Shown here in pieces: positions 1 through 64,000 of a stretch of 64,000 nucleotides of DNA; the stretch's first letter is position 1; each line of letters opens with the position of its first letter. The translations under genes and the position numbers were made by a program. The notes under the pieces were generated by a model. The model was given only the letters and a program-made list of their open reading frames with translations. It had not been told where the DNA came from and ran no database searches. Source of the DNA: an uncultured Alphaproteobacteria bacterium (GTDB taxonomy: Bacteria; Pseudomonadota; Alphaproteobacteria; HIMB59); NCBI GenBank assembly GCA_902524245.1, contig CABZCN010000001.1:186001-250000 (forward strand). Direction: 5' to 3'.

Positions 1-50
1 CCGCACCCTTCCCCATTATCGGCTCACCGCGGTTTTTTTGGGAGTAAGCC
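1..50. other. GC-rich segment at the left edge, possibly the 3' end of a structured RNA or a terminator; unassigned
   Basis: ccgcacccttccccattatcggctcaccgcggttttttt is GC-rich against an AT-rich background and ends in a T-run; cut by the window edge. Confidence 0.25.
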
Positions 51-101
51 TTTTTCTAAGACAAATACCTTTCTAAAATCAAAACAAATTGATATGGTTG
101 A

Positions 102-524
102 ATGGTAATGAAGACTAATGTTGAAAATCTCGTAGGGTTTATTGAAAAAGCAGTTATTGCAATAATATTAATAGCTACTATTACAGCCATTATGTTTGAG
201 ATAATGAGAATGATAGAAGTTCAGTATGTAGAGTTAGCTGATCTACTCCTCTTGTTTATTTATGTTGAGGTTATTGGAATGGTTCGAGTCTACTATGTTT
301 CCAATCGTGTTAGAATGACATATCCGTTATTTATTGCTATTACCGCTTTATCTCGTCTTATTATACTTCAAGGTAAAGACTCAAACCCAGAGCTTCTTCT
401 TTACGAAGCAGGAGCAATAGTCTTAGTTGCGATTGCAGTCATCATTCTTCGACTTAGGTATGTCCCAATACTTCGTCCTATTGAAGATGTTGATGAAATT
501 AAACCTAGAAGCACAAAAAAGTAA
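102..524 (+). CDS. PsiE-like (phosphate-starvation-inducible family) membrane protein
   Basis: 140 aa, 4 hydrophobic segments; ...[23 protein letters not shown]... resembles the PsiE family. Confidence 0.7.
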
Positions 525-529
525 TAAAA

Positions 530-1510
530 TTGAAAAAAATTGCAGTCATTGGAACTGGGCTTAGTGCGCTTTCTTTAGCATATCACTTGCCTGCACTTGA
601 TATTACATTTTTTGAGAAATCCTGGAGACCAGGTGGAAGAATAAGCACAAGAAAACATGAGCAATATGCTTTTGATCATGGAGCTCACTATTTGAAATTA
701 GATCATGGTGTTATTGGCTTAAATGAATTTTTAAAAAAAATTGATGCTATTAAAATTTTAAAAGGTCAATTTTGTTCAAATATCTCACAAAATTCTCCAA
801 TTGAAGATAAAGAGGTCATTGTTGGTAAAGATGGAAATGAATCAATTCCTATAAAGATACATAAATCACTGCACTACCCTACGCATTTTTCAAAACAGAT
901 AACTAACATTGAAAGCCATAATAATGAATATTTCTTAATCGCAGCAGATGAGAAATTTGGACCTTATGATTATGTTTTTTGTAGCATGCCCTATGAACAA
1001 TCAAAAAAATTGTTAGATCAATTTATAGATTATAGCGATATTCCTGAAATAGAGTTTGACTCCATTTGGACAGTCATGATTGCATTTAATAAAAGATTGG
1101 GAGCTCCGTTTCAATTTGGATATCACTTAACACCTGAAATTAGTTTCTTAATGAATCAAAATTTTAAACACGAATTTTTTAATGAAGAGTGCTGGGTTGT
1201 AAATATGAGAGCTGATTGGACAAAAGAGTATTACAACATAGAAAATTATGTTTTAGAGGACTATGTGGTAAATCAAATGAAAAAGTCTTTTCAATCAAAA
1301 GCTGATGCTGTTTTTAAGAAGTCACATAGATGGAGATACTCTTATACAAAGAAAAGTCTAAGAGATCAAAACTCTAAAAGATTCATTGAGTCCATAGATC
1401 AACGTCTATATGCTTTTGGAGATTGGTGTGAAGGTCCAAGTATGCAAGATGCTTGGTTATCTGGTAAGAAATTAGCTCAGCATTTCAGTGAAATGAGACT
1501 AAAAAATTAA
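530..1510 (+). CDS. NAD(P)/FAD-dependent amine oxidase-like (renalase-type) oxidoreductase
   Basis: N-terminal dinucleotide-binding motif IAVIGTGLSALSLAYHL...FFEKSWRPGGRIST and C-terminal LYAFGDWCEGPSMQDAWLSG; apparent TTG start. Confidence 0.75.
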   Translation: MKKIAVIGTGLSALSLAYHLPALDITFFEKSWRPGGRISTRKHEQYAFDHGAHYLKLDHGVIGLNEFLKKIDAIKILKGQFCSNISQNSPIEDKEVIVGKDGNESIPIKIHKSLHYPTHFSKQITNIESHNNEYFLIAADEKFGPYDYVFCSMPYEQSKKLLDQFIDYSDIPEIEFDSIWTVMIAFNKRLGAPFQFGYHLTPEISFLMNQNFKHEFFNEECWVVNMRADWTKEYYNIENYVLEDYVVNQMKKSFQSKADAVFKKSHRWRYSYTKKSLRDQNSKRFIESIDQRLYAFGDWCEGPSMQDAWLSGKKLAQHFSEMRLKN

Positions 1511-1545
1511 ATAAAGATTGTGAATAATAAAATTTAGGAAGTTCC

Positions 1546-1752
1546 TCAATGCGTTTTATTATAAATTTTTTTCCATTTTAAATAGTCTTGGTCATTTAAC
1601 ATAAATCTCATCAAGTTTTTTACATCATTTTTATTAATATTATATTGAGAATTTATTATTTGGTATGGTATCTCGTCGTTATGTGCCAAGAACTTAATAT
1701 GATCTAATTCATAGGGCGTTAAATATTTCATTAAACTATAAACATCCGACAT
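1546..1752 (-). CDS. hypothetical small protein
   Basis: 68 aa ORF with coding-like composition; no family recognised. Confidence 0.45.
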   Translation of the reverse strand: MSDVYSLMKYLTPYELDHIKFLAHNDEIPYQIINSQYNINKNDVKNLMRFMLNDQDYLKWKKIYNKTH

Positions 1753-1840
1753 ATAGAAAAACTATACAAAAAATAGTATTTAAGTCTAGTTCGTGAAAAT
1801 GTATTACCTAAAAATTAATAAAAGGTGATTTTTCTGTATT

Positions 1841-2233
1841 CTATTTCAAAGCAGCAAAAAAACTGTCTGATTTATTGCAATCGCCGTAATAAGTTTTTTT
1901 CAAATTTACACTATCAGGATAAAATATGTTTCTCTCATATCTAAGGATTTTTTTATATAGAATTAGGGTGTTAAAGGATAAGTCAGTTTCAATTCTAAAA
2001 TGATAACTTACGTCATCTTCTCCCATGTACTGATATTGTAAATCTTGAAATCTCTCCTTTAATACAAAGAGGTTTTGGTCAAATGAGTATTCAAATTCAT
2101 TTATATCCTCATTTTTAAATTCAATAATTTGTACTTTTGAGTAATCAATAAGAGATGTTTCTTGACAAGCTAATTTTATACTCTGAGCGAAAGATAAAGT
2201 TGGAATAAAAAATAATATAAAAAAAAACCTCAT
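1841..2233 (-). CDS. hypothetical exported protein
   Basis: N-terminal signal peptide MRFFFILFFIPTLSFAQS. Confidence 0.55.
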   Translation of the reverse strand: MRFFFILFFIPTLSFAQSIKLACQETSLIDYSKVQIIEFKNEDINEFEYSFDQNLFVLKERFQDLQYQYMGEDDVSYHFRIETDLSFNTLILYKKILRYERNIFYPDSVNLKKTYYGDCNKSDSFFAALK

Positions 2234-2236
2234 AAT

Positions 2237-2611
2237 TTAATCCAGAATGCTTGCTTTAAACCCGTACTCTGAGATAGCTTTTTTTCGAAAAAAACCCTCA
2301 ATTCTTATCATCGTTACAAAATTGTTTGAACATTTAAGAAGAGCTTTAAAAGGTTTAGCAGATCCTTTACAACTTACATCTTTACCATTAGCATCATGTG
2401 TTTCACCACAGGCACATTCGTAATTAATAGAACCATATCCATTGAGTCTGAGTAAGTGGGCAGCTTGTAAGGGGTTATTTTTGAGTTTTTCTCTTACTTC
2501 CTCTTTTTTAGTTAATATTTCCATTAAGGAGTTAATTTTATTTAATCCCCCCTCATTATCCACATAAAAAAAGTAGCTAAAAGTATGAGCGAAATAGTTA
2601 AATCTACCCAA
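2237..2611 (-). CDS. hypothetical protein
   Basis: 124 aa ORF just upstream of the 1841-2233 ORF on the same strand; CACGETHDANGKDVSC Cys cluster. Confidence 0.5.
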   Translation of the reverse strand: MGRFNYFAHTFSYFFYVDNEGGLNKINSLMEILTKKEEVREKLKNNPLQAAHLLRLNGYGSINYECACGETHDANGKDVSCKGSAKPFKALLKCSNNFVTMIRIEGFFRKKAISEYGFKASILD

Positions 2612-2634
2612 AGAGTACCAGTGAACATATAATT

Positions 2635-2826
2635 TTAATTTTCACTTGGGATGGCGTTTTCTTCTCTCATCAGAATAGGTCGACCATCATGTGCTGTGTT
2701 TAAAGGTATAATTTTACCTTTATACCTGACACATAAAGTTGGGGCGTTTCTTACTTCTTTTCCCAAATTTACTTCTAAGTCCACAAGAATTAATTCTGCA
2801 TCGTCCAAAATTTTTAATATTTTCAT
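2635..2826 (-). CDS. hypothetical small protein
   Basis: 63 aa ORF, balanced composition; preferred over the overlapping plus-strand ORF 2651-2854. Confidence 0.45.
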   Translation of the reverse strand: MKILKILDDAELILVDLEVNLGKEVRNAPTLCVRYKGKIIPLNTAHDGRPILMREENAIPSEN

Positions 2827-2918
2827 TAATTATATCTCCGATACTTTTTTTTAGTCTAATAGTAATCTTTAGATCTTTACAAACTGATTAAAGGTTTAGT
2901 GTCAGCTAAAAGTGAGGA

Positions 2919-3104
2919 CTAATTTTCTGCGCAGATATCTTTAATAACTGGTGTATTTGTGCACTCAACACATTTTGTGATTTGAACTACACATCCATCA
3001 GCTAATTGAGATACCTCTACTTCTTTGTTACACTTAGAACAAATAGAAGAAACAGATAAGTCACACTTCGGACAAGATATTGTTTGTGCGTTTTCCATTG
3101 CCAT
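2919..3104 (-). CDS. small zinc-ribbon-like protein
   Basis: four CxxC motifs (CPKC, CSKC, CVEC and the related spacing around them) in 61 aa. Confidence 0.5.
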   Translation of the reverse strand: MAMENAQTISCPKCDLSVSSICSKCNKEVEVSQLADGCVVQITKCVECTNTPVIKDICAEN

Positions 3105-3241
3105 GTAGTACTATTAATATACCTTTTTAGATGAAGAATGGAATAGATTACGAAAAACAATTAATAATCAATAAATTCAGTATTTTTGCTTTATAAGTTT
3201 CTATTTTGATTGATGGAAATAAAAATGTAATTTTAGTTTGA

Positions 3242-3649
3242 ATGGATACAATTAAATCCCTTATAAAAAGCCATAAAATGATACCTCATCCTGAAGGCGG
3301 TCATTACGTCGAAGTTTACAAAAATAAGGATGTTAGCCATATATACTATTTATTAGAAAAAGGGCAATATTCACATTGGCATCGCATCAAAAAGAACGAA
3401 ACAATACACTTTTATACTGGTAGTCCTTTGAGAATATATACTTCGAAAAATGGGGAAGAATATGAAATAAATGAAATAGGATCTGAAAATAGATTTATTT
3501 ACAGCGTCGAAAGTAATATATGGTTTTCTTTGGAATCGACTGGATTATTTAGTTTAATTGGTTGTACAGTTGCTCCAGCTTTTGAATTTGAGGATTTAGA
3601 AATAGCTCCTAAAAATTGGAAACCTAGTAAATTTAGGGGTTATCTCTAA
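3242..3649 (+). CDS. cupin family protein (DUF985/cupin_5-like)
   Basis: MIPHPEGGHYVEVYK...SHWHRIKKNETIHFYTGSPL...GCTVAPAFEFEDLEIA is typical of the family. Confidence 0.85.
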   Translation: MDTIKSLIKSHKMIPHPEGGHYVEVYKNKDVSHIYYLLEKGQYSHWHRIKKNETIHFYTGSPLRIYTSKNGEEYEINEIGSENRFIYSVESNIWFSLESTGLFSLIGCTVAPAFEFEDLEIAPKNWKPSKFRGYL

Positions 3650-3956
3650 AAAATTAAATATTTAATAGTAAATTTAGGTATTTTTAAAGCTTTGTAATTT
3701 ACACACACAATTAATAGAATTTAGTGTATGAAAATTTTAATAATCACAGAAAAATCTTTAAAATGGGAACCAAAGTTAAAAAAAAATTAATCATGGTTTT
3801 TTTTAAATTTAACTTAAATTTGAAACTTTTACTAATTTTTCTATTTTATTTTAAAATTGTTGATTTTATTGATAATTTTTTTATTTTTTTCATAAATTAC
3901 ACATAGATTATTAAATAGTTTGTGTATAAATTAAAAATAATATAAGGTCAAAATAA

Positions 3957-4610
3957 GTGCAAGATATAAAAATAAAACCTTGGGAAGAATTAAAACAAAT
4001 TCATAAGGAAAAATTTAAAAATGAGTCAGATTACTTATCTTTTTTTCGGGATGTAGTTTTACATGACACTTCAACAAGAGAAAAGTACACCTCTCAAACT
4101 AAAGATAGGGTAATTGAGGGAGTAACTTGGGCTAAAGAATTCTCAAAGTTTCATCAAAGATATAAAGACGGCTACTCTTACAAGTTTTCTGAAAATAATA
4201 CAATTTTGAATATAGGGCACCATACTACATATTTAATTAAACCACAATTTGCAGCTTATCATGCGGTTAGAAAAATAATGAGAAATTGGTTAATAAAGAG
4301 ACTCAAAGATGAGTATGTCAAAAAAAAGCCAGTGATCTACAATCCTCCTAAAAGTCTCAACCAGGGCGAAAGTAACTTTATTACAAGGCGGACAAAAGTT
4401 GCTTATTTAGTATATATGGGTGACTTAGCTGTTAGAGATAATTTACTTTACTCTATTAGAGATAATAAAACTCTAGTACCCAAACCAGCTTCGCTATCTT
4501 GGTGTGTGTCACAATTTGATGATAAATATATATCTGATGGTATACTAACCTACCCTAAAAATTTAGGCCCCTTGAATGAAAACTTATTGTCAGAGTCATT
4601 GTCTTTTTAA
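3957..4610 (+). CDS. hypothetical protein
   Basis: 217 aa ORF; no family recognised; short-spaced with downstream ORFs on the same strand. Confidence 0.55.
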   Translation: MQDIKIKPWEELKQIHKEKFKNESDYLSFFRDVVLHDTSTREKYTSQTKDRVIEGVTWAKEFSKFHQRYKDGYSYKFSENNTILNIGHHTTYLIKPQFAAYHAVRKIMRNWLIKRLKDEYVKKKPVIYNPPKSLNQGESNFITRRTKVAYLVYMGDLAVRDNLLYSIRDNKTLVPKPASLSWCVSQFDDKYISDGILTYPKNLGPLNENLLSESLSF

Positions 4611-4820
4611 ATGTCAGAAGTAATTAAAGTATTATTATCATCATACGGATTTGCAATTTTACTATGGGTAGCTTTTATCTATACTCAAAAAAGATTTGGT
4701 AAATTAACAAAAAATGTTAGTTCCAAAAGAATATATATTAAATATTTCATTATAATCGTTTTAGGGTACGGGACTTTCTCACTAGTTTTAATTAGTGTTT
4801 ATAGCGATTGGTTTAAATAA
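4611..4820 (+). CDS. hypothetical small membrane protein
   Basis: two hydrophobic segments; starts directly after the upstream stop. Confidence 0.5.
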   Translation: MSEVIKVLLSSYGFAILLWVAFIYTQKRFGKLTKNVSSKRIYIKYFIIIVLGYGTFSLVLISVYSDWFK

Positions 4821-4829
4821 TCAAAACTT

Positions 4830-5171
4830 ATGAATAGTGATGATGTTGAAACTCAAGATTATATATTCATGAAGTGTCTCCAGGAAAAAATATGTAAAAG
4901 ACATGTCACATTAAAAACAACAGGTAAAAAGATAAACGATGAGTCTTTAATTTCGAAAAATGTGATTAATGCTTTTGACTTGGATGAAATTTCATTTTTG
5001 ACAGGATTAAATTTCAATATTGTGAGTGATACAGGGGCAAAACTTATAAGAATGAATCTAGCAAATAAAATTATGTGGGAAGATGATCAAAATAATGAAA
5101 AGCGATATCTTTGGTATTTGTCTGAGAATGGTGAACAATATTTAGAGAGAAATTCATACAAGAGCACATGA
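4830..5171 (+). CDS. hypothetical protein
   Basis: 113 aa ORF in the same run; C-terminal part has a possible winged-helix look (LIRMNLANKIMWEDDQNNEKRYLWYLSENGEQYLER). Confidence 0.5.
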   Translation: MNSDDVETQDYIFMKCLQEKICKRHVTLKTTGKKINDESLISKNVINAFDLDEISFLTGLNFNIVSDTGAKLIRMNLANKIMWEDDQNNEKRYLWYLSENGEQYLERNSYKST

Positions 5172-5356
5172 AAATAGAATTAGTGGTAAATACATTTTGG
5201 TTTTTTTCGATTTTTACAGCAGCTATTTACATTATTAAAAAGAGGTATGTTGGTAAAAAGGAATATTCTATTATAGATAAAACCTTCAAATTGGGTTTAT
5301 CTGTATCAATAATTTTAATATTTTTAAGCTTATATTTCTTACTTACACAATCTTAG
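5168..5356 (+). CDS. hypothetical small membrane protein
   Basis: overlaps the upstream ORF by 4 nt (ATGA type); two hydrophobic segments. Confidence 0.45.
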   Translation: MKIELVVNTFWFFSIFTAAIYIIKKRYVGKKEYSIIDKTFKLGLSVSIILIFLSLYFLLTQS

Positions 5357-5628
5357 TTTCCGCCCTCAAGTAAAATAAATTTTTGTGTGTCTAGATCAAC
5401 ACCGGCTTCTGTTCTAAGTTTTATCATTTCAGGAAGTTTTAACATTTCTTGCATTTTATCCATCGACTCTACTTCTATAACCGTATAAATTTCTTCATTG
5501 TTATCTTTTGGATGTCCATAGGCTAATACATTAAGACCATATTCCTGTCTCAGATTTTCATTTTCTTCAAACATTTGTTTCCAATGTTCATAACCTTTGG
5601 TGATTTTTGCATTTGTAATAATTTTCAT
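5353..5628 (-). CDS. small ferredoxin-like (alpha+beta barrel-like) protein
   Basis: 91 aa; EEIYTVIEVESMDKMQEMLKLPEMIKLRTEAGVD resembles small dimeric alpha-beta barrel proteins. Confidence 0.55.
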   Translation of the reverse strand: MKIITNAKITKGYEHWKQMFEENENLRQEYGLNVLAYGHPKDNNEEIYTVIEVESMDKMQEMLKLPEMIKLRTEAGVDLDTQKFILLEGGN

Positions 5629-5739
5629 AGCTATCCTTTCTATGAATTATTATAAAATTTATTTAAAAATAATTCATTCAAAAGATATTGATCTCTTAAA
5701 TTGGGCTATTGGTATACTCCTATATAGGAGGAAGTGATT

Positions 5740-5994
5740 ATGAACTTATGTGTTGTATCTAAATATAATGGTACAAAAGAAGACTACTTAAAGTTGTATG
5801 AGTCTTTTAAAGATGACATTGCAAAATACACTGATGGATTTGTTTTGGGATTTGTCAGAGATGGAAAAGTGAGAATTGTAGCAAATGTCACCGATGAGGA
5901 AAAATTTTATGCTTTGTTTGAAGATCCAAGATCAAAGGAATTTGATGCTAAATTTAATAATGTAGATGACGTATATAAATTGGAAAAAATGTAG
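5740..5994 (+). CDS. hypothetical small protein, possible ferredoxin-like fold
   Basis: AGGAGG lies upstream of the ATG at 5740, which fits better than the GTG at 5734 in the ORF track. Confidence 0.55.
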   Translation: MNLCVVSKYNGTKEDYLKLYESFKDDIAKYTDGFVLGFVRDGKVRIVANVTDEEKFYALFEDPRSKEFDAKFNNVDDVYKLEKM

Positions 5995-6009
5995 TAATAC
6001 CCAAATTGA

Positions 6010-6333
6010 TCAACGGATATTTTCACGACAATTTTTTAAAATTGGTGGTAAAAAATCAAAATTAGCAGTCCATGCATAATGAATTTCAAGAATATAAAAT
6101 TCTATATCCTCCTTAGGAAAGTGACCCTCATCGTATTTATCCAATAGAGCTTGTTTTCTTTTATTCATTTCTTCAGAAGTGTTAGGGTCTTTCATTTGTA
6201 AAAAAAAATCTTCGGCTAGCTCATAGGTTGCAATACAGATTATTTCCTTTTCATCATAAATTATATCTTTTTCATGATTGCTATGAGAAGAAATAGAAAT
6301 TAATGAGAATATAAATATCAGAACGAGTCTCAT
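6010..6333 (-). CDS. hypothetical exported protein
   Basis: signal peptide MRLVLIFIFSLISISSHS. Confidence 0.5.
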   Translation of the reverse strand: MRLVLIFIFSLISISSHSNHEKDIIYDEKEIICIATYELAEDFFLQMKDPNTSEEMNKRKQALLDKYDEGHFPKEDIEFYILEIHYAWTANFDFLPPILKNCRENIR

Positions 6334-6445
6334 AATTTTAACTTATCAAATAGTTCCCTTTTTTGTATTTATTCTCGGTTTTTTCTCGTTTATATGATTT
6401 GAACTAACTACCGAATACTCTATTATGCTTATTCTACGCATGATT

Positions 6446-6521
6446 GGGGCCATAGCTCAGCTGGGAGAGCGCTACGCTGGCAGCGTAGAGGTCAGGGGTT
6501 CGATCCCCCTTGGCTCCACCA
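6446..6521 (+). tRNA. tRNA-Ala (anticodon GGC)
   Basis: GGGGCCATAGCTCAGCTGGGAGAGCGCTACGCTGGCAGCGTAGAGGTCAGGGGTTCGATCCCCCTTGGCTCCACCA; cloverleaf stems pair, anticodon loop CTGGCAG, encoded CCA. Confidence 0.97.
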
Positions 6522-6536
6522 AGATGAAATTAAAAA

Positions 6537-6743
6537 ATGGAACAAAACTTAGATAAACTTTTTTCAATTAACTTTTTAGGAACATGGCTTGTTACTCTAG
6601 CAGTAATAGCATTAGTAATTTTTGCTAGTTATAAAATATTTAATATTCTGTTTAAGTCAGAGATATACTTTAAAAAATCAGCAATCAGCTATTTTTTAAT
6701 TTTTATATTTATTTTCGGCTTCTTAATATACTTCTATAGTTAA
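6537..6743 (+). CDS. hypothetical small membrane protein
   Basis: two hydrophobic segments, 68 aa. Confidence 0.4.
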   Translation: MEQNLDKLFSINFLGTWLVTLAVIALVIFASYKIFNILFKSEIYFKKSAISYFLIFIFIFGFLIYFYS

Positions 6744-6886
6744 TTAGCTAACAAAAATTATTTTATCTTTTGATATGCAAAATAGTCAGGTCAATTAGTC
6801 TATAAAATATTTAATTTAATTGTTAATAGAGTGTACTGTTAATTAATAAACTAAACTATTTAGGTAACAATGAAGGAGGGTAATAA

Positions 6887-7174
6887 ATGAGCATAGCAAG
6901 AGTAACAACAGTAAAAATGGACTCAAAGGAGGCAGCTGACGAACAAACACAAGGGTACGTACAAAGTGCGCCATCAGAATTTCCACAAGCAAGTCAGTTA
7001 ATTGGCATTAGAATTGATGATGTTACATTGATGGCGGTTACAATTTATCCTGATGCTGAAACTATGAAAGCAGCAGATGCAGCACGAGAAAAAAGATTAA
7101 ATACTAATATAGAAAATAGGGTCTCAGTCGAGACAGTAGTTGGCGAAGTTACATTAGATCATAATAATCACTAA
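6887..7174 (+). CDS. hypothetical small protein, possible dimeric alpha-beta barrel
   Basis: strong Shine-Dalgarno (gaaggagggtaataaATG); 95 aa with coding composition. Confidence 0.65.
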   Translation: MSIARVTTVKMDSKEAADEQTQGYVQSAPSEFPQASQLIGIRIDDVTLMAVTIYPDAETMKAADAAREKRLNTNIENRVSVETVVGEVTLDHNNH

Positions 7175-7198
7175 TTATGAGGGTAATCAGACGAATAT

Positions 7199-7226
7199 AA
7201 AGCCTTTAGATCAGTCTAAAGGCTTT
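7199..7226. terminator. bidirectional intrinsic terminator between convergent genes
   Basis: perfect 12-bp inverted repeat AAAGCCTTTAGA-tcag-TCTAAAGGCTTT between the 6887 CDS and dhaK, with flanking A/T-rich sequence. Confidence 0.85.
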
Positions 7227-7233
7227 ATGATTT

Positions 7234-8226
7234 TTAGACACCCCATCTCATAGCTGCTGTGTGAACAGATGAGTCCCAATGCTTTAAAAGCTCTTCATCA
7301 AGCTTTGTAAGAGTAATAGAGGCACCCTGCATCTCAAGAGAAGTACAATAATTTCCAACAAGTGACCTTGATATCTTTATATTTTTTTTGTCTAACATAT
7401 TTTTAGCGTTATCAAAAATTAGGTATAGCTCTGTTAAAGGAGTACCTCCCATACCATTGACGAATAAAAGAATTTCTTCGTTTGTCTCAGGCTTTAAATC
7501 CTCATTAATTGCCTCTAATAACTCGTTTGTAATCTCTTGTGCAGATTTCATTTTATCTCTTCTTCTTCCAGGTTCACCATGAATTCCAACACCAAATTCC
7601 ATTTCATCATCGCCTATATCAAAATTTGGTTTTCCTGCAGCCGGGACAGTGCAACTTGAAAATGCAACTCCCATAGAACCTGAATTTTTATTTACCTTAT
7701 CCCCTAAGGCTTTACATTCTTGCAAGCTACCTCCGTGCTCAGCTAAAGAACCAACTATTTTTTCAACAACAACAGTAGCGGCAACACCTCTTCTACCAGT
7801 TGTAAATGAAGAGTCTTCCACAGCAACATCATCATTTGTCAATACAGACTCATTTGGGCCTTGCATCATCTCAGCTGCCATTTGGAAATTCATTACATCT
7901 CCAGAATAGTTTTTAACGATAAATAAAACTCCTGCTCCACTGTCTACTTTTTCAGCAGCAGCTAACATTTGATCAGGTGTGGGTGATGAAAAAACAAATC
8001 CAGGGCAGGCTGCATCCAGCATGCCGTAGCCGACTAAGCCACCATGCATGGGTTCATGTCCACTCCCCCCTCCACTGATGAGAGCTACTTTTCCCTCTTT
8101 TGTGGGAGTGGCTCTGGTGATGAAGTTGGGGTCGTAGTGGCAGTTAACAATATCTTGATGCGCAGCACCAAAACCTTGCAGACTCTCCTTTAGAAAATCA
8201 TCCGCTGAATTCATAAATTTTTTCAT
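7234..8226 (-). CDS. dhaK: dihydroxyacetone kinase subunit DhaK
   Basis: GKVALISGGGSGHEPMHGGLVGYGMLDAACPG...NYSGDVMNF...EFGVGIHGEPGRRR. Confidence 0.93.
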   Translation of the reverse strand: MKKFMNSADDFLKESLQGFGAAHQDIVNCHYDPNFITRATPTKEGKVALISGGGSGHEPMHGGLVGYGMLDAACPGFVFSSPTPDQMLAAAEKVDSGAGVLFIVKNYSGDVMNFQMAAEMMQGPNESVLTNDDVAVEDSSFTTGRRGVAATVVVEKIVGSLAEHGGSLQECKALGDKVNKNSGSMGVAFSSCTVPAAGKPNFDIGDDEMEFGVGIHGEPGRRRDKMKSAQEITNELLEAINEDLKPETNEEILLFVNGMGGTPLTELYLIFDNAKNMLDKKNIKISRSLVGNYCTSLEMQGASITLTKLDEELLKHWDSSVHTAAMRWGV

Positions 8227-8235
8227 AGTATCCTC

Positions 8236-8865
8236 CTAACTATTTAACACTGACTCACAGACAGTTTTTATCATTAATTGTGAAGACCTGGCTCCAGGAT
8301 CGATATGACCTTTCGCTCGCTCTCCTAAAAAAGAAGCTCTCCCTTTTGTAGCTAAAAGATCTTTTGTTGAAAACATCCCTTTTTCCGCGACTTCTATAGC
8401 TTCTTTAAGTATCTCTTTAACATCTTTGTTATCATCGACACCTTTTTTAAGGCAGTTAGATACAGGTATGAGAACATCCATCATTGTTTTTTCACCTACG
8501 TCTGCTTTACCTCTTTGTTTTACAGCTTCCACGCCATCTGCAAAAATTTCAATTGCCTTTTTATAATCAACACCATTATCAATATCGTTTCCTTTGGCCA
8601 TAGTCATAAACAATGTGCCAAACAAGGCTCCAGATGAGCCACCTATACCAGAAAGAACTTTCATTGCTATTTGGTTTAGAGCTTTAGACATTGGCAAATC
8701 TTTAATAACAGCTTCTAATTCTATGACAAGCTTGATCCCTCTTTGGACATTAAAAATATGATCCCCATCTCCTATTTCTTGGTCCAATTTTTCTATTTCA
8801 CTTGCATTTGCATCAATTACAGCTTGAATTTCTTTTGCTCTATGGATTAAAAAATTAACACTCAT
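8236..8865 (-). CDS. dhaL: dihydroxyacetone kinase subunit DhaL
   Basis: LDQEIGDGDHIFNVQRG...GGSSGALFGTLF...GRASFLGERAKGHIDPGARSS. Confidence 0.92.
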   Translation of the reverse strand: MSVNFLIHRAKEIQAVIDANASEIEKLDQEIGDGDHIFNVQRGIKLVIELEAVIKDLPMSKALNQIAMKVLSGIGGSSGALFGTLFMTMAKGNDIDNGVDYKKAIEIFADGVEAVKQRGKADVGEKTMMDVLIPVSNCLKKGVDDNKDVKEILKEAIEVAEKGMFSTKDLLATKGRASFLGERAKGHIDPGARSSQLMIKTVCESVLNS

Positions 8866-9872
8866 TGCACGCTCATTCCTTTTTCGTCAAAAAATAAAAT
8901 TTTATTTTGGTCTATTGCAAAATTTACTTTGTCTCCTTTTTGTCCTTGGAAAGCTCCTTGATATAAGGATAAAATTTCTGCTCCATTAAAATCTAACTCT
9001 ACAACCGTTTCTGCACCGAGAGACTCAACAGTTTTAATTGAGCCAGAAAATTCACCTTCTCCTATCTTAATGTGCTCAGGTCTTAAACCAAGTTGACTTG
9101 CTTTATCTGGTGATGAGGTATTTAAAGTAGTTCTGTTGAGAATATTAATTTTTGGTGAGCCTAATCTATTTGCAACATAAATAGAATTTGGGTTATTATA
9201 TATATCTTCTGGTTTATCAATCTGAGCGATCTTACCATTTTCTAATACTCCGATGCGATCTGCCATAGTTGTAGCTTCAGCTTGATCATGTGTTACATAG
9301 AGAATTGTGGAGCCTAAATTTAATTGGATTTTTTTCAGTTCGACTCTCAAACTTTCCCTTAATTTTGCATCAAGGGATGAAAGGGGTTCATCCATTAAAT
9401 ATATACTTGGGTCTCTGACTAGAGCACGACCTATCGCAACTCTTTGCATTTCTCCCCCTGATAATTCAGTAGCTTTGTTGTCTAATTTAGCTGAAATCTT
9501 CAACATTTCCGCTATTTTTGTGACTTTTTCTCTAATCTTATCTTCTGGGATTTTTCTAAGAGGGGATCGAAGAGGAAAAGCTAAATTGTCGAAAACCTTA
9601 TAATGAGGGTATAAAGAGTATTGTTGAAATACAAAAGCTGTGTCTCTAGCTGCAGGCTGAGCCTCTGAAAAATCTTCATCATCAAAAAGGATCTTTCCTT
9701 TATCAATTTTTTCTAAACCTGCTATTGATCTTAATGTTGTAGTTTTACCTGCACCAGTTGGACCTAATAATACAAAAAACTCACCATCGTTTACTGTAAA
9801 GCTAATATCATCTAAAGCCTTAATAGTTTTATCATATATTTTTGTAATATTTTGTAGTTCTACTTTAGACAT
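8862..9872 (-). CDS. ABC transporter ATP-binding protein (glycerol/polyol type)
   Basis: Walker A GPTGAGKTT, LSGGEMQRVAIGRAL, YLMDEPLSSLD; C-terminal regulatory domain. Confidence 0.93.
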   Translation of the reverse strand: MSKVELQNITKIYDKTIKALDDISFTVNDGEFFVLLGPTGAGKTTTLRSIAGLEKIDKGKILFDDEDFSEAQPAARDTAFVFQQYSLYPHYKVFDNLAFPLRSPLRKIPEDKIREKVTKIAEMLKISAKLDNKATELSGGEMQRVAIGRALVRDPSIYLMDEPLSSLDAKLRESLRVELKKIQLNLGSTILYVTHDQAEATTMADRIGVLENGKIAQIDKPEDIYNNPNSIYVANRLGSPKINILNRTTLNTSSPDKASQLGLRPEHIKIGEGEFSGSIKTVESLGAETVVELDFNGAEILSLYQGAFQGQKGDKVNFAIDQNKILFFDEKGMSVQ

Positions 9873-10954
9873 TAACTCATAAACTCACTTTGAAGTGCCT
9901 TATCATTTGAACCATCAAAAATTATTTGGTTATTATTAAGAGTATCAAATTGAATTTGCTCATTAATATTAACTTGTGTGTCACTATCAACTCTAATTTT
10001 TATATTTCCAAGTTGTGTTTCAATTGTAAGAATTTTTCTTGAACCTAAATATTCAACACCAAAGACATTGCCTTTTACGCCATTTTCAGAAACTAATTTT
10101 AAATTCTCTGGCCTTACACCTAAAAAATTTTCATTTGAGTCTGTTCCTTCTTTTTGTTCAGGTATATTTAACGATGAGTCTAATAATTTAATACTTGATT
10201 GACTCGGAGAAATTTTTTCATTTATTGGTATGAAGTTCATTCCTGGGGATCCAATAAAATTGGCAACAAACTTTGTTTTAGGTTTATTATAAATAACTTT
10301 TGGTGAGTCTGCCTGCAACACCACTCCCTCATTCATTACTGCTATTCGATCAGCCATCGACATTGCCTCTTGTTGATCGTGTGTTACATAAACTGTAGTT
10401 GCATCAATATCATCGTGAAGTTTTCTTAATTCCAAACACATCAATTCTCTAAATTCTGCATCAAGTGTTCCCAAAGGTTCATCCATTAAAAATGCTTTAG
10501 GTCTTCTAACTAGTGCTCTTCCGAGTGCAACACGTTGGCGATCACCTCCCGCTAAAGAGGATACTTTTGATTTTAATAAGTGATCAATTCTGAGAAGCTT
10601 TGCAGCTTCCAGAACTTTAGCATCTACTTCGCTTCGTGAGAGCTTTTGCATTTTCAGTGGGAAAGCCAGATTATTTCTTACATTCATGTGCGGATAGAGT
10701 GCAAAAAGCTGAAAAACAAAGGCTATATCTCGCTGAGAGGCCCTTAGATAGCCCACATCTTCCTTATCCAAATATATATTTCCAGAAGTTGGTAGCTCTA
10801 AACCAGCAATCATTCTTAAAGTTGTAGTTTTTCCACAACCTGAAGGACCGAGTAAAACGAAGAATTCTTTATTTTCAATAATAAGATTGGAGTTTTTCAC
10901 TGCTACGAAATCTCCAAAAGATTTATGTAAATTTTTAATTTCTATTTCTGCCAT
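9872..10954 (-). CDS. ABC transporter ATP-binding protein (second, glycerol/polyol type)
   Basis: Walker A GPSGCGKTT, LAGGDRQRVALGRAL, MDEPLGTLD; start corrected to MAEIEIKN at 10954 (ORF track runs to 11101). Confidence 0.92.
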   Translation of the reverse strand: MAEIEIKNLHKSFGDFVAVKNSNLIIENKEFFVLLGPSGCGKTTTLRMIAGLELPTSGNIYLDKEDVGYLRASQRDIAFVFQLFALYPHMNVRNNLAFPLKMQKLSRSEVDAKVLEAAKLLRIDHLLKSKVSSLAGGDRQRVALGRALVRRPKAFLMDEPLGTLDAEFRELMCLELRKLHDDIDATTVYVTHDQQEAMSMADRIAVMNEGVVLQADSPKVIYNKPKTKFVANFIGSPGMNFIPINEKISPSQSSIKLLDSSLNIPEQKEGTDSNENFLGVRPENLKLVSENGVKGNVFGVEYLGSRKILTIETQLGNIKIRVDSDTQVNINEQIQFDTLNNNQIIFDGSNDKALQSEFMS

Positions 10955-10956
10955 GG

Positions 10957-11148
10957 CTAATCTGGGAAATGACTTGTGATCACAAATCCGATAGTTCCCA
11001 CCAAAATAACGATAAAGGAATATGTATACATCCACATAGCAAAAGGCTGCATCAGCATAAATACACCCAATAAAATTAAAACAGTTGATGCGTTTTCCCA
11101 AATGGATCTCCTGAAAATTCTTCTCAATAAACTTTTTTTCTCAGCCAT
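10957..11148 (-). CDS. small integral membrane protein (DUF2160-like) of the ABC operon
   Basis: MAEKKSLLRRIFRRSIWENASTVLILLGVFMLMQPFAMWMYTYSFIVILVGTIGFVITSHFPD; start at 11148 abuts the permease stop. Confidence 0.75.
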   Translation of the reverse strand: MAEKKSLLRRIFRRSIWENASTVLILLGVFMLMQPFAMWMYTYSFIVILVGTIGFVITSHFPD

Positions 11149-12092
11149 TATTTTCTTACCGCTCCAAATGTTATTCCCCTTAGAAGATGCTTTCTCAATA
11201 CAACTGTAAATATCATCACTGGGATTAAAAATAATGTTGTCCCTGCTCCAATAGCAGGCCAATCAAGACCACCCTCTCCTATAATTGTTGGGATAAATGG
11301 TGGTGCAGTTTGCGCATTAAATTGTGTTAGTAAAACAGCAAATGCATATTCATTCCACGAAAATATCATGCAAAAAATTGCTGTTGCTGCAATACCTGTA
11401 GTTGCTTGCGGAAGAACTACTTTAAAAAATGCTTGCATTCTAGAGTAACCATCTATCATCGCAGCCTCCTCATACTCTCTCGGTATCTCATCCATAAACC
11501 CTTTTAACAGCCAAACTGATAAACTTAAATTTACAACCGTGTACAGAATAATCATGCCAACGTGAGTATCACCGAGACCAAGTTTTCTGTACATGATAAA
11601 TATAGGTACCGCCACTGCTATTGGTGGGAACATTCTCGTAGATAAAATAAAAAATAATAAATCATCTTTCAGTGGGACTTTAAATCTTGAAAGAGCGTAG
11701 GCAGCTAAGGAGCCTAAAAATACTGAAAAGAACGTTGCACCAAATCCAATAATCAAAGAATTGGAATACCTCGGTAAAAATTTTGATGGTCCTGTTATGA
11801 CCATTTCTCTACTGCGAACTAACTCCTCGTACCATGTATCTGGTGGTGGAAGAGAGTCCAAATAATCCTTTGGTTGTCTTGATCGATTTGTAAATAAATT
11901 CACATAGCCCTCTAAAGATGGTTCAAAAAAGACCTCTGGTGGATAAGAGATAGCGCTATCAACACTTTTAAAGCTTGTAGCAACCATCCATGTGATCGGT
12001 ATAAGGGTTACGACCATGTAAACGATGATGATAGTGGCAGCTAATTTCCTTGAAAATCCTGTTGCTTCTAGTGGTGATCTTGAAGTGTCCAT
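11148..12092 (-). CDS. carbohydrate ABC transporter permease
   Basis: binding-protein-dependent permease signature EYEEAAMIDGYSRMQAFFKVVLPQ. Confidence 0.93.
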   Translation of the reverse strand: MDTSRSPLEATGFSRKLAATIIIVYMVVTLIPITWMVATSFKSVDSAISYPPEVFFEPSLEGYVNLFTNRSRQPKDYLDSLPPPDTWYEELVRSREMVITGPSKFLPRYSNSLIIGFGATFFSVFLGSLAAYALSRFKVPLKDDLLFFILSTRMFPPIAVAVPIFIMYRKLGLGDTHVGMIILYTVVNLSLSVWLLKGFMDEIPREYEEAAMIDGYSRMQAFFKVVLPQATTGIAATAIFCMIFSWNEYAFAVLLTQFNAQTAPPFIPTIIGEGGLDWPAIGAGTTLFLIPVMIFTVVLRKHLLRGITFGAVRK

Positions 12093-12994
12093 TATCGCTC
12101 TTTAATTTTGTTCATAACTTTTACATACACATTTCCAAAGCCGAATATGGTGACAAATAATATTACAGCAAAAGCAGAGCTGTAACCTGTTTTCCATTTT
12201 TCAAATGCTTCACGTTTTAAATTAATTGATGCTAATTCAGTCGCCGATCCTGGACCCCCTGAAGTAAGCTCAGCTACAAGATCAAACATTTTGAAATTCT
12301 CGATCCCTCTAAATAATAATGCTAGAAGTAGAAAAGGAAGGACAGATGGCAATGTTATATGGATAAATTGCTGCCACTTACTAGCCCTGTCAACTTCTGC
12401 AGCCTCGTACAAATAATTTGGGATTGATCTTAATCCTGCTAAACAAATTAACATGGTAAAAGGTGTCCACATCCATGTATCGACAATCACAATTGACCAA
12501 GGGGCTAAAGTGCTTGAACCAATCATATCAAAAATACCAAAGTCATAGAAAAAATTAACTACGTAATTAAATAAACCTACTTGAGGATTATATAAGTAAG
12601 TCCAAAATACACCTACGACTGCAGGGGAAAGCATCATTGGTAAAACTATTAAAGTAGTGAGTAGTTCATTGCCTTTAAATTTTTTATTTAAAAGAAGAGC
12701 AAGACCCAATCCAATTAATGCTTGTAAGACTAATGTCCAACAAACGAAGTGGGCAGTTATTTGCATCTTTTCCCATATCTCTTCTTTTCCTAAAATCTTT
12801 TTATAGTTTTTTAAACCCACAAATTTTACTTCTCTACCTATTTTATTGGCATAAAAATTGGTGAATGACATTCTTATGGCATAGATGAGAGGATAAATAT
12901 TTATAGCAAGTAATAGAATTAAAGTTGGTGCTATGAAAATCCAGGCTATTGCTTTATCAGATAAGCCTTTGAACTTTTTAACAGCACTTTTCAT
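12092..12994 (-). CDS. sugar ABC transporter permease
   Basis: EAAEVDRASKWQQFIHITLPSVLP signature, multiple TMs. Confidence 0.93.
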   Translation of the reverse strand: MKSAVKKFKGLSDKAIAWIFIAPTLILLLAINIYPLIYAIRMSFTNFYANKIGREVKFVGLKNYKKILGKEEIWEKMQITAHFVCWTLVLQALIGLGLALLLNKKFKGNELLTTLIVLPMMLSPAVVGVFWTYLYNPQVGLFNYVVNFFYDFGIFDMIGSSTLAPWSIVIVDTWMWTPFTMLICLAGLRSIPNYLYEAAEVDRASKWQQFIHITLPSVLPFLLLALLFRGIENFKMFDLVAELTSGGPGSATELASINLKREAFEKWKTGYSSAFAVILFVTIFGFGNVYVKVMNKIKER

Positions 12995-13009
12995 TTATGT
13001 TTTAGATTG

Positions 13010-13033
13010 AAGGGCGGGATTAATCCCACCCTT
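13010..13033 (-). promoter_or_regulatory. intercistronic stem-loop between SBP and permease genes
   Basis: minus-strand RNA AAGGGUGGGAU-UA-AUCCCGCCCUU: 11-bp stem with one U-G wobble, between 12994 and 13050. Confidence 0.75.
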
Positions 13034-13049
13034 TATGTTAATTTAGTGA

Positions 13050-14387
13050 TTAAATTTTACCGTCGTCTTCGAAGACTTCAGTCCAATCATCAATGATTTT
13101 GTCTAATGCGTCTTTTGCAGAACCTTTTCCATTCACAACGTAGTCATGAATTCTCTCCTGCATTGGAAGCATTAATTCAACAAATGTAGGCTCTTGCCAA
13201 AAGTCTTTGACGATGCCCATTGAGTCAAGGAAGCCTTGTGCGTAAACAGCTGAGTCAACGAAATCAGGTGATCCAAGAACATCCATATGACATGAATATC
13301 CTCCTAAATCCCACCATTTTTGTTGAATATCTGGCTTTGCAAACCACTTCATGTATTCAAGAGCCAAGTCTTGTTTATCAGAGTAACTCACAACTGAGAT
13401 ACCTTGACCACCAAGAGTAGCTGCACATACGTTTTGACATGGGTTAGCAAAGAAACCAGAAACTCTTCCGTCACTGTCTTCTTTAGAAACACCAGGCCAG
13501 AAAGCATACCAGTTCATTTGAAATGCAACCTGTCCTGATTTATATGCATCAAGATTTGCGACCATATAAGCATCTGAATGCCCTGGAGGTGCACAATCTT
13601 CATACATTTTTCTATAAAATTCAACAGCTTCTACAGAAGCATCTGAGTTAAAATAACCGTCCATCTCGTATGGGTTATCAGGATTTTCGTATTCCATACC
13701 CCATGCGTACATGGCTGCTGTTACACCCATGGTAATACCTTCAGATCCACGCTCTGTATTGATAGCTGCACCGTATCTTACTTGTCCATCAATTTCTCTT
13801 CCTTGGAAGAAAGTACACATGTCATATAACTCATCCCAAGTTTTTGGAACACCTAGATCATATCCATGCTTACTTTTAAATTCAGCTTGAAGCTCTGGTC
13901 TATCAAACCAGTCTTTTCGATAAGCCCATGCTAAAGCATCACCCATTGCTGGAAGAGCGTAATAGTTAGGTGATCCTTTTGGCCATGTTGAATATGCGTA
14001 AACAGTTGCTGGGTTAAAATCATCCATTGAAATTCCGTTAGCATCAAAGAAATCATTTAACTTAACATAGTGACCATATTCAGCACCTTGTCCAATCCAC
14101 TGTGAGTCACCAATTAACAAGTCAAAAGTTTTACCTTGGTTATTTAACTCGTTAAGCATTCTCTCAGCAAAATTTGGCCATGGCACAAATTCGAAGTTCA
14201 TTTCAACGCCTGTTTCAGCTGTAAATTCTTTACTTAATTCTTGTAATGCATTAGCAGGATCCCAAGCGGCCCAGCCCAAAGTCAAAGACTCAGATTTAGC
14301 ATTCAAAGAAAAAAGTAAGGCAAAAACAGGAACTAGAAATACAGATAGTATTTTTCTCATGTTATTATTCCTCCTCTTTAATAACAA
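13050..14387 (-). CDS. extracellular solute-binding protein of the sugar/polyol ABC transporter
   Basis: signal peptide then LTLGWAAWDPANALQELSKEFTAETG...; probable start is the internal Met MRKILSVFLVPVFALLFSLNAKS. Confidence 0.92.
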   Translation of the reverse strand: MLLKRRNNNMRKILSVFLVPVFALLFSLNAKSESLTLGWAAWDPANALQELSKEFTAETGVEMNFEFVPWPNFAERMLNELNNQGKTFDLLIGDSQWIGQGAEYGHYVKLNDFFDANGISMDDFNPATVYAYSTWPKGSPNYYALPAMGDALAWAYRKDWFDRPELQAEFKSKHGYDLGVPKTWDELYDMCTFFQGREIDGQVRYGAAINTERGSEGITMGVTAAMYAWGMEYENPDNPYEMDGYFNSDASVEAVEFYRKMYEDCAPPGHSDAYMVANLDAYKSGQVAFQMNWYAFWPGVSKEDSDGRVSGFFANPCQNVCAATLGGQGISVVSYSDKQDLALEYMKWFAKPDIQQKWWDLGGYSCHMDVLGSPDFVDSAVYAQGFLDSMGIVKDFWQEPTFVELMLPMQERIHDYVVNGKGSAKDALDKIIDDWTEVFEDDGKI

Positions 14388-14508
14388 AACAGGCTGATTA
14401 TACAGTCTTTTTACATATTTATAAATGCAGATTATTCATAGTTTTAAAAACATTTTAAATAGCAGTTAACTGTAATATTATAGTTTGTCGCAGGAGGGGG
14501 GTTAAGCG

Positions 14509-15561
14509 ATGTCTATTAAAGGTCCAGCTATATTTTTAGCTCAATTTGCAGGTGATGATGCTCCGTTTAACAATTTAGGGAATATCTCAAAATGGGCTAG
14601 TGATTTGGGATACTTAGGTGTTCAGATACCTAGTTGGGATGAAAGGTTAATTAATTTAAAACAGGCATCTGAAAGCAAAGATTACTGTGACGAAATAAAA
14701 GGGACTCTTAAAAGTTTTAATTTAAATCTAACTGAGCTATCGACGCATCTCCAAGGTCAGCTTGTAGCTGTTCATCCTGCATATGACTCAGTATTTGATG
14801 GTTTTGCAGCCTCAGAGGTTAGAGGGAATCCATCTGCAAGGCAGCAATGGGCAGTCGATCAATTAATGATGGCTGCTAAAGCTTCAAAAAATTTTGGATT
14901 GACTGAACATGTTACTTTTTCAGGAGCATTGGCTTGGCCATATGTTTATCCATGGCCTCAAAGACCAGAAGGGTTAGTTGAAACTGCATTTGACGAACTA
15001 GCTAAAAGGTGGAAACCAATTCTTAATGAATTTGATGAGTGTGGGGTGAATTTGTGTTATGAAATTCATCCAGGCGAGGATCTTTTTGATGGAATAACTT
15101 TTGAAATGTTTCTAGATAAAGTAGGTAATCATGAGCGCTGCAACATGTTATATGATCCAAGCCACTTTGTTTTGCAACATTTAGATTATTTGCAGCATAT
15201 TGATATTTATCACGAGAAAATAAAAATGTTTCATGTCAAAGATGCAGAACTCAATCCCACTGGTAAACAAGGGGTCTATAGTGGATTTCAATCTTGGAAG
15301 AACAGAGCAGGTCGATTTAGGTCTTTAGGAGATGGGCAAGTAGATTTCAAGTCAATTTTCTCCAAACTTACTACTTACGGCTTTGATGGATGGGCTGTTT
15401 TAGAATGGGAGTGTGCTTTGAAACACCCTGAAGACGGAGCTAAAGAGGGTTCTGTATTTATTAAAGATCATCTAATTAGAGTGACCGAGAATGCTTTCGA
15501 TGATTTTGCCGATGCTGGCACTGATCAAGATGCGAACAAAAAAATGCTTGGAATTAAATGA
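14509..15561 (+). CDS. sugar phosphate isomerase/epimerase (TIM barrel)
   Basis: LCYEIHPGEDLFDG...MLYDPSHFVLQHLD...KMFHVKDAEL...FDGWAVLEWE; GGAGGGGG RBS upstream. Confidence 0.88.
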   Translation: MSIKGPAIFLAQFAGDDAPFNNLGNISKWASDLGYLGVQIPSWDERLINLKQASESKDYCDEIKGTLKSFNLNLTELSTHLQGQLVAVHPAYDSVFDGFAASEVRGNPSARQQWAVDQLMMAAKASKNFGLTEHVTFSGALAWPYVYPWPQRPEGLVETAFDELAKRWKPILNEFDECGVNLCYEIHPGEDLFDGITFEMFLDKVGNHERCNMLYDPSHFVLQHLDYLQHIDIYHEKIKMFHVKDAELNPTGKQGVYSGFQSWKNRAGRFRSLGDGQVDFKSIFSKLTTYGFDGWAVLEWECALKHPEDGAKEGSVFIKDHLIRVTENAFDDFADAGTDQDANKKMLGIK

Positions 15562-15565
15562 TAAT

Positions 15566-16723
15566 ATGACTAAAAAATTAAAATTAGGAATGGTTGGTGG
15601 CGGGTCAGGAGCATTTATTGGAGAGGTTCACCGTATTGCATCTAGAATTGATGACCGCTTTGAACTGGTCGCTGGTGCCTTTTCATCTAATCCTGAAAAA
15701 GCTCAAGCCTCTGGAAGAGATATTGGAATAGCAGATGAAAGGAATTATAAGGACTACCTTGAAATGGTCGAAAAAGAATTGATCAGAGAGGATAAAATAG
15801 ATGCTGTAGCCATAGTGACACCAAATCATATGCACCATCCGATCGCTAAAGCTTTCATGGAGAAAGGCTTTAACATAATTTGTGACAAACCCCTCGCCAT
15901 GAATGTTAATCAATGTGAGGAACTAATAAAATGTAAAAAAGACAATAATGTTCTTTTTGCTTTAACTCATAACTACACTGGTTATCCCATGATTAGAAAT
16001 GCCAGAGCTCTTTGTAAGAGAGGTGACTTAGGTGAAATAAGAGTAATTCAAGCAGAGTATGCTCAAGATTGGCTGACCGAAGATTTAGAAAATAGAATTA
16101 ATGATGGGGGAAACAAACAGGCCTCTTGGAGAACTGATCCTAATCAATCAGGTGCTGGTGGATGTATTGGTGACATTGGAACTCATGCTTACAATCTTAT
16201 TAGGTTTATAACTGATCTCAATACAGAGGAGATATCTGCAGAGTTAACATCTTTTGTACCTGGGAGAAAATTAGATGATAATGCTCAAATATCGATACGA
16301 TTTAAAGGAGGAGCAAAAGGTACTATTTGGTCTTCTCAAGTAGCCCCAGGAAATGAAAATCATTTACAAATAAGAATTTACGGCAACAAGGCCGGACTTG
16401 AATGGTGCCAAGAAGATCCAAATTACCTTTACTTTACAAAATTTGGAGAACCCAAACAAAAAATTACAAGGGGTGGATCAGGTGCTCTGAGCGATGCAGG
16501 AGATGTTACTAGAATTCCTGCTGGACACCCCGAGGGATATTTAGAGGGCTTTGCAAATATATATACAGATGTAGCTAATGCATTAATTGATCAGAAAAAT
16601 GGCAAATTTAATGAGGAAAACCACCATTTTCCAAGTGTAGAAGATGGACTTGAAGGTATTAAATTTATCGAAAGGTCAATCGCCTCTAGCTCATCAAATT
16701 CAAGCTGGGTAAGTTTCAATTAA
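15566..16723 (+). CDS. Gfo/Idh/MocA family oxidoreductase
   Basis: LGMVGGGSGAFIGEVHR...IVTPNHMHHPIAKAFMEKGFNIICDKPLAMN; start corrected to ATG at 15566. Confidence 0.92.
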   Translation: MTKKLKLGMVGGGSGAFIGEVHRIASRIDDRFELVAGAFSSNPEKAQASGRDIGIADERNYKDYLEMVEKELIREDKIDAVAIVTPNHMHHPIAKAFMEKGFNIICDKPLAMNVNQCEELIKCKKDNNVLFALTHNYTGYPMIRNARALCKRGDLGEIRVIQAEYAQDWLTEDLENRINDGGNKQASWRTDPNQSGAGGCIGDIGTHAYNLIRFITDLNTEEISAELTSFVPGRKLDDNAQISIRFKGGAKGTIWSSQVAPGNENHLQIRIYGNKAGLEWCQEDPNYLYFTKFGEPKQKITRGGSGALSDAGDVTRIPAGHPEGYLEGFANIYTDVANALIDQKNGKFNEENHHFPSVEDGLEGIKFIERSIASSSSNSSWVSFN

Positions 16724-17673
16724 TTCCAACTTAGTTTTTTACGTGTTTCCCAATAATCTTGAGTGGACAGGCTAAAAGACTCAAGAGAGGGCAATTCGGT
16801 ATCTATTTTTTCAAGACAACTTAAATTTTCATCCAACTGTTTGATTGTTGATGCTCCTGTTAGACAAATTTTAACAAACGGTAGTCGATAAACCCAGAGA
16901 TAAGACAATTGCTCCAAAGTTAAATCCATAGATGAGGCAACTGAATTTAATTCTTTAATTTTGTTTTGATGAAATTCTTTATTTAAATTAGTTAGTCTTC
17001 CATTTGAGAAAATCTCTTTTGCAATTACATTGATCTTTTTTTCAGATACTTCTTTTAAAATGGAAATACAAGATTGGTCAAAGATATTAATGGTCGTTTG
17101 TAAATAAGAAAATAGATTAAGTTTTTCATTCTTAATTAAAAGGTCATTAATAGTTTTCTCTTGATCTGGGCCACTTGTTGAGATTCCTATTTCTATTCCA
17201 TTTTTTTTTATTGTCTCAAGCTCCTTTAGAACATTAATATCATCTAAGACTTTACTTTCTGAATTGACAGAATGAATGTGGTAAAGATCAATACTTTTTC
17301 CTAAATTAAGTCTTGTCTCCACCCATTGTTGTTTTAAAAATTCAACTGAGTGATCTTTTCTTTCGTGTTGATCTGCCTGAACTTCCCAATTTGCTAAATA
17401 TTCATAGCCCCACTTAGACCCCACAAAACCATCAAATTGTTTTTGAGCTCTAATCCAACTAGATAAAAACTCCTCAGCATCTCCATATACCCTTGCCGCA
17501 TCGAAATATCGAATACCTCTCTTGTAAGCATGACTAAGTACTTCGTGACAATGAGATCTCATAGAATTTTTTGATATGTCGCTGCCTAAATCTGAACTAT
17601 GACCAATGTTTATATATCCGGGCCTCCCAAGAGATGCCAATCCTAGGCCTATTTTATTGTCTAATTTAAACAA
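16720..17673 (-). CDS. aldo/keto reductase
   Basis: RYFDAARVYGDAEEFLSSWIR...IDLYHIHS. Confidence 0.9.
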   Translation of the reverse strand: MFKLDNKIGLGLASLGRPGYINIGHSSDLGSDISKNSMRSHCHEVLSHAYKRGIRYFDAARVYGDAEEFLSSWIRAQKQFDGFVGSKWGYEYLANWEVQADQHERKDHSVEFLKQQWVETRLNLGKSIDLYHIHSVNSESKVLDDINVLKELETIKKNGIEIGISTSGPDQEKTINDLLIKNEKLNLFSYLQTTINIFDQSCISILKEVSEKKINVIAKEIFSNGRLTNLNKEFHQNKIKELNSVASSMDLTLEQLSYLWVYRLPFVKICLTGASTIKQLDENLSCLEKIDTELPSLESFSLSTQDYWETRKKLSWN

Positions 17674-18286
17674 TTATATGATTTGCTATTTGACTTTTTA
17701 TTGTCAGTGGGTCAGTTAAATGAATAGTTTGAAAGCCAAGTGATTGCGCCGCCTCAATATTTTCAATACGATCATCAATGAAAAGAGTTTGTTCAGGTGT
17801 TAAATTAAATCTTGAAATCGCTAATTTATAAATTTCAGCGTCTGGTTTTACTAAAAACTCTCTACCAGAGATAATTTTATCATCAAATTCTTTCAGGAAT
17901 GGGTGTTGATCTTCCATACCCTCATAAGTCTCATCTGACCAGTTTGACAAGACATAGCAGGGGTAACCACTTGATTTTATTTTTCGAAAAATATCAACTG
18001 TATCTTGATAAACCCCGTTAACCATATTCCTGTGATTTGGATAATATTGCTTTATTTCATTCTCATAATTAGGGAAATTTTTTATTGCATCTTTAACTGC
18101 GTCATCAATTTTTACTCCAGCATCGCATCTCATATCTAAATGAGGGAACGCGATTGTATTTATAAAATATTCTCTTTTAGTTTGATCAGGAATGATATTT
18201 TTAAATACATAATGTGGATCCCAATCAAAAAAAACATTACCTAAATCAAATAGAAATTTTGTAATTTTCATCGACTCAATCGACAA
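17666..18286 (-). CDS. HAD family hydrolase
   Basis: [18 protein letters not shown]...[12 protein letters not shown]...[24 protein letters not shown]; start may be the internal Met MKITKF. Confidence 0.88.
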
Positions 18287-19583
18287 AAGAATTAATTAGA
18301 TTTTCAAGATATTCTTGGCGACCAGACTTTGGTTGAGGGTTTATATTTTTAGCAATGACATTTTTATGAATATCTTCAAGAGACATTGAAGTCATAAGTT
18401 GTTTTTCAGAGGCCCACTGTTCATATCTTAGTTTTAAAAAATTTTCATAACTTCCATCATTAATCATTTTTTCAACAGCAATAAGAGTTCTAGCACAAGT
18501 ATCCATAGAGCCAATGTGCGCATAGAATAGATCCTCAGGATCTATTGATTGTCTTCTAATCTTAGCATCCATGTTAAGACCTCCTGAGGAAAAACCACCA
18601 TTTTTAAAAATGTAGTAAAAAGGCAAAACTAATTCTTCTACATTGTTTGGGAATTGGTCTGTGTCCCATCCTACTAAATAGTCTCCTCTGTTAATATCAA
18701 TACTCCCAAAGATGTCATTGGAAAGTGCATATGCAATCTCGTGCTCGAATGAATGTTTTGCTAAAATAGCGTGATTTTGTTCGATATTTAGCTTGAATTC
18801 TCTTTCTAAACCATATTTTTGAAGAAATGCAAAAACATTAGCAGAGTCAAAATCATATTGATGTTTCGTTGGCTCATGGGGTTTCGGCTCAATCAGAAGT
18901 AAACCCTTGAAACCAATTTTGTGCTTATGCTCAGCTACCATGTTCAAAAATCTACCAAGCTGATCATATTCTTGTTTCATATTAGTATTTAAAATTGTTT
19001 CGTAACCCTCTCTGCCTCCCCATAAAACATAATTTTGTCCACCTAAAAACATTGTATTTTCCATACACATCTTCACTTGAGCAGCTGCATATTGAAAAAC
19101 ATCAGGATCAGGATTAGTAGCAGCACCAGACATGTACCTGCGGTGGCTAAATAAATTTGCTGTTCCCCAAAGAAGTTTTACTTTACTTGTTTCAAGTTTT
19201 TTTGAAATTTCATCGATAATGGTTTTTTGAATTTTTTCTGTATCCGAAAAACTTTTACCCTCTGGAGCAATATCTACATCATGAAAACAGAAATATGGTA
19301 TTCCTAATTTTTCAAAAAAATCGAATGCATTATTGAGCTTATCTTTTGCTTGTTCTATTTTATCTCCTGCTTCCATCCATGGTCTTAAAAATGTCTGTCC
19401 TCCAAAAGGGTCACCCCCTGGCCAATTAAAAGTGTGCCAGTAACATACTGCCATTCTCAGATGTTCCTCTAATGTTTTTCCTAGAATTTTTTTATTAGCA
19501 TCATAAAATTTAAATGAAAGTGGATTAGTAGAGTCTCTACCTTCATATTTAATTGTAGGTATATCTTTGAAATAATCAGACAT
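18276..19583 (-). CDS. xylA: xylose isomerase
   Basis: [24 protein letters not shown]...[13 protein letters not shown]...[16 protein letters not shown]...[23 protein letters not shown]. Confidence 0.96.
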
Positions 19584-19586
19584 AAA

Positions 19587-20540
19587 TTAGTCGTAATAAA
19601 ACATTGGGGCCTTTTTAAATTCTTCCCAAGCATGCGGGTCGTGCCCTGTGACTACTGTAGCATTTTTGTCTTTTGCAATTTTTTTGAGTTTTTTTACAGA
19701 GTCAACAACGTCAACAGCAGAGCAAACAAGACCTGGTAGTGTTAAATTGTTCCAATGATCCATTGTGTAAGCTGCATCTATAGTAAGCAATACATAACCT
19801 GAATTTGGTAAATTAACTAAAAAAGACTGATGGCCCGGTGCATGCCCCGGAGTAAAAATTACAATTATTGATCCGTCGCCATATAAGTCATAAAAATCAT
19901 CATTTTTATCTCTTAAAAATTTCCAATTAATTCCAGGTTTATCAAAGTCTTTTCTAATATATGCAGGCTTTGAAAACCAATCAGGATTAAAAGCATAATC
20001 ATATTCCTTTTGTTGAACTAGGTGTGTTGCATTAGGAAACCTTCCAACACCACCTGAGTGATCGAGGTGAAGATGAGAATGTAAGACATATCTTATACCT
20101 GCTGGATTAACCCCAATAGAGTTAAGTTGATCAATACAATTTTCAGTTTTTCCCATAATTGGATCATAAGCCGCAACAACAGAACCCCAATGAGCATGTT
20201 TATCTTCACTGACCTCTTTTGCATTGCCTCCGTCAATGACCACATCCCCTTTTGGGTGTCTTATCAAAAACCATGGAACAGGTATCTCAAAGTCCTCATT
20301 AGATTGATTCATTTTAATATATTTCATTTTCGTTTTTAGAGTTCCGGTCTGGAACATGTAGAGCCTCATGTCAGTAGAAACTTGTGAGTTCGTTAAGTGA
20401 CTATATTCTTTTTTTGACTCTTCGATTGCTTCTTTTATGGAATATTCTTTTACTTTTTGATCTGTTTGTTTATTTGTAATAATTTTGTCAAATTGATCTA
20501 AATCAGATTTTTTGTAACTAACGCTTAATTTTTTTTCCAT
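19587..20540 (-). CDS. MBL-fold metallohydrolase (N-acyl homoserine lactonase-like family)
   Basis: HSHLHLDHSGGVGRFPNA (HxHxDH), FTPGHAPGHQS, VTGHDPHAWEEFKKAP. Confidence 0.87.
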   Translation of the reverse strand: MEKKLSVSYKKSDLDQFDKIITNKQTDQKVKEYSIKEAIEESKKEYSHLTNSQVSTDMRLYMFQTGTLKTKMKYIKMNQSNEDFEIPVPWFLIRHPKGDVVIDGGNAKEVSEDKHAHWGSVVAAYDPIMGKTENCIDQLNSIGVNPAGIRYVLHSHLHLDHSGGVGRFPNATHLVQQKEYDYAFNPDWFSKPAYIRKDFDKPGINWKFLRDKNDDFYDLYGDGSIIVIFTPGHAPGHQSFLVNLPNSGYVLLTIDAAYTMDHWNNLTLPGLVCSAVDVVDSVKKLKKIAKDKNATVVTGHDPHAWEEFKKAPMFYYD

Positions 20541-20816
20541 CTACTTAAATTCTATCTCAATAAATTTATAAATAAAATCATTGTTATTAAATACATTGTG
20601 GTTAACTCCCTTTTCTCTAAAGTAGGATCCACCTTTTGCTAGTTTTGAAATTGTCTCCTCACCATCATGATTAACAATTTTTAGCTCCCCATCTAATAAG
20701 GGCACTACCACATAATCGTATTCATGAATATGCTGGCCAGTTGAGTCCCCAACTTCAAAAGACCACTCTGTAACTCTAGTTTTTTGATTATCAATCATGA
20801 CATTGGCTTTAGCCAT
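20541..20816 (-). CDS. cupin-domain protein
   Basis: GDSTGQHIHEYDYVVVPLLDGELKIVNHDG; start corrected to MAKANVM at 20816. Confidence 0.78.
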   Translation of the reverse strand: MAKANVMIDNQKTRVTEWSFEVGDSTGQHIHEYDYVVVPLLDGELKIVNHDGEETISKLAKGGSYFREKGVNHNVFNNNDFIYKFIEIEFK

Positions 20817-20820
20817 GTCG

Positions 20821-21180
20821 TTAGATATTTCTACAGGGTACGCTCTCAGCTTTTTCAGCCTTAAGAGCTTCGGCAGCTTTTGTTGCTTTTTCAACTGAGT
20901 CGAAAACAAGTTCAGGAAAAAGAACAAAAGGTTTTGCTCTATCAGCACTGAGCTGTCCAACACACCAGGTTTTACCGGGTTCAACACACATGACCATATA
21001 TGTCCCAGGAATAGGACCATAATGTCTATTATTCAAAGCAAAAAGGCACTCTGCCATATCGTTTAATTTATCGATGTCTAGATTTTGAAGTGCTTTTTTT
21101 TCTAATTCATTTAACGGAGTATCCAGAGCGCCAAGTGTCTCTTTCCCCCATGGAATCTCCTGCATATTTTGTTTTTTCAT
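20821..21180 (-). CDS. hypothetical protein in the dimethylformamidase cluster
   Basis: 119 aa, tightly spaced with neighbours; no family recognised. Confidence 0.65.
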   Translation of the reverse strand: MKKQNMQEIPWGKETLGALDTPLNELEKKALQNLDIDKLNDMAECLFALNNRHYGPIPGTYMVMCVEPGKTWCVGQLSADRAKPFVLFPELVFDSVEKATKAAEALKAEKAESVPCRNI

Positions 21181-21183
21181 AGT

Positions 21184-23538
21184 TTAAGGTAAAGGCCCGT
21201 CCTTTAAGAAACCTTTAAGCGTATTTTCCATTATTCTAGAGACATTATTATTGTAATTATTATGTGAAAGACTACCGCACCAAGCCAAAGACCCTGGTGC
21301 AAACATTGCTCCATTGTTAGGTGTTTTATAGTAAATCATATCAGCTCTGACCATTGGATTTTCATGACCACCACCATAGTAACCTCGAACAGCAAAGTGT
21401 ATTTCCTCGTTAACTTGCAACATCATATTAGAGTGATCCTGCGAGCGAGCCAAATAATAAGCATTATGTGGGGTTCCAAATTCTAAGTCGTATCTGTCTA
21501 ACTCTAAACCGGCAGCTCCTCCACCAACTAAACCAAAATCACCAATAACCTCATCTGCTCCAATCCCTTCAAAGATCCATGAACATTCAGGTTTAAAACT
21601 ATCTTCTTCTCTTTTGTAGTATGAAGAAACGTCAAATCCATATGATGTAAAAGTTAAACCACAAACTTTAGAAGGTATTCTTCCTCGAGCTCTCCACATA
21701 CCTCCATATTTACCATCAAAAGCATTATTGTATTCACCTGGATTAGATGTCCATGCTCTAGTTCCGGCCTCACCTTTTCGTACTTCAGTAATATTGGAGT
21801 TGTCTGGATGATATTCACTAATCCAGTAAAATCCATCCGAACCTAAATAAAAACATCTACCACCTTGCATTTGATAGGACTCTAAGGCATCCATATATTT
21901 CTCAGATGAATACTCAGGGTGACTTCCAGTCATCACAACTTTATAACGATTTAATAAATTTATACCTTCATGTTCCAAATCTTCATCTGTAAGAACATCA
22001 AACTCAAAGCCCTTTTCCTCAAGCCAGTCTGTTAAATGTAAGTCAGCATTTAGTTGCCATAATGATGGAGAAAGCCAGTGTCTGTATTTAGGTCTCATAT
22101 TAAGGATTGGTCTAAGTCTTGATGAAATAGATACACCATGTCCATCAGAGTGAAGTGAGTAAGTTGATAAACCGTATTCTCTGTGTTCATTTAAATATAA
22201 ATCTGCAGGTTCTAGCACAGGAACTTTACCTGCGAGTAATTGAGCTACGACAGAATTAGTTCCAAGATTATCATTGGAGTAAGCCATATAACTGTTTGTG
22301 GGTAAGAGAAATAAAATTTTAGCTGTGGCTGTCCCTTTTGGAGGTTTTACACAAAAAGGAATATAATCTTCATTTTCTGACTCTTCTCTTCCATCAACTC
22401 TAAGTCGAGCAGCATACACACCACTTTTCAGACCCTCTGGGATTTTTAATTTAAAATCAACATCCCATCTTGCATCATCAATATCATCATCATGGAAATG
22501 GATAGCACCGTACTCTTCAGGTTTGTGATGGAAAACCATTTCATCCGCTGTCCAGTTATGTCCTGTCATACCTCTGTTTGGCATGTTAATAATAAATCCG
22601 TGGTGATTATTTGGAGAAGTATCAACAATCTTTGTTGAAGCAATGTTTTTGCCAATATTTGCATGAAAGTCCCAAGCGCCTACGACTGTTGACCTCACAG
22701 TGGTATTACACTCATCATAGCTTGATGCAAGTGTTTCGATCTCAGCCTTAGATAAAGCAATATTAGATAATCTAGGTCTATCTATCTTGCCATTAAAAGT
22801 CTTGGTTTGCTCAGGTAATTCAATGGGATGAGGTACCTCTTTAAAATGACCTCCGGAAATGTGCCTACCAGATCTATTATTTAATGTAGTAGCTGCAATT
22901 AACAATGGAGCATCATTAGCGGCAGGTAAAACTGAACTAGTGGTCTCAATAATAGCTGAGGTTTCTTCAATTGGATTCAAAATAGCCATACCTAAACCAC
23001 CATTTGTGGATGTAACCCTGGGTTCTTGGTGAAGGGTAAGCCTTCTTGATTGTGCATCAAAAGTTGCAATTACCAGATACCAGACTTTTCTTAAAAGTTT
23101 TTTTTCTGAGGAGACAGTTACAACCTGAGATCCATCTCCTATTTCTACAGATAAACATCCCTCATCATTAATAAAGAGACCATAGCCTTTTTTTTCTTCT
23201 TCATTAAATTTAGTGAAAATTCCTTGTCTACCTTTATCTGGCGTTGTAGGAAAAATATAAGCTTGCATAGTAAAGCTCTCTAAATTTAAATTATCATGCT
23301 GAGGCATGATGATGTACGATCCACCATGTATTCTCTGGTTTTTCCCTTGATAAGTTCCATTACAACTGGCATCTATTTCAGCTTCTTTATACCCAGGGCC
23401 TTCAGGATTTGTATCACCGTGTATAAGACGGACTAATTGAACTTCATAACTATCATTGTATTCAGCATTAATATAAAATTTAACCTCTTCACCTGGATGA
23501 GCTGAGTACTTATCACTATAACCTGTTATTTTTAACAT
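21184..23538 (-). CDS. N,N-dimethylformamidase large (beta) subunit-like
   Basis: 784 aa, LamG-like N-terminal region and a C-terminal region (LFLLPTNSYMAYSND...MTGSHPEYSSEKYMDALESYQMQGGRCFYLGSDGFYW) typical of the DMFase beta family; paired with the small subunit. Confidence 0.87.
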   Translation of the reverse strand: MLKITGYSDKYSAHPGEEVKFYINAEYNDSYEVQLVRLIHGDTNPEGPGYKEAEIDASCNGTYQGKNQRIHGGSYIIMPQHDNLNLESFTMQAYIFPTTPDKGRQGIFTKFNEEEKKGYGLFINDEGCLSVEIGDGSQVVTVSSEKKLLRKVWYLVIATFDAQSRRLTLHQEPRVTSTNGGLGMAILNPIEETSAIIETTSSVLPAANDAPLLIAATTLNNRSGRHISGGHFKEVPHPIELPEQTKTFNGKIDRPRLSNIALSKAEIETLASSYDECNTTVRSTVVGAWDFHANIGKNIASTKIVDTSPNNHHGFIINMPNRGMTGHNWTADEMVFHHKPEEYGAIHFHDDDIDDARWDVDFKLKIPEGLKSGVYAARLRVDGREESENEDYIPFCVKPPKGTATAKILFLLPTNSYMAYSNDNLGTNSVVAQLLAGKVPVLEPADLYLNEHREYGLSTYSLHSDGHGVSISSRLRPILNMRPKYRHWLSPSLWQLNADLHLTDWLEEKGFEFDVLTDEDLEHEGINLLNRYKVVMTGSHPEYSSEKYMDALESYQMQGGRCFYLGSDGFYWISEYHPDNSNITEVRKGEAGTRAWTSNPGEYNNAFDGKYGGMWRARGRIPSKVCGLTFTSYGFDVSSYYKREEDSFKPECSWIFEGIGADEVIGDFGLVGGGAAGLELDRYDLEFGTPHNAYYLARSQDHSNMMLQVNEEIHFAVRGYYGGGHENPMVRADMIYYKTPNNGAMFAPGSLAWCGSLSHNNYNNNVSRIMENTLKGFLKDGPLP

Positions 23539-23966
23539 TACTCTTCCTCACTATACTCCTCAAGAAGTCTGTTAATTCTTTTTAAAAATATTGCATGTTC
23601 ACATGCCTCTTCAGATGAATAAGAGTCTTCAGTTATTTCAACTGGCTCACCTCTAACTCCTGTTGTTATTCCAACTCTATAATCTTCATGTCTTCTTAAA
23701 CAAACAGTTACAAAACCATTTTCTTTACTTCCTCTTCTTAACTTATCTAATAATGTTTGAAGGTCTTGGCTGTGCTGAATGACGCCATGGTCTCGAGTAG
23801 CAGCCCTTCCAACTGGGGTTGCTCTGTGTTCTTCAATTAAAGATTTTAATTTTTGAGGATCTCTCAACATTTTTAAAATGTATTTTTTAGTAATAAAATC
23901 ATCCGTGTGTTTATGTCCTTTATTTAACTGAACGTTAGAGGGATGCTTGTAGCTGTAATCAGACAT
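23538..23966 (-). CDS. N,N-dimethylformamidase small (alpha) subunit-like
   Basis: 142 aa; RHEDYRVGITTGVRGEPVEITEDSYSSEEACEHAIFLKRINRLLEE; stop/start overlap with the large subunit. Confidence 0.8.
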   Translation of the reverse strand: MSDYSYKHPSNVQLNKGHKHTDDFITKKYILKMLRDPQKLKSLIEEHRATPVGRAATRDHGVIQHSQDLQTLLDKLRRGSKENGFVTVCLRRHEDYRVGITTGVRGEPVEITEDSYSSEEACEHAIFLKRINRLLEEYSEEE

Positions 23967-24071
23967 AATTCTATTTTAGATATAGTTAACCTTTCGCACA
24001 GTTTTTTGTTCCAAATAATGAAACACAATACGAAAAATTCTTATTCCTCCTCAGTTTTAAGTACTTTATCA

Positions 24072-26126
24072 TCATAATGCATAAACGGAAAGTATTACAG
24101 TTGCCACAGCCATACCTATTAATATAAGTGGCCAACCATACCCTCCTCCCATTCTATCAATATAGTTTCCTTGCTCCTCAACATCGTCAGGTGCCAAATG
24201 TTCATCACCATTTAGTATGGGTTTTTTTGGCAAAGTCGATAAGTCCATCTTATTGGCTAAAAACCAAATTAGAAATATACCCGCTACCCACCAAATTATT
24301 TGGTAAGCCCATAGTGAAGGGACTCCCATCACCCAATTATCATAACTTTGATCCGCACTACCAAATATTAAGTTTCCGAAAATTAAACCCGGGCCGATAG
24401 AGAAGAATGCCCAAATTAAAAAGAAGACATAAGCAAGAGATTTTATTTTTTTTCTTGATGGGTGAATACCCATATGTTCATTTAAAAAATTATGAAATGA
24501 CGCTCGATGTTCTTTATCTGTATCATTACTTGCAAATATAGAGGATAAAAAACAAACAATCACATTAAAGAATAAACCCCATAACCCAGAGTAGATTGTT
24601 AGTGGCCATCGCCCCCAAGGAAGAGAATTTCCTGTTAGCTTATGACCAAAAGTTTCAGCTAAAGTTACAAAACCTAATCCGGTGATGAGTCCAAGAATTG
24701 CCCCACCTCTTGTGATCCATTTAAACCAAAGCATTCCAAGTAAAACAGGAAACAATTGGAAACCAAAAGCGATTGCTAATCCACCAAGTAGTATTAGAGA
24801 AGTTTCAAAAAAAGTTGCAAGATACAGTGCCGCTAAGCTTAATAACAACATCGCTAACCTAGCAACTAATAACTCCCTTTTCCATGTAGGGTTACTATCG
24901 ATATATGGTCTATAGAGATCTCTTGCCACCATGCTGCCTGAGGTCATTAAAAAAGCAGATAATGTAGATTGAAGAGCAGCAATTATGGATATTGCTAAAA
25001 ATCCAACAATGATTGGTGAGAGATTACTGAAACTTTCAACAAACACATAAATTAAAGATGATATATTTTGTAGACTTAGCTCAGGGAATATTTGGTTAAT
25101 GGCAAAACCATTTGAATTAACAATACTATTAGCTCCAAGAAGATGTGCTCCTACACCTAATAAAGGGGCGAATATAAATAAAAATATTCCAACAACAGCA
25201 CCTGAACCCCAAACTTGATAAAAATAAAATGACCTCGGTGATTTTACTGAATAGCTCCACATCGAAAATGTAGGAGAAAGCACAATACCCATATAAGAGA
25301 GAGTAAAGGATAAAATCATAACTGCTGTCCAAGGTCCTCCTAATGGGTTGTTTTTTCCAATACCTGCAACCCACTGAATTACACCAGGAACGTTGAAATA
25401 TCCTGAAATATCACCGCCTCCGTAACCTCCAGTAGTTCCCCAAGCTCCGAAAGATATAAAGCTATTCGCCATAGATAGGTCTTCAAAAAAACTTAAACCT
25501 CCTAAGTAATTAAATACACCAACACCAAGTGCTAAGAAAAAAACAAAAAATAACCATGATTGAACAACGCTTACACTCACCATGGGTTTAAATCCACCAG
25601 ATACAATATAAAATAAGACAACAGCAGTTAGTGCCCACATTGCAGAGTCTCTAGTTATTTCACCTCCGCTAATAAACTCTACAACATTACCTGTTGATCC
25701 AATAATTATACCAAGAAATGGAACAGCAAAAAATAATCCGATTATTAGTACTACAATTCTAAGAGTATTACTTTGATAATATTTATAATACATCTCTCCT
25801 GGAGTGATAAAATTAAATTTTCTACTTAGCATCCACTGCCTTTTAAAAAATAGTATACTTCCGAGAGGAATTGTTATTACAATTGCAGCAGTAGCTAGAA
25901 AAGAGTATCCATCTGCATAAATTAATGATGGAAAAGAAATGATAGTTATGCCTGCAAATGTAGTTACTGTTGCAGAGAAAAAGAATACCCAAGGAGATAC
26001 ACTTCTATCTGCTAAATAGTAAGCCTCAGGGGTTTTATTTTTTCTGAGAGTTCTAGCTCCCCAAAAAAGACAAAAGCTTATATATAGGACAAGAAAGAAA
26101 AAAAACCAATAAAGATTAGCGACCAT
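24072..26126 (-). CDS. sodium:solute symporter family protein
   Basis: 684 aa, ~13 hydrophobic segments; AYYLADRSVSPWVFFFSATVTTFAG...; SAFLMTSGSMVARDLYRPYI. Confidence 0.92.
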   Translation of the reverse strand: MVANLYWFFFFLVLYISFCLFWGARTLRKNKTPEAYYLADRSVSPWVFFFSATVTTFAGITIISFPSLIYADGYSFLATAAIVITIPLGSILFFKRQWMLSRKFNFITPGEMYYKYYQSNTLRIVVLIIGLFFAVPFLGIIIGSTGNVVEFISGGEITRDSAMWALTAVVLFYIVSGGFKPMVSVSVVQSWLFFVFFLALGVGVFNYLGGLSFFEDLSMANSFISFGAWGTTGGYGGGDISGYFNVPGVIQWVAGIGKNNPLGGPWTAVMILSFTLSYMGIVLSPTFSMWSYSVKSPRSFYFYQVWGSGAVVGIFLFIFAPLLGVGAHLLGANSIVNSNGFAINQIFPELSLQNISSLIYVFVESFSNLSPIIVGFLAISIIAALQSTLSAFLMTSGSMVARDLYRPYIDSNPTWKRELLVARLAMLLLSLAALYLATFFETSLILLGGLAIAFGFQLFPVLLGMLWFKWITRGGAILGLITGLGFVTLAETFGHKLTGNSLPWGRWPLTIYSGLWGLFFNVIVCFLSSIFASNDTDKEHRASFHNFLNEHMGIHPSRKKIKSLAYVFFLIWAFFSIGPGLIFGNLIFGSADQSYDNWVMGVPSLWAYQIIWWVAGIFLIWFLANKMDLSTLPKKPILNGDEHLAPDDVEEQGNYIDRMGGGYGWPLILIGMAVATVILSVYAL

Positions 26127-26140
26127 AACTCAAACTTGAA

Positions 26141-27004
26141 TTAAGAGTTGTAATCAGTCTTTTCCTTAATAATTCTGAGTGCCTCTAATAAATATACTCT
26201 AAAGACTTCATGGTTTTCACTCATCGGGAAATGACCAATATCTCTCATTTCAATATAAACTCCTCCTTTTATTTGTCTGGCAGTATCTTCTGTTGCTTCG
26301 GGAGGGGTTAGGTAGTCATAAGTACCAGTCAGCATGATAACAGGGCACTTGTGACCATCGATATTTTGAAGCTCATCTCTTAAATCATGATCAACTGAAT
26401 AAAAATGAAGGTCTCCTTTAAAAGCCTCTGATCCTTGAGTGTAATAATGCCAAGTTAACCATCTATCCATATCTGGAGATTGTGGGGCCATTAAATCCCA
26501 AACACCACTACCACACACTTGAGCTGCATTGGCATGAGGATGCCTCCACCAATCAATATAAAAGCCAGGGGAATAATGCGCAGCCTCTACAGGAATGACA
26601 GCTTTAAATTTATTAGGATACTTCAGAGCTAATTGAAGAGCCACGTTTCCTCCAAAAGAAGAACCCATAAATATAGGGTTTTCAAGGTCTAAGGCCTTAC
26701 AAAGTTCTACAATAAAATTACAGTAATGCTCTGCTGTTAATTTGTACTCCTCTTTCCACCATTCTGTATTATGAGGTGGATCTGATTTACCATGTCTTGG
26801 AAGGTCGTAAGCGATAACTTGATAGTTTTGAGTAATTTCTTCATCTTCCAGTAATCCTCTCCACTGATGATTGTGGCATCCAGCAGTATGCTGACATACT
26901 AATGGAGTGCCTTTTCCATTTGAAAGATAAAAGACTTTATACTGTTGACCATCTACCTCGATGGTAACGTATCTACCTATTGGGTCATGATGTTTTACTG
27001 CCAT
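26141..27004 (-). CDS. alpha/beta hydrolase
   Basis: VIAYDLPRHGKSD, nucleophile elbow GSSFGG, LTGTYDYLTPPE, IGHFPMSENHE. Confidence 0.9.
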   Translation of the reverse strand: MAVKHHDPIGRYVTIEVDGQQYKVFYLSNGKGTPLVCQHTAGCHNHQWRGLLEDEEITQNYQVIAYDLPRHGKSDPPHNTEWWKEEYKLTAEHYCNFIVELCKALDLENPIFMGSSFGGNVALQLALKYPNKFKAVIPVEAAHYSPGFYIDWWRHPHANAAQVCGSGVWDLMAPQSPDMDRWLTWHYYTQGSEAFKGDLHFYSVDHDLRDELQNIDGHKCPVIMLTGTYDYLTPPEATEDTARQIKGGVYIEMRDIGHFPMSENHEVFRVYLLEALRIIKEKTDYNS

Positions 27005-27029
27005 AAATTTTTCCTTTCAATTCTCTTGA

Positions 27030-27419
27030 TCATACTGGGACTCCTGATTGTCTTAGCAATTCAAATTGAACAGTAAAGTTTCTAAGATTTTGCATTAAGA
27101 CTAAATGATTGCCCTCGATTTTAAGGTCTTCTCTAAATGAGGCTGCATAGATACCATGAAACATAGGTTTTGGAACAGGCTTTGCAAACTCTCTCCATGT
27201 TTGCTCTGATGCCCTTAATGCAAAGTCATATGGATCTAAACCTCCAGGGTTGGTATTAATATTTTTTACCTTTCCATCATGCATCTCGATAATTACTTTC
27301 ACACTACCCATGTCGAAAAGAAATGAACAAGTATAATATTTAGCCATCGCTTTTATGGTTTCATCTTTTTCAGTAAGCTCTTTATATTTTTTTGCCCAGG
27401 ATTTTACATCTATACTCAT
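27030..27419 (-). CDS. SCP2 sterol-binding-like small protein (tentative)
   Basis: 129 aa; CSFLFDMGSVKVIIEMHDGKV...LKIEGNHLVLMQNLRNFTVQFELLR has SCP2-like layout. Confidence 0.5.
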   Translation of the reverse strand: MSIDVKSWAKKYKELTEKDETIKAMAKYYTCSFLFDMGSVKVIIEMHDGKVKNINTNPGGLDPYDFALRASEQTWREFAKPVPKPMFHGIYAASFREDLKIEGNHLVLMQNLRNFTVQFELLRQSGVPV

Positions 27420-27428
27420 GTTTTATAC

Positions 27429-29417
27429 CTATTTCTTTTTCCTGGGTGTCTTTGTGGCTTGTTCATCAAATCTCATATGCTTGTCCTTCTTAGGATCATC
27501 GTAGTCACCTAAAATATTCCTGATATTACTTGCCTCACCGGGCGACATACCAATTTCTTTTAAAAGACTATCTAAGAACGGCTGTTGTGCTCTATATCGA
27601 AGAGCAGAATTCACAACATTATCTGCTAAAGATCCTTTTTTGGAATATCCACCTGAGGACGCAGAGGGGTTATCAGCGTTGCCGCTTCCTTCAGCACCTC
27701 CTCCTTGACTAAATCCAGGTAATCCATTTACATCGACAACTTTAATTGAGTCAATGTTTTGCATTGGTCTAACCCATTCTCTAATAATACCCTCAATTTT
27801 TTCAGCGAGTTTTTGTCTAAGTGCACTTCTTCTACTTGCATCACTTCTAGCATTTTCTGCTTCATTAAGGGCTTTTTTGCCAGCTGCTTCAATTTCATAT
27901 CTAATTTTTGCAGCCATCGATGCTAACTTTTCTCTCTCAGCATTTTTACTAGCGTCTATTACTCCAAGAGCTTTTGTCTTCTCAGCTTGTTCAACATCTC
28001 TAATGGTGTTTACTTTTTCCTCAGCTTCTACAGCCTTAGCGCGAGCATTTTCTTCTTCCATTTTAGTTTTTAAGACTGACTTAGATTTTTCTAGAACTTC
28101 CATTTGTTTTTGCTTTTCTTCAATTTCTATTCTTTTTGCCTTTTCAATATCTAAGACTCTTGTCTCTTGCTCAGCAGCAATTTTGAACGCATCAACATTT
28201 TTCTGTTGAGCAGTTTTTGCATTTTTAATTTGCTCCTCAGCCATAATATAAGCCTCTTCAGACTCATACCTTTTTCTAGCTTCTTCTTTTGCTGTTTGAG
28301 CTTTTTCCTCAGCAAGTTTGATATCAACTGATCTTTGTTTTTCTAGACGACTGAATTCAACATCTCTTTCTAATTCAAGAATAGTTTTTTCTGTCTCAAT
28401 ATCTTTTTGTTTAATCTCGATAGAAGTTTGTTGTTTAAACTCATTTTGTTCTTTTCTTCTTTTCTCAATTTCTTGGATAAGTTTAGTTTCTTGTAAACTT
28501 TTTTCCATCTCAACAAAGTCTTTCTTGCTAATCTTTGCAATCTCAATATCTTTTTCTGAAGAGATTTCAGCCAGCTCAGACTCTTTGTCTTTCTCAGCTT
28601 TTGTTTTTACTGTCTCAGTATTTTCAATAGCTCTTTGTTGTTCGATTTCACGTTTTTGTTGATACTTTGAAAATTCTTCCTCTTTTTCAATTTCAAGAGT
28701 TTGCTTGATAGACTGGAGGTTTTTATTTCGAATACTTACCTCTGTATCTTTCTCAATATCATTTCTTTTCTTTTTACGTGACTGAGTAAATTCTGTTATT
28801 TGAGTTAAACCCTCAGCATCAAATGTATTTGAAGGGTCGAATACACCCACGGGTGCTTGGTTAAGAGATGTCAATGAAACAGTCTCTAACTCCAAACCAG
28901 TGTGCTTAATAGCTTCTTCAACATGAGCTGCAACATTTTTAATGTACTCAGATCTATTCTCTTGAATTTCATCAAGGCTCATTTTTGCGGCTACAACACC
29001 TAGTCCATCAACAAATCGACCTTGAACAAGCTCCTTTAAATGATCAGGCTCTAATGTTCTATTTCCCAATGTTTGCGCGGCTATTGAGACTGCTTCAGTT
29101 GTAGGAGCTACTCTTACATAGAATTCAGCCGTTACTTCTGCCCTCATTCTATTTTTTGTAATAAAAGATTTACTGCCGTTTCGTTGAACCTCTATACAAA
29201 GAGTTTTCATACCCACTGAGGTAATGTTATGAATAATAGGTAAAACGAAGGCACCTCCGCTGATCACAACTTGTTCACCACCCATACCAGTTCTAACAAA
29301 CGCTATTTCCTTTGAGGAACGCCTGTACAGCCAATGTAGCAAGTAAACTATAATTGCTATTGCTAACGCTATTAAGATTATTATTGCAATAATATCTGCA
29401 CCACTAGTAATGTTCAT
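27429..29417 (-). CDS. flotillin family (SPFH) protein
   Basis: N-terminal TM, SPFH domain (GGAFVLPIIHNITSVGMKTLCIEVQ...LVQGRFVDGLGVVAAKMSLDEIQENR), long Glu/Lys-rich coiled coil. Confidence 0.93.
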   Translation of the reverse strand: MNITSGADIIAIIILIALAIAIIVYLLHWLYRRSSKEIAFVRTGMGGEQVVISGGAFVLPIIHNITSVGMKTLCIEVQRNGSKSFITKNRMRAEVTAEFYVRVAPTTEAVSIAAQTLGNRTLEPDHLKELVQGRFVDGLGVVAAKMSLDEIQENRSEYIKNVAAHVEEAIKHTGLELETVSLTSLNQAPVGVFDPSNTFDAEGLTQITEFTQSRKKKRNDIEKDTEVSIRNKNLQSIKQTLEIEKEEEFSKYQQKREIEQQRAIENTETVKTKAEKDKESELAEISSEKDIEIAKISKKDFVEMEKSLQETKLIQEIEKRRKEQNEFKQQTSIEIKQKDIETEKTILELERDVEFSRLEKQRSVDIKLAEEKAQTAKEEARKRYESEEAYIMAEEQIKNAKTAQQKNVDAFKIAAEQETRVLDIEKAKRIEIEEKQKQMEVLEKSKSVLKTKMEEENARAKAVEAEEKVNTIRDVEQAEKTKALGVIDASKNAEREKLASMAAKIRYEIEAAGKKALNEAENARSDASRRSALRQKLAEKIEGIIREWVRPMQNIDSIKVVDVNGLPGFSQGGGAEGSGNADNPSASSGGYSKKGSLADNVVNSALRYRAQQPFLDSLLKEIGMSPGEASNIRNILGDYDDPKKDKHMRFDEQATKTPRKKK

Positions 29418-29444
29418 ACCTATTTATCACCTCCTAAGTTGATG

Positions 29445-30146
29445 TTACTGTCCATTAACTCTCATGTCTTGTATTGCTGCTTTGTAAATTATTAAACCAA
29501 AAACTATTTTATTTAAAAAGTCTGCTAAATTATAAATCACATTAACACTGTTGGGATCAATACCCCCACCCAAATGCTCTATGAAATATCCCATTGGATA
29601 TATAGCCCATCCAATTGTTATAATAAGTCTGTTCGAGAAGAAAACCATTTGTACATTTTCGTTTCCGCATCTAGCATTTGCTCTTCCAGCCTCTCCAACA
29701 TATAGCTCACCAAGGATGTACAACCATCCAGCCAACCAAACAATGAAACCTAATGTCTTGCTCATATAACCCGCTGCACCTAAGAAACCTGCTACAACAA
29801 AAACTAAAGTTCCAACCAATAATCTCCAGAACATGCCTTGTTTAACTTTGACAACTGACATAAGCATTGCATAAAAAATAAGTACAAGCATTGGAAAGTT
29901 AAGAAACCAATCTATATATCTTAATAAAGTTGGGGCGGTGCCGCTGACTACCCAGAGATTTTTTACGAAGAAATAATGTATAGAGGACATCAAACATACA
30001 ACAGCTATCATTGTCATCGGTGTATGAAATCTCGAGCTTACTTTGCTGCGCTCAAAAAAGAAAAATAGGGTGGCACCAATCATGCCAACAGAAATTAACC
30101 AGAAAGACCCCCCTACAATGTCGTAAGGGAGAAGCATTTTATTCAT
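29445..30146 (-). CDS. microbial rhodopsin of the proteorhodopsin family, flotillin-associated type with D-N-I motif
   Basis: seven hydrophobic segments; helix C RYIDWFLNFPMLVLIFY (R76, D79, N83, I90), helix B His57, helix G NLADFLNKIVFGLIIYKAA with Schiff-base K213 and D209. Confidence 0.95.
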   Translation of the reverse strand: MNKMLLPYDIVGGSFWLISVGMIGATLFFFFERSKVSSRFHTPMTMIAVVCLMSSIHYFFVKNLWVVSGTAPTLLRYIDWFLNFPMLVLIFYAMLMSVVKVKQGMFWRLLVGTLVFVVAGFLGAAGYMSKTLGFIVWLAGWLYILGELYVGEAGRANARCGNENVQMVFFSNRLIITIGWAIYPMGYFIEHLGGGIDPNSVNVIYNLADFLNKIVFGLIIYKAAIQDMRVNGQ

Positions 30147-30270
30147 TAAAACTTATTCCTCTTAAGTACATATTAACCGTCCTCTTTAATTAATAATAAT
30201 TTTTGTTTCATATTTTGAAATAAATATTCATTGTAAAAGCGACAAAATCTGTTGATTAAACTCATTATTT

Positions 30271-31662
30271 TTATATTTGCTCCCTTATATGGGGTGCTCT
30301 TGAATAAAGAGCAACAAGAGGCAGAATAAGAAGACCAAATATAAATTGTTGCCCCTCAAAACTTAAACCTAGTCCAGCCAAAAATGTACTAATGACTTGA
30401 AGTGCAAGAACACCGATTACTGTAAATCCGTATCCTCCATATCCACCTAATAAGGAAGTTCCTCCTACAGCCACAGCTGCCACTGTTAAAAATAAATATT
30501 GATCACCTACACCAATGAACCCTCCACCACTCCAACCCAGTAACATTGCTCCAGTTGCTGCAGAAGTAAACCCACTAATGACATAAACTCCAACCCAATA
30601 TGCTCTCTCAGAAATTGATAATCTATCAGCAGATAACCTTTTTCCACCAACAGCATATAAGTTTCTTCCCCACTTAGTGTGTCTTAGTCCAACAATTAAC
30701 AAAATTGAAATCAATATCCAAATTAAGATAACTGGAGGTATTGGAAGACCAAAAAATTTTCCATTTAATGACGCTAAGTTCTTTAACCAGTCTGGAACTA
30801 CACCAAACACAGTTCCACCTGTAACTGTAGGTAGTGACACCAATATCTGTACTCCGCCTACTACCATAAACCCAACTCCAAGCGTGACTATTAATGATTG
30901 TCCTTGGAGATTAAAACTTATCAAACCATTGAAAAGCCCGACAATCGTACCAAAAGCAAGAATAACTATAAACGCAAGCCAAGGAGGGACTCCAAGTGAA
31001 ATAAGTGACATTAATCCTAAATTAGTTGCGCCAATTAAAAATGGTATTGATAAATCTAGGCCGCCTAACATCACAACTAATGTTTGTCCAATAGTTGCAA
31101 GCCCTAAGAAAGAGGCAAAAACCAACATAGATTTAATATTCTGCAATGATAAGAAGCCATCAATAGAAACTGATCCAATTATAAAAAGACCAACTAACAC
31201 GGCGACTCCTATTATCACGCTCTTATTAATATTTAAAAATTTGTATGCAAGAAATGCTAAGATTAAGAAACCTAATAGTATGATTGCTGATACGACTGTT
31301 CTACCTGAGAAGAACCCGGGTACCAAAAAACACAGTAGTATAAAAAGACCTAAAAGAAGTAAAAATCCCGTAACAGCTATCCAGTTCTTTGCAATAAGGT
31401 CCCAAAAAAGGCTTCTTTTACTTGTGGTTTCAGTAGTTTCAGGAGGTTGAGATCCATCCTCCTTTACTAAAGATCGATAAGACCATCTAACTAAGAAAAA
31501 ATGCCATCCCCAAAGAATAATGGCAACAACAGCTACAGAGTAAAATGCAACCTGTATCCAATCAGTTCTATCTACGTAACCAAGAACTGCGGTACCTATC
31601 CCAGCAGCAACAGCAAAAAGAATTCCAAGTCCTTTTAAAAAATTATGAGTTCTTTTCTCCAT
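30271..31662 (-). CDS. ABC transporter permease (RbsC/CUT2-like) with N-terminal extension
   Basis: C-terminal ~300 aa match RbsC-type permeases (GTSLLGGYGGYGFTVIGVLAL); ~150 aa extra hydrophobic N-terminal region. Confidence 0.88.
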   Translation of the reverse strand: MEKRTHNFLKGLGILFAVAAGIGTAVLGYVDRTDWIQVAFYSVAVVAIILWGWHFFLVRWSYRSLVKEDGSQPPETTETTSKRSLFWDLIAKNWIAVTGFLLLLGLFILLCFLVPGFFSGRTVVSAIILLGFLILAFLAYKFLNINKSVIIGVAVLVGLFIIGSVSIDGFLSLQNIKSMLVFASFLGLATIGQTLVVMLGGLDLSIPFLIGATNLGLMSLISLGVPPWLAFIVILAFGTIVGLFNGLISFNLQGQSLIVTLGVGFMVVGGVQILVSLPTVTGGTVFGVVPDWLKNLASLNGKFFGLPIPPVILIWILISILLIVGLRHTKWGRNLYAVGGKRLSADRLSISERAYWVGVYVISGFTSAATGAMLLGWSGGGFIGVGDQYLFLTVAAVAVGGTSLLGGYGGYGFTVIGVLALQVISTFLAGLGLSFEGQQFIFGLLILPLVALYSRAPHIREQI

Positions 31663-31665
31663 TTA

Positions 31666-33939
31666 CTAAACTTTTCTATCTTCTGATAGACCTCCCCATT
31701 TTTCAAGTCCTTCTTGAGATTTTAATTTTATTTTATAAACACCAAACGCTTGCCATATCAGAGGCGAAATAGCTATTCCAATTGCAGTAATTAAAATCAT
31801 TTTCCAATAAGGATAACCAATTGCGAAGAACATCGCTGACCATGTTAATGCAGCTATACTTAAAATAGCAATGTAAGGTCTGAATCTAGCAAATGATATT
31901 TTTGCTCCCATTGTTAAATATGTAAAAAATTGAAATACAAATATTGCAAATATAATTAGAGCTGCTTCTTTAAGCCAAGTAATATCACTTGTGATAAGTT
32001 CTCCTCGTATAGGTCTTGTATAGTTAATTGATGATGTATCGCCAACAATTAATTCTGTAATAATTGGAGAGTAAAACTTACTTCCATCATCAGTAATAAT
32101 TGTTCCAGAAGGTGAAGCTAAAAAGTAAACAGCGAGTATTGCTAATACACCAAGGAAAATAATGAAAACATTATTCAAATTGATATTCGAGAAAAGAGTT
32201 GGTGCCGTGAGTAAAAAAAGTAAAAATAAAATTAGTATTACAGCGTATCCATCTATTCCAAAGAAACTCTGTCTATTTGACTCAATTCCGTAATAAGATA
32301 TTGCAGCAAATACAATAAATGAAATTGCTATTGCAAATAATACCAATGTTTGTGTTTTGATTTCTTTTCTAAATCTTGGCATAGCAATTATTACTATCGC
32401 AGATGTAAAGAAAACTATTCCTCCTAAAGTTGCTACAGCGTAAGCGAGGCCAACCAAAGCACTCGAGGAAGATGAAAAATCAGGTAATCCTGCACCAACT
32501 CTTAGATATTCAGATGTAAAATACTGAGGAGCATAATTTAAAATATATTGTAAGTTTGTGCCCAAATCAGCGTTAACGAAATAAGCCTCTCTCGTGCCAC
32601 TCCATACACAACCGAAGAAAATAACAATTGCTGCAATAATAAAAGACACTGTTGGCCCGTCTCTATGTTTTACAAGTAAATAAACAAGATAAATCAGGGA
32701 TGCTATTCCAATAGCAATAAACATCCACACTGTAGAATTTCCACCCTCAGCACATGCTTTACCTGTGATTAGACAATCACTTCCAGATTCAAGAGCTTTT
32801 TCAAAAATCTCAGCATCTTTAGATTTACCTCCAAAACCTCCCACAGTCCCTCTAGTGACTTGATCAAATTTCATATGAATTTGAACAGCAGCAGCACTTA
32901 ATGTTCCAATAATAAAAAATACAAAAACTGATAAATTTTTAAATGCTTTTTGAATATAGGGAAGTGCAATAAGTATTAAAAGAGAAGCCACCAATACCGC
33001 ACCGTATGATAAGTCTGTAACGAAACTTTGAAATCTTTCAAACCTGAAAGTTGATAGAATAAAATTTATCAAATAAATGTTAACTGAACCTAGAATAGCT
33101 CCAAACGCACCACCTCTTCCACCAATTAAACTTGACCCGCCTAATACAAGTGCTGTGACTGCCATCAATGTATAAGTAGTACCTTGAGTTGGGTCTCCGG
33201 AACCAATTAAACCTGTAAATGCAATAGCTGCGAGTGCAGCGTATACTCCGCCAATAATATGAGCGCCAATTCTTACAACGTAAATTCTCACTCCACTTGT
33301 GTAAGCAGACTTTTCATCTGAACCCATTAATTTTAAATGTTGCCAGTAAGCAGTATGAGTTAGTGCGTACCAAATAAGTGTCGAGAAAATTAAAAGTATT
33401 AGTGTGGGTTGTACTACCTCTGTTCCAGCACTCCATGATAACATCCAATCAGGTGCTCTTCCTCCTGGTCTTGGTAAAATAACTAAATTTATACCAGAAA
33501 AAGCAAGAAACATACTTAAGGCAACTATTATTGGTTGAACTCTTATAAAAATTACGATTAAGGCATAAAGAAATTGGTAAATTACTCCTATTGCAAGAGC
33601 ACATATGAAATATGCAACTGGCGATTGAATATAGCCTGCAGCATAAAGTTGTATTGTCGTTACATTTATAAACCCAATAAGCGGTCCTATTGATAAATCG
33701 ACTGTCACTCTGCCGGCTAAAGCCAACGCGGTAAGAGCATAAGTAGCAAGAATAAGGGGTGTTGAAACCATAATTGCAGTTCCAATACCCGAGCCTGAAA
33801 TTATTTGTGGTCCTCTAATCATTGCAAAAATCATTAGGGCAAAAAATATAAATATTGGAACGATTAAGTATTTTGTTGACTGAGGATCAGAACCCGGAAT
33901 TTGAGAGGGTTTTATTGCTGCTACAAGTTGATTAACCAT
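31666..33939 (-). CDS. oversized ABC transporter permease: RbsC-like domain plus ~400 aa C-terminal membrane extension
   Basis: residues 1-340 RbsC-like (GGSSLIGGRGGAFGAILGSVNIYLINFIL); the remainder has many further hydrophobic segments. Confidence 0.87.
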   Translation of the reverse strand: MVNQLVAAIKPSQIPGSDPQSTKYLIVPIFIFFALMIFAMIRGPQIISGSGIGTAIMVSTPLILATYALTALALAGRVTVDLSIGPLIGFINVTTIQLYAAGYIQSPVAYFICALAIGVIYQFLYALIVIFIRVQPIIVALSMFLAFSGINLVILPRPGGRAPDWMLSWSAGTEVVQPTLILLIFSTLIWYALTHTAYWQHLKLMGSDEKSAYTSGVRIYVVRIGAHIIGGVYAALAAIAFTGLIGSGDPTQGTTYTLMAVTALVLGGSSLIGGRGGAFGAILGSVNIYLINFILSTFRFERFQSFVTDLSYGAVLVASLLILIALPYIQKAFKNLSVFVFFIIGTLSAAAVQIHMKFDQVTRGTVGGFGGKSKDAEIFEKALESGSDCLITGKACAEGGNSTVWMFIAIGIASLIYLVYLLVKHRDGPTVSFIIAAIVIFFGCVWSGTREAYFVNADLGTNLQYILNYAPQYFTSEYLRVGAGLPDFSSSSSALVGLAYAVATLGGIVFFTSAIVIIAMPRFRKEIKTQTLVLFAIAISFIVFAAISYYGIESNRQSFFGIDGYAVILILFLLFLLTAPTLFSNINLNNVFIIFLGVLAILAVYFLASPSGTIITDDGSKFYSPIITELIVGDTSSINYTRPIRGELITSDITWLKEAALIIFAIFVFQFFTYLTMGAKISFARFRPYIAILSIAALTWSAMFFAIGYPYWKMILITAIGIAISPLIWQAFGVYKIKLKSQEGLEKWGGLSEDRKV

Positions 33940-33944
33940 TATAA

Positions 33945-35447
33945 TTAGTCAAAATAGACGACTTTGATACCCCCTCTGTCAGACTGCGATCTTCCATGAC
34001 CCACTTTAAGCTTGTCTGTTTCAACAATTTTAATTCTCTTTGAGTCCAAATCAATATTTTTAGCAAAACCATTTTTAAAAGATGTCTTACTAATAAGAGT
34101 GTTTAAATTGTTTTCGATATATTTAGTATTGTGTTTACCTTCTATGAAGTTTTTGTCTTTGAGAAGACAAATTAAAAAGGGAATGTTTGTCTTAATGCCC
34201 TCAATCTGGGTGCCTTCTAAAAACTTTATTAATTTGGATATAGCATCATCTCGAATTAAGTCGTGAGATATAATTTTTCCTATCATCGGATCATAATAGA
34301 AACTTACTTCATCTCTTTCATCGTATCCCCAATCTAATCTAATGCCATTTGGTATTTTAGGAAATTTTAATTTGGTTATTTTCCCTGGAGATGGTAAGAA
34401 ATTTTGAGAAGGGTCCTCTGCGTAGACTCTGCATTCAATTGAATGTCCATAAGTTTTAATTTTATTTTGATTTAAAAATTTATTTTTTCTATTAAAAGCA
34501 AAATTTATTTGCATGGAAATTAAATCATTATTTGTCACTAACTCTGTAACAGGATGTTCAACTTGAATTCTTGTATTCATCTCAAGAAAATAATATTTCA
34601 TTTCTTGGACATCATATATAAACTCTACAGTACCTGCTCCTTCGTATTTTACATCAGAAGATAATTTTACAGCGGCTTGAGCCATATTGTTAATTAATTC
34701 CCTATCTACTTCTGGTGCCGGAGACTCCTCAATTATCTTTTGATATCTTCTTTGCATAGAGCAATCTCTTTCGAACAGATGGACAGATCCTTTTGCACCA
34801 AATCCAAAAACTTGTATTTCAATATGTCGGGCGTTGGTGATAAATTTCTCAATAAAAATATCTCCATTACCAAAAGATTTTGCAGCAAGATTACTAGTTT
34901 TTTCAATTGCACTAGCTAAGTCTTTAAAATTTTGGACGACGCTCATGCCTATCCCCCCACCACCAGCACTTGATTTTACAAGTAAAGGGTAACCTATTGC
35001 TTCACATTTTGTCTTAAGTTGTTCATCACTTAATTTATGAACATTATTTATACCTGGACATATAGGTATATTGGAATTTAGGGCTAATTCACGAGCAATA
35101 TCCTTATTTCCCATTGATTTTATTGATTTTGGTTTAGGGCCAATCCATGTGATACCTCTGTTTATGACCTCTTGAGCAAAAGTGTCGTTTTCTGATAAAA
35201 AACCAAAACCAGGATGAATAGCATCCACATTTGATTTTGTAGCTATTTCTAAAATCTTATTGTAAGAAAGATAACTTTCCTGAGCTTTACTAGGTCCAAT
35301 ATAATAAGACTCGTCAGATAATCTTACATGCTTTGAATTCTTATCTGCATCTGAATAAACAGCTACAGATTTGTGACCTAATATTTTACAACTTTTTATA
35401 ATTCTATTTGCTATTTCACCGCGATTAGCAATTAAAATTTTTTTCAT
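33945..35447 (-). CDS. biotin carboxylase subunit (AccC-like)
   Basis: MKKILIANRGEIANRIIKSCKILG...KSSAGGGGIGMSVV...HIEIQVFGFGAKGSVHLFERDCSMQRRYQKIIEESPAP...FLEMNTRIQVEHPVTE. Confidence 0.95.
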   Translation of the reverse strand: MKKILIANRGEIANRIIKSCKILGHKSVAVYSDADKNSKHVRLSDESYYIGPSKAQESYLSYNKILEIATKSNVDAIHPGFGFLSENDTFAQEVINRGITWIGPKPKSIKSMGNKDIARELALNSNIPICPGINNVHKLSDEQLKTKCEAIGYPLLVKSSAGGGGIGMSVVQNFKDLASAIEKTSNLAAKSFGNGDIFIEKFITNARHIEIQVFGFGAKGSVHLFERDCSMQRRYQKIIEESPAPEVDRELINNMAQAAVKLSSDVKYEGAGTVEFIYDVQEMKYYFLEMNTRIQVEHPVTELVTNNDLISMQINFAFNRKNKFLNQNKIKTYGHSIECRVYAEDPSQNFLPSPGKITKLKFPKIPNGIRLDWGYDERDEVSFYYDPMIGKIISHDLIRDDAISKLIKFLEGTQIEGIKTNIPFLICLLKDKNFIEGKHNTKYIENNLNTLISKTSFKNGFAKNIDLDSKRIKIVETDKLKVGHGRSQSDRGGIKVVYFD

Positions 35448-36229
35448 TTCTTATCAACGATATAAGGCATTTTGGTATGATTGCCGTTTGAAGTTTTTTG
35501 TGGAATTTTTTTATCAGAGGAAATTTTTTCTCTCAGAGCCTTTAAGATTTCTACAGCATTAGGAGTGTCAGAGTGGACACAAATTGTTTCACATCCTACA
35601 ACTACATCGTTTCCTTGAACAGTTTTAACTTTATTTTCATTCATTGCTCTTAAACAACGCTCCACAGCTCTATCAGTTGGATAATATTTATTTCGACCCT
35701 TGGCTATAACCAAATAACCTGTTTCATCATATTCCAAGTCAGAGTAAAATTCTCCGTAAAATTTTACCCCTCTTTCTTTGTATACTTTTTCGTGAAAGGT
35801 ATTAACCATTCCAAAAATACCAACATTAAAAATCTCAGCTGCGTCAGCAATTCCATGAGCCACATCTTCCTCTTTCGCGGAGACACCATATAAAGATCCA
35901 TGAGGTTTGATATGGTTTAATGGCATTCCATACTCATCTAGAAAGGCTTTGATGGCACCAGTTTGATACATTACAAGATTTTTGATTTCATCACGTTTCA
36001 TTTTCATCGGCCTTCTTCCAAATCCTACTAAGTCAGGATAGGCAGGGTGCGATCCAACTTTCACATCATATTTTTTTGCAAGCTCTACAGTTTTCCTCAT
36101 TGTGTTTGGGTCTGAGGCGTGAAACCCACAGGCTACATTAGCAGCATCTATATAAGGCATTATTTCTTCGTCATCTGCGAAGGAGTAAATACCAAAACCC
36201 TCACCCATATCGCAATTCAAATCGACCAT
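35444..36229 (-). CDS. pxpA: 5-oxoprolinase subunit A / LamB-YcsF family
   Basis: MVDLNCDMGEGFGIYSF...ANVACGFHASDPNTMRKTV...KVGSHPAYPDLVGFGRRPM...IKPHGSLYG. Confidence 0.94.
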   Translation of the reverse strand: MVDLNCDMGEGFGIYSFADDEEIMPYIDAANVACGFHASDPNTMRKTVELAKKYDVKVGSHPAYPDLVGFGRRPMKMKRDEIKNLVMYQTGAIKAFLDEYGMPLNHIKPHGSLYGVSAKEEDVAHGIADAAEIFNVGIFGMVNTFHEKVYKERGVKFYGEFYSDLEYDETGYLVIAKGRNKYYPTDRAVERCLRAMNENKVKTVQGNDVVVGCETICVHSDTPNAVEILKALREKISSDKKIPQKTSNGNHTKMPYIVDKK

Positions 36230-36376
36230 GAATAATAAATTCCTCTCTTTTATAATTTACAGAAAATCAGGCTTTTATGTGAAAATCTTTTCCACATGTT
36301 GGAACAATTTTGCTTATATTTTTCAGAATATAGGTATTATTATAGACACTTATATATAAGTAAGGAGGATAAAACT

Positions 36377-37537
36377 ATGACATTGCTTAAAAAGTTCATA
36401 GCTATTTTAGCTGTTAGTTTTGTCGGTGTCGCAGGTAACTTAAATGCTGACATTTTAGACGAAATTCCAGCTGATATTAGAGACTTCGTTTATAATCCTG
36501 ACTTTATGGATCCTAACCAACCGCTTGGTGAAAGTGTATACAGAAATTGGAAAAGTGATAGACCACTACCTTGGACTATCGGTTATGCAAGTTCTTACGC
36601 AGGAAATCTATGGAGAAAAGGTGTGATGGAGAGATTGTACGGTGACTATTTACCAAAAATGAAAGCAGCAGGTATTCTTAATGATATCGTTGTTACACAA
36701 TCTAACCTAAAAGACGCGGTTCAAATTCAACAAATGAGACAGTTAACTGATCAAGGAGTTGACGGATTAATAGTCTGTTGCTCAAATCCTGTTGCATTAA
36801 ATCCAACAATTGAGTATGCGTACGGAAAAGGTGTTCCTACTGCATCAATGACAGGATACTTAACTTCAGAATATGCTATCAGTACATCTGTTAACTATAA
36901 ATTAACCGGATATTATATTGCACAATGGTTAGCAGAAACTATTGGTGGTGAAGGTAATGTTGTTATCATGGAAGGAATTCCTGGAACATCTGCATCTGAC
37001 TCACAGCACCAAGGTATGCTAGATGGATTTGCAGAATATCCAGATATTACCGTTGTTGCTGAAATTGCACACATGTGGACACCACAAATTGCTCAAGCTG
37101 AACTTCAAAAATGGTTATCAGCCAATACAATTGAAGTTGACGGATTTGCTGTTCAGTCTTCAGGAGAGTCCGGAGCACTTAACGCTCTAGAATCATCTGG
37201 AAGACCAATGGTGCCTATGGCTTTGGGTGGAGAAATTGGTGCATTCTGCTATTGGAGAAATAACCCAGACTTTATCGACAGAGCGGTCTATGCTTGGCCT
37301 CCAGGAGATGATGCAGAGTTTGCAATGAACGTTCTTTTAAGAACTATGTATGGTCAGGGTCTTAAAATCCAGTCTATCTTAGTTCCTCCATATGAAGAAG
37401 ATGTTGAGACTATTCAGTCTTTTGTTCCTGAAGATTGTGACAGAAACTCAAGTGAGTTTAGAACTGTTGGAATTGAAAACTGGGCAAGTGATGAATACCT
37501 AAATAATTTCTTCGATCGTGGAGAAGCATTACTTTAA
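36377..37537 (+). CDS. RbsB-type periplasmic substrate-binding protein
   Basis: AAGGAGG RBS then MTLLKKFIAILAVSFVGVAGNLNA signal peptide; GVDGLIVCCSNPVALNPTIEYAYGKGVPT. Confidence 0.88.
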   Translation: MTLLKKFIAILAVSFVGVAGNLNADILDEIPADIRDFVYNPDFMDPNQPLGESVYRNWKSDRPLPWTIGYASSYAGNLWRKGVMERLYGDYLPKMKAAGILNDIVVTQSNLKDAVQIQQMRQLTDQGVDGLIVCCSNPVALNPTIEYAYGKGVPTASMTGYLTSEYAISTSVNYKLTGYYIAQWLAETIGGEGNVVIMEGIPGTSASDSQHQGMLDGFAEYPDITVVAEIAHMWTPQIAQAELQKWLSANTIEVDGFAVQSSGESGALNALESSGRPMVPMALGGEIGAFCYWRNNPDFIDRAVYAWPPGDDAEFAMNVLLRTMYGQGLKIQSILVPPYEEDVETIQSFVPEDCDRNSSEFRTVGIENWASDEYLNNFFDRGEALL

Positions 37538-37552
37538 TAATTTAAGTAATTA

Positions 37553-39334
37553 ATGAATGAAGAAAAAACTTTGGACAGTGCCCCAAACGGGAATGGGGCA
37601 CAGTCTAGCTCCTCTAAAGTCGGAGGGGATATCTATGTTCAAGATGCATCAAAATCCTTTGGTGTAACAAAAGCCCTAAACGGAGTTAATTTCAAAGCTA
37701 ACTTTGGTGAAATCCACGCCATTGTTGGTGGTAATGGATGTGGTAAAAGCACATTGGCAAAGGTTATCTCAGGAGTTTTACCTTTAGATAAAGGAAAGGT
37801 CTCTATTATGGGGCATTCACCCAATTCCCCAATTGAAGCTCAAAGAATTGGTATCGCAACAGTTTTTCAAGAAGTGATGATAGCTGAAGAGGCTACTGTT
37901 TATGAAAATTTATTTATTGGATATGACTCTTTTTTTGGGAAAAAATTAGCACATCGAGATAGGGTCGAAAAAGCTGCCTCTATAATGTTAGAGCTATCAG
38001 GTGAATTTGTCGATCCATATACAATAGCAAGTCAATTATCGCTTGGTATGAAAGCTTGGATAACTATTGGTAGAGCATTTTTAAGAAATCCTAAAGTACT
38101 AATTTTAGATGAGTCATCAGCTGCGCTTGATTTTGACTCTACAGAGAGACTTTTTGCAAAAATGAGAACATTAAGAGATCAAGGTGCAGCAATTTTTATA
38201 GTAACTCACAGAATTGCAGAGCTAGTTAGAATAAGTGATAGAGCAACGGTTATGAGAGATGGTGTTGATGTTGGAGTTTTAGCAGGAGATGAAATTACTG
38301 AAAAAAATCTTCTCGGACTAATGACGGGTGATAAAAAATTTTCTACAGCATCAGAAATAAAAGCTACACCTCCAAACTCAATCTCAGATGAAATAGTTTT
38401 ATCTGCTAAAGATTTAAAGGTTTGGGATAATGGAGATTTTATTAACTTTGACCTACCAAAAGGTGAGATACTTGGAGTTACAGGACTTGATGGACAAGGA
38501 CAAGATAATTTTGTTAAGGCTCTGGCAGGTATTGATCAACCACTTAGCGGAGAAGTAATTGTCAAACAGTCTGATGAGGAACGAGAAAGAACAAAGAAAG
38601 ATTACACAACTGTAAATAGCTTGTTAGATGCAAAGAAAAGTGGAGTTGGATACGTATCTGGGGATAGAAAAAAAGAGGGTATTTTTCCTAACATGAGCAT
38701 CTATGAAAATATGGTCATACCTTTATATAAAGGAAAACAAGCTAAAACATCAGGTGGATTTATTGGATTTATTAAATGGATGGAATTAAACGGTATTTTT
38801 GATTGGGAAGTAGAAAGGTTAAGTATTAAAACAGGTCCAAAGAATAATCTAATTACCTCATTGAGTGGGGGAAATCAGCAAAAAGTCATGATTGCCAGAG
38901 CTTTCACAACAACTCCAAAAATACTGATACTTAACGATCCAGCGAGAGGTATTGATGTTGGCGCAAAGCGAGACTTATATAAACACTTAAGAATTTTTGT
39001 AAATGAAGGTGGTACAGCGATATTTCTATCAAGTGAACTCGAGGAATTTATAGGACTATGTCATCGAGTTTTAGTTTTCAGGGATGGGAGTATATTTGAG
39101 ACATTTGAGAAAGAGGATATCAATCCAAATACTATCCTTGAAGGAATGTTTGGTCATACTCAAAAGAAATCTAATAATAATTTATCAACTGGGCAAAATT
39201 CCGATCACAAAGCTAATAATAATCCAATAATTCAAAATAAAATTATTAAACCGACAGTGCCTACAAATGTCAAAGTAGTAGATTTTACAGATAAACCTAA
39301 GAGCAATGAAAAAATTAAAGTTAAATATTTTTAA
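37553..39334 (+). CDS. sugar-type ABC transporter ATP-binding protein (RbsA-like, two NBDs) with N/K-rich C-terminal tail
   Basis: Walker A GGNGCGKST; second domain YVSGDRKKEGIFPNMSIYEN, LSGGNQQKVMIARAF, DPARGIDVGAKRDLY. Confidence 0.93.
   Translation: MNEEKTLDSAPNGNGAQSSSSKVGGDIYVQDASKSFGVTKALNGVNFKANFGEIHAIVGGNGCGKSTLAKVISGVLPLDKGKVSIMGHSPNSPIEAQRIGIATVFQEVMIAEEATVYENLFIGYDSFFGKKLAHRDRVEKAASIMLELSGEFVDPYTIASQLSLGMKAWITIGRAFLRNPKVLILDESSAALDFDSTERLFAKMRTLRDQGAAIFIVTHRIAELVRISDRATVMRDGVDVGVLAGDEITEKNLLGLMTGDKKFSTASEIKATPPNSISDEIVLSAKDLKVWDNGDFINFDLPKGEILGVTGLDGQGQDNFVKALAGIDQPLSGEVIVKQSDEERERTKKDYTTVNSLLDAKKSGVGYVSGDRKKEGIFPNMSIYENMVIPLYKGKQAKTSGGFIGFIKWMELNGIFDWEVERLSIKTGPKNNLITSLSGGNQQKVMIARAFTTTPKILILNDPARGIDVGAKRDLYKHLRIFVNEGGTAIFLSSELEEFIGLCHRVLVFRDGSIFETFEKEDINPNTILEGMFGHTQKKSNNNLSTGQNSDHKANNNPIIQNKIIKPTVPTNVKVVDFTDKPKSNEKIKVKYF
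37574..37605 (+). promoter_or_regulatory. stem-loop at the start of the ATPase ORF, just 3' of the SBP gene
   Basis: GAC-A-GTGCCCC-aaacgggaat-GGGGCAC-A-GTC. Confidence 0.6.
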
Positions 39335-39339
39335 ACTCA

Positions 39340-40602
39340 ATGGTTCAAGAATATAAAAATACAGATTTAGATTTATTTCAGAAAATAGATTTAACCAATC
39401 CTAAAGATGAGTTATTAAAAAAAAATAAGATAGGTTCATCGCAACAAGAAAACAATAACATCAAATTTAATTATTTAAATCACGAGATTTCAAAATTTGA
39501 AAATTTAGAGAGTCATTTATCTCAAGATAAATCAAAAAAACTTGATGATATTTTATTCTCTCAAATCGATGTTGATGATTATGCTAGTTTCAAAAATATG
39601 TATCCTCATAATATTTCTCAACCTAAATTAAATGTAAATAAGCTTTCTGTAAAAAAACATATAAACGAGGATGGCTCTTATCCCAATTTAGTTTCAAAGA
39701 ATACAAAAGATAAAACCTCAGAGATATTTCAGGGAATTTACCCTGAGCCAAAGTTTTTACCAGGTGGTGATAAGTATTTATTAATAGAATTTGGTAATGT
39801 GATGAATTTAGAATTGAACTTTAAAGCTCAGGGGCTATCAAACTTAATTAAGACAGCAAATATAAAGGGAGTTTACGAAACACTCCCATGTTTTGCCTCG
39901 ATGATAGTTCATTACAATCCAGATGATATCGGCTATCAAGATTTAATTAATGAATTGAAATCATTGCTTAAAGATATGAAAGATAATGATGATACTGTTG
40001 TAAATAGCAGACTTTTTCATTTCCCAACTGTCTATCTTGACAAATGGACTAAAGAAGCAATTGAAGACTATATAGCTAAAATCACAATTAAAAAGCCAGA
40101 TCCTGAGTTCATTACAGAATTAAATCAATTAGATGATGTAAATCATTTTGTTAGAGTTCACTCTGGAACTGAGTATTGGGTGGCTTCGCTTGGTTTTTGG
40201 CCTGGTTTACCATTTACAATGCCTCTTGACCCTAGGTGCAAATTAACCGCTCCAAAGTATAACCCACCTAGAACGTGGACACCAAAAGGAACCGTGGGCA
40301 TGGGAGGATCATCCACAGCTATTTATCCTGATAGGCTACCTGGAGGTTATCAAATTTTTGGCAGAACTCCTGTACCCATTTGGGATCCTGACAAGAATTT
40401 TGATGTTTTCAAAGATAGTATTTGTCTATTTAGGCCAGGAGATAGAATTAAATTTGTGCCTTGTGATTATGATGAGTTTGAAATGATTGAAAAAAAAGTC
40501 GAAGATAAATCATATCGATATGATTTAATTGAAGAGCATAAATTTTCTATCAAAAAATATAAAAACTGGTTGTCTAAACTAGATTATAATAAGAAGTTTT
40601 AG
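39340..40602 (+). CDS. pxpB: 5-oxoprolinase subunit B (carboxyltransferase subunit B/KipI family) with ~130 aa N-terminal extension
   Basis: core from ~39733: YLLIEFGNVMNLELNFKAQGL...VHSGTEYWVASLGFWPGLPFTMPLDPR...TPKGTVGMGGSSTAIYPDRLPGGYQIFGRTP. Confidence 0.92.
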   Translation: MVQEYKNTDLDLFQKIDLTNPKDELLKKNKIGSSQQENNNIKFNYLNHEISKFENLESHLSQDKSKKLDDILFSQIDVDDYASFKNMYPHNISQPKLNVNKLSVKKHINEDGSYPNLVSKNTKDKTSEIFQGIYPEPKFLPGGDKYLLIEFGNVMNLELNFKAQGLSNLIKTANIKGVYETLPCFASMIVHYNPDDIGYQDLINELKSLLKDMKDNDDTVVNSRLFHFPTVYLDKWTKEAIEDYIAKITIKKPDPEFITELNQLDDVNHFVRVHSGTEYWVASLGFWPGLPFTMPLDPRCKLTAPKYNPPRTWTPKGTVGMGGSSTAIYPDRLPGGYQIFGRTPVPIWDPDKNFDVFKDSICLFRPGDRIKFVPCDYDEFEMIEKKVEDKSYRYDLIEEHKFSIKKYKNWLSKLDYNKKF

Positions 40603-41571
40603 ATGTTTGAAGTTATTAAACAAGGACTAGAAACATCAGTACAAGATTATCCCGGGAGAGTTGGTTATCTTAACCAAGGGTTTCCTCCCTCAGGGCCAAT
40701 GGATAGTTGGTCTTTTCGACTTGCCAATTTACTTGTAGGTAATGAAGAGAGTTTTGCAGCACTTGAGTGTCAGTACACTGGTCCAACTTTAAAATTTGAA
40801 AAAGATCACGTTATTGCGGTCTGTGGAGCAGATATGCAGCCCAAAATAAATGGTAATTCTATTCCTATGTGGGAGAGTGTTTTAATAAAATCTGGACAAA
40901 CTCTTGAAATGGGTTTCACAGTATCTGGTGCAAGATCTTATGTGTCTTTTGCTGGGGGCATTGAGTCAGAAAAATGGCTTAACTCTCAATCAACTTTTCA
41001 CAAAGCTGGCGTTGGTGGCATTGATGGACATGCTTTGAAAGACGGTCAAAGAATTCCTTTAGGTCAAGCAAATGGGAAGATCGGCAGAAAAATAAGAACT
41101 GACTCAATTCCAGAGATTAGCAATAGTGGTATTTGGGAAATTGAGGTTGTACGTGGACCAAATGATGATTGGCTTGACGATGAAGGATATGACACTTTTC
41201 TTAAAGCAGAGTGGAAACTTCAAGCAAGAAGTGATCGTACTGGATTTAGGTTGGATGGGCCCACTTTAAGTTTTACCGAAAAAGCTACAAACAAATCTCC
41301 TGAACATGGCTATGAACCCTCAAATATAATAGATCAGGGCTACCCAATTGGTGGTATTAATTTGGCGGGTCAAACTCCAATAATACTTGTAAATGATGGA
41401 CCAAGCATGGGTGGATTTATTGTACCTTTTACTGTTCCATCAGCCTCTTTTTGGAAACTAGGACAAGCTAAACCAAATGAAAAATTTAAGTTTAAAGAAA
41501 TAACCGTTCAAGAGGCACAGGAAATGAGATCAGAACAAACCTCCATCTGCTCAATGGGAAGCATTATATAA
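40603..41571 (+). CDS. pxpC: 5-oxoprolinase subunit C (carboxyltransferase subunit A/KipA family)
   Basis: LETSVQDYPGRVGYLNQGFPPSGPMDSWSFRLANLLVGN...RSDRTGFRLDGP...NDGPSMGGFIVPFTV. Confidence 0.94.
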   Translation: MFEVIKQGLETSVQDYPGRVGYLNQGFPPSGPMDSWSFRLANLLVGNEESFAALECQYTGPTLKFEKDHVIAVCGADMQPKINGNSIPMWESVLIKSGQTLEMGFTVSGARSYVSFAGGIESEKWLNSQSTFHKAGVGGIDGHALKDGQRIPLGQANGKIGRKIRTDSIPEISNSGIWEIEVVRGPNDDWLDDEGYDTFLKAEWKLQARSDRTGFRLDGPTLSFTEKATNKSPEHGYEPSNIIDQGYPIGGINLAGQTPIILVNDGPSMGGFIVPFTVPSASFWKLGQAKPNEKFKFKEITVQEAQEMRSEQTSICSMGSII

Positions 41572-41572
41572 T

Positions 41573-41791
41573 ATGTCTACAGAGGTTTTAACGTCAGTTC
41601 CAGGTAACATATGGAAAGTTTTAGTTGAAGTTGGTGATGAAGTAAGTGAGGGAGATATATTATTTATTATGGAAGTTATGAAATCAGAGGTCAATCATAA
41701 CGCTCCTGTTAGTGGAACGATAACTCAAGTTAATATTAGGAATGACCAAGAGGGTGTAAGCCCTGGCACTGTTGCTATTATCATAGATTAA
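41573..41791 (+). CDS. biotin carboxyl carrier protein
   Basis: 72 aa biotinyl domain; GDEVSEGDILFIMEVMKSEVNHNAPVSGTI with EVMKSE biotinylation site. Confidence 0.9.
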   Translation: MSTEVLTSVPGNIWKVLVEVGDEVSEGDILFIMEVMKSEVNHNAPVSGTITQVNIRNDQEGVSPGTVAIIID

Positions 41792-42406
41792 ATGACAGAT
41801 ATTCCACTTTTATATAATGGGCCTACTTCTCCTTTTGGAAGAAAATGTAAAGTATCTGCTCTTGTACTAGACGTTGCTCATAAAGAAGAAAAAATAAATA
41901 TTTATAAATCTAGATTTCTAGATGAATTTAATCCATTAAGACAAGTTCCTACTTTAATAGTTGGTGATAAAACGATTACAGACAGTGATAATATTTGTTT
42001 ATACTTTGATAGTATTTCAAAAAAAGACTCTATATATCCAAAAGATCGTTATTGGGAAAGTATGACAATGATAAGTGTTTCAAATGGAATTATGGAAAAT
42101 GCAGTTAATCGTTATATAGAAATGTCAGCTATACCAGAATTAGAGCAAAGACATAAATCTATAGAACGATATGAGAAAAAAATTTTAAGATCTATTGATT
42201 GGATTGAAAGAAAATATGATGAGTTCGTAACTGACAAGTTAACGATTGATCAAATTTCTGTTGCCTGTGCATTAGACTATACATCTTTTAGATTTACTAA
42301 TGCTTGGGGAGAAAATAATGTTAAATTAAAAAAATGGTTAGAAAATATTACCAAGAATGATTTTATGAAATCAACATTACCTGGAGAGAGTTTTAAGTAT
42401 GAATAA
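41792..42406 (+). CDS. glutathione S-transferase-like protein
   Basis: LLYNGPTSPFGRKCKVSALVLDV...PLRQVPTLIVGDKTITDSDNICLYFDS. Confidence 0.87.
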   Translation: MTDIPLLYNGPTSPFGRKCKVSALVLDVAHKEEKINIYKSRFLDEFNPLRQVPTLIVGDKTITDSDNICLYFDSISKKDSIYPKDRYWESMTMISVSNGIMENAVNRYIEMSAIPELEQRHKSIERYEKKILRSIDWIERKYDEFVTDKLTIDQISVACALDYTSFRFTNAWGENNVKLKKWLENITKNDFMKSTLPGESFKYE

Positions 42407-42449
42407 AAGATTTAGAAAATTTTTTCTACAAATGATACATTATAAGTTG

Positions 42450-42947
42450 ATGAGATATATTTTTGTACTTCTTCTAAGTTTGCCATTATTATCGATGAAT
42501 TTGAATGCAGAGTATGAGATGCACATCCCAAATTGTACTCAAAAAGGTGTTGAAAATTGCGGTGGTTTTTTATTTGATAATGAAACTGGGGATGTCCTTT
42601 TTTGCGGTTCTGAGAGTTGTATCGATTTAAAACTTCCAAAATCTTGGAAGGCAAAACAGAAAGATAAACTATCAAAACAAGATCAAATATTAGAAATGCT
42701 CTCCAATATTCAAGTTGGATCTGTCAACACAGTTCAAAATGTTGAGCCTTCCTCAGATACAAAAATTGTAAATCAGGAAGTAAAATCAGAAGAAAAGAAA
42801 GAAGAAAAAGAGGTTGTCAAAAAAGAAGAGAAAAAAGAGAAGAAGATAGAAAAGTGTGACAAAGAAAAGAAAAGTTTGTGTAAAGGTTCTGGTGGCATGC
42901 AACTTGGAGGAACCGGAATGAAACTTAAGAAACCAACCAAAAAATAG
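42450..42947 (+). CDS. hypothetical exported protein with Lys/Glu-rich tail
   Basis: signal peptide MRYIFVLLLSLPLLSMNLNA after start correction to 42450; EEKKEEKEVVKKEEKKEKK tract. Confidence 0.55.
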   Translation: MRYIFVLLLSLPLLSMNLNAEYEMHIPNCTQKGVENCGGFLFDNETGDVLFCGSESCIDLKLPKSWKAKQKDKLSKQDQILEMLSNIQVGSVNTVQNVEPSSDTKIVNQEVKSEEKKEEKEVVKKEEKKEKKIEKCDKEKKSLCKGSGGMQLGGTGMKLKKPTKK

Positions 42948-42948
42948 T

Positions 42949-43176
42949 TTGAAAAAAAAACAAAAGAGATCAATAGCTTCTTTAATATTAATAAGAGAAA
43001 AACTTGCCCATGACCTATGTAATGAGATTTATATGAGTAAAGATGAAGCTTATGAAATTATAGATTTTTCTTTCCAGCTTAGTGATAAATTACCTGAAAC
43101 TTATGATCAGCTGAAATCAGAAATAAAGTCTTATATAATTATTAATATGTTATCTCTAGTTACTAAATTCCACTAG
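42949..43176 (+). CDS. hypothetical small protein
   Basis: 75 aa ORF immediately downstream; non-ATG start likely. Confidence 0.35.
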   Translation: MKKKQKRSIASLILIREKLAHDLCNEIYMSKDEAYEIIDFSFQLSDKLPETYDQLKSEIKSYIIINMLSLVTKFH

Positions 43177-43840
43177 TATCTATTTCTTCTTTTGAAATAT
43201 TTTCTTTATTTTCATCAAGTAAATTTTCATAATTCGAATTTTCATCACTTAAATAAGTACTATCGCTTAAAATTATATCCATTCTTCTATTATTAAAGCT
43301 ATAATCACAGGTAACTGAGAAAATTAACTCATTACTATTAGACTTATTGCTAAGATAAATTTCCCAGGTTGTTTTACTTTTAAGTTTATTTGGAAATTGT
43401 TTAACTTCAGTTTGAAATAATTCGGTGTTTTTCTTTTGAAATGAATTAATAAATCTATCTTGAATGTCAAGGCACTCTACAGGACTAAGTTGTAATTGAT
43501 TATTTGAGCCGTGAATCTCGTAAATATTTCCTGTTTTTGTTGATTTTAATGTGTACTCAGTAAGATACTTGTTTGCTATCAAGACGTTGTCCTCTTTAAT
43601 AGAGATGCTCTCAATATTACCTTTCTTCAATTTTATACTACCATCATTTTCATACCTAAGAATGTCCTCGTACAATTTATAACCAAAAAGCTCAATTGAT
43701 TGTGCATTCAAACAAAAAAACATGCTAACTGTGAATAATGTCTTAAACATAAGGAATTTTAACATTGATTTAGTTCTTTGAAATAGTGTTGAGCGGATAT
43801 GGAACATCTTTGATAGAAAATTTATGACAATATTCAACAC
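43163..43840 (-). CDS. hypothetical exported protein
   Basis: internal Met with signal peptide MLKFLMFKTLFTVSMFFCLNAQS; coding-like composition. Confidence 0.5.
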   Translation of the reverse strand: MLNIVINFLSKMFHIRSTLFQRTKSMLKFLMFKTLFTVSMFFCLNAQSIELFGYKLYEDILRYENDGSIKLKKGNIESISIKEDNVLIANKYLTEYTLKSTKTGNIYEIHGSNNQLQLSPVECLDIQDRFINSFQKKNTELFQTEVKQFPNKLKSKTTWEIYLSNKSNSNELIFSVTCDYSFNNRRMDIILSDSTYLSDENSNYENLLDENKENISKEEIDTSGI

Positions 43841-44219
43841 CCTCTAAAAGTTTTGACCATAGTTCGTTTGCATCCTTTTCTAATTCTGGGATCGAATATG
43901 ATGCTAAGCTTAAAAACCATATCTTAAAAGAGTCCTTTGATAGTCTATCGACATTTGAATTAACTAATGTGGAAAAAGTATCTTTCCACTGTAGTAAGAG
44001 AACATCAGCTTCTTTTTTTGATAAATTCTGTGGTGATATAAAGTATTTTTTTTGAAGTGTTGATTTATCTTGTTCTAGAATAGATGTTTTAAATTGGAAT
44101 GCATTATCAAGAATTGATGCTTTTTCTTTACTATCATTTATTTCAATCCAATTAATAAAACCTTTCAATAATCTTGAGCATATGTCATGGAGTTGTTCAT
44201 TATCTATTTCTTCATTCAT
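43770..44219 (-). CDS. hypothetical protein downstream of the ParA-like gene
   Basis: 149 aa ORF 15 nt from the ParA-like stop; no family recognised. Confidence 0.55.
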   Translation of the reverse strand: MNEEIDNEQLHDICSRLLKGFINWIEINDSKEKASILDNAFQFKTSILEQDKSTLQKKYFISPQNLSKKEADVLLLQWKDTFSTLVNSNVDRLSKDSFKIWFLSLASYSIPELEKDANELWSKLLEGVEYCHKFSIKDVPYPLNTISKN

Positions 44220-44234
44220 ATAATTTATTAAAAT

Positions 44235-44873
44235 TTAAAATTTCAAGAATGACTGTATCTCTTTTGCTAGAGCCAACATTTCTAAACACCCTTTTCCAGT
44301 TCTTTGTTTTTCTACTACTGTTAACCCTAATCCCATAGTTGATACAAATATTTGTCTATTACCCAAAATCGTCTTTGCTTTTTTAACATTCATTTTATTA
44401 ACAAATTTATGTGCTTCTTGAATAAGTTTAGATTTTGCATTTGCTCTATTAATGAGTATTAATATCTCTCTTTTTTCTCTTTTCGCTAATTCAATTATGG
44501 ACTCCGTGGCCCAAAAATCCACTTGAGAGGGGGATATCGGTATAATGACAAGGTCAGCTATTTCAATTGCTGGTCTTCCATCTGCGTCAATTTTGGGAGG
44601 AGTATCAATTATTACTAAATCAGATTTTTCTTTAAGCGTTTTAGCCTCATACTGTGCGCCCCAGAGGCTTGCTGTTTTAAACTGAATCATATTTTTATTT
44701 TTAAGTTTTTCATTTCTGGTGAGAAACCACTTACCTAAACTGCCTTGAGGGTCTGTGTCGAGTAATGTCGTGGATAAATTATTTTTTAAAGAATAAACAG
44801 CAGCTAAATTTGCAGCTATAGTGGTTTTTCCAGAGCCTCCTTTTTGTTGAGCGATGGTAATAACCTTAGACAC
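44235..44873 (-). CDS. ParA/MinD-like ATPase (orphan)
   Basis: deviant Walker A QQKGGSGKTTIAANLA; LLDTDPQGSLGKW; LVIIDTPP; no ParB nearby. Confidence 0.92.
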   Translation of the reverse strand: MSKVITIAQQKGGSGKTTIAANLAAVYSLKNNLSTTLLDTDPQGSLGKWFLTRNEKLKNKNMIQFKTASLWGAQYEAKTLKEKSDLVIIDTPPKIDADGRPAIEIADLVIIPISPSQVDFWATESIIELAKREKREILILINRANAKSKLIQEAHKFVNKMNVKKAKTILGNRQIFVSTMGLGLTVVEKQRTGKGCLEMLALAKEIQSFLKF

Positions 44874-45002
44874 AATTCAAGTATAAAAGTAAAAAACTCT
44901 TAAGAAAGCCTTATTAAAAAAAAGTTGTGGGTTGATAGGTGCTTAAAATAGGTTTCTTAAAATTATATAGGAAATAAACCCCATATCATTTATATTGCTA
45001 TC

Positions 45003-46166
45003 GTGAAAGCGTTTCAATTCAATACTACTCCTGGAATAAGATTTGGAAGTGATTATTCAGTAAGCACAGCAGAGGAAGTCTCTAAAAAACTTGGTAACAA
45101 AATACTATTTGTAACTGATCCGGGTTTAGTAAAAATTGGATTACACGAAAAAACAATTATTGAGCTTCAAAAATACTCTGAAATTTTAATTTTTGATAAT
45201 GTTGAAGCTGACCCATCTATAAAAACACTTATGAATTGTGTTCAACAGGGAAGAGATTTTAATGCAACAGGTGTAATTGGATTTGGTGGTGGATCATCAA
45301 TGGACGTATCAAAATTAACTGCACTTTTGATTGGCTCAGACGAAAATATTCATGAAGCTTGGGGAGTGGCTAATGCTAAAGGGCCTAGGCTACCTCTTGC
45401 TCTTTACCCAACAACTTCTGGTACTGGTTCTGAAGTAACTCCAATTTCTATTATCACACAAGAAGATTTAGAAAAAAAAGGAGTTTCCTCTCCTATTATA
45501 CTTCCAGACCTTGCAATTCTTGATCCATTATTAACAATCGGTCTTCCCCCTCACATTACTGCTGCTACTGGTATTGATGCAATGGTCCACGCGATAGAGT
45601 CTTATGCTTCAAAAAGTGTGAACAATAATTTGATCTCCCAAACACTTGCAAAGGAAGCATTGAAGCTTTTAGGTAGTTCTATAAGACAAGCTGTCATTAA
45701 CGGAAAGGATATTGAAGCAAGATCAAATATGCTTGTTGGCTCTATGTTAGCAGGTGTCTCCTTTGGAAACTCTCCAGTTGCCGGCGTTCATGCTTTGGCA
45801 TATCCGATTGGAGGAACTTATCATGTCCCTCACGGTCTTTCCAACGCACTTGTCCTGCCATATGTGTTAAGATTTAATATATCTGATCAAAATGCATCAA
45901 AACTTTACAGTGAAATAGCCCCAATTGTTTTTCCAGATATTGATACAAGCACCAGCACTCAAGATATTTCTTCAAAATTCATTGAAAAGTTGTCAGATCT
46001 ATCAGGCGAATTAGGTTTAGAACAAAGATTAAGAGATCTCGACATCCCTGAAACTGCATGCGAAACAATGGCTAAAGATGCTATGAAACAAACCCGATTA
46101 CTAATCAATAATCCAAGAGAAATATCTGAAAAAGATGCTTTTGATATTTATAGGTCTGCATGGTAA
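45003..46166 (+). CDS. iron-containing alcohol dehydrogenase
   Basis: VIGFGGGSSMDVSKLTALL...YPTTSGTGSEVTPISIIT...GIDAMVHAIESYAS...HALAYPIGGTYHVPHGLSNAL. Confidence 0.95.
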   Translation: MKAFQFNTTPGIRFGSDYSVSTAEEVSKKLGNKILFVTDPGLVKIGLHEKTIIELQKYSEILIFDNVEADPSIKTLMNCVQQGRDFNATGVIGFGGGSSMDVSKLTALLIGSDENIHEAWGVANAKGPRLPLALYPTTSGTGSEVTPISIITQEDLEKKGVSSPIILPDLAILDPLLTIGLPPHITAATGIDAMVHAIESYASKSVNNNLISQTLAKEALKLLGSSIRQAVINGKDIEARSNMLVGSMLAGVSFGNSPVAGVHALAYPIGGTYHVPHGLSNALVLPYVLRFNISDQNASKLYSEIAPIVFPDIDTSTSTQDISSKFIEKLSDLSGELGLEQRLRDLDIPETACETMAKDAMKQTRLLINNPREISEKDAFDIYRSAW

Positions 46167-46240
46167 AAACTTCATCTGATAAGAGATGGTAAATTTATCA
46201 TCTTGAATTATTAAGATTTTAAACTAAATAATATGAAAAA

Positions 46241-46942
46241 ATGTTAAGTGTAATAGATATTTCTAAAAATTTTGGCGATTTTACTGCCATTAATAAACTC
46301 TCTTTTGAGGTCAAAGTTGGTGATGTGATGGGGTTCCTTGGACCTAATGGTGCTGGCAAAACAACTTCTATGAGGGTAATAACAGGTTATCTGAAATCTG
46401 ACAGTGGAAACGTTATCATAAACAATAAGGACATTGAAATAGATCCCATTCACACAAAGTCAATGATTGGCTACTTACCTGAAGGTGTTCCCCTTTATTT
46501 GGACTTTTCTCCATATCTTTACCTAGACTACGTTTGCCAGGTAAGAAATATAAAAAATTCAAAAGCAGCAATCAAAAAAGTAATTAATGATCTACAACTA
46601 GAAGAAGTAAAAGATGTTCCCATTGAAACTTTATCAAAAGGTTTTAAAAGACGTGTTGGAATTGCTCAGGCTCTTATACATAATCCCAAATTACTGATCT
46701 TAGATGAACCAACTGATGGATTGGATCCCCTTCAAAAATTTGAAGTAAGAAAATTAATTAAAAAATTATCTAAAACAAAAGCAATTATAATTTCTACACA
46801 CATTCTTGATGAAGTCCCAGAGGTTTGTAATAAGTGTCTTATAATTAATGATGGACAAAAAGTTTTTGAGGGAACCCCAGCACAACTTAAGAAAAAAATT
46901 GGTAAATCCCTTGATGAAAAATTTAGAAAGTTGGTAAGCTGA
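46241..46942 (+). CDS. ABC transporter ATP-binding protein (GldA-like)
   Basis: GPNGAGKTTSMRVITGYL, LSKGFKRRVGIAQAL, LILDEPTDGLDP; operon with GldF/GldG-like genes. Confidence 0.93.
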   Translation: MLSVIDISKNFGDFTAINKLSFEVKVGDVMGFLGPNGAGKTTSMRVITGYLKSDSGNVIINNKDIEIDPIHTKSMIGYLPEGVPLYLDFSPYLYLDYVCQVRNIKNSKAAIKKVINDLQLEEVKDVPIETLSKGFKRRVGIAQALIHNPKLLILDEPTDGLDPLQKFEVRKLIKKLSKTKAIIISTHILDEVPEVCNKCLIINDGQKVFEGTPAQLKKKIGKSLDEKFRKLVS

Positions 46943-47661
46943 TGTTGGCACTAATTAAAAGAGAACTTAAATTATATTTTATTACTCCTGTAGCCTATAT
47001 TTTTACTGCAATATTTATTTTGACCTCTATGTCCTTGACATTTTATTTTGGCTCATTTTTCTCCTCAGGAGTTGCAGACTTAACGGTTTTTTTTAGTTTT
47101 ATTCCGTGGGTTTTTATTTTCTTTGTCTCTGCAGTTACTATGAAGAGTTGGTCCGAGGAAAAAAGACTCGGCACTATTGAATTATTAATGACTTTGCCAA
47201 TTCCTTTGTGGAAGATAGTGTTGAGTAAATTTTTCGCAACTTGGGCTTTTGTTATATTCTCAGTTGTTTTGACCTTTCCTATTTGGATTACAGTAAATTA
47301 TCTTGGAAACCCTGATAACCTTGTAATTATTGGTCAATATCTTGGGGTTATTATCATGGCAGGTGCTTATGTCTCTCTAGGAATTTTCTTTTCATCATTA
47401 ACTAACAATCAAATAATTGCCTTTATTTTATCCATTTTAGTCTCATTTCTTTTCACCATAAGTGGATTTCCTCTTATGATTAATTTTATAACTGGGATTT
47501 TACCCATTGAAATAGTGGAACTCATTTCTAGTTTTAGCTTTTTGACTCACTTCTCAAGTATCCAAACGGGTTTCTTCTCAATTAAAGGATTGTTTTTCTT
47601 TTTGTCCTTTATTGCTCTTTGGAATTATTTAACAATTATAAAATTTTTAAATCGAGACTAA
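46942..47661 (+). CDS. ABC transporter permease (GldF-like)
   Basis: six TMs; MKSWSEEKRLGTIELLMTLPIPLWKIVLSKF. Confidence 0.9.
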   Translation: MLALIKRELKLYFITPVAYIFTAIFILTSMSLTFYFGSFFSSGVADLTVFFSFIPWVFIFFVSAVTMKSWSEEKRLGTIELLMTLPIPLWKIVLSKFFATWAFVIFSVVLTFPIWITVNYLGNPDNLVIIGQYLGVIIMAGAYVSLGIFFSSLTNNQIIAFILSILVSFLFTISGFPLMINFITGILPIEIVELISSFSFLTHFSSIQTGFFSIKGLFFFLSFIALWNYLTIIKFLNRD

Positions 47662-49496
47662 TGAATAAATTTTTACAAAAAAACTATCTTATAATATCTA
47701 TACTAAGCACTGTTATTTTATTTTTGTCCTTTAATTTTATAATCCAAAAAATCAATTTTAATTTAGGAGTTGATTTTACCTCTACCAAAACTTTTACTCT
47801 TTCAAGTGGTACTAAGAGAGTTATAGACGAAATAGAAGAGCCAATAAAAATTAATTTTGTATATAGCAGAGACTTGTCTAAAAATATTCCAATTATTCAA
47901 AATTACGCTAATCAAGTTCAAGGTCTATTAAATAGATATTCAGATCTAGCTTCAGGTAAAATTGAATTAAACTTTATTGAACCAGAGCCTTATTCAGATG
48001 ATGAAGATTATGTAAATAGATATGGTGTGCAAGGTTTTCCTATAGATCAAGAAGGGTCCAAAGTATATTTTGGATTAATTGCTTCAAATACAACAGATGA
48101 TATTGAAACTGTTCCCTTTTTTGATCCCTCAAAAGCTGGCACATTAGAAAAACAATTAACTGACATTGTATACAAACTTAATAGATCAAAAAAACCAATG
48201 ATTGGTTTTTTATCATGGGTGGACACTACACCACCAATGATGCCAAATAATCAACTTGGACAAGGAGAATACACAATACTTGAGGAACTTAGTTATTTTT
48301 ATGATTTTGAGTTTTTAGATACAGACGTAGAGAGTTTTGAGGGTATAGACTTATTAATAGTTTATCACCCCTCTGATATTAGTGACAAAACGGAATATGC
48401 AGTTGAACAATTCATCTTGAATGGGGGAAAATCAGTTATTTTTGTTGATCCATTTTTTGAGAAAAATGACCATTCAAATAAATCATCGAATTTAGAAAAT
48501 GTCTTAAAAACCCTCAATATCAACTATAATAGCAATGTTATTTTAGATGGCGCTCAAGCCACAAGACTGCAAACACAACAAAACATAACTGAAAATACAT
48601 CTCTGCAAACTATGTTGAAATTGAATTGGCCTGAAGTCAGAGGACAGTACATAAATCAAGCTGAAGAAATTGGAGATGGTTTATCTTTAATTAGACTTGT
48701 GTCTCCAGGAGGTCTCTCCCCATTAAACGACGAAAGTGAAATTTCTTACACACCAATTATGTCTTCTAGTGAGGTAACAATGGATCTACCCATGAAAGAG
48801 GTACATGATCCAATTAAGCTCATTAATAATTTTCAGCCAACAGGTATTAGCTATGACTTTGGAGTAAAGTTAAGTGGTATCGCAAAAAGTAATTTTAATG
48901 ATTTTGAATTGAAAAATGAAAACCATTTAGAAACATCCTCAAAAAATATAAATGTGGTAGTTTTCAGCGACGCTGATTTTATAAGAAATGCCTTTTGGGC
49001 AAGAATTCAAAAGTTTTTAGATACCAATGTAATAGAAGCAACATCTGATAATGGAAGTTTAGTTACAAATGTATTTGACTCAATGACAGGATATGACGAG
49101 TTTATTGATCTGAGAAACAAAGAGGCTCCATTTAGACCGTTTGTTGTAGTTCAAAAACTTCAAGCAGAAGCTGAGCAGATGTATCTAGGACAGGAACAGC
49201 AATTACAAGCTCAACTTGATAATACATTAAATCAAATTCAAAATTTATCAGGCGGTAGAGATGTAGAAAGTGTCAATTTATCTGACAAACAATTAATGGA
49301 ATTAGCAAATTTTCAATTACAAGTAGAAAATACTCGTAAACAACTAAGAGAAGTTAGAAGAAATTTAAGTAAAGACATAGATCGATTAGCAAATCAAATA
49401 AACATATTAAATACTTTTTTAATCCCTGTTCTTTTAATTCTACTAATGTTTTTTATTCCAAGACAACTCGGTATCAGAAAAAGAAAAAGCAGATAA
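47661..49496 (+). CDS. Gldg family protein (GldG-like auxiliary component)
   Basis: N- and C-terminal TMs, TLSSGTKRVIDEIEEPIKINFVYSRDL...LSYFYDFEFLDTD; start corrected to 47661 (taATG overlap). Confidence 0.88.
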   Translation: MNKFLQKNYLIISILSTVILFLSFNFIIQKINFNLGVDFTSTKTFTLSSGTKRVIDEIEEPIKINFVYSRDLSKNIPIIQNYANQVQGLLNRYSDLASGKIELNFIEPEPYSDDEDYVNRYGVQGFPIDQEGSKVYFGLIASNTTDDIETVPFFDPSKAGTLEKQLTDIVYKLNRSKKPMIGFLSWVDTTPPMMPNNQLGQGEYTILEELSYFYDFEFLDTDVESFEGIDLLIVYHPSDISDKTEYAVEQFILNGGKSVIFVDPFFEKNDHSNKSSNLENVLKTLNINYNSNVILDGAQATRLQTQQNITENTSLQTMLKLNWPEVRGQYINQAEEIGDGLSLIRLVSPGGLSPLNDESEISYTPIMSSSEVTMDLPMKEVHDPIKLINNFQPTGISYDFGVKLSGIAKSNFNDFELKNENHLETSSKNINVVVFSDADFIRNAFWARIQKFLDTNVIEATSDNGSLVTNVFDSMTGYDEFIDLRNKEAPFRPFVVVQKLQAEAEQMYLGQEQQLQAQLDNTLNQIQNLSGGRDVESVNLSDKQLMELANFQLQVENTRKQLREVRRNLSKDIDRLANQINILNTFLIPVLLILLMFFIPRQLGIRKRKSR

Positions 49497-50501
49497 ATGT
49501 ATATTAAAAATTTAAAAATCTTGGTTTTAATATCGTTTGGATTTTTAATTATTGCTCTTGGTATGTATTTTGATGGCAAAAATATCTCTAACAAGTCATC
49601 ATCTGAAGTATTGTTTCCTAGTTTTGATGAAGTTTTACCAGAAATTGCATACATTGAATTTTCTAATCAAAATGGAAAATCAGTCATTGAAATCATTGAT
49701 AATCAATGGCTTATTTCAAGCTCAAATAATTTTCCAGCAAATACTGAGCTTTTAAGTCGGTTTTTTATTCAACTTCGTGAAGCAAATATTTTAGATGCTA
49801 AAACTAATCGCGAAGATCTTTTATACAAATTGGGTCTAGATGATGAAAATAAAATGCAATTAATTTTAAAATCAAAAGACGATGAGGTCTTATATTCACT
49901 AGATATTGGTATTTATAATTACAATATCCCAGGATCTTACATAAAAGCTACTGACTCCAATCAATCTTATTTAGTATCAACAAACTTAACTGCCGATGTA
50001 TCTGGTTTCTATTGGGTACCCACCGATTTAATAAATATTGGTAAATCTCAAATCAAATCAATTCAAATTTATAATCAGAATATGATTAATTTAAGTATGA
50101 AAGAAGGAGAGCTAGAACACACAAATTTAACCTCTCAATTTAATGAAATTGATAATGATAAAATTATTGATGCTCAAAATATATTAACTGATCTTCAACA
50201 TAATGGCTTTATACTTAAGTCAGAATTACCTAACTCTCCAGACTTAAAAACTAGGTTTACACTCAATAATGGAACTGTAATATTTGTAAATTTTTATGAT
50301 ATAGAGGGTAAAGGTGTTCATGCTACTTTTGATTGGAATTATGTCGATGACAAAGTTCAAATATCAAAATTTATAGATCCATTGTTAGATGGAAATCAAA
50401 TACAAGTTAGTTCGGTTGCTTTTTTAAATAATTTTGCTTTTAGCGTTCCTCAAATATTTTTTGATACATTGAATATAAAATTAAGAGAAAAAACCGAATA
50501 A
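49497..50501 (+). CDS. DUF4340 domain-containing protein
   Basis: single N-terminal TM; follows the GldG-like gene; NANTELLSRFFIQLREANILDAKTNREDLLYKLGLDDENKMQLIL. Confidence 0.8.
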   Translation: MYIKNLKILVLISFGFLIIALGMYFDGKNISNKSSSEVLFPSFDEVLPEIAYIEFSNQNGKSVIEIIDNQWLISSSNNFPANTELLSRFFIQLREANILDAKTNREDLLYKLGLDDENKMQLILKSKDDEVLYSLDIGIYNYNIPGSYIKATDSNQSYLVSTNLTADVSGFYWVPTDLINIGKSQIKSIQIYNQNMINLSMKEGELEHTNLTSQFNEIDNDKIIDAQNILTDLQHNGFILKSELPNSPDLKTRFTLNNGTVIFVNFYDIEGKGVHATFDWNYVDDKVQISKFIDPLLDGNQIQVSSVAFLNNFAFSVPQIFFDTLNIKLREKTE

Positions 50502-51455
50502 TTATTTAATTTCTCCAATTTCAAACTTCATTTGATGTTTATAAATTTGTGATGGGTTTAATTGCGTTGAAGGAAATTTTCGATTATTGGGTGCGTTTGG
50601 AAAACCCTGAGTTTCAAAACACATACCTTGATATTTTTTAATTTTAATACGATTACTGGAATATTTTAAATGCTGACCAGTATAAAATTGAACTCCAGGT
50701 TGATTTGAAAAAATTTTTAGGGATATATTGCTTTTTGATGATTGTATTTTAGCTACAAACTTAGAATTCTTTTTTATAATGAAATTTTCGTCAAATCCTT
50801 TGAATTTATTGGTAAACTTATCACGTATCCTAGTTGATTTTTTAAAATCAAAACGTGTTCCTTTTACACTCATTACCCTACCAGTTGGTATATTTTCTCT
50901 ATCATTTTCTAAGTAATGATTTGAATTGATTTGGACGTGGTGATCAAAAATATCTTTTTTAATTTTATCTAAATTCCAATAGGCATGATTTACCAAATTA
51001 ACGTGAGTAGTTTTTGATGTTTGTGCACTTATATTGATTTTGAGAGTCGAATTTGTAATTGAGTAATCACAACTGGAATATAATTCTCCTGGGAAACCCT
51101 GATCTTTATCTGGAGATATACAATAATAGCTAATATGAGATTTGGAGAAGCTCTTAACTTGCCAAATTTTTGAGTCAAACCCTTTTTTACCACCATGTAG
51201 TATATTTTTTCCCTCATTTCTAGTTAATTTGTATTTTACTCCTTTGATCTGAAATTGAGCTTTTTTTATTCTATTTGCATACCTGCCGCATGTTGCGCCT
51301 AAGTAATTTTTATTATTTTTATATGATGAGATATTTCCTAAATTTAGAATTAAATTGATTTTTTTCTTTTTATAAAATACTTCAAATAATGTTGCACCAA
51401 TATTGAGAGTCTTAACTCTTAAAAACTTATTTTCAATTGTTTGTGATTTAATCAT
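50502..51455 (-). CDS. aldose 1-epimerase (galactose mutarotase)
   Basis: NYLGATCGRYANRIKKAQF...LHGGKKGFDSKIWQV...VNLVNHAYWNL...QFYTGQHL. Confidence 0.9.
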   Translation of the reverse strand: MIKSQTIENKFLRVKTLNIGATLFEVFYKKKKINLILNLGNISSYKNNKNYLGATCGRYANRIKKAQFQIKGVKYKLTRNEGKNILHGGKKGFDSKIWQVKSFSKSHISYYCISPDKDQGFPGELYSSCDYSITNSTLKINISAQTSKTTHVNLVNHAYWNLDKIKKDIFDHHVQINSNHYLENDRENIPTGRVMSVKGTRFDFKKSTRIRDKFTNKFKGFDENFIIKKNSKFVAKIQSSKSNISLKIFSNQPGVQFYTGQHLKYSSNRIKIKKYQGMCFETQGFPNAPNNRKFPSTQLNPSQIYKHQMKFEIGEIK

Positions 51456-51461
51456 TAATGA

Positions 51462-52292
51462 TTAAATTTTTGAAATATTCTCTAAAACTTTTTTTGTTAC
51501 TTCTTTTAATCTTGGAATAGTTGAATTGATTAATTTAATACGGTCATAAGTATTTGGATCTTTTGCAATTTCCTCTCTTAAAGTATCGCCGAAAGTTTTT
51601 CTGAGTTCAGTGCCGATATTAAACTTACAAACATTCGTTGTATTTGCTATCGTTCTTTTTAGTATATCGTCGATACCGCTACTTCCATGAAGCACCAATG
51701 GTACTTCGGTTAAGGTTTCTATCTTCTTTATGACTTGCATATCAATAGAAGAGGATTTGTTTGTCTGTAAGTGTACGTTTCCTGCACTGATGGCCATTGC
51801 ATCACATTTGGTTAATTCAGCAAATGTCTTCGCTTCTTCTGGATCTGTGCTTTGTGACTTTGCACCATCATTGTAACCAACAAATCCAATTTCCCCCTCA
51901 ACGGAAATATTTTGTTTATGAGCCAATTCAACGATTTCACTTGTTTTATCAACGTTTTCATTAAGTGAAAGCTTGGATCCATCAAACATTACAGATGTGA
52001 ATCCGTTGTCAATTGCCTGTAAACACTCTTCTTTTGTATAGCCATGATCTAAATGACAAACTATTGGACTAGATGATTGCTCAGCCAAGTATCTAAACAT
52101 TTTACCTAAAACTGGCAAAGGTGTATTTGCTCTACAACCTGGTCCTGCTTGAAGAATCACAGGCACCTTGAGCTCTTCGGCTGTTTCTGCATAACATCTT
52201 GCATCTTCCCAACCTAGTACTACTAATCCTGCAACGGCATAATTATTTTTTTTTGCTTCTTGTAAAACTTCTGAGAGGCTAGCTATAGTCAT
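51462..52292 (-). CDS. class II aldolase (fructose-bisphosphate / IolJ-like)
   Basis: PIVCHLDHGYTKEECLQAIDNGFTSVMFDGS...EGEIGFVG...LVLHGSSGI...CKFNIGTELR. Confidence 0.92.
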   Translation of the reverse strand: MTIASLSEVLQEAKKNNYAVAGLVVLGWEDARCYAETAEELKVPVILQAGPGCRANTPLPVLGKMFRYLAEQSSSPIVCHLDHGYTKEECLQAIDNGFTSVMFDGSKLSLNENVDKTSEIVELAHKQNISVEGEIGFVGYNDGAKSQSTDPEEAKTFAELTKCDAMAISAGNVHLQTNKSSSIDMQVIKKIETLTEVPLVLHGSSGIDDILKRTIANTTNVCKFNIGTELRKTFGDTLREEIAKDPNTYDRIKLINSTIPRLKEVTKKVLENISKI

Positions 52293-53131
52293 TTATATTT
52301 TGCTATCATATCCTTAATACCTGGGATTGTTTCTAATTGGTAAGCATGGGTTTTTTGGAAAGATTGAATAAGTGATCTTTGAGAAAGACCTACTAGGATT
52401 GTAAAATAATACATCTCATATCCAGGGGCAGCCACACATGGATGATATCCTTTATTAATTGCAATAGTAGAGCCATTAAAAAGTTGATAGCCGTGGCCCT
52501 CTTTTTCATCTTCTGATTGCATTATTTGAACACCAAAACCATGTCCTGGTTTAAATCGATAATTATAAACTTCATCATGACGTGTTTCTTGGGGAAGATC
52601 ATCTGTATCGTGTTTGTGAGGAGGGAAGCCTGACCATCCTCCAGCGCCAACAGTATATAATTCATTTACTAATAATCGACCAACTTGATCATGATGTTTC
52701 GCACCCAAGATATGTTTAATTTTTCTATGAGTTTTAGTATCGTCTGAGCCATATTGAACAACATCTAGTTCTTCTTTTAAAATGAGAAATGGCTCTAATT
52801 TTTTTTCATAAATTCCACCAGCTATAAAACACTCAGAGGAGTCAGATAAACAAGTAATTTTACACTTTGAATTTGTAGGAATATAACTACCCTCAGGTTC
52901 ACCATCCCATACGTCAGTTGTTCTTTTTCCAATCTGTCCTAACTTATTATCCTCCACGGTGATCTCGACGATACCTGTTGCTGGAACTACGCTACTCTCA
53001 TGTTTTGATAGTTGGTATTCATAGGACTCACCTTTTTTTAAATTGATAATATTAAAATAAACCAAAGGTACTGTTTTATTTGTTTCTCCAAATAAAGCTT
53101 GATTTTTATTATCTGAATAAGGTATGTGCAT
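52289..53131 (-). CDS. iolB: 5-deoxy-glucuronate isomerase-like (IolB)
   Basis: VNELYTVGAGGWSGFPPHKHDTDDLPQETRHDEVYNYRFKPGHGFGVQ...NGSTIAINKGYHPCVAAPGYEMYYFTILVG. Confidence 0.92.
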   Translation of the reverse strand: MHIPYSDNKNQALFGETNKTVPLVYFNIINLKKGESYEYQLSKHESSVVPATGIVEITVEDNKLGQIGKRTTDVWDGEPEGSYIPTNSKCKITCLSDSSECFIAGGIYEKKLEPFLILKEELDVVQYGSDDTKTHRKIKHILGAKHHDQVGRLLVNELYTVGAGGWSGFPPHKHDTDDLPQETRHDEVYNYRFKPGHGFGVQIMQSEDEKEGHGYQLFNGSTIAINKGYHPCVAAPGYEMYYFTILVGLSQRSLIQSFQKTHAYQLETIPGIKDMIAKYK

Positions 53132-54094
53132 CTATAACTCCTTTTGATTTTGGTTAATAAATTTTTCTAATTCCTGATTATTGGGCATAGCTGAGGAACA
53201 TCCTACTCTTGTTACAACTATTGCAGCATTTGCGGAACCCCGAATTACTGCATCCTCTAAACTTAGGCCATTGTATAGGGAGCTTATAAAACCTCCATTG
53301 AATGCGTCGCCTGAACCTGTAGGTTTAATAGCTTCGACATTAAATGTCCCGTATTGGCTCTCATTTTCTTTAGTAAATACTTTAGATCCCTCTTCGCCCA
53401 TTTTATAGACAATCACTGATGGTTTTTTTTTAATATACACTTTTGCTAATTCAAGTCCATTTGTGGAATTGTCAGCCACATTAAATTCTAAATCGTTTCC
53501 AATGATAATATCCATTTCATTCATAATTTCCTTATAAACATCTGATTTGATTGTATCAGACTCCCAGTTGTAAGGCCGATAATCAAGATCGATTATTAAT
53601 GGTATCTTGAGGTCTGAAGTTAGTTTTGAGGCAACCAAAACAGCATTCCTTGAAGGTTCTCCTGAAAGCGCAGTACCAGAGATGAATACTGCAGAGTAAT
53701 TATTGAAATTAATTTTATTAATATCCTCCTTATTAAGTTGCAGATCACAAGGATTACTTCTGTAAAGAATAGATTGGTTATTATTTAAAATAGTTTCAAC
53801 AACAGCTATTTGTGTTTGAAATGATTTATTGACTTTTCTGCAGTGTGCTACACCAACTTTGAATTCATTTAGTTTGTTAATTATGTATTCTCCGATTGCA
53901 TCGTCAGATATACAAGTAAGTAAATCAGTGCTGACACCTAATTTCGATAGAGCAACACAAGTATTTGCCGCCGAGCCTCCTAAATGAGAAGAAAAGTTAT
54001 TTACATCAGAGATTTTTGTACCGGGTGGCTCTGGGTAAATATCTAATCCTGCTCTCCCTATTACAAGAATTTTTTTTGTATTATCAAATTTCAT
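53132..54094 (-). CDS. PfkB-family carbohydrate kinase (IolC-like)
   Basis: LVIGRAGLDIYPEPPGTKISDVNNFSSHLGGSAANTCVALSKLG...KPTGSGDAFNGGFIS. Confidence 0.9.
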   Translation of the reverse strand: MKFDNTKKILVIGRAGLDIYPEPPGTKISDVNNFSSHLGGSAANTCVALSKLGVSTDLLTCISDDAIGEYIINKLNEFKVGVAHCRKVNKSFQTQIAVVETILNNNQSILYRSNPCDLQLNKEDINKINFNNYSAVFISGTALSGEPSRNAVLVASKLTSDLKIPLIIDLDYRPYNWESDTIKSDVYKEIMNEMDIIIGNDLEFNVADNSTNGLELAKVYIKKKPSVIVYKMGEEGSKVFTKENESQYGTFNVEAIKPTGSGDAFNGGFISSLYNGLSLEDAVIRGSANAAIVVTRVGCSSAMPNNQELEKFINQNQKEL

Positions 54095-54128
54095 TTAATG
54101 AAAATTAAGTCTAGAGGAATTATTGTAA

Positions 54129-55286
54129 TTACTTAAGAATTTTTTGTATTTCCTCTAGTGAAAAATAATCTGCCTTCTTAAAAGTAGTCTTTATCTCTTG
54201 GTGTGTTTTGGTGTCTGCTGCCTTCATTGTTGATTCAATTATATCCAAAACATGTAACGATAATTCTCCGCTACATCTGTGCTCAAGTTCATTATCAATA
54301 CAGTATGCCATTTCAGCTAATCCTACACCACGGTAGTTCGCATTAGTTGGCGACTCATTAGCCCTACCGCTATGAGATGTAATATTAATTTTACCAAGGG
54401 GCATATCATCAGTTTTGTGCTCTTGCCAAACACCACTATCATCAGTACTTGTGTATACTGAACCTCCAAACATATTTGGATCAGGCACAATCATAGAGCC
54501 TTTATCGCCGTAAAGCTCGATGTGATTACGTTGATGAGCTACAACATCAAACGATAAAGTTATTTGAATTAGAGCCCCATTATAAAATTCTAAATTAACT
54601 AAATAGCTAGTTTGACATTCAACATCAAACTCCTGATCTTTTTTTGGACCTATGCCTATCACTCTTTTATCAAAAACTTTGGTAGAAATACCATGAACAC
54701 TTTTAGCAGGGCCAAGTAAATTTACTAAAGCTGTTAAATAGTATGGTCCCATATCTATAACTGGGCCACCTACATTATTTGCAAACCACGGTTCAGGATT
54801 GGGATGATAAGATTGAACTCCTGGATAAGCAAAAATAGCATTTCCAAGCCGAACATTTCCAATTTTATTATCGTTTATTAATTCAATAGATTTTTGAATT
54901 CCACCACCTAAAAAAGTATCAGGCGCATTGCCAATGTATAAGTTTTTACTTTTAGATAATTTTAAGAGATTTTCACCATCTAAAAAATTTACGGCCATTG
55001 GTTTCTCACTATAAACATGTTTACCGCACTCCAGCGAATTTTTTGCTACCTCGTAATGAGCCTTTGGAATAGTTAAATTTAAAATAATATCGACTTCACT
55101 ATCATTTAATATTTCATCAACGGAACAAGAGTTTATGTTATAAGTATCAGCACATTTTTTAGAGTTTTCATGATTAATATCAGCACACTTAATTATGCGA
55201 AAATTATTAAAATAATCATGTCCTCTAAAATATGTTTCAGAAATATGACCACATCCTATTAAGCCAACATTAAAGACTTTGTTCAT
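54129..55286 (-). CDS. Gfo/Idh/MocA family oxidoreductase
   Basis: NVGLIGCGHISETYFRGH...KHVYSEKPMAVNFLDG...GGPVIDMGPYYLTALVNLLGP. Confidence 0.93.
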   Translation of the reverse strand: MNKVFNVGLIGCGHISETYFRGHDYFNNFRIIKCADINHENSKKCADTYNINSCSVDEILNDSEVDIILNLTIPKAHYEVAKNSLECGKHVYSEKPMAVNFLDGENLLKLSKSKNLYIGNAPDTFLGGGIQKSIELINDNKIGNVRLGNAIFAYPGVQSYHPNPEPWFANNVGGPVIDMGPYYLTALVNLLGPAKSVHGISTKVFDKRVIGIGPKKDQEFDVECQTSYLVNLEFYNGALIQITLSFDVVAHQRNHIELYGDKGSMIVPDPNMFGGSVYTSTDDSGVWQEHKTDDMPLGKINITSHSGRANESPTNANYRGVGLAEMAYCIDNELEHRCSGELSLHVLDIIESTMKAADTKTHQEIKTTFKKADYFSLEEIQKILK

Positions 55287-55295
55287 AAATATGAA

Positions 55296-56753
55296 TTATT
55301 TATCTAGGCCACACATATTGATGTATTTTATTTCAATAAAATCGTCAATTCCATACTTTGAGCCTTCTCTGCCAAGACCAGACTCTTTTATTCCTCCAAA
55401 TGGTGCCTCTGCTTTTGAAGTTAATCCAGTATTGACTCCAACCATTCCGTATTCAAGTGCTTCAGCAACTCTCCATATTCTTCCGATATCTCTGGAATAA
55501 AAATAGGATGCAAGTCCGTATGGTGAGTTATTTGCAAGTTTAATTACCTCTTTTTCATCTTTAAATTTGTAAATTGGAGCCACTGGCCCAAATGTTTCTT
55601 CAGTTGTAATTTTCGCTTCTGGTGCGACTTCAGTTAAAATTGTAGGCTGATAAAAGTTCATTCCCAAAGAATGCTTAGATCCACCAATTGCAACTTTTGC
55701 ACCATATTGTAGTGCATCTTGGACATGCTCCTCAACTTTATTTAAAGAGTGTTCATCAATCATGGGTCCAGAGGCATTTTCCTCATTTAAACCATCTCCT
55801 ACTTTTATTTTAGAAACAGCATCAACAAATTTTGAACAGAAATCATCATGAACTTTTTCTTGGACATAAATTCTATTTGCACAAACACAAGTTTGTCCTG
55901 TATTTCTAAATTTGCTTTGGATTGCACCCGCAACTGCATCATCAATATTTGCATCATTAAATACAATGAAGGGTGCGTGACCACCAAGTTCCATTGAGAC
56001 TTTCTTTACAGTTCCAGAGCATTTCTGTAAAAGTATTTTTCCAATTTCTGTTGAACCTGTAAAAGATAATTTTCTGACTATTGGATTTGTGGCTAATTCC
56101 TCTCCGATTTCAGAGGCCTTTCCTGTAATTACATTTAAGGTACCTTTTGGGAAGCCTGCCTCCTCAGCCAAAACAGCTAGTGCGAGTGCAGAATAAGGAG
56201 TTTGACTTGCTGGTTTAATTACAACTGGGCACCCAACAGCTAAAGCTGGTGCACATTTTCTAGTAATCATAGCATTAGGAAAATTCCATGGGGTAATGGA
56301 TGCCACTACACCAACTGGTTGCTTCAAAACAACAATTCTTCGATCGGTCATGGGATCTGGAATTGTGTCTCCATAAACCCTCTTGGCTTCTTCTGAGAAC
56401 CATTCCACAAAAGAGGCTCCATAGCCTATTTCTCCACGTGACTCATTTATTGGTTTTCCTTGTTCAACTGTCATGATTTGAGCTAATTCCTCTTTATTTT
56501 CAATCATTAAATCAAACCATTTTCTGAGTATGTCTGATCTTTGACGTGCAGATTTTGCCCTCCATTCAGGCCAAGCATTATTTGCTGCTTCTATAGCATT
56601 TCTAGTTTCAGATGTTCCGCACTTAGGGACAGTGCCGATCTCTTTCAAGTTAGCTGGATTGTTAACAGATATTGTCTCACCTGAGTCAGCATTAACCCAT
56701 TCACCGTTAATATAGCACTTATCTCTATAAAATTTTGAGTCTTTAATTTCCAT
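55296..56753 (-). CDS. NAD(P)-dependent succinate-semialdehyde dehydrogenase-like
   Basis: GVVASITPWNFPNAMITRKCAPALAVGCPVVIKPASQTPYSALAL...VSMELGGHAPFIVF...NTGQTCVCANRIYVQ. Confidence 0.95.
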   Translation of the reverse strand: MEIKDSKFYRDKCYINGEWVNADSGETISVNNPANLKEIGTVPKCGTSETRNAIEAANNAWPEWRAKSARQRSDILRKWFDLMIENKEELAQIMTVEQGKPINESRGEIGYGASFVEWFSEEAKRVYGDTIPDPMTDRRIVVLKQPVGVVASITPWNFPNAMITRKCAPALAVGCPVVIKPASQTPYSALALAVLAEEAGFPKGTLNVITGKASEIGEELATNPIVRKLSFTGSTEIGKILLQKCSGTVKKVSMELGGHAPFIVFNDANIDDAVAGAIQSKFRNTGQTCVCANRIYVQEKVHDDFCSKFVDAVSKIKVGDGLNEENASGPMIDEHSLNKVEEHVQDALQYGAKVAIGGSKHSLGMNFYQPTILTEVAPEAKITTEETFGPVAPIYKFKDEKEVIKLANNSPYGLASYFYSRDIGRIWRVAEALEYGMVGVNTGLTSKAEAPFGGIKESGLGREGSKYGIDDFIEIKYINMCGLDK

Positions 56754-56777
56754 AAATATTTATAACAGTTTTAATTA

Positions 56778-57005
56778 TTATTCTACAGTGGCAATTTTAC
56801 CACCTACAGGGATCGTATCACCCTCTTGTGCAATTATCTCTGTTAATTTTCCATTAACTGTTGAAGGTATCTCAGCAGCTGTCTTATCAGTCTCAACTTC
56901 GCAGAGGATATCTCCCTCTTTAATTTCATCTCCGACTTTTTTAAGCCACTTTACTACTTTTCCCTCGTCAACAGTTTCTCCAAGGGATGGCATTATTATT
57001 TCCAT
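56778..57005 (-). CDS. free-standing lipoyl-domain protein
   Basis: 75 aa; MEIIMPSLGETVDEGKVVKWLKKVGDEIKEGDILCEVETDKTAAEIPSTVNGKL; no E2 catalytic domain. Confidence 0.9.
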   Translation of the reverse strand: MEIIMPSLGETVDEGKVVKWLKKVGDEIKEGDILCEVETDKTAAEIPSTVNGKLTEIIAQEGDTIPVGGKIATVE

Positions 57006-57007
57006 AA

Positions 57008-57991
57008 TTATTCTCCTTTTAGTTTTTTTATAACCTCATTTACAATTAGTTCCACTGAGGGAATTGTATTATCTTCGAGTATGTCGGCACTTGGTAAAGG
57101 TACATGTGGTGTAGTTACTCTAGTGACAGGGCCTTTTAAATTTTTAAAACAATGTTCTGAGATTAAAGATGATATTTCCGCTCCCCATCCACAAAGTCTT
57201 GGATTTTCTTCTACTGTCAAGACATGACCAGTCTCAATTACAGATTTTTTTATTGTTTGTAAATCTAATGGCACTAGAGATCTCAAATCGATTACCTTTG
57301 CATTAATATCGTGTTTGTCTTTCAAAATTAATGCAGCCTCTTTTGCTCTTTGTGCCATTAAAGCTAAACCAATAATAGTAATATCTTTTCCCTCGTGAAG
57401 CGTATTAGCCTCCCCGATAGGAATGGATATATCAGTTTGTTCAATTTCTTCTTTGAATGCATAAAGTGATTTATGCTCGTAAAATATAACTGGATCAGGG
57501 TCCTTTACAGCACTATCCATCAAACCTAACACGTCACTAGGGCAACTTGGTGCTACTACTTTTAAACCTGGTATCATCATAGACCAATTTTCTAAACTTT
57601 GAGAATGTTGTGCACCAAATTTTGACCCTCCACCATTTGCAGTCCTAATGACCAATGGAATGTTGATTTGTCCATCTGACATATATCTAGTTTTAGCAAT
57701 TTGATTTGCCACAATATCCCAACAAACAGCTAAAAAATCTGAAAACATTATTTCTGCTATTGGCCTTAAGCCTGTCATTGCTGCACCCATAGCTGCACCT
57801 AAAATGGCCTGTTCTGAAATTGGTGCATCCATGACTCTCTCTTTTCCAAACTCCTCTAAAAGACCAACCGTCGCTTTAAATACTCCACCCGCAGCACCTA
57901 CGTCTTCACCAATAAAAAAAACTTTTTGATCTTTTCTCATGGATTGAGCTATAGCGAGTGAAACACTTGCTCTGTATGTTAATTGTGCCAC
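57008..57991 (-). CDS. 2-oxoacid/acetoin dehydrogenase E1 beta subunit
   Basis: VFFIGEDVGAAGGVFKATVGLLEEFG...DAPISEQAILGAAMGAAMTGLRPIAEIMFSDF. Confidence 0.94.
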   Translation of the reverse strand: MAQLTYRASVSLAIAQSMRKDQKVFFIGEDVGAAGGVFKATVGLLEEFGKERVMDAPISEQAILGAAMGAAMTGLRPIAEIMFSDFLAVCWDIVANQIAKTRYMSDGQINIPLVIRTANGGGSKFGAQHSQSLENWSMMIPGLKVVAPSCPSDVLGLMDSAVKDPDPVIFYEHKSLYAFKEEIEQTDISIPIGEANTLHEGKDITIIGLALMAQRAKEAALILKDKHDINAKVIDLRSLVPLDLQTIKKSVIETGHVLTVEENPRLCGWGAEISSLISEHCFKNLKGPVTRVTTPHVPLPSADILEDNTIPSVELIVNEVIKKLKGE

Positions 57992-58983
57992 TCTGAACCT
58001 CCATTAGCCCATACATCAGTATATATTTCTTTAATTTCTGGAATTGGAGAAGCCATGGAAATTTCAGTTGCTTTTTCAACTTGATCTTTAATTTTCTCCT
58101 CAATTTCAGAAATTATTTTTTCATTGATATTAAAATCTAATAACTTTGCTCTGTAATTTTTTATTGGGTCTTTGTTTTCCATCCAATCTTTTACTTCCTC
58201 ATCAGGTCTGTACTTACCTGGGTCAGCTCTTGAATGCCCACTATGTCGATAAGTCTTGGCTTCAATTAAACTTGGACCTTTGCCCTCTCTCGCTTTTGAA
58301 ATAGCTTTTTCTGCTGTTCTAAGCATTTCATCAGCATCATTTCCGTCCACAATAATTTTATCTAAATCGTATGCACCTGCTCTATCAGCAGCTGGGTGCT
58401 CAACAGCAGTAACTTCATTAATTGGTGTATATTCCATATATAAATTATTTTCACAAACAAACACTATGGGTAAATTCCATATTTTTGCCATGTTCAATGC
58501 CTCATGGAATGCTCCGATATTCGTAGTACCGTCTCCAAAAAAGCAAACGCTTACCTCATTTGTCTTATTATATTTTGATGCTAAAGCAGTTCCATTGGCA
58601 ATAGTTAAATGAGCACCTATAATAGCATATGAACCCATAACTCCTTTATCTACATCTGTAAGATGCATGGATCCTCCTTTACCTTTCATCAAGCCACACT
58701 GTCTACCCATTAATTCTCCTAAAACTCCTTCGATTGAGGATCCTCTTGCGAGTGTATGTGCGTGCCCACGGTATGTACAAAATGTATAATCGCCTTGTTT
58801 CAAGGCGACTCCAAAGGCACCTGCAATAGCTTCCTGACCTAGAGCTAAATGGCTAGTACCTTTGATAAGATTTTGAAGAAAAAGATCATATGCTTTTTTT
58901 TCGACTAACCTTAATTTCAGCATCATTTCCCATAATTGAAGTCTTTTCTCTTCTCCTATATCGTCATTTAATTTATCTACCAT
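57979..58983 (-). CDS. 2-oxoacid/acetoin dehydrogenase E1 alpha subunit (TPP-dependent)
   Basis: TYRGHAHTLARG...FFGDGTTNIGAFHEALNMAKIWNLPIVFVCENN...TYRHSGHSRADPGKYR. Confidence 0.95.
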   Translation of the reverse strand: MVDKLNDDIGEEKRLQLWEMMLKLRLVEKKAYDLFLQNLIKGTSHLALGQEAIAGAFGVALKQGDYTFCTYRGHAHTLARGSSIEGVLGELMGRQCGLMKGKGGSMHLTDVDKGVMGSYAIIGAHLTIANGTALASKYNKTNEVSVCFFGDGTTNIGAFHEALNMAKIWNLPIVFVCENNLYMEYTPINEVTAVEHPAADRAGAYDLDKIIVDGNDADEMLRTAEKAISKAREGKGPSLIEAKTYRHSGHSRADPGKYRPDEEVKDWMENKDPIKNYRAKLLDFNINEKIISEIEEKIKDQVEKATEISMASPIPEIKEIYTDVWANGGSEWHN

Positions 58984-60272
58984 TAATATTTATTAGCAAT
59001 AGGTAGATCTTCAGCAGGGAACAAGGAAATTACTTGGCATCCTTTATCAGTAACAATCAATTCTTCTTCAATTCGCGCAGCAGAATAACCATCTTTTGCA
59101 GGACAATAGGTTTCAAGAGCAAAAACCATTCCTTCTTTAATTTCATCAGGTGAGTCCATTGAAACCAATCTACTGATTATTGGTCTTTCATGAATTGCCA
59201 AACCTAAACCATGTCCGAACTGTAATGCGAATGCTGACATTTCATTTGCAAAACCAAATTCCTCAGCCTTCGGCCATACTGATGCAATTTTATCCGTAGA
59301 TACTCCAGGTTTTACAAGTTCAATGGCTTTGTCTAGCCACTCTCGACACTGCTTGTAGGCATCATTTTGAGAGTCTGATGCCCGTCCAATATTGAAGGTT
59401 CTATAATAACAGGTCCTGTAGCCCATATAAGATTGAAGTATGTCAAAGAAAGCTTGATCACCAGGTCTAAAAATTCTATCTGTAAAATTATGTGGATGCG
59501 GATTACATCTTTCACCTGAAATGGCATTTATTGCCTCGACATCATCTGAACCAAGTTCGTATAAAAGCTTATTTGCATTAGCAACTATTTGAGCTTCACT
59601 AACGCCTGGCTTCATAGTCTCATAAATTTGATGATAAGTAGCATCAACCATCGATGCAGCCTGGTTTAATAACATTAGCTCATCTCTTGATTTTATTTCC
59701 CTGGCTTCAAGAAGAATTTGCTGTCCGTCAATTATCTCTAAACCCTCTGCTTGAAGAGCAAACATCATTGCTGGTTCAACAAGATCCACACCTACAGGTT
59801 CATTTGCTAGTCCCTTTTCATTTAACATTGATTTTATTTCTTTTGCGGCATTTTTCATTAATCCTGCATCAGGATGCACCGTACCCCTCAGGCCTACCAT
59901 TCCTGCCTTCCAATTTTCTTTTGGAAGCCAAGGCGAAAATAATTGGTGATGTTTAGCCGCTGAACCGAAATCCCACAGCACGGGATCATGGTCTTGAGCT
60001 AATAGAGAATATCTACATATTTTGTCTCTTGACCACTCTCCAATAACTGTGCTTGTGAGATATCGGATGTTGTTGTTATCAAAACAAAGGAGTGAACCGG
60101 CTTTTGAATTTTTTAGAGCCTCTCTGGCTCTTCCTAGTCGATATTTGTGAAGTCTAGGAAAATTAATTCTCTCTTCATAATCTACATTTGTCCTTCCATG
60201 AGAAGGTACCCTTCTATGCCAATCGTAATTTGGATTTATATCTTCAGGTTTTATGATTGAAGGTTCACTCAT
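58983..60272 (-). CDS. M24-family metallopeptidase-like (Xaa-Pro/creatinase superfamily) protein with atypical metal site
   Basis: pita-bread fold motifs GDQAFFDIL, GYRTCYYRTFN, FGHGLGLAIHERP, VFALETYCP, ARIEEELIVTDKG. Confidence 0.88.
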   Translation of the reverse strand: MSEPSIIKPEDINPNYDWHRRVPSHGRTNVDYEERINFPRLHKYRLGRAREALKNSKAGSLLCFDNNNIRYLTSTVIGEWSRDKICRYSLLAQDHDPVLWDFGSAAKHHQLFSPWLPKENWKAGMVGLRGTVHPDAGLMKNAAKEIKSMLNEKGLANEPVGVDLVEPAMMFALQAEGLEIIDGQQILLEAREIKSRDELMLLNQAASMVDATYHQIYETMKPGVSEAQIVANANKLLYELGSDDVEAINAISGERCNPHPHNFTDRIFRPGDQAFFDILQSYMGYRTCYYRTFNIGRASDSQNDAYKQCREWLDKAIELVKPGVSTDKIASVWPKAEEFGFANEMSAFALQFGHGLGLAIHERPIISRLVSMDSPDEIKEGMVFALETYCPAKDGYSAARIEEELIVTDKGCQVISLFPAEDLPIANKY

Positions 60273-61076
60273 TTATTGAATTACCATTCCTCCATCAATC
60301 ATAAGTATTTGTCCTGTCATATAATCAGACTCACTAGACGCTAAAAATGATGCTGTGCCCACCACGTCTTCAGGATAGGAATACCTCTTCATCAAAATCA
60401 TATTCTCTGCAATTGAGTCCATTGACTCTCCGGGTTTATCAAATTTTCCAATTGCAACTAAATCTTTATCTAGTTGCTCCCATAGCTCTGTTCTTACTAC
60501 GCCAGGGCCATATCCGTTAACGGTAATGCCATGCTCAACTAAACTTTTTGCACCACCTTTTATTAGAGCAGCTATGGCATGTTTGCTCATTCCATAAACC
60601 ACAACATCATCAAAAGTTTCCCGAGATAAAATAGAAGCTACATGAATAATTTTATATGGTTCTTTTTGTTTACCTTGTTTAATCATTTGTCGAGCTTGTT
60701 CTTGCATGCCCAAAAGAGCACCTCGAACATTTATATCCATAATAAAATCGTAATTTTCCTCAGTTATATCCATGAAGAAAAGTGGTTTGTTTACTCCAGC
60801 ATTATTTATAGAAACATTTAGACTACCAAAATTTTCAACTGTTGCTTTTACTGCAGCTACGTGATCTTCACGATTTCTCACGTCTACTTTACATGAAATA
60901 GCCTCACCTCCAGCTGACCTAATTCTCTCTTCAACCTCTTTACAACCGTCAAGGTTTACATCTGTTAGACAAATTTTGGCTCCTTGGGCAGCAAAGTGCT
61001 CACCTACCGCAGCACCCATACCTTGTGCAGCGCCTGTAATAAGGACATTTTTACCTTTTAGTCTCTCTTTATCCAT
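60273..61076 (-). CDS. SDR family oxidoreductase
   Basis: NVLITGAAQGMGAAVGEHFAAQGA...INNAGVNKP...VYGMSKHAIAALIKG (YxxxK). Confidence 0.95.
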   Translation of the reverse strand: MDKERLKGKNVLITGAAQGMGAAVGEHFAAQGAKICLTDVNLDGCKEVEERIRSAGGEAISCKVDVRNREDHVAAVKATVENFGSLNVSINNAGVNKPLFFMDITEENYDFIMDINVRGALLGMQEQARQMIKQGKQKEPYKIIHVASILSRETFDDVVVYGMSKHAIAALIKGGAKSLVEHGITVNGYGPGVVRTELWEQLDKDLVAIGKFDKPGESMDSIAENMILMKRYSYPEDVVGTASFLASSESDYMTGQILMIDGGMVIQ

Positions 61077-61145
61077 AAATTTCCTCCATTTCTATTATAT
61101 AATATGTATTTAAATTACTGACTTCAAATATATTCAAAATGAATA

Positions 61146-62180
61146 TTATCTACCTAAAGCTGATCTCTTTTTTTCCAATAAAGATGTTTTTCGTTCATCA
61201 ATTGTGGCAAGCAGACTCTTTCTAGCTTGCCGCGAGTCAAATACCCTGGACATAGTTTGAAAAACTATAACGATAACCAAAAGCACTGATGTAAATAATT
61301 GAACAAAATGAACCTGAAGTGCATAAAATACGAGACCAGTATTTAAAAAATTGACTGTTAAAGCTCCGATAGCAGCTCCTAAAACACCACCCTTTCCTCC
61401 TAATATACTCACACCTCCAACAAAAGCTGCAACAGTTCCTGCTAAAAGAAGGTATTGCAGTCCTAAACCTTGAGCCGTTCCTGATTTCAAACCAATTACA
61501 GTTCCAGCAAAACCAGCACAAAAACCTGACAGCGCAAAGGCTATAATCATTGGGCGTCTTAAAGGTATACCTGCAGTGAGTGCTTCTTTTCTTGCTCCAC
61601 CGATCGCATATATTTCTCTTCCATATTTTGTGTAACGCATAAAAATTCCTACACAAATGAATATGAGGATAACCGTTAGGCTAGCAGGTGAAAAATACAT
61701 TAAAACTTTAGTAGTAATAAAATCAGGAACTCTAAAATCAGTTAACATAACTGTTTTTTCTTCAGCTATTAGTAAAGCCACACCTCTAAGCAACATAAGT
61801 GTACCAACTGTAATCACAATCGCTCTTATTCTTATGAAAGCTATAACAAAACCTTGTGTTGCACCAATTAGAGTTGAAACTGAAAGTCCTATAATCATCG
61901 CTAATGGGGCGCCTAAGGGGTCTGTTAATTTTACAACTATCACAGCGCACAGGGCCGCGTTAGACCCAATTGATAAATCAATTTCTCCAGCAATTATACA
62001 AATAGTTAATGCTAAACCTACAAGGCCCAAGACTGCAAACCTTTCAAGAATAGCGAAACTGATATTGTGACTAAAGAAAACCTCTATATTAATTGCAAAG
62101 AATACATAAACACAAAATGATAATAAGATTGCAAAAGAGAGATCCACATCTTTTGTAATCTTTTTTAAAAAATTATCCAT
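61146..62180 (-). CDS. sugar ABC transporter permease (RbsC-like)
   Basis: GEIDLSIGSNAALCAVIVV...GGVSILGGKGGVLGAAIGALTVNFL. Confidence 0.92.
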   Translation of the reverse strand: MDNFLKKITKDVDLSFAILLSFCVYVFFAINIEVFFSHNISFAILERFAVLGLVGLALTICIIAGEIDLSIGSNAALCAVIVVKLTDPLGAPLAMIIGLSVSTLIGATQGFVIAFIRIRAIVITVGTLMLLRGVALLIAEEKTVMLTDFRVPDFITTKVLMYFSPASLTVILIFICVGIFMRYTKYGREIYAIGGARKEALTAGIPLRRPMIIAFALSGFCAGFAGTVIGLKSGTAQGLGLQYLLLAGTVAAFVGGVSILGGKGGVLGAAIGALTVNFLNTGLVFYALQVHFVQLFTSVLLVIVIVFQTMSRVFDSRQARKSLLATIDERKTSLLEKKRSALGR

Positions 62181-63220
62181 TATTCCTGAGCCCTACTTCC
62201 TTTAGCAAATAAACCAAAAACTATGATGCTAAACACGATCATTAAGCCCACACCAACTATTCTAGGTCCACTATTAAATCCTTGTAAAACCATCATATTA
62301 TCAACCATAGCAATAAAAATTGCTCCCAAACTAGTCCTTAAAGTAGATCCATAACCACCCATTATTGAATTTCCACCAACCATGACAGTTGCTATAACGA
62401 GTATTGTCATATCACCTGATGATCCAAATTCTGCAGAAAAATAATTAGATTGAGCACTATCCATTTGAGCAACAAAAGCTACTGCAACAAATGCACAACA
62501 AACAGAACAGATTGTGAAAACAATTATCGCCATGGAAAAATTTTCATGGCCAGTGGCTTTTCCAGCAGCTTTGTTTGCTCCAACTAAATAAACTTTCCTT
62601 CCAAAATTTGTATGTCTTAAAACTATCTCAGCTGCAATGGCAATTAAAATAAAAGACCATGTGATACTTGGAAGACCCAAAAAAGAACCAGTTCCTAACC
62701 ATTCTGCATCATGAGGTCTTGTAAAGTTTATTACAAGGTTATCACTCCACCATGCACCAATACCATATAGGATGCCTGCTCCACCTAATGTTACAACAAT
62801 TGGGTTGCCTCCCATTCCAACAAAATATCCTTGTATTACTCCACTTACGACACCTACTGCTAAAGCAGCTAATAGTGAAACTAAAAAGTTTCCTGCAAGA
62901 TCCGGTGATCCAAAACCAGTAGCCATACCCATAGCAAAAGTAACACCACAAATTGATGCTGTTTCTTTTAATGACAATAAAAAAAAATTTCCTGATAAAG
63001 TTACAAATGTAAGTCCTATAGCCATAATGCCATATAGTGCTGCATCTCTGATAATTGCTTTAAAATTGGTTATTGTTAAATAATTTTCTGTAAAAAAAAT
63101 TCCATATATAAACATCACAGCAAAAAGTGACAATAAAATAGCAAGAAGTGTGCGATCCTTATAGAATTGCAAGAACTTTGCAGAAAAAGGTAATTGATTA
63201 TTTTCGATGATAGCGCTCAT
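62180..63220 (-). CDS. sugar ABC transporter permease (RbsC-like)
   Basis: RbsC-type multi-TM protein; VMVGGNSIMGGYGSTLRTSLGAIFIAM; 1-nt overlap with the next permease. Confidence 0.9.
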   Translation of the reverse strand: MSAIIENNQLPFSAKFLQFYKDRTLLAILLSLFAVMFIYGIFFTENYLTITNFKAIIRDAALYGIMAIGLTFVTLSGNFFLLSLKETASICGVTFAMGMATGFGSPDLAGNFLVSLLAALAVGVVSGVIQGYFVGMGGNPIVVTLGGAGILYGIGAWWSDNLVINFTRPHDAEWLGTGSFLGLPSITWSFILIAIAAEIVLRHTNFGRKVYLVGANKAAGKATGHENFSMAIIVFTICSVCCAFVAVAFVAQMDSAQSNYFSAEFGSSGDMTILVIATVMVGGNSIMGGYGSTLRTSLGAIFIAMVDNMMVLQGFNSGPRIVGVGLMIVFSIIVFGLFAKGSRAQE

Positions 63221-64000
63221 AGGTTTGTCTCGTTAAATGGATCAGTAATCTCTTTGAGAATAACAGGTGTTTTAATTTTTTCTAATCGGTGTTCATCAAT
63301 CATCATTCCTCTATAAAATGTAATCACTCTGTCAGGGAGATATGTGATTTCTTGGATATCAGTAGAGGCAAAAATAATTGTAATTCCTCTTGCTGCTAAT
63401 TCTCTCATTCTTTGATATATCTCTGATTTAGCACCAACATCAACACCTCTTGTCGGCTCATTCACAAGCAATACATCGGGCTTGATTGAAAGCCATTTTC
63501 CTAATGCTACTTTTTGTTGATTTCCGCCACTTAAAAGACCTGACTCATCGTGCATTCTTTTGACATCAATTAAGAACTCTTTTGCTAAATTTCTGGAATA
63601 ATTATCCTCAGAACTGCCAAAGTTAAAACCATATTTTGATATCGCACCAAGTGCTGGGGAGGTTAAATTCTCAAATATTGGACGTCCAAGAAAAAGACCA
63701 TCTTTTTTTCTATCGGAGGAGCAATATGCAATTTTTTTCTTTATAGCATGACTTGGTGATTTAGGTAAAAAGGTTTCACCGTTCAAAGTGAGTGAACCTG
63801 ATCTAGATTGAAGTGCACCTGCTATGGAGGCTAATACTTCACCTGCTCCACTACCAAGTTGCCCAGAGAGCCCAAGTATCTCTCCCTTGAAGGCTGAAAA
63901 ACTAACCGGCTCTAGAACGCCATCAGGCCAAAGTTCTTTTACTTCTAATTTTGGATCATCACTTATATGGTCAGCTTTTGATGGGAACATATTTGCCAAT
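63217..64000 (-). CDS. sugar ABC transporter ATP-binding protein (RbsA-like), C-terminal part; 5' end beyond window
   Basis: YCSSDRKKDGLFLGRPIFEN, LLSGGNQQKVALGKWL, LLVNEPTRGVDVGAKSEIYQ; N-terminal NBD not in window. Confidence 0.92.
   Translation of the reverse strand, partial: LANMFPSKADHISDDPKLEVKELWPDGVLEPVSFSAFKGEILGLSGQLGSGAGEVLASIAGALQSRSGSLTLNGETFLPKSPSHAIKKKIAYCSSDRKKDGLFLGRPIFENLTSPALGAISKYGFNFGSSEDNYSRNLAKEFLIDVKRMHDESGLLSGGNQQKVALGKWLSIKPDVLLVNEPTRGVDVGAKSEIYQRMRELAARGITIIFASTDIQEITYLPDRVITFYRGMMIDEHRLEKIKTPVILKEITDPFNETNL

Follow-up and report, generated by a model that had tools for sequence, protein, structure and literature searches.

The rhodopsin gene in the window, the 64,000-nucleotide stretch of HIMB59 DNA analyzed here, encodes a FArhodopsin (FAR) of the HIMB59 (DNI) type, an already described kind of protein, and its residues and gene neighborhood tip the balance, by our estimate, toward a non-pumping, probably retinal-free, pentameric membrane protein that acts with flotillin. 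It belongs to a described kind because a 2023 paper had already reported the gene pair, the DNI motif in HIMB59, the gene cluster and the additional proteorhodopsin and had suspected that the retinal pocket is reduced. The HIMB59/AEGEAN-169 FArhodopsin (Haro-Moreno et al. 2023; PMC10308929) has the same DNI motif, a flotillin gene directly downstream and a second, DTE proteorhodopsin, and the window gene pair does not differ from it. New here are the hosts in the distant family f66, the alternative pocket fillings (W137 or E120), and the recognition of an SCP2-like protein and a hydrolase as the most conserved operon members. The bacteria that carry FArhodopsins include some of the most abundant in the ocean.

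The 233-aa protein is encoded on the minus strand (29445-30146) and matches PF01036 at 5.4e-32. In an alignment with GPR, in which the numbering was checked, R76, D79, N83 and L87 (the last at the tuning site) correspond to R94, D97, T101 and L105, respectively, and I90, A124, D209 and K213 correspond to E108, E142, D227 and K231. The pump carboxylates E108 and E142 are hence replaced by Ile and Ala, the former being the proton-donor carboxylate of pumping proteorhodopsins, whereas the Schiff-base lysine is kept in the D79-N83-I90 background. A preliminary description of this DNA had read R76, D79, N83, I90, D209 and K213 correctly, and its assignment to the FArhodopsins is upheld, DNI being one of the FArhodopsin motifs DTT, DTL and DNI and the one published for HIMB59 (PMC10308929). 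The N terminus is shortened, with a 23-column gap relative to the proteorhodopsin of the same genome. K213, D79, R76 and D209 are conserved across the FARs, save for one SAR11 sequence (L046) in which residue 79 is Glu and not Asp. Inside FAR lineages, dN/dS amounts to 0.02-0.07 where dS is measurable, synonymous sites being near-saturated in several HIMB59 pairs, which indicates strong purifying selection; the FAR gene is retained, not in decay.

The rhodopsin lies directly upstream of the gene for a 662-aa flotillin (27429-29417, minus strand; Flot PF15975 at 2.1e-29, plus Band_7), on the same strand and across a spacer of 27 nt (29418-29444), as previously described. The rhodopsin-then-flotillin order is kept in 49 of 49 loci from genome contigs and in all six loci from f66, which argues that the adjacency did not arise by chance; its absence in relatives, named beforehand as a finding that would contradict the assignment, was encountered in none of these 55 loci. 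We know of no flotillin neighbor for green or blue proteorhodopsins. The spacer measures 16-30 nt across the loci examined (with L035 left out) and 72 nt in f66. In L035, from a HIMB59-type genome, a break close to the beginning of the FAR gene disrupts the reading frame, possibly as a result of sequencing error. Co-transcription of FAR and flotillin has been reported in SAR11, the only taxon for which it is published (PMC10308929); a scan for promoter and terminator patterns around the window pair gave no usable result. Besides flotillin, the only SPFH proteins found in the genome are the products of two neighboring Band_7 genes at C1:39-40 kb, which we infer to be HflK/C.

The pair is embedded in a larger cluster. 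Downstream of flotillin, the minus strand encodes a 129-aa SCP2-like protein (27030-27419; so named after the published annotation, its SCP2 match of 0.043 being below the cut-off), an alpha/beta hydrolase (26141-27004), a sodium:solute symporter of the SSF type (24072-26126) and an N,N-dimethylformamidase large-subunit-like protein (DMFA2_C; 21184-23538), preceded by a 142-aa protein (23538-23966) that is probably its small subunit, judging from its position. On the other side, a 463-aa ABC permease (BPD_transp_2; 30271-31662) directly upstream of the rhodopsin is accompanied, also on the minus strand, by a 757-aa ABC permease with a long C-terminal extension (31666-33939), a biotin carboxylase-like protein (33945-35447) and a PxpA (LamB/YcsF) family protein (35444-36229). 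The plus strand then carries the periplasmic substrate-binding protein (36296-37537) and ABC ATPase (37553-39334) of the importer, followed by carboxyltransferase C/D and A/B subunits and a biotinyl carrier protein (39340-41791). The SCP2-like, symporter, permease, biotin carboxylase, dimethylformamidase and PxpA genes are likewise the contents of the published FAR cluster (PMC10308929). The operon core common to HIMB59, SAR11 and f66 consists of rhodopsin, flotillin, the SCP2-like protein and the hydrolase. Judged by percent identity between the window proteins and their SAR11 and f66 counterparts, the hydrolase (81-87%) is the most conserved member of the operon and the SCP2-like protein (75-79%) the next, ahead of rhodopsin (53-69%) and flotillin (47-64%). 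Importer genes adjoin the FAR pair in HIMB59 and f66 and were not found beside it in the SAR11 loci, and the operon genes scanned include no transducer gene.

In an unrooted 49-row tree, the FARs of HIMB59, SAR11 and f66, together with PsFAR, split from 28 proteorhodopsins with support of 100/99, so that the window protein falls outside the proteorhodopsin group and not, as its first description had allowed for as contrary evidence, inside the canonical clade. When rooted with a bacteriorhodopsin fragment, the FARs form one group inside the proteorhodopsin family, with f66 branching first (100/99). Since the branch to the outgroup is very long and the AU test does not reject a topology that joins f66 to the proteorhodopsins (p 0.306), the branching order near the root is unsure; the place of the window protein is unaffected by it. 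Green and blue proteorhodopsins (7b03, 4kly and 8cnk) share the fold, the oligomer type and the R-D-D-K core with the window FAR but differ in having an open retinal pocket and both E108 and E142. PsFAR (9r21; mutant 9r23), on the same side of the tree, is 58% identical to the window FAR and has a TM-score of 0.94 to its AlphaFold model, built from a 13-sequence alignment (pLDDT 86); it differs in its D-T-M motif and in carrying H84, S85 and E120, in contrast to F84, P85 and G120 plus W137 in the window protein. The SAR11 DTT-T rhodopsin (Olson et al. 2018; PMC5864233) likewise has an adjacent flotillin and has lost E108 and E142, the SAR11 FARs compared being 69% identical to the window protein, but it carries T83, T90, W116, Q120, F180 and H184 and lacks adjacent importer genes.

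The window genome (1.37 Mb, 94.6% complete), which its near-identical single-cell relatives and the DNI motif suggest to be of the HIMB59/AEGEAN-169 type, encodes one further type-1 rhodopsin (C1:447312-447956), which is a proteorhodopsin with the DTE motif and Gln105. Downstream of it lie a gene of the amine-oxidoreductase family, occupying the position of crtI, a gene of the phytoene synthase family, a lycopene cyclase gene and blh, the last with a model match of 5.9e-55; the second proteorhodopsin with crt and blh genes for which the preliminary description proposed to search is thus present, in a crtI-crtB-crtY-blh arrangement. Among 10 genomes of the genus that are at least 90% complete, FAR was found in eight and proteorhodopsin in nine, as assigned by score. 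In one HIMB59 genome (G780, 94% complete), a rhodopsin scores as FAR and no match to proteorhodopsin was obtained, which could reflect incompleteness. In another (G759, with 4% contamination), a weaker rhodopsin match of 265 aa (C23:6404-7033; 6.9e-27) has a score typical neither of FARs nor of the usual proteorhodopsins.

A reduced retinal pocket of FArhodopsin has already been suspected (PMC10308929), and the present comparison would locate the reduction at the end that accommodates the retinal ring. Volumes were summed over six ring-end sites (GPR 102, 105, 134, 138, 155 and 159), the sums being taken over aligned residues and not measured as cavities. Standard residue volumes were used, and the pocket positions are those that we take to correspond to the bacteriorhodopsin pocket. 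For these aligned residues, the sum is 795-818 A3 in proteorhodopsins, 1062 A3 in the window-type HIMB59 FARs, 950 A3 in the other HIMB59 type, 966-1016 A3 in SAR11 FARs, 886 A3 in PsFAR and 684 A3 in f66. The changes in the pocket include V102F, M134F and G155W or G138E, at sites that are invariant in 28 of 28 proteorhodopsins. The fillings are F84, F116 and W137 in the window protein; F84, F116 and E120 in sister genomes; F84, W116 and Q120 in SAR11; and H84 and E120 in PsFAR. Within HIMB59, two residue sets can be distinguished, namely L87/G120/W137 in 13 of 17 distinct sequences and Q87/E120/G137 in the other four, and since these sets differ, the ring site appears to be filled from helix E in the W137 type and from helix D in the E120 type. 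In f66, V84 and M116 are kept and W141 is replaced by Gly, leaving the ring end open and larger than that of proteorhodopsin.

The SAR11 FARs (L037-L051) additionally carry W197F and P201H (Phe at FAR position 180 and His at 184), whereas each of the 28 proteorhodopsins in the comparison has, at these positions, a Trp and a Pro from helix F lining the retinal. A specific release of the pocket from constraint was considered and rejected: proteorhodopsin-invariant sites are changed at five of 17 positions in the pocket and at 17 of 51 elsewhere (Fisher p=1). Because pocket sites changed no more often than other such sites, the pocket looks rebuilt, not abandoned. The same sites figure in the cryo-EM structures of PsFAR (released on 2025-07-23), of which 9r21 is the wild type and 9r23 is the double mutant H84V/E120G, in which two ring-end sites are set to the proteorhodopsin residues; judging from these residues, the mutant was presumably designed with the pocket in mind. 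Each entry contains five chains, fitting a pentamer, and our literature search found no paper describing PsFAR. Residues 84, 116, 120, 137 and 141 would predict which FARs are retinal-capable, namely those of f66 in principle and those of HIMB59 and SAR11 not.

The f66 FARs came to light when 386 genomes of the class were searched; a search of the family then located them in six genomes of the genus g66 (G185, G279, G358, G386, G387 and G388; loci L059-L061, L086-L088 and L090-L095). These alphaproteobacterial genomes measure 4.0-4.5 Mb, and the locus has a GC content of about 65%. A LacI-type regulator gene on the opposite strand is followed by genes for the substrate-binding protein, the ATPase, two permeases, rhodopsin, flotillin, the SCP2-like protein and the hydrolase. 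FAR is the sole PF01036 match (E 1e-3) in these genomes, with no coexisting proteorhodopsin. The published pattern, in which FAR always occurs with proteorhodopsin and, in the sea, in streamlined taxa only (PMC10308929), does not extend to the f66 group. A sample of the phylum (399 genomes) yielded no further FAR hosts.

With the model that detects the blh of the window genome, no blh match was obtained in 11 genomes of the f66 family, nor was a phytoene synthase found in the FAR-bearing ones. Each of the six FAR genomes has three PF00494 hits; in G358, for which typing was done, two of them are HpnD and HpnC, beside HpnE, all above cut-offs, indicating hopanoid synthesis. The third SQS_PSY hit was set aside as a phytoene synthase candidate, matching no CrtB model at 1e-10; it sits near genes that read from their translations like secD and secF. 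Without blh and with the PF00494 hits of G358 typed as hopanoid or non-CrtB, home-made beta-carotene is an unlikely source of retinal in f66. Certainty that f66 is retinal-free is weakened by a carotenoid-oxygenase-family protein present in all six FAR genomes; the closest PDB entry to the one copy tested (G387) is an apocarotenoid-15,15'-oxygenase. Retinal might be made there from scavenged apocarotenoids or scavenged directly, and retinal binding is possible in f66 because the ring end is open and an apocarotenoid-oxygenase-like protein is present. In this genus, FAR function can be considered apart from proteorhodopsin and from retinal made by the cell itself.

In the explanation toward which we lean, the window FAR would be a proteorhodopsin paralog that has probably lost pumping; with Phe84, Phe116 and Trp137 in place, the ring would no longer fit, and the protein would work mostly without retinal and light. 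It may be a pentameric seven-helix membrane component that is produced together with flotillin and works in a flotillin microdomain alongside the neighboring importer, the SCP2-like protein and the hydrolase. The most concrete activity available would be light-independent phospholipid scrambling or lipid handling, by analogy with other bacterial opsins, such as the opsin pentamer for which retinal-independent scramblase activity has been reported (PMC12805836). K213 might be retained with R76, D79 and D209 because the four form a buried network of charges or because they hold a carboxylate ligand, for example a fatty acid; in retinal-free proteoopsin, decanoate forms a salt bridge with the retinal lysine (PMC11322631), which gives a reason to keep K213 without retinal. 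The filled ring end, the loss of E108 and E142, flotillin in every locus, the strong constraint and an f66 operon in genomes where neither blh nor phytoene synthase was found all support this explanation, while the literature searched holds no report of scrambling or carboxylate binding by a FAR. Against it stand the four conserved residues, for which retinal binding would be the simplest explanation, the lack of a specific release of the pocket and, in f66, the open ring end and the apocarotenoid-oxygenase-like protein.

The four conserved residues, the crt and blh genes beside the proteorhodopsin of the same genome and the presence of FAR genes in photic-zone bacteria (PMC10308929) are the points in favor of the roles proposed by the discoverers, a retinal-binding photosensor or a partner that forms a mixed complex with the coexisting proteorhodopsin and modulates it; we regard this as unlikely, given the filled ring end, the lack of a transducer among the operon genes scanned and, for the modulator, an f66 FAR with no other rhodopsin to modulate. 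A ligand-binding regulator, whose former retinal pocket would bind a carboxylate such as a fatty acid at K213 and which would control the adjacent ABC importer or the hydrolase through flotillin, is a tentative, minority alternative: the proteoopsin decanoate, the directly adjacent importer genes of HIMB59 and f66 and the enlarged f66 pocket speak for it, but no ligand is known to date, the importer is absent beside FAR in SAR11 loci and a scaffold role needs no ligand. A slow or inefficient outward proton pump appears highly improbable; Asp79 and the Schiff-base Lys are kept, and pumping in E. coli is on record for a DTQ-Q proteorhodopsin that has no carboxylate donor (PMC5864233), but in the window FAR both E108 and E142 are lost, N83 replaces T101 and the ring site is filled. 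The caution of the preliminary description on function was well placed, and of the options that it listed, the pocket evidence favors weak or no retinal binding over pumping. More speculatively, and with considerable doubt on our part, FARs in general could be constitutive, light-independent opsins for lipid handling (scramblase-like) or ligand binding in flotillin microdomains, with a pocket that is open in f66 hosts not making retinal and plugged in retinal-making lineages, perhaps to avoid capturing retinal.

Two further features of the operon genes were observed. The extension of the window permease at 31666-33939 runs for about 430 residues past the permease domain and is conserved in f66 (57-60%). 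In family f82, an SCP2-like and hydrolase gene pair (L136:854-2110), on an 8.8 kb contig without rhodopsin or flotillin, adjoins genes that read like fabI and aroC.
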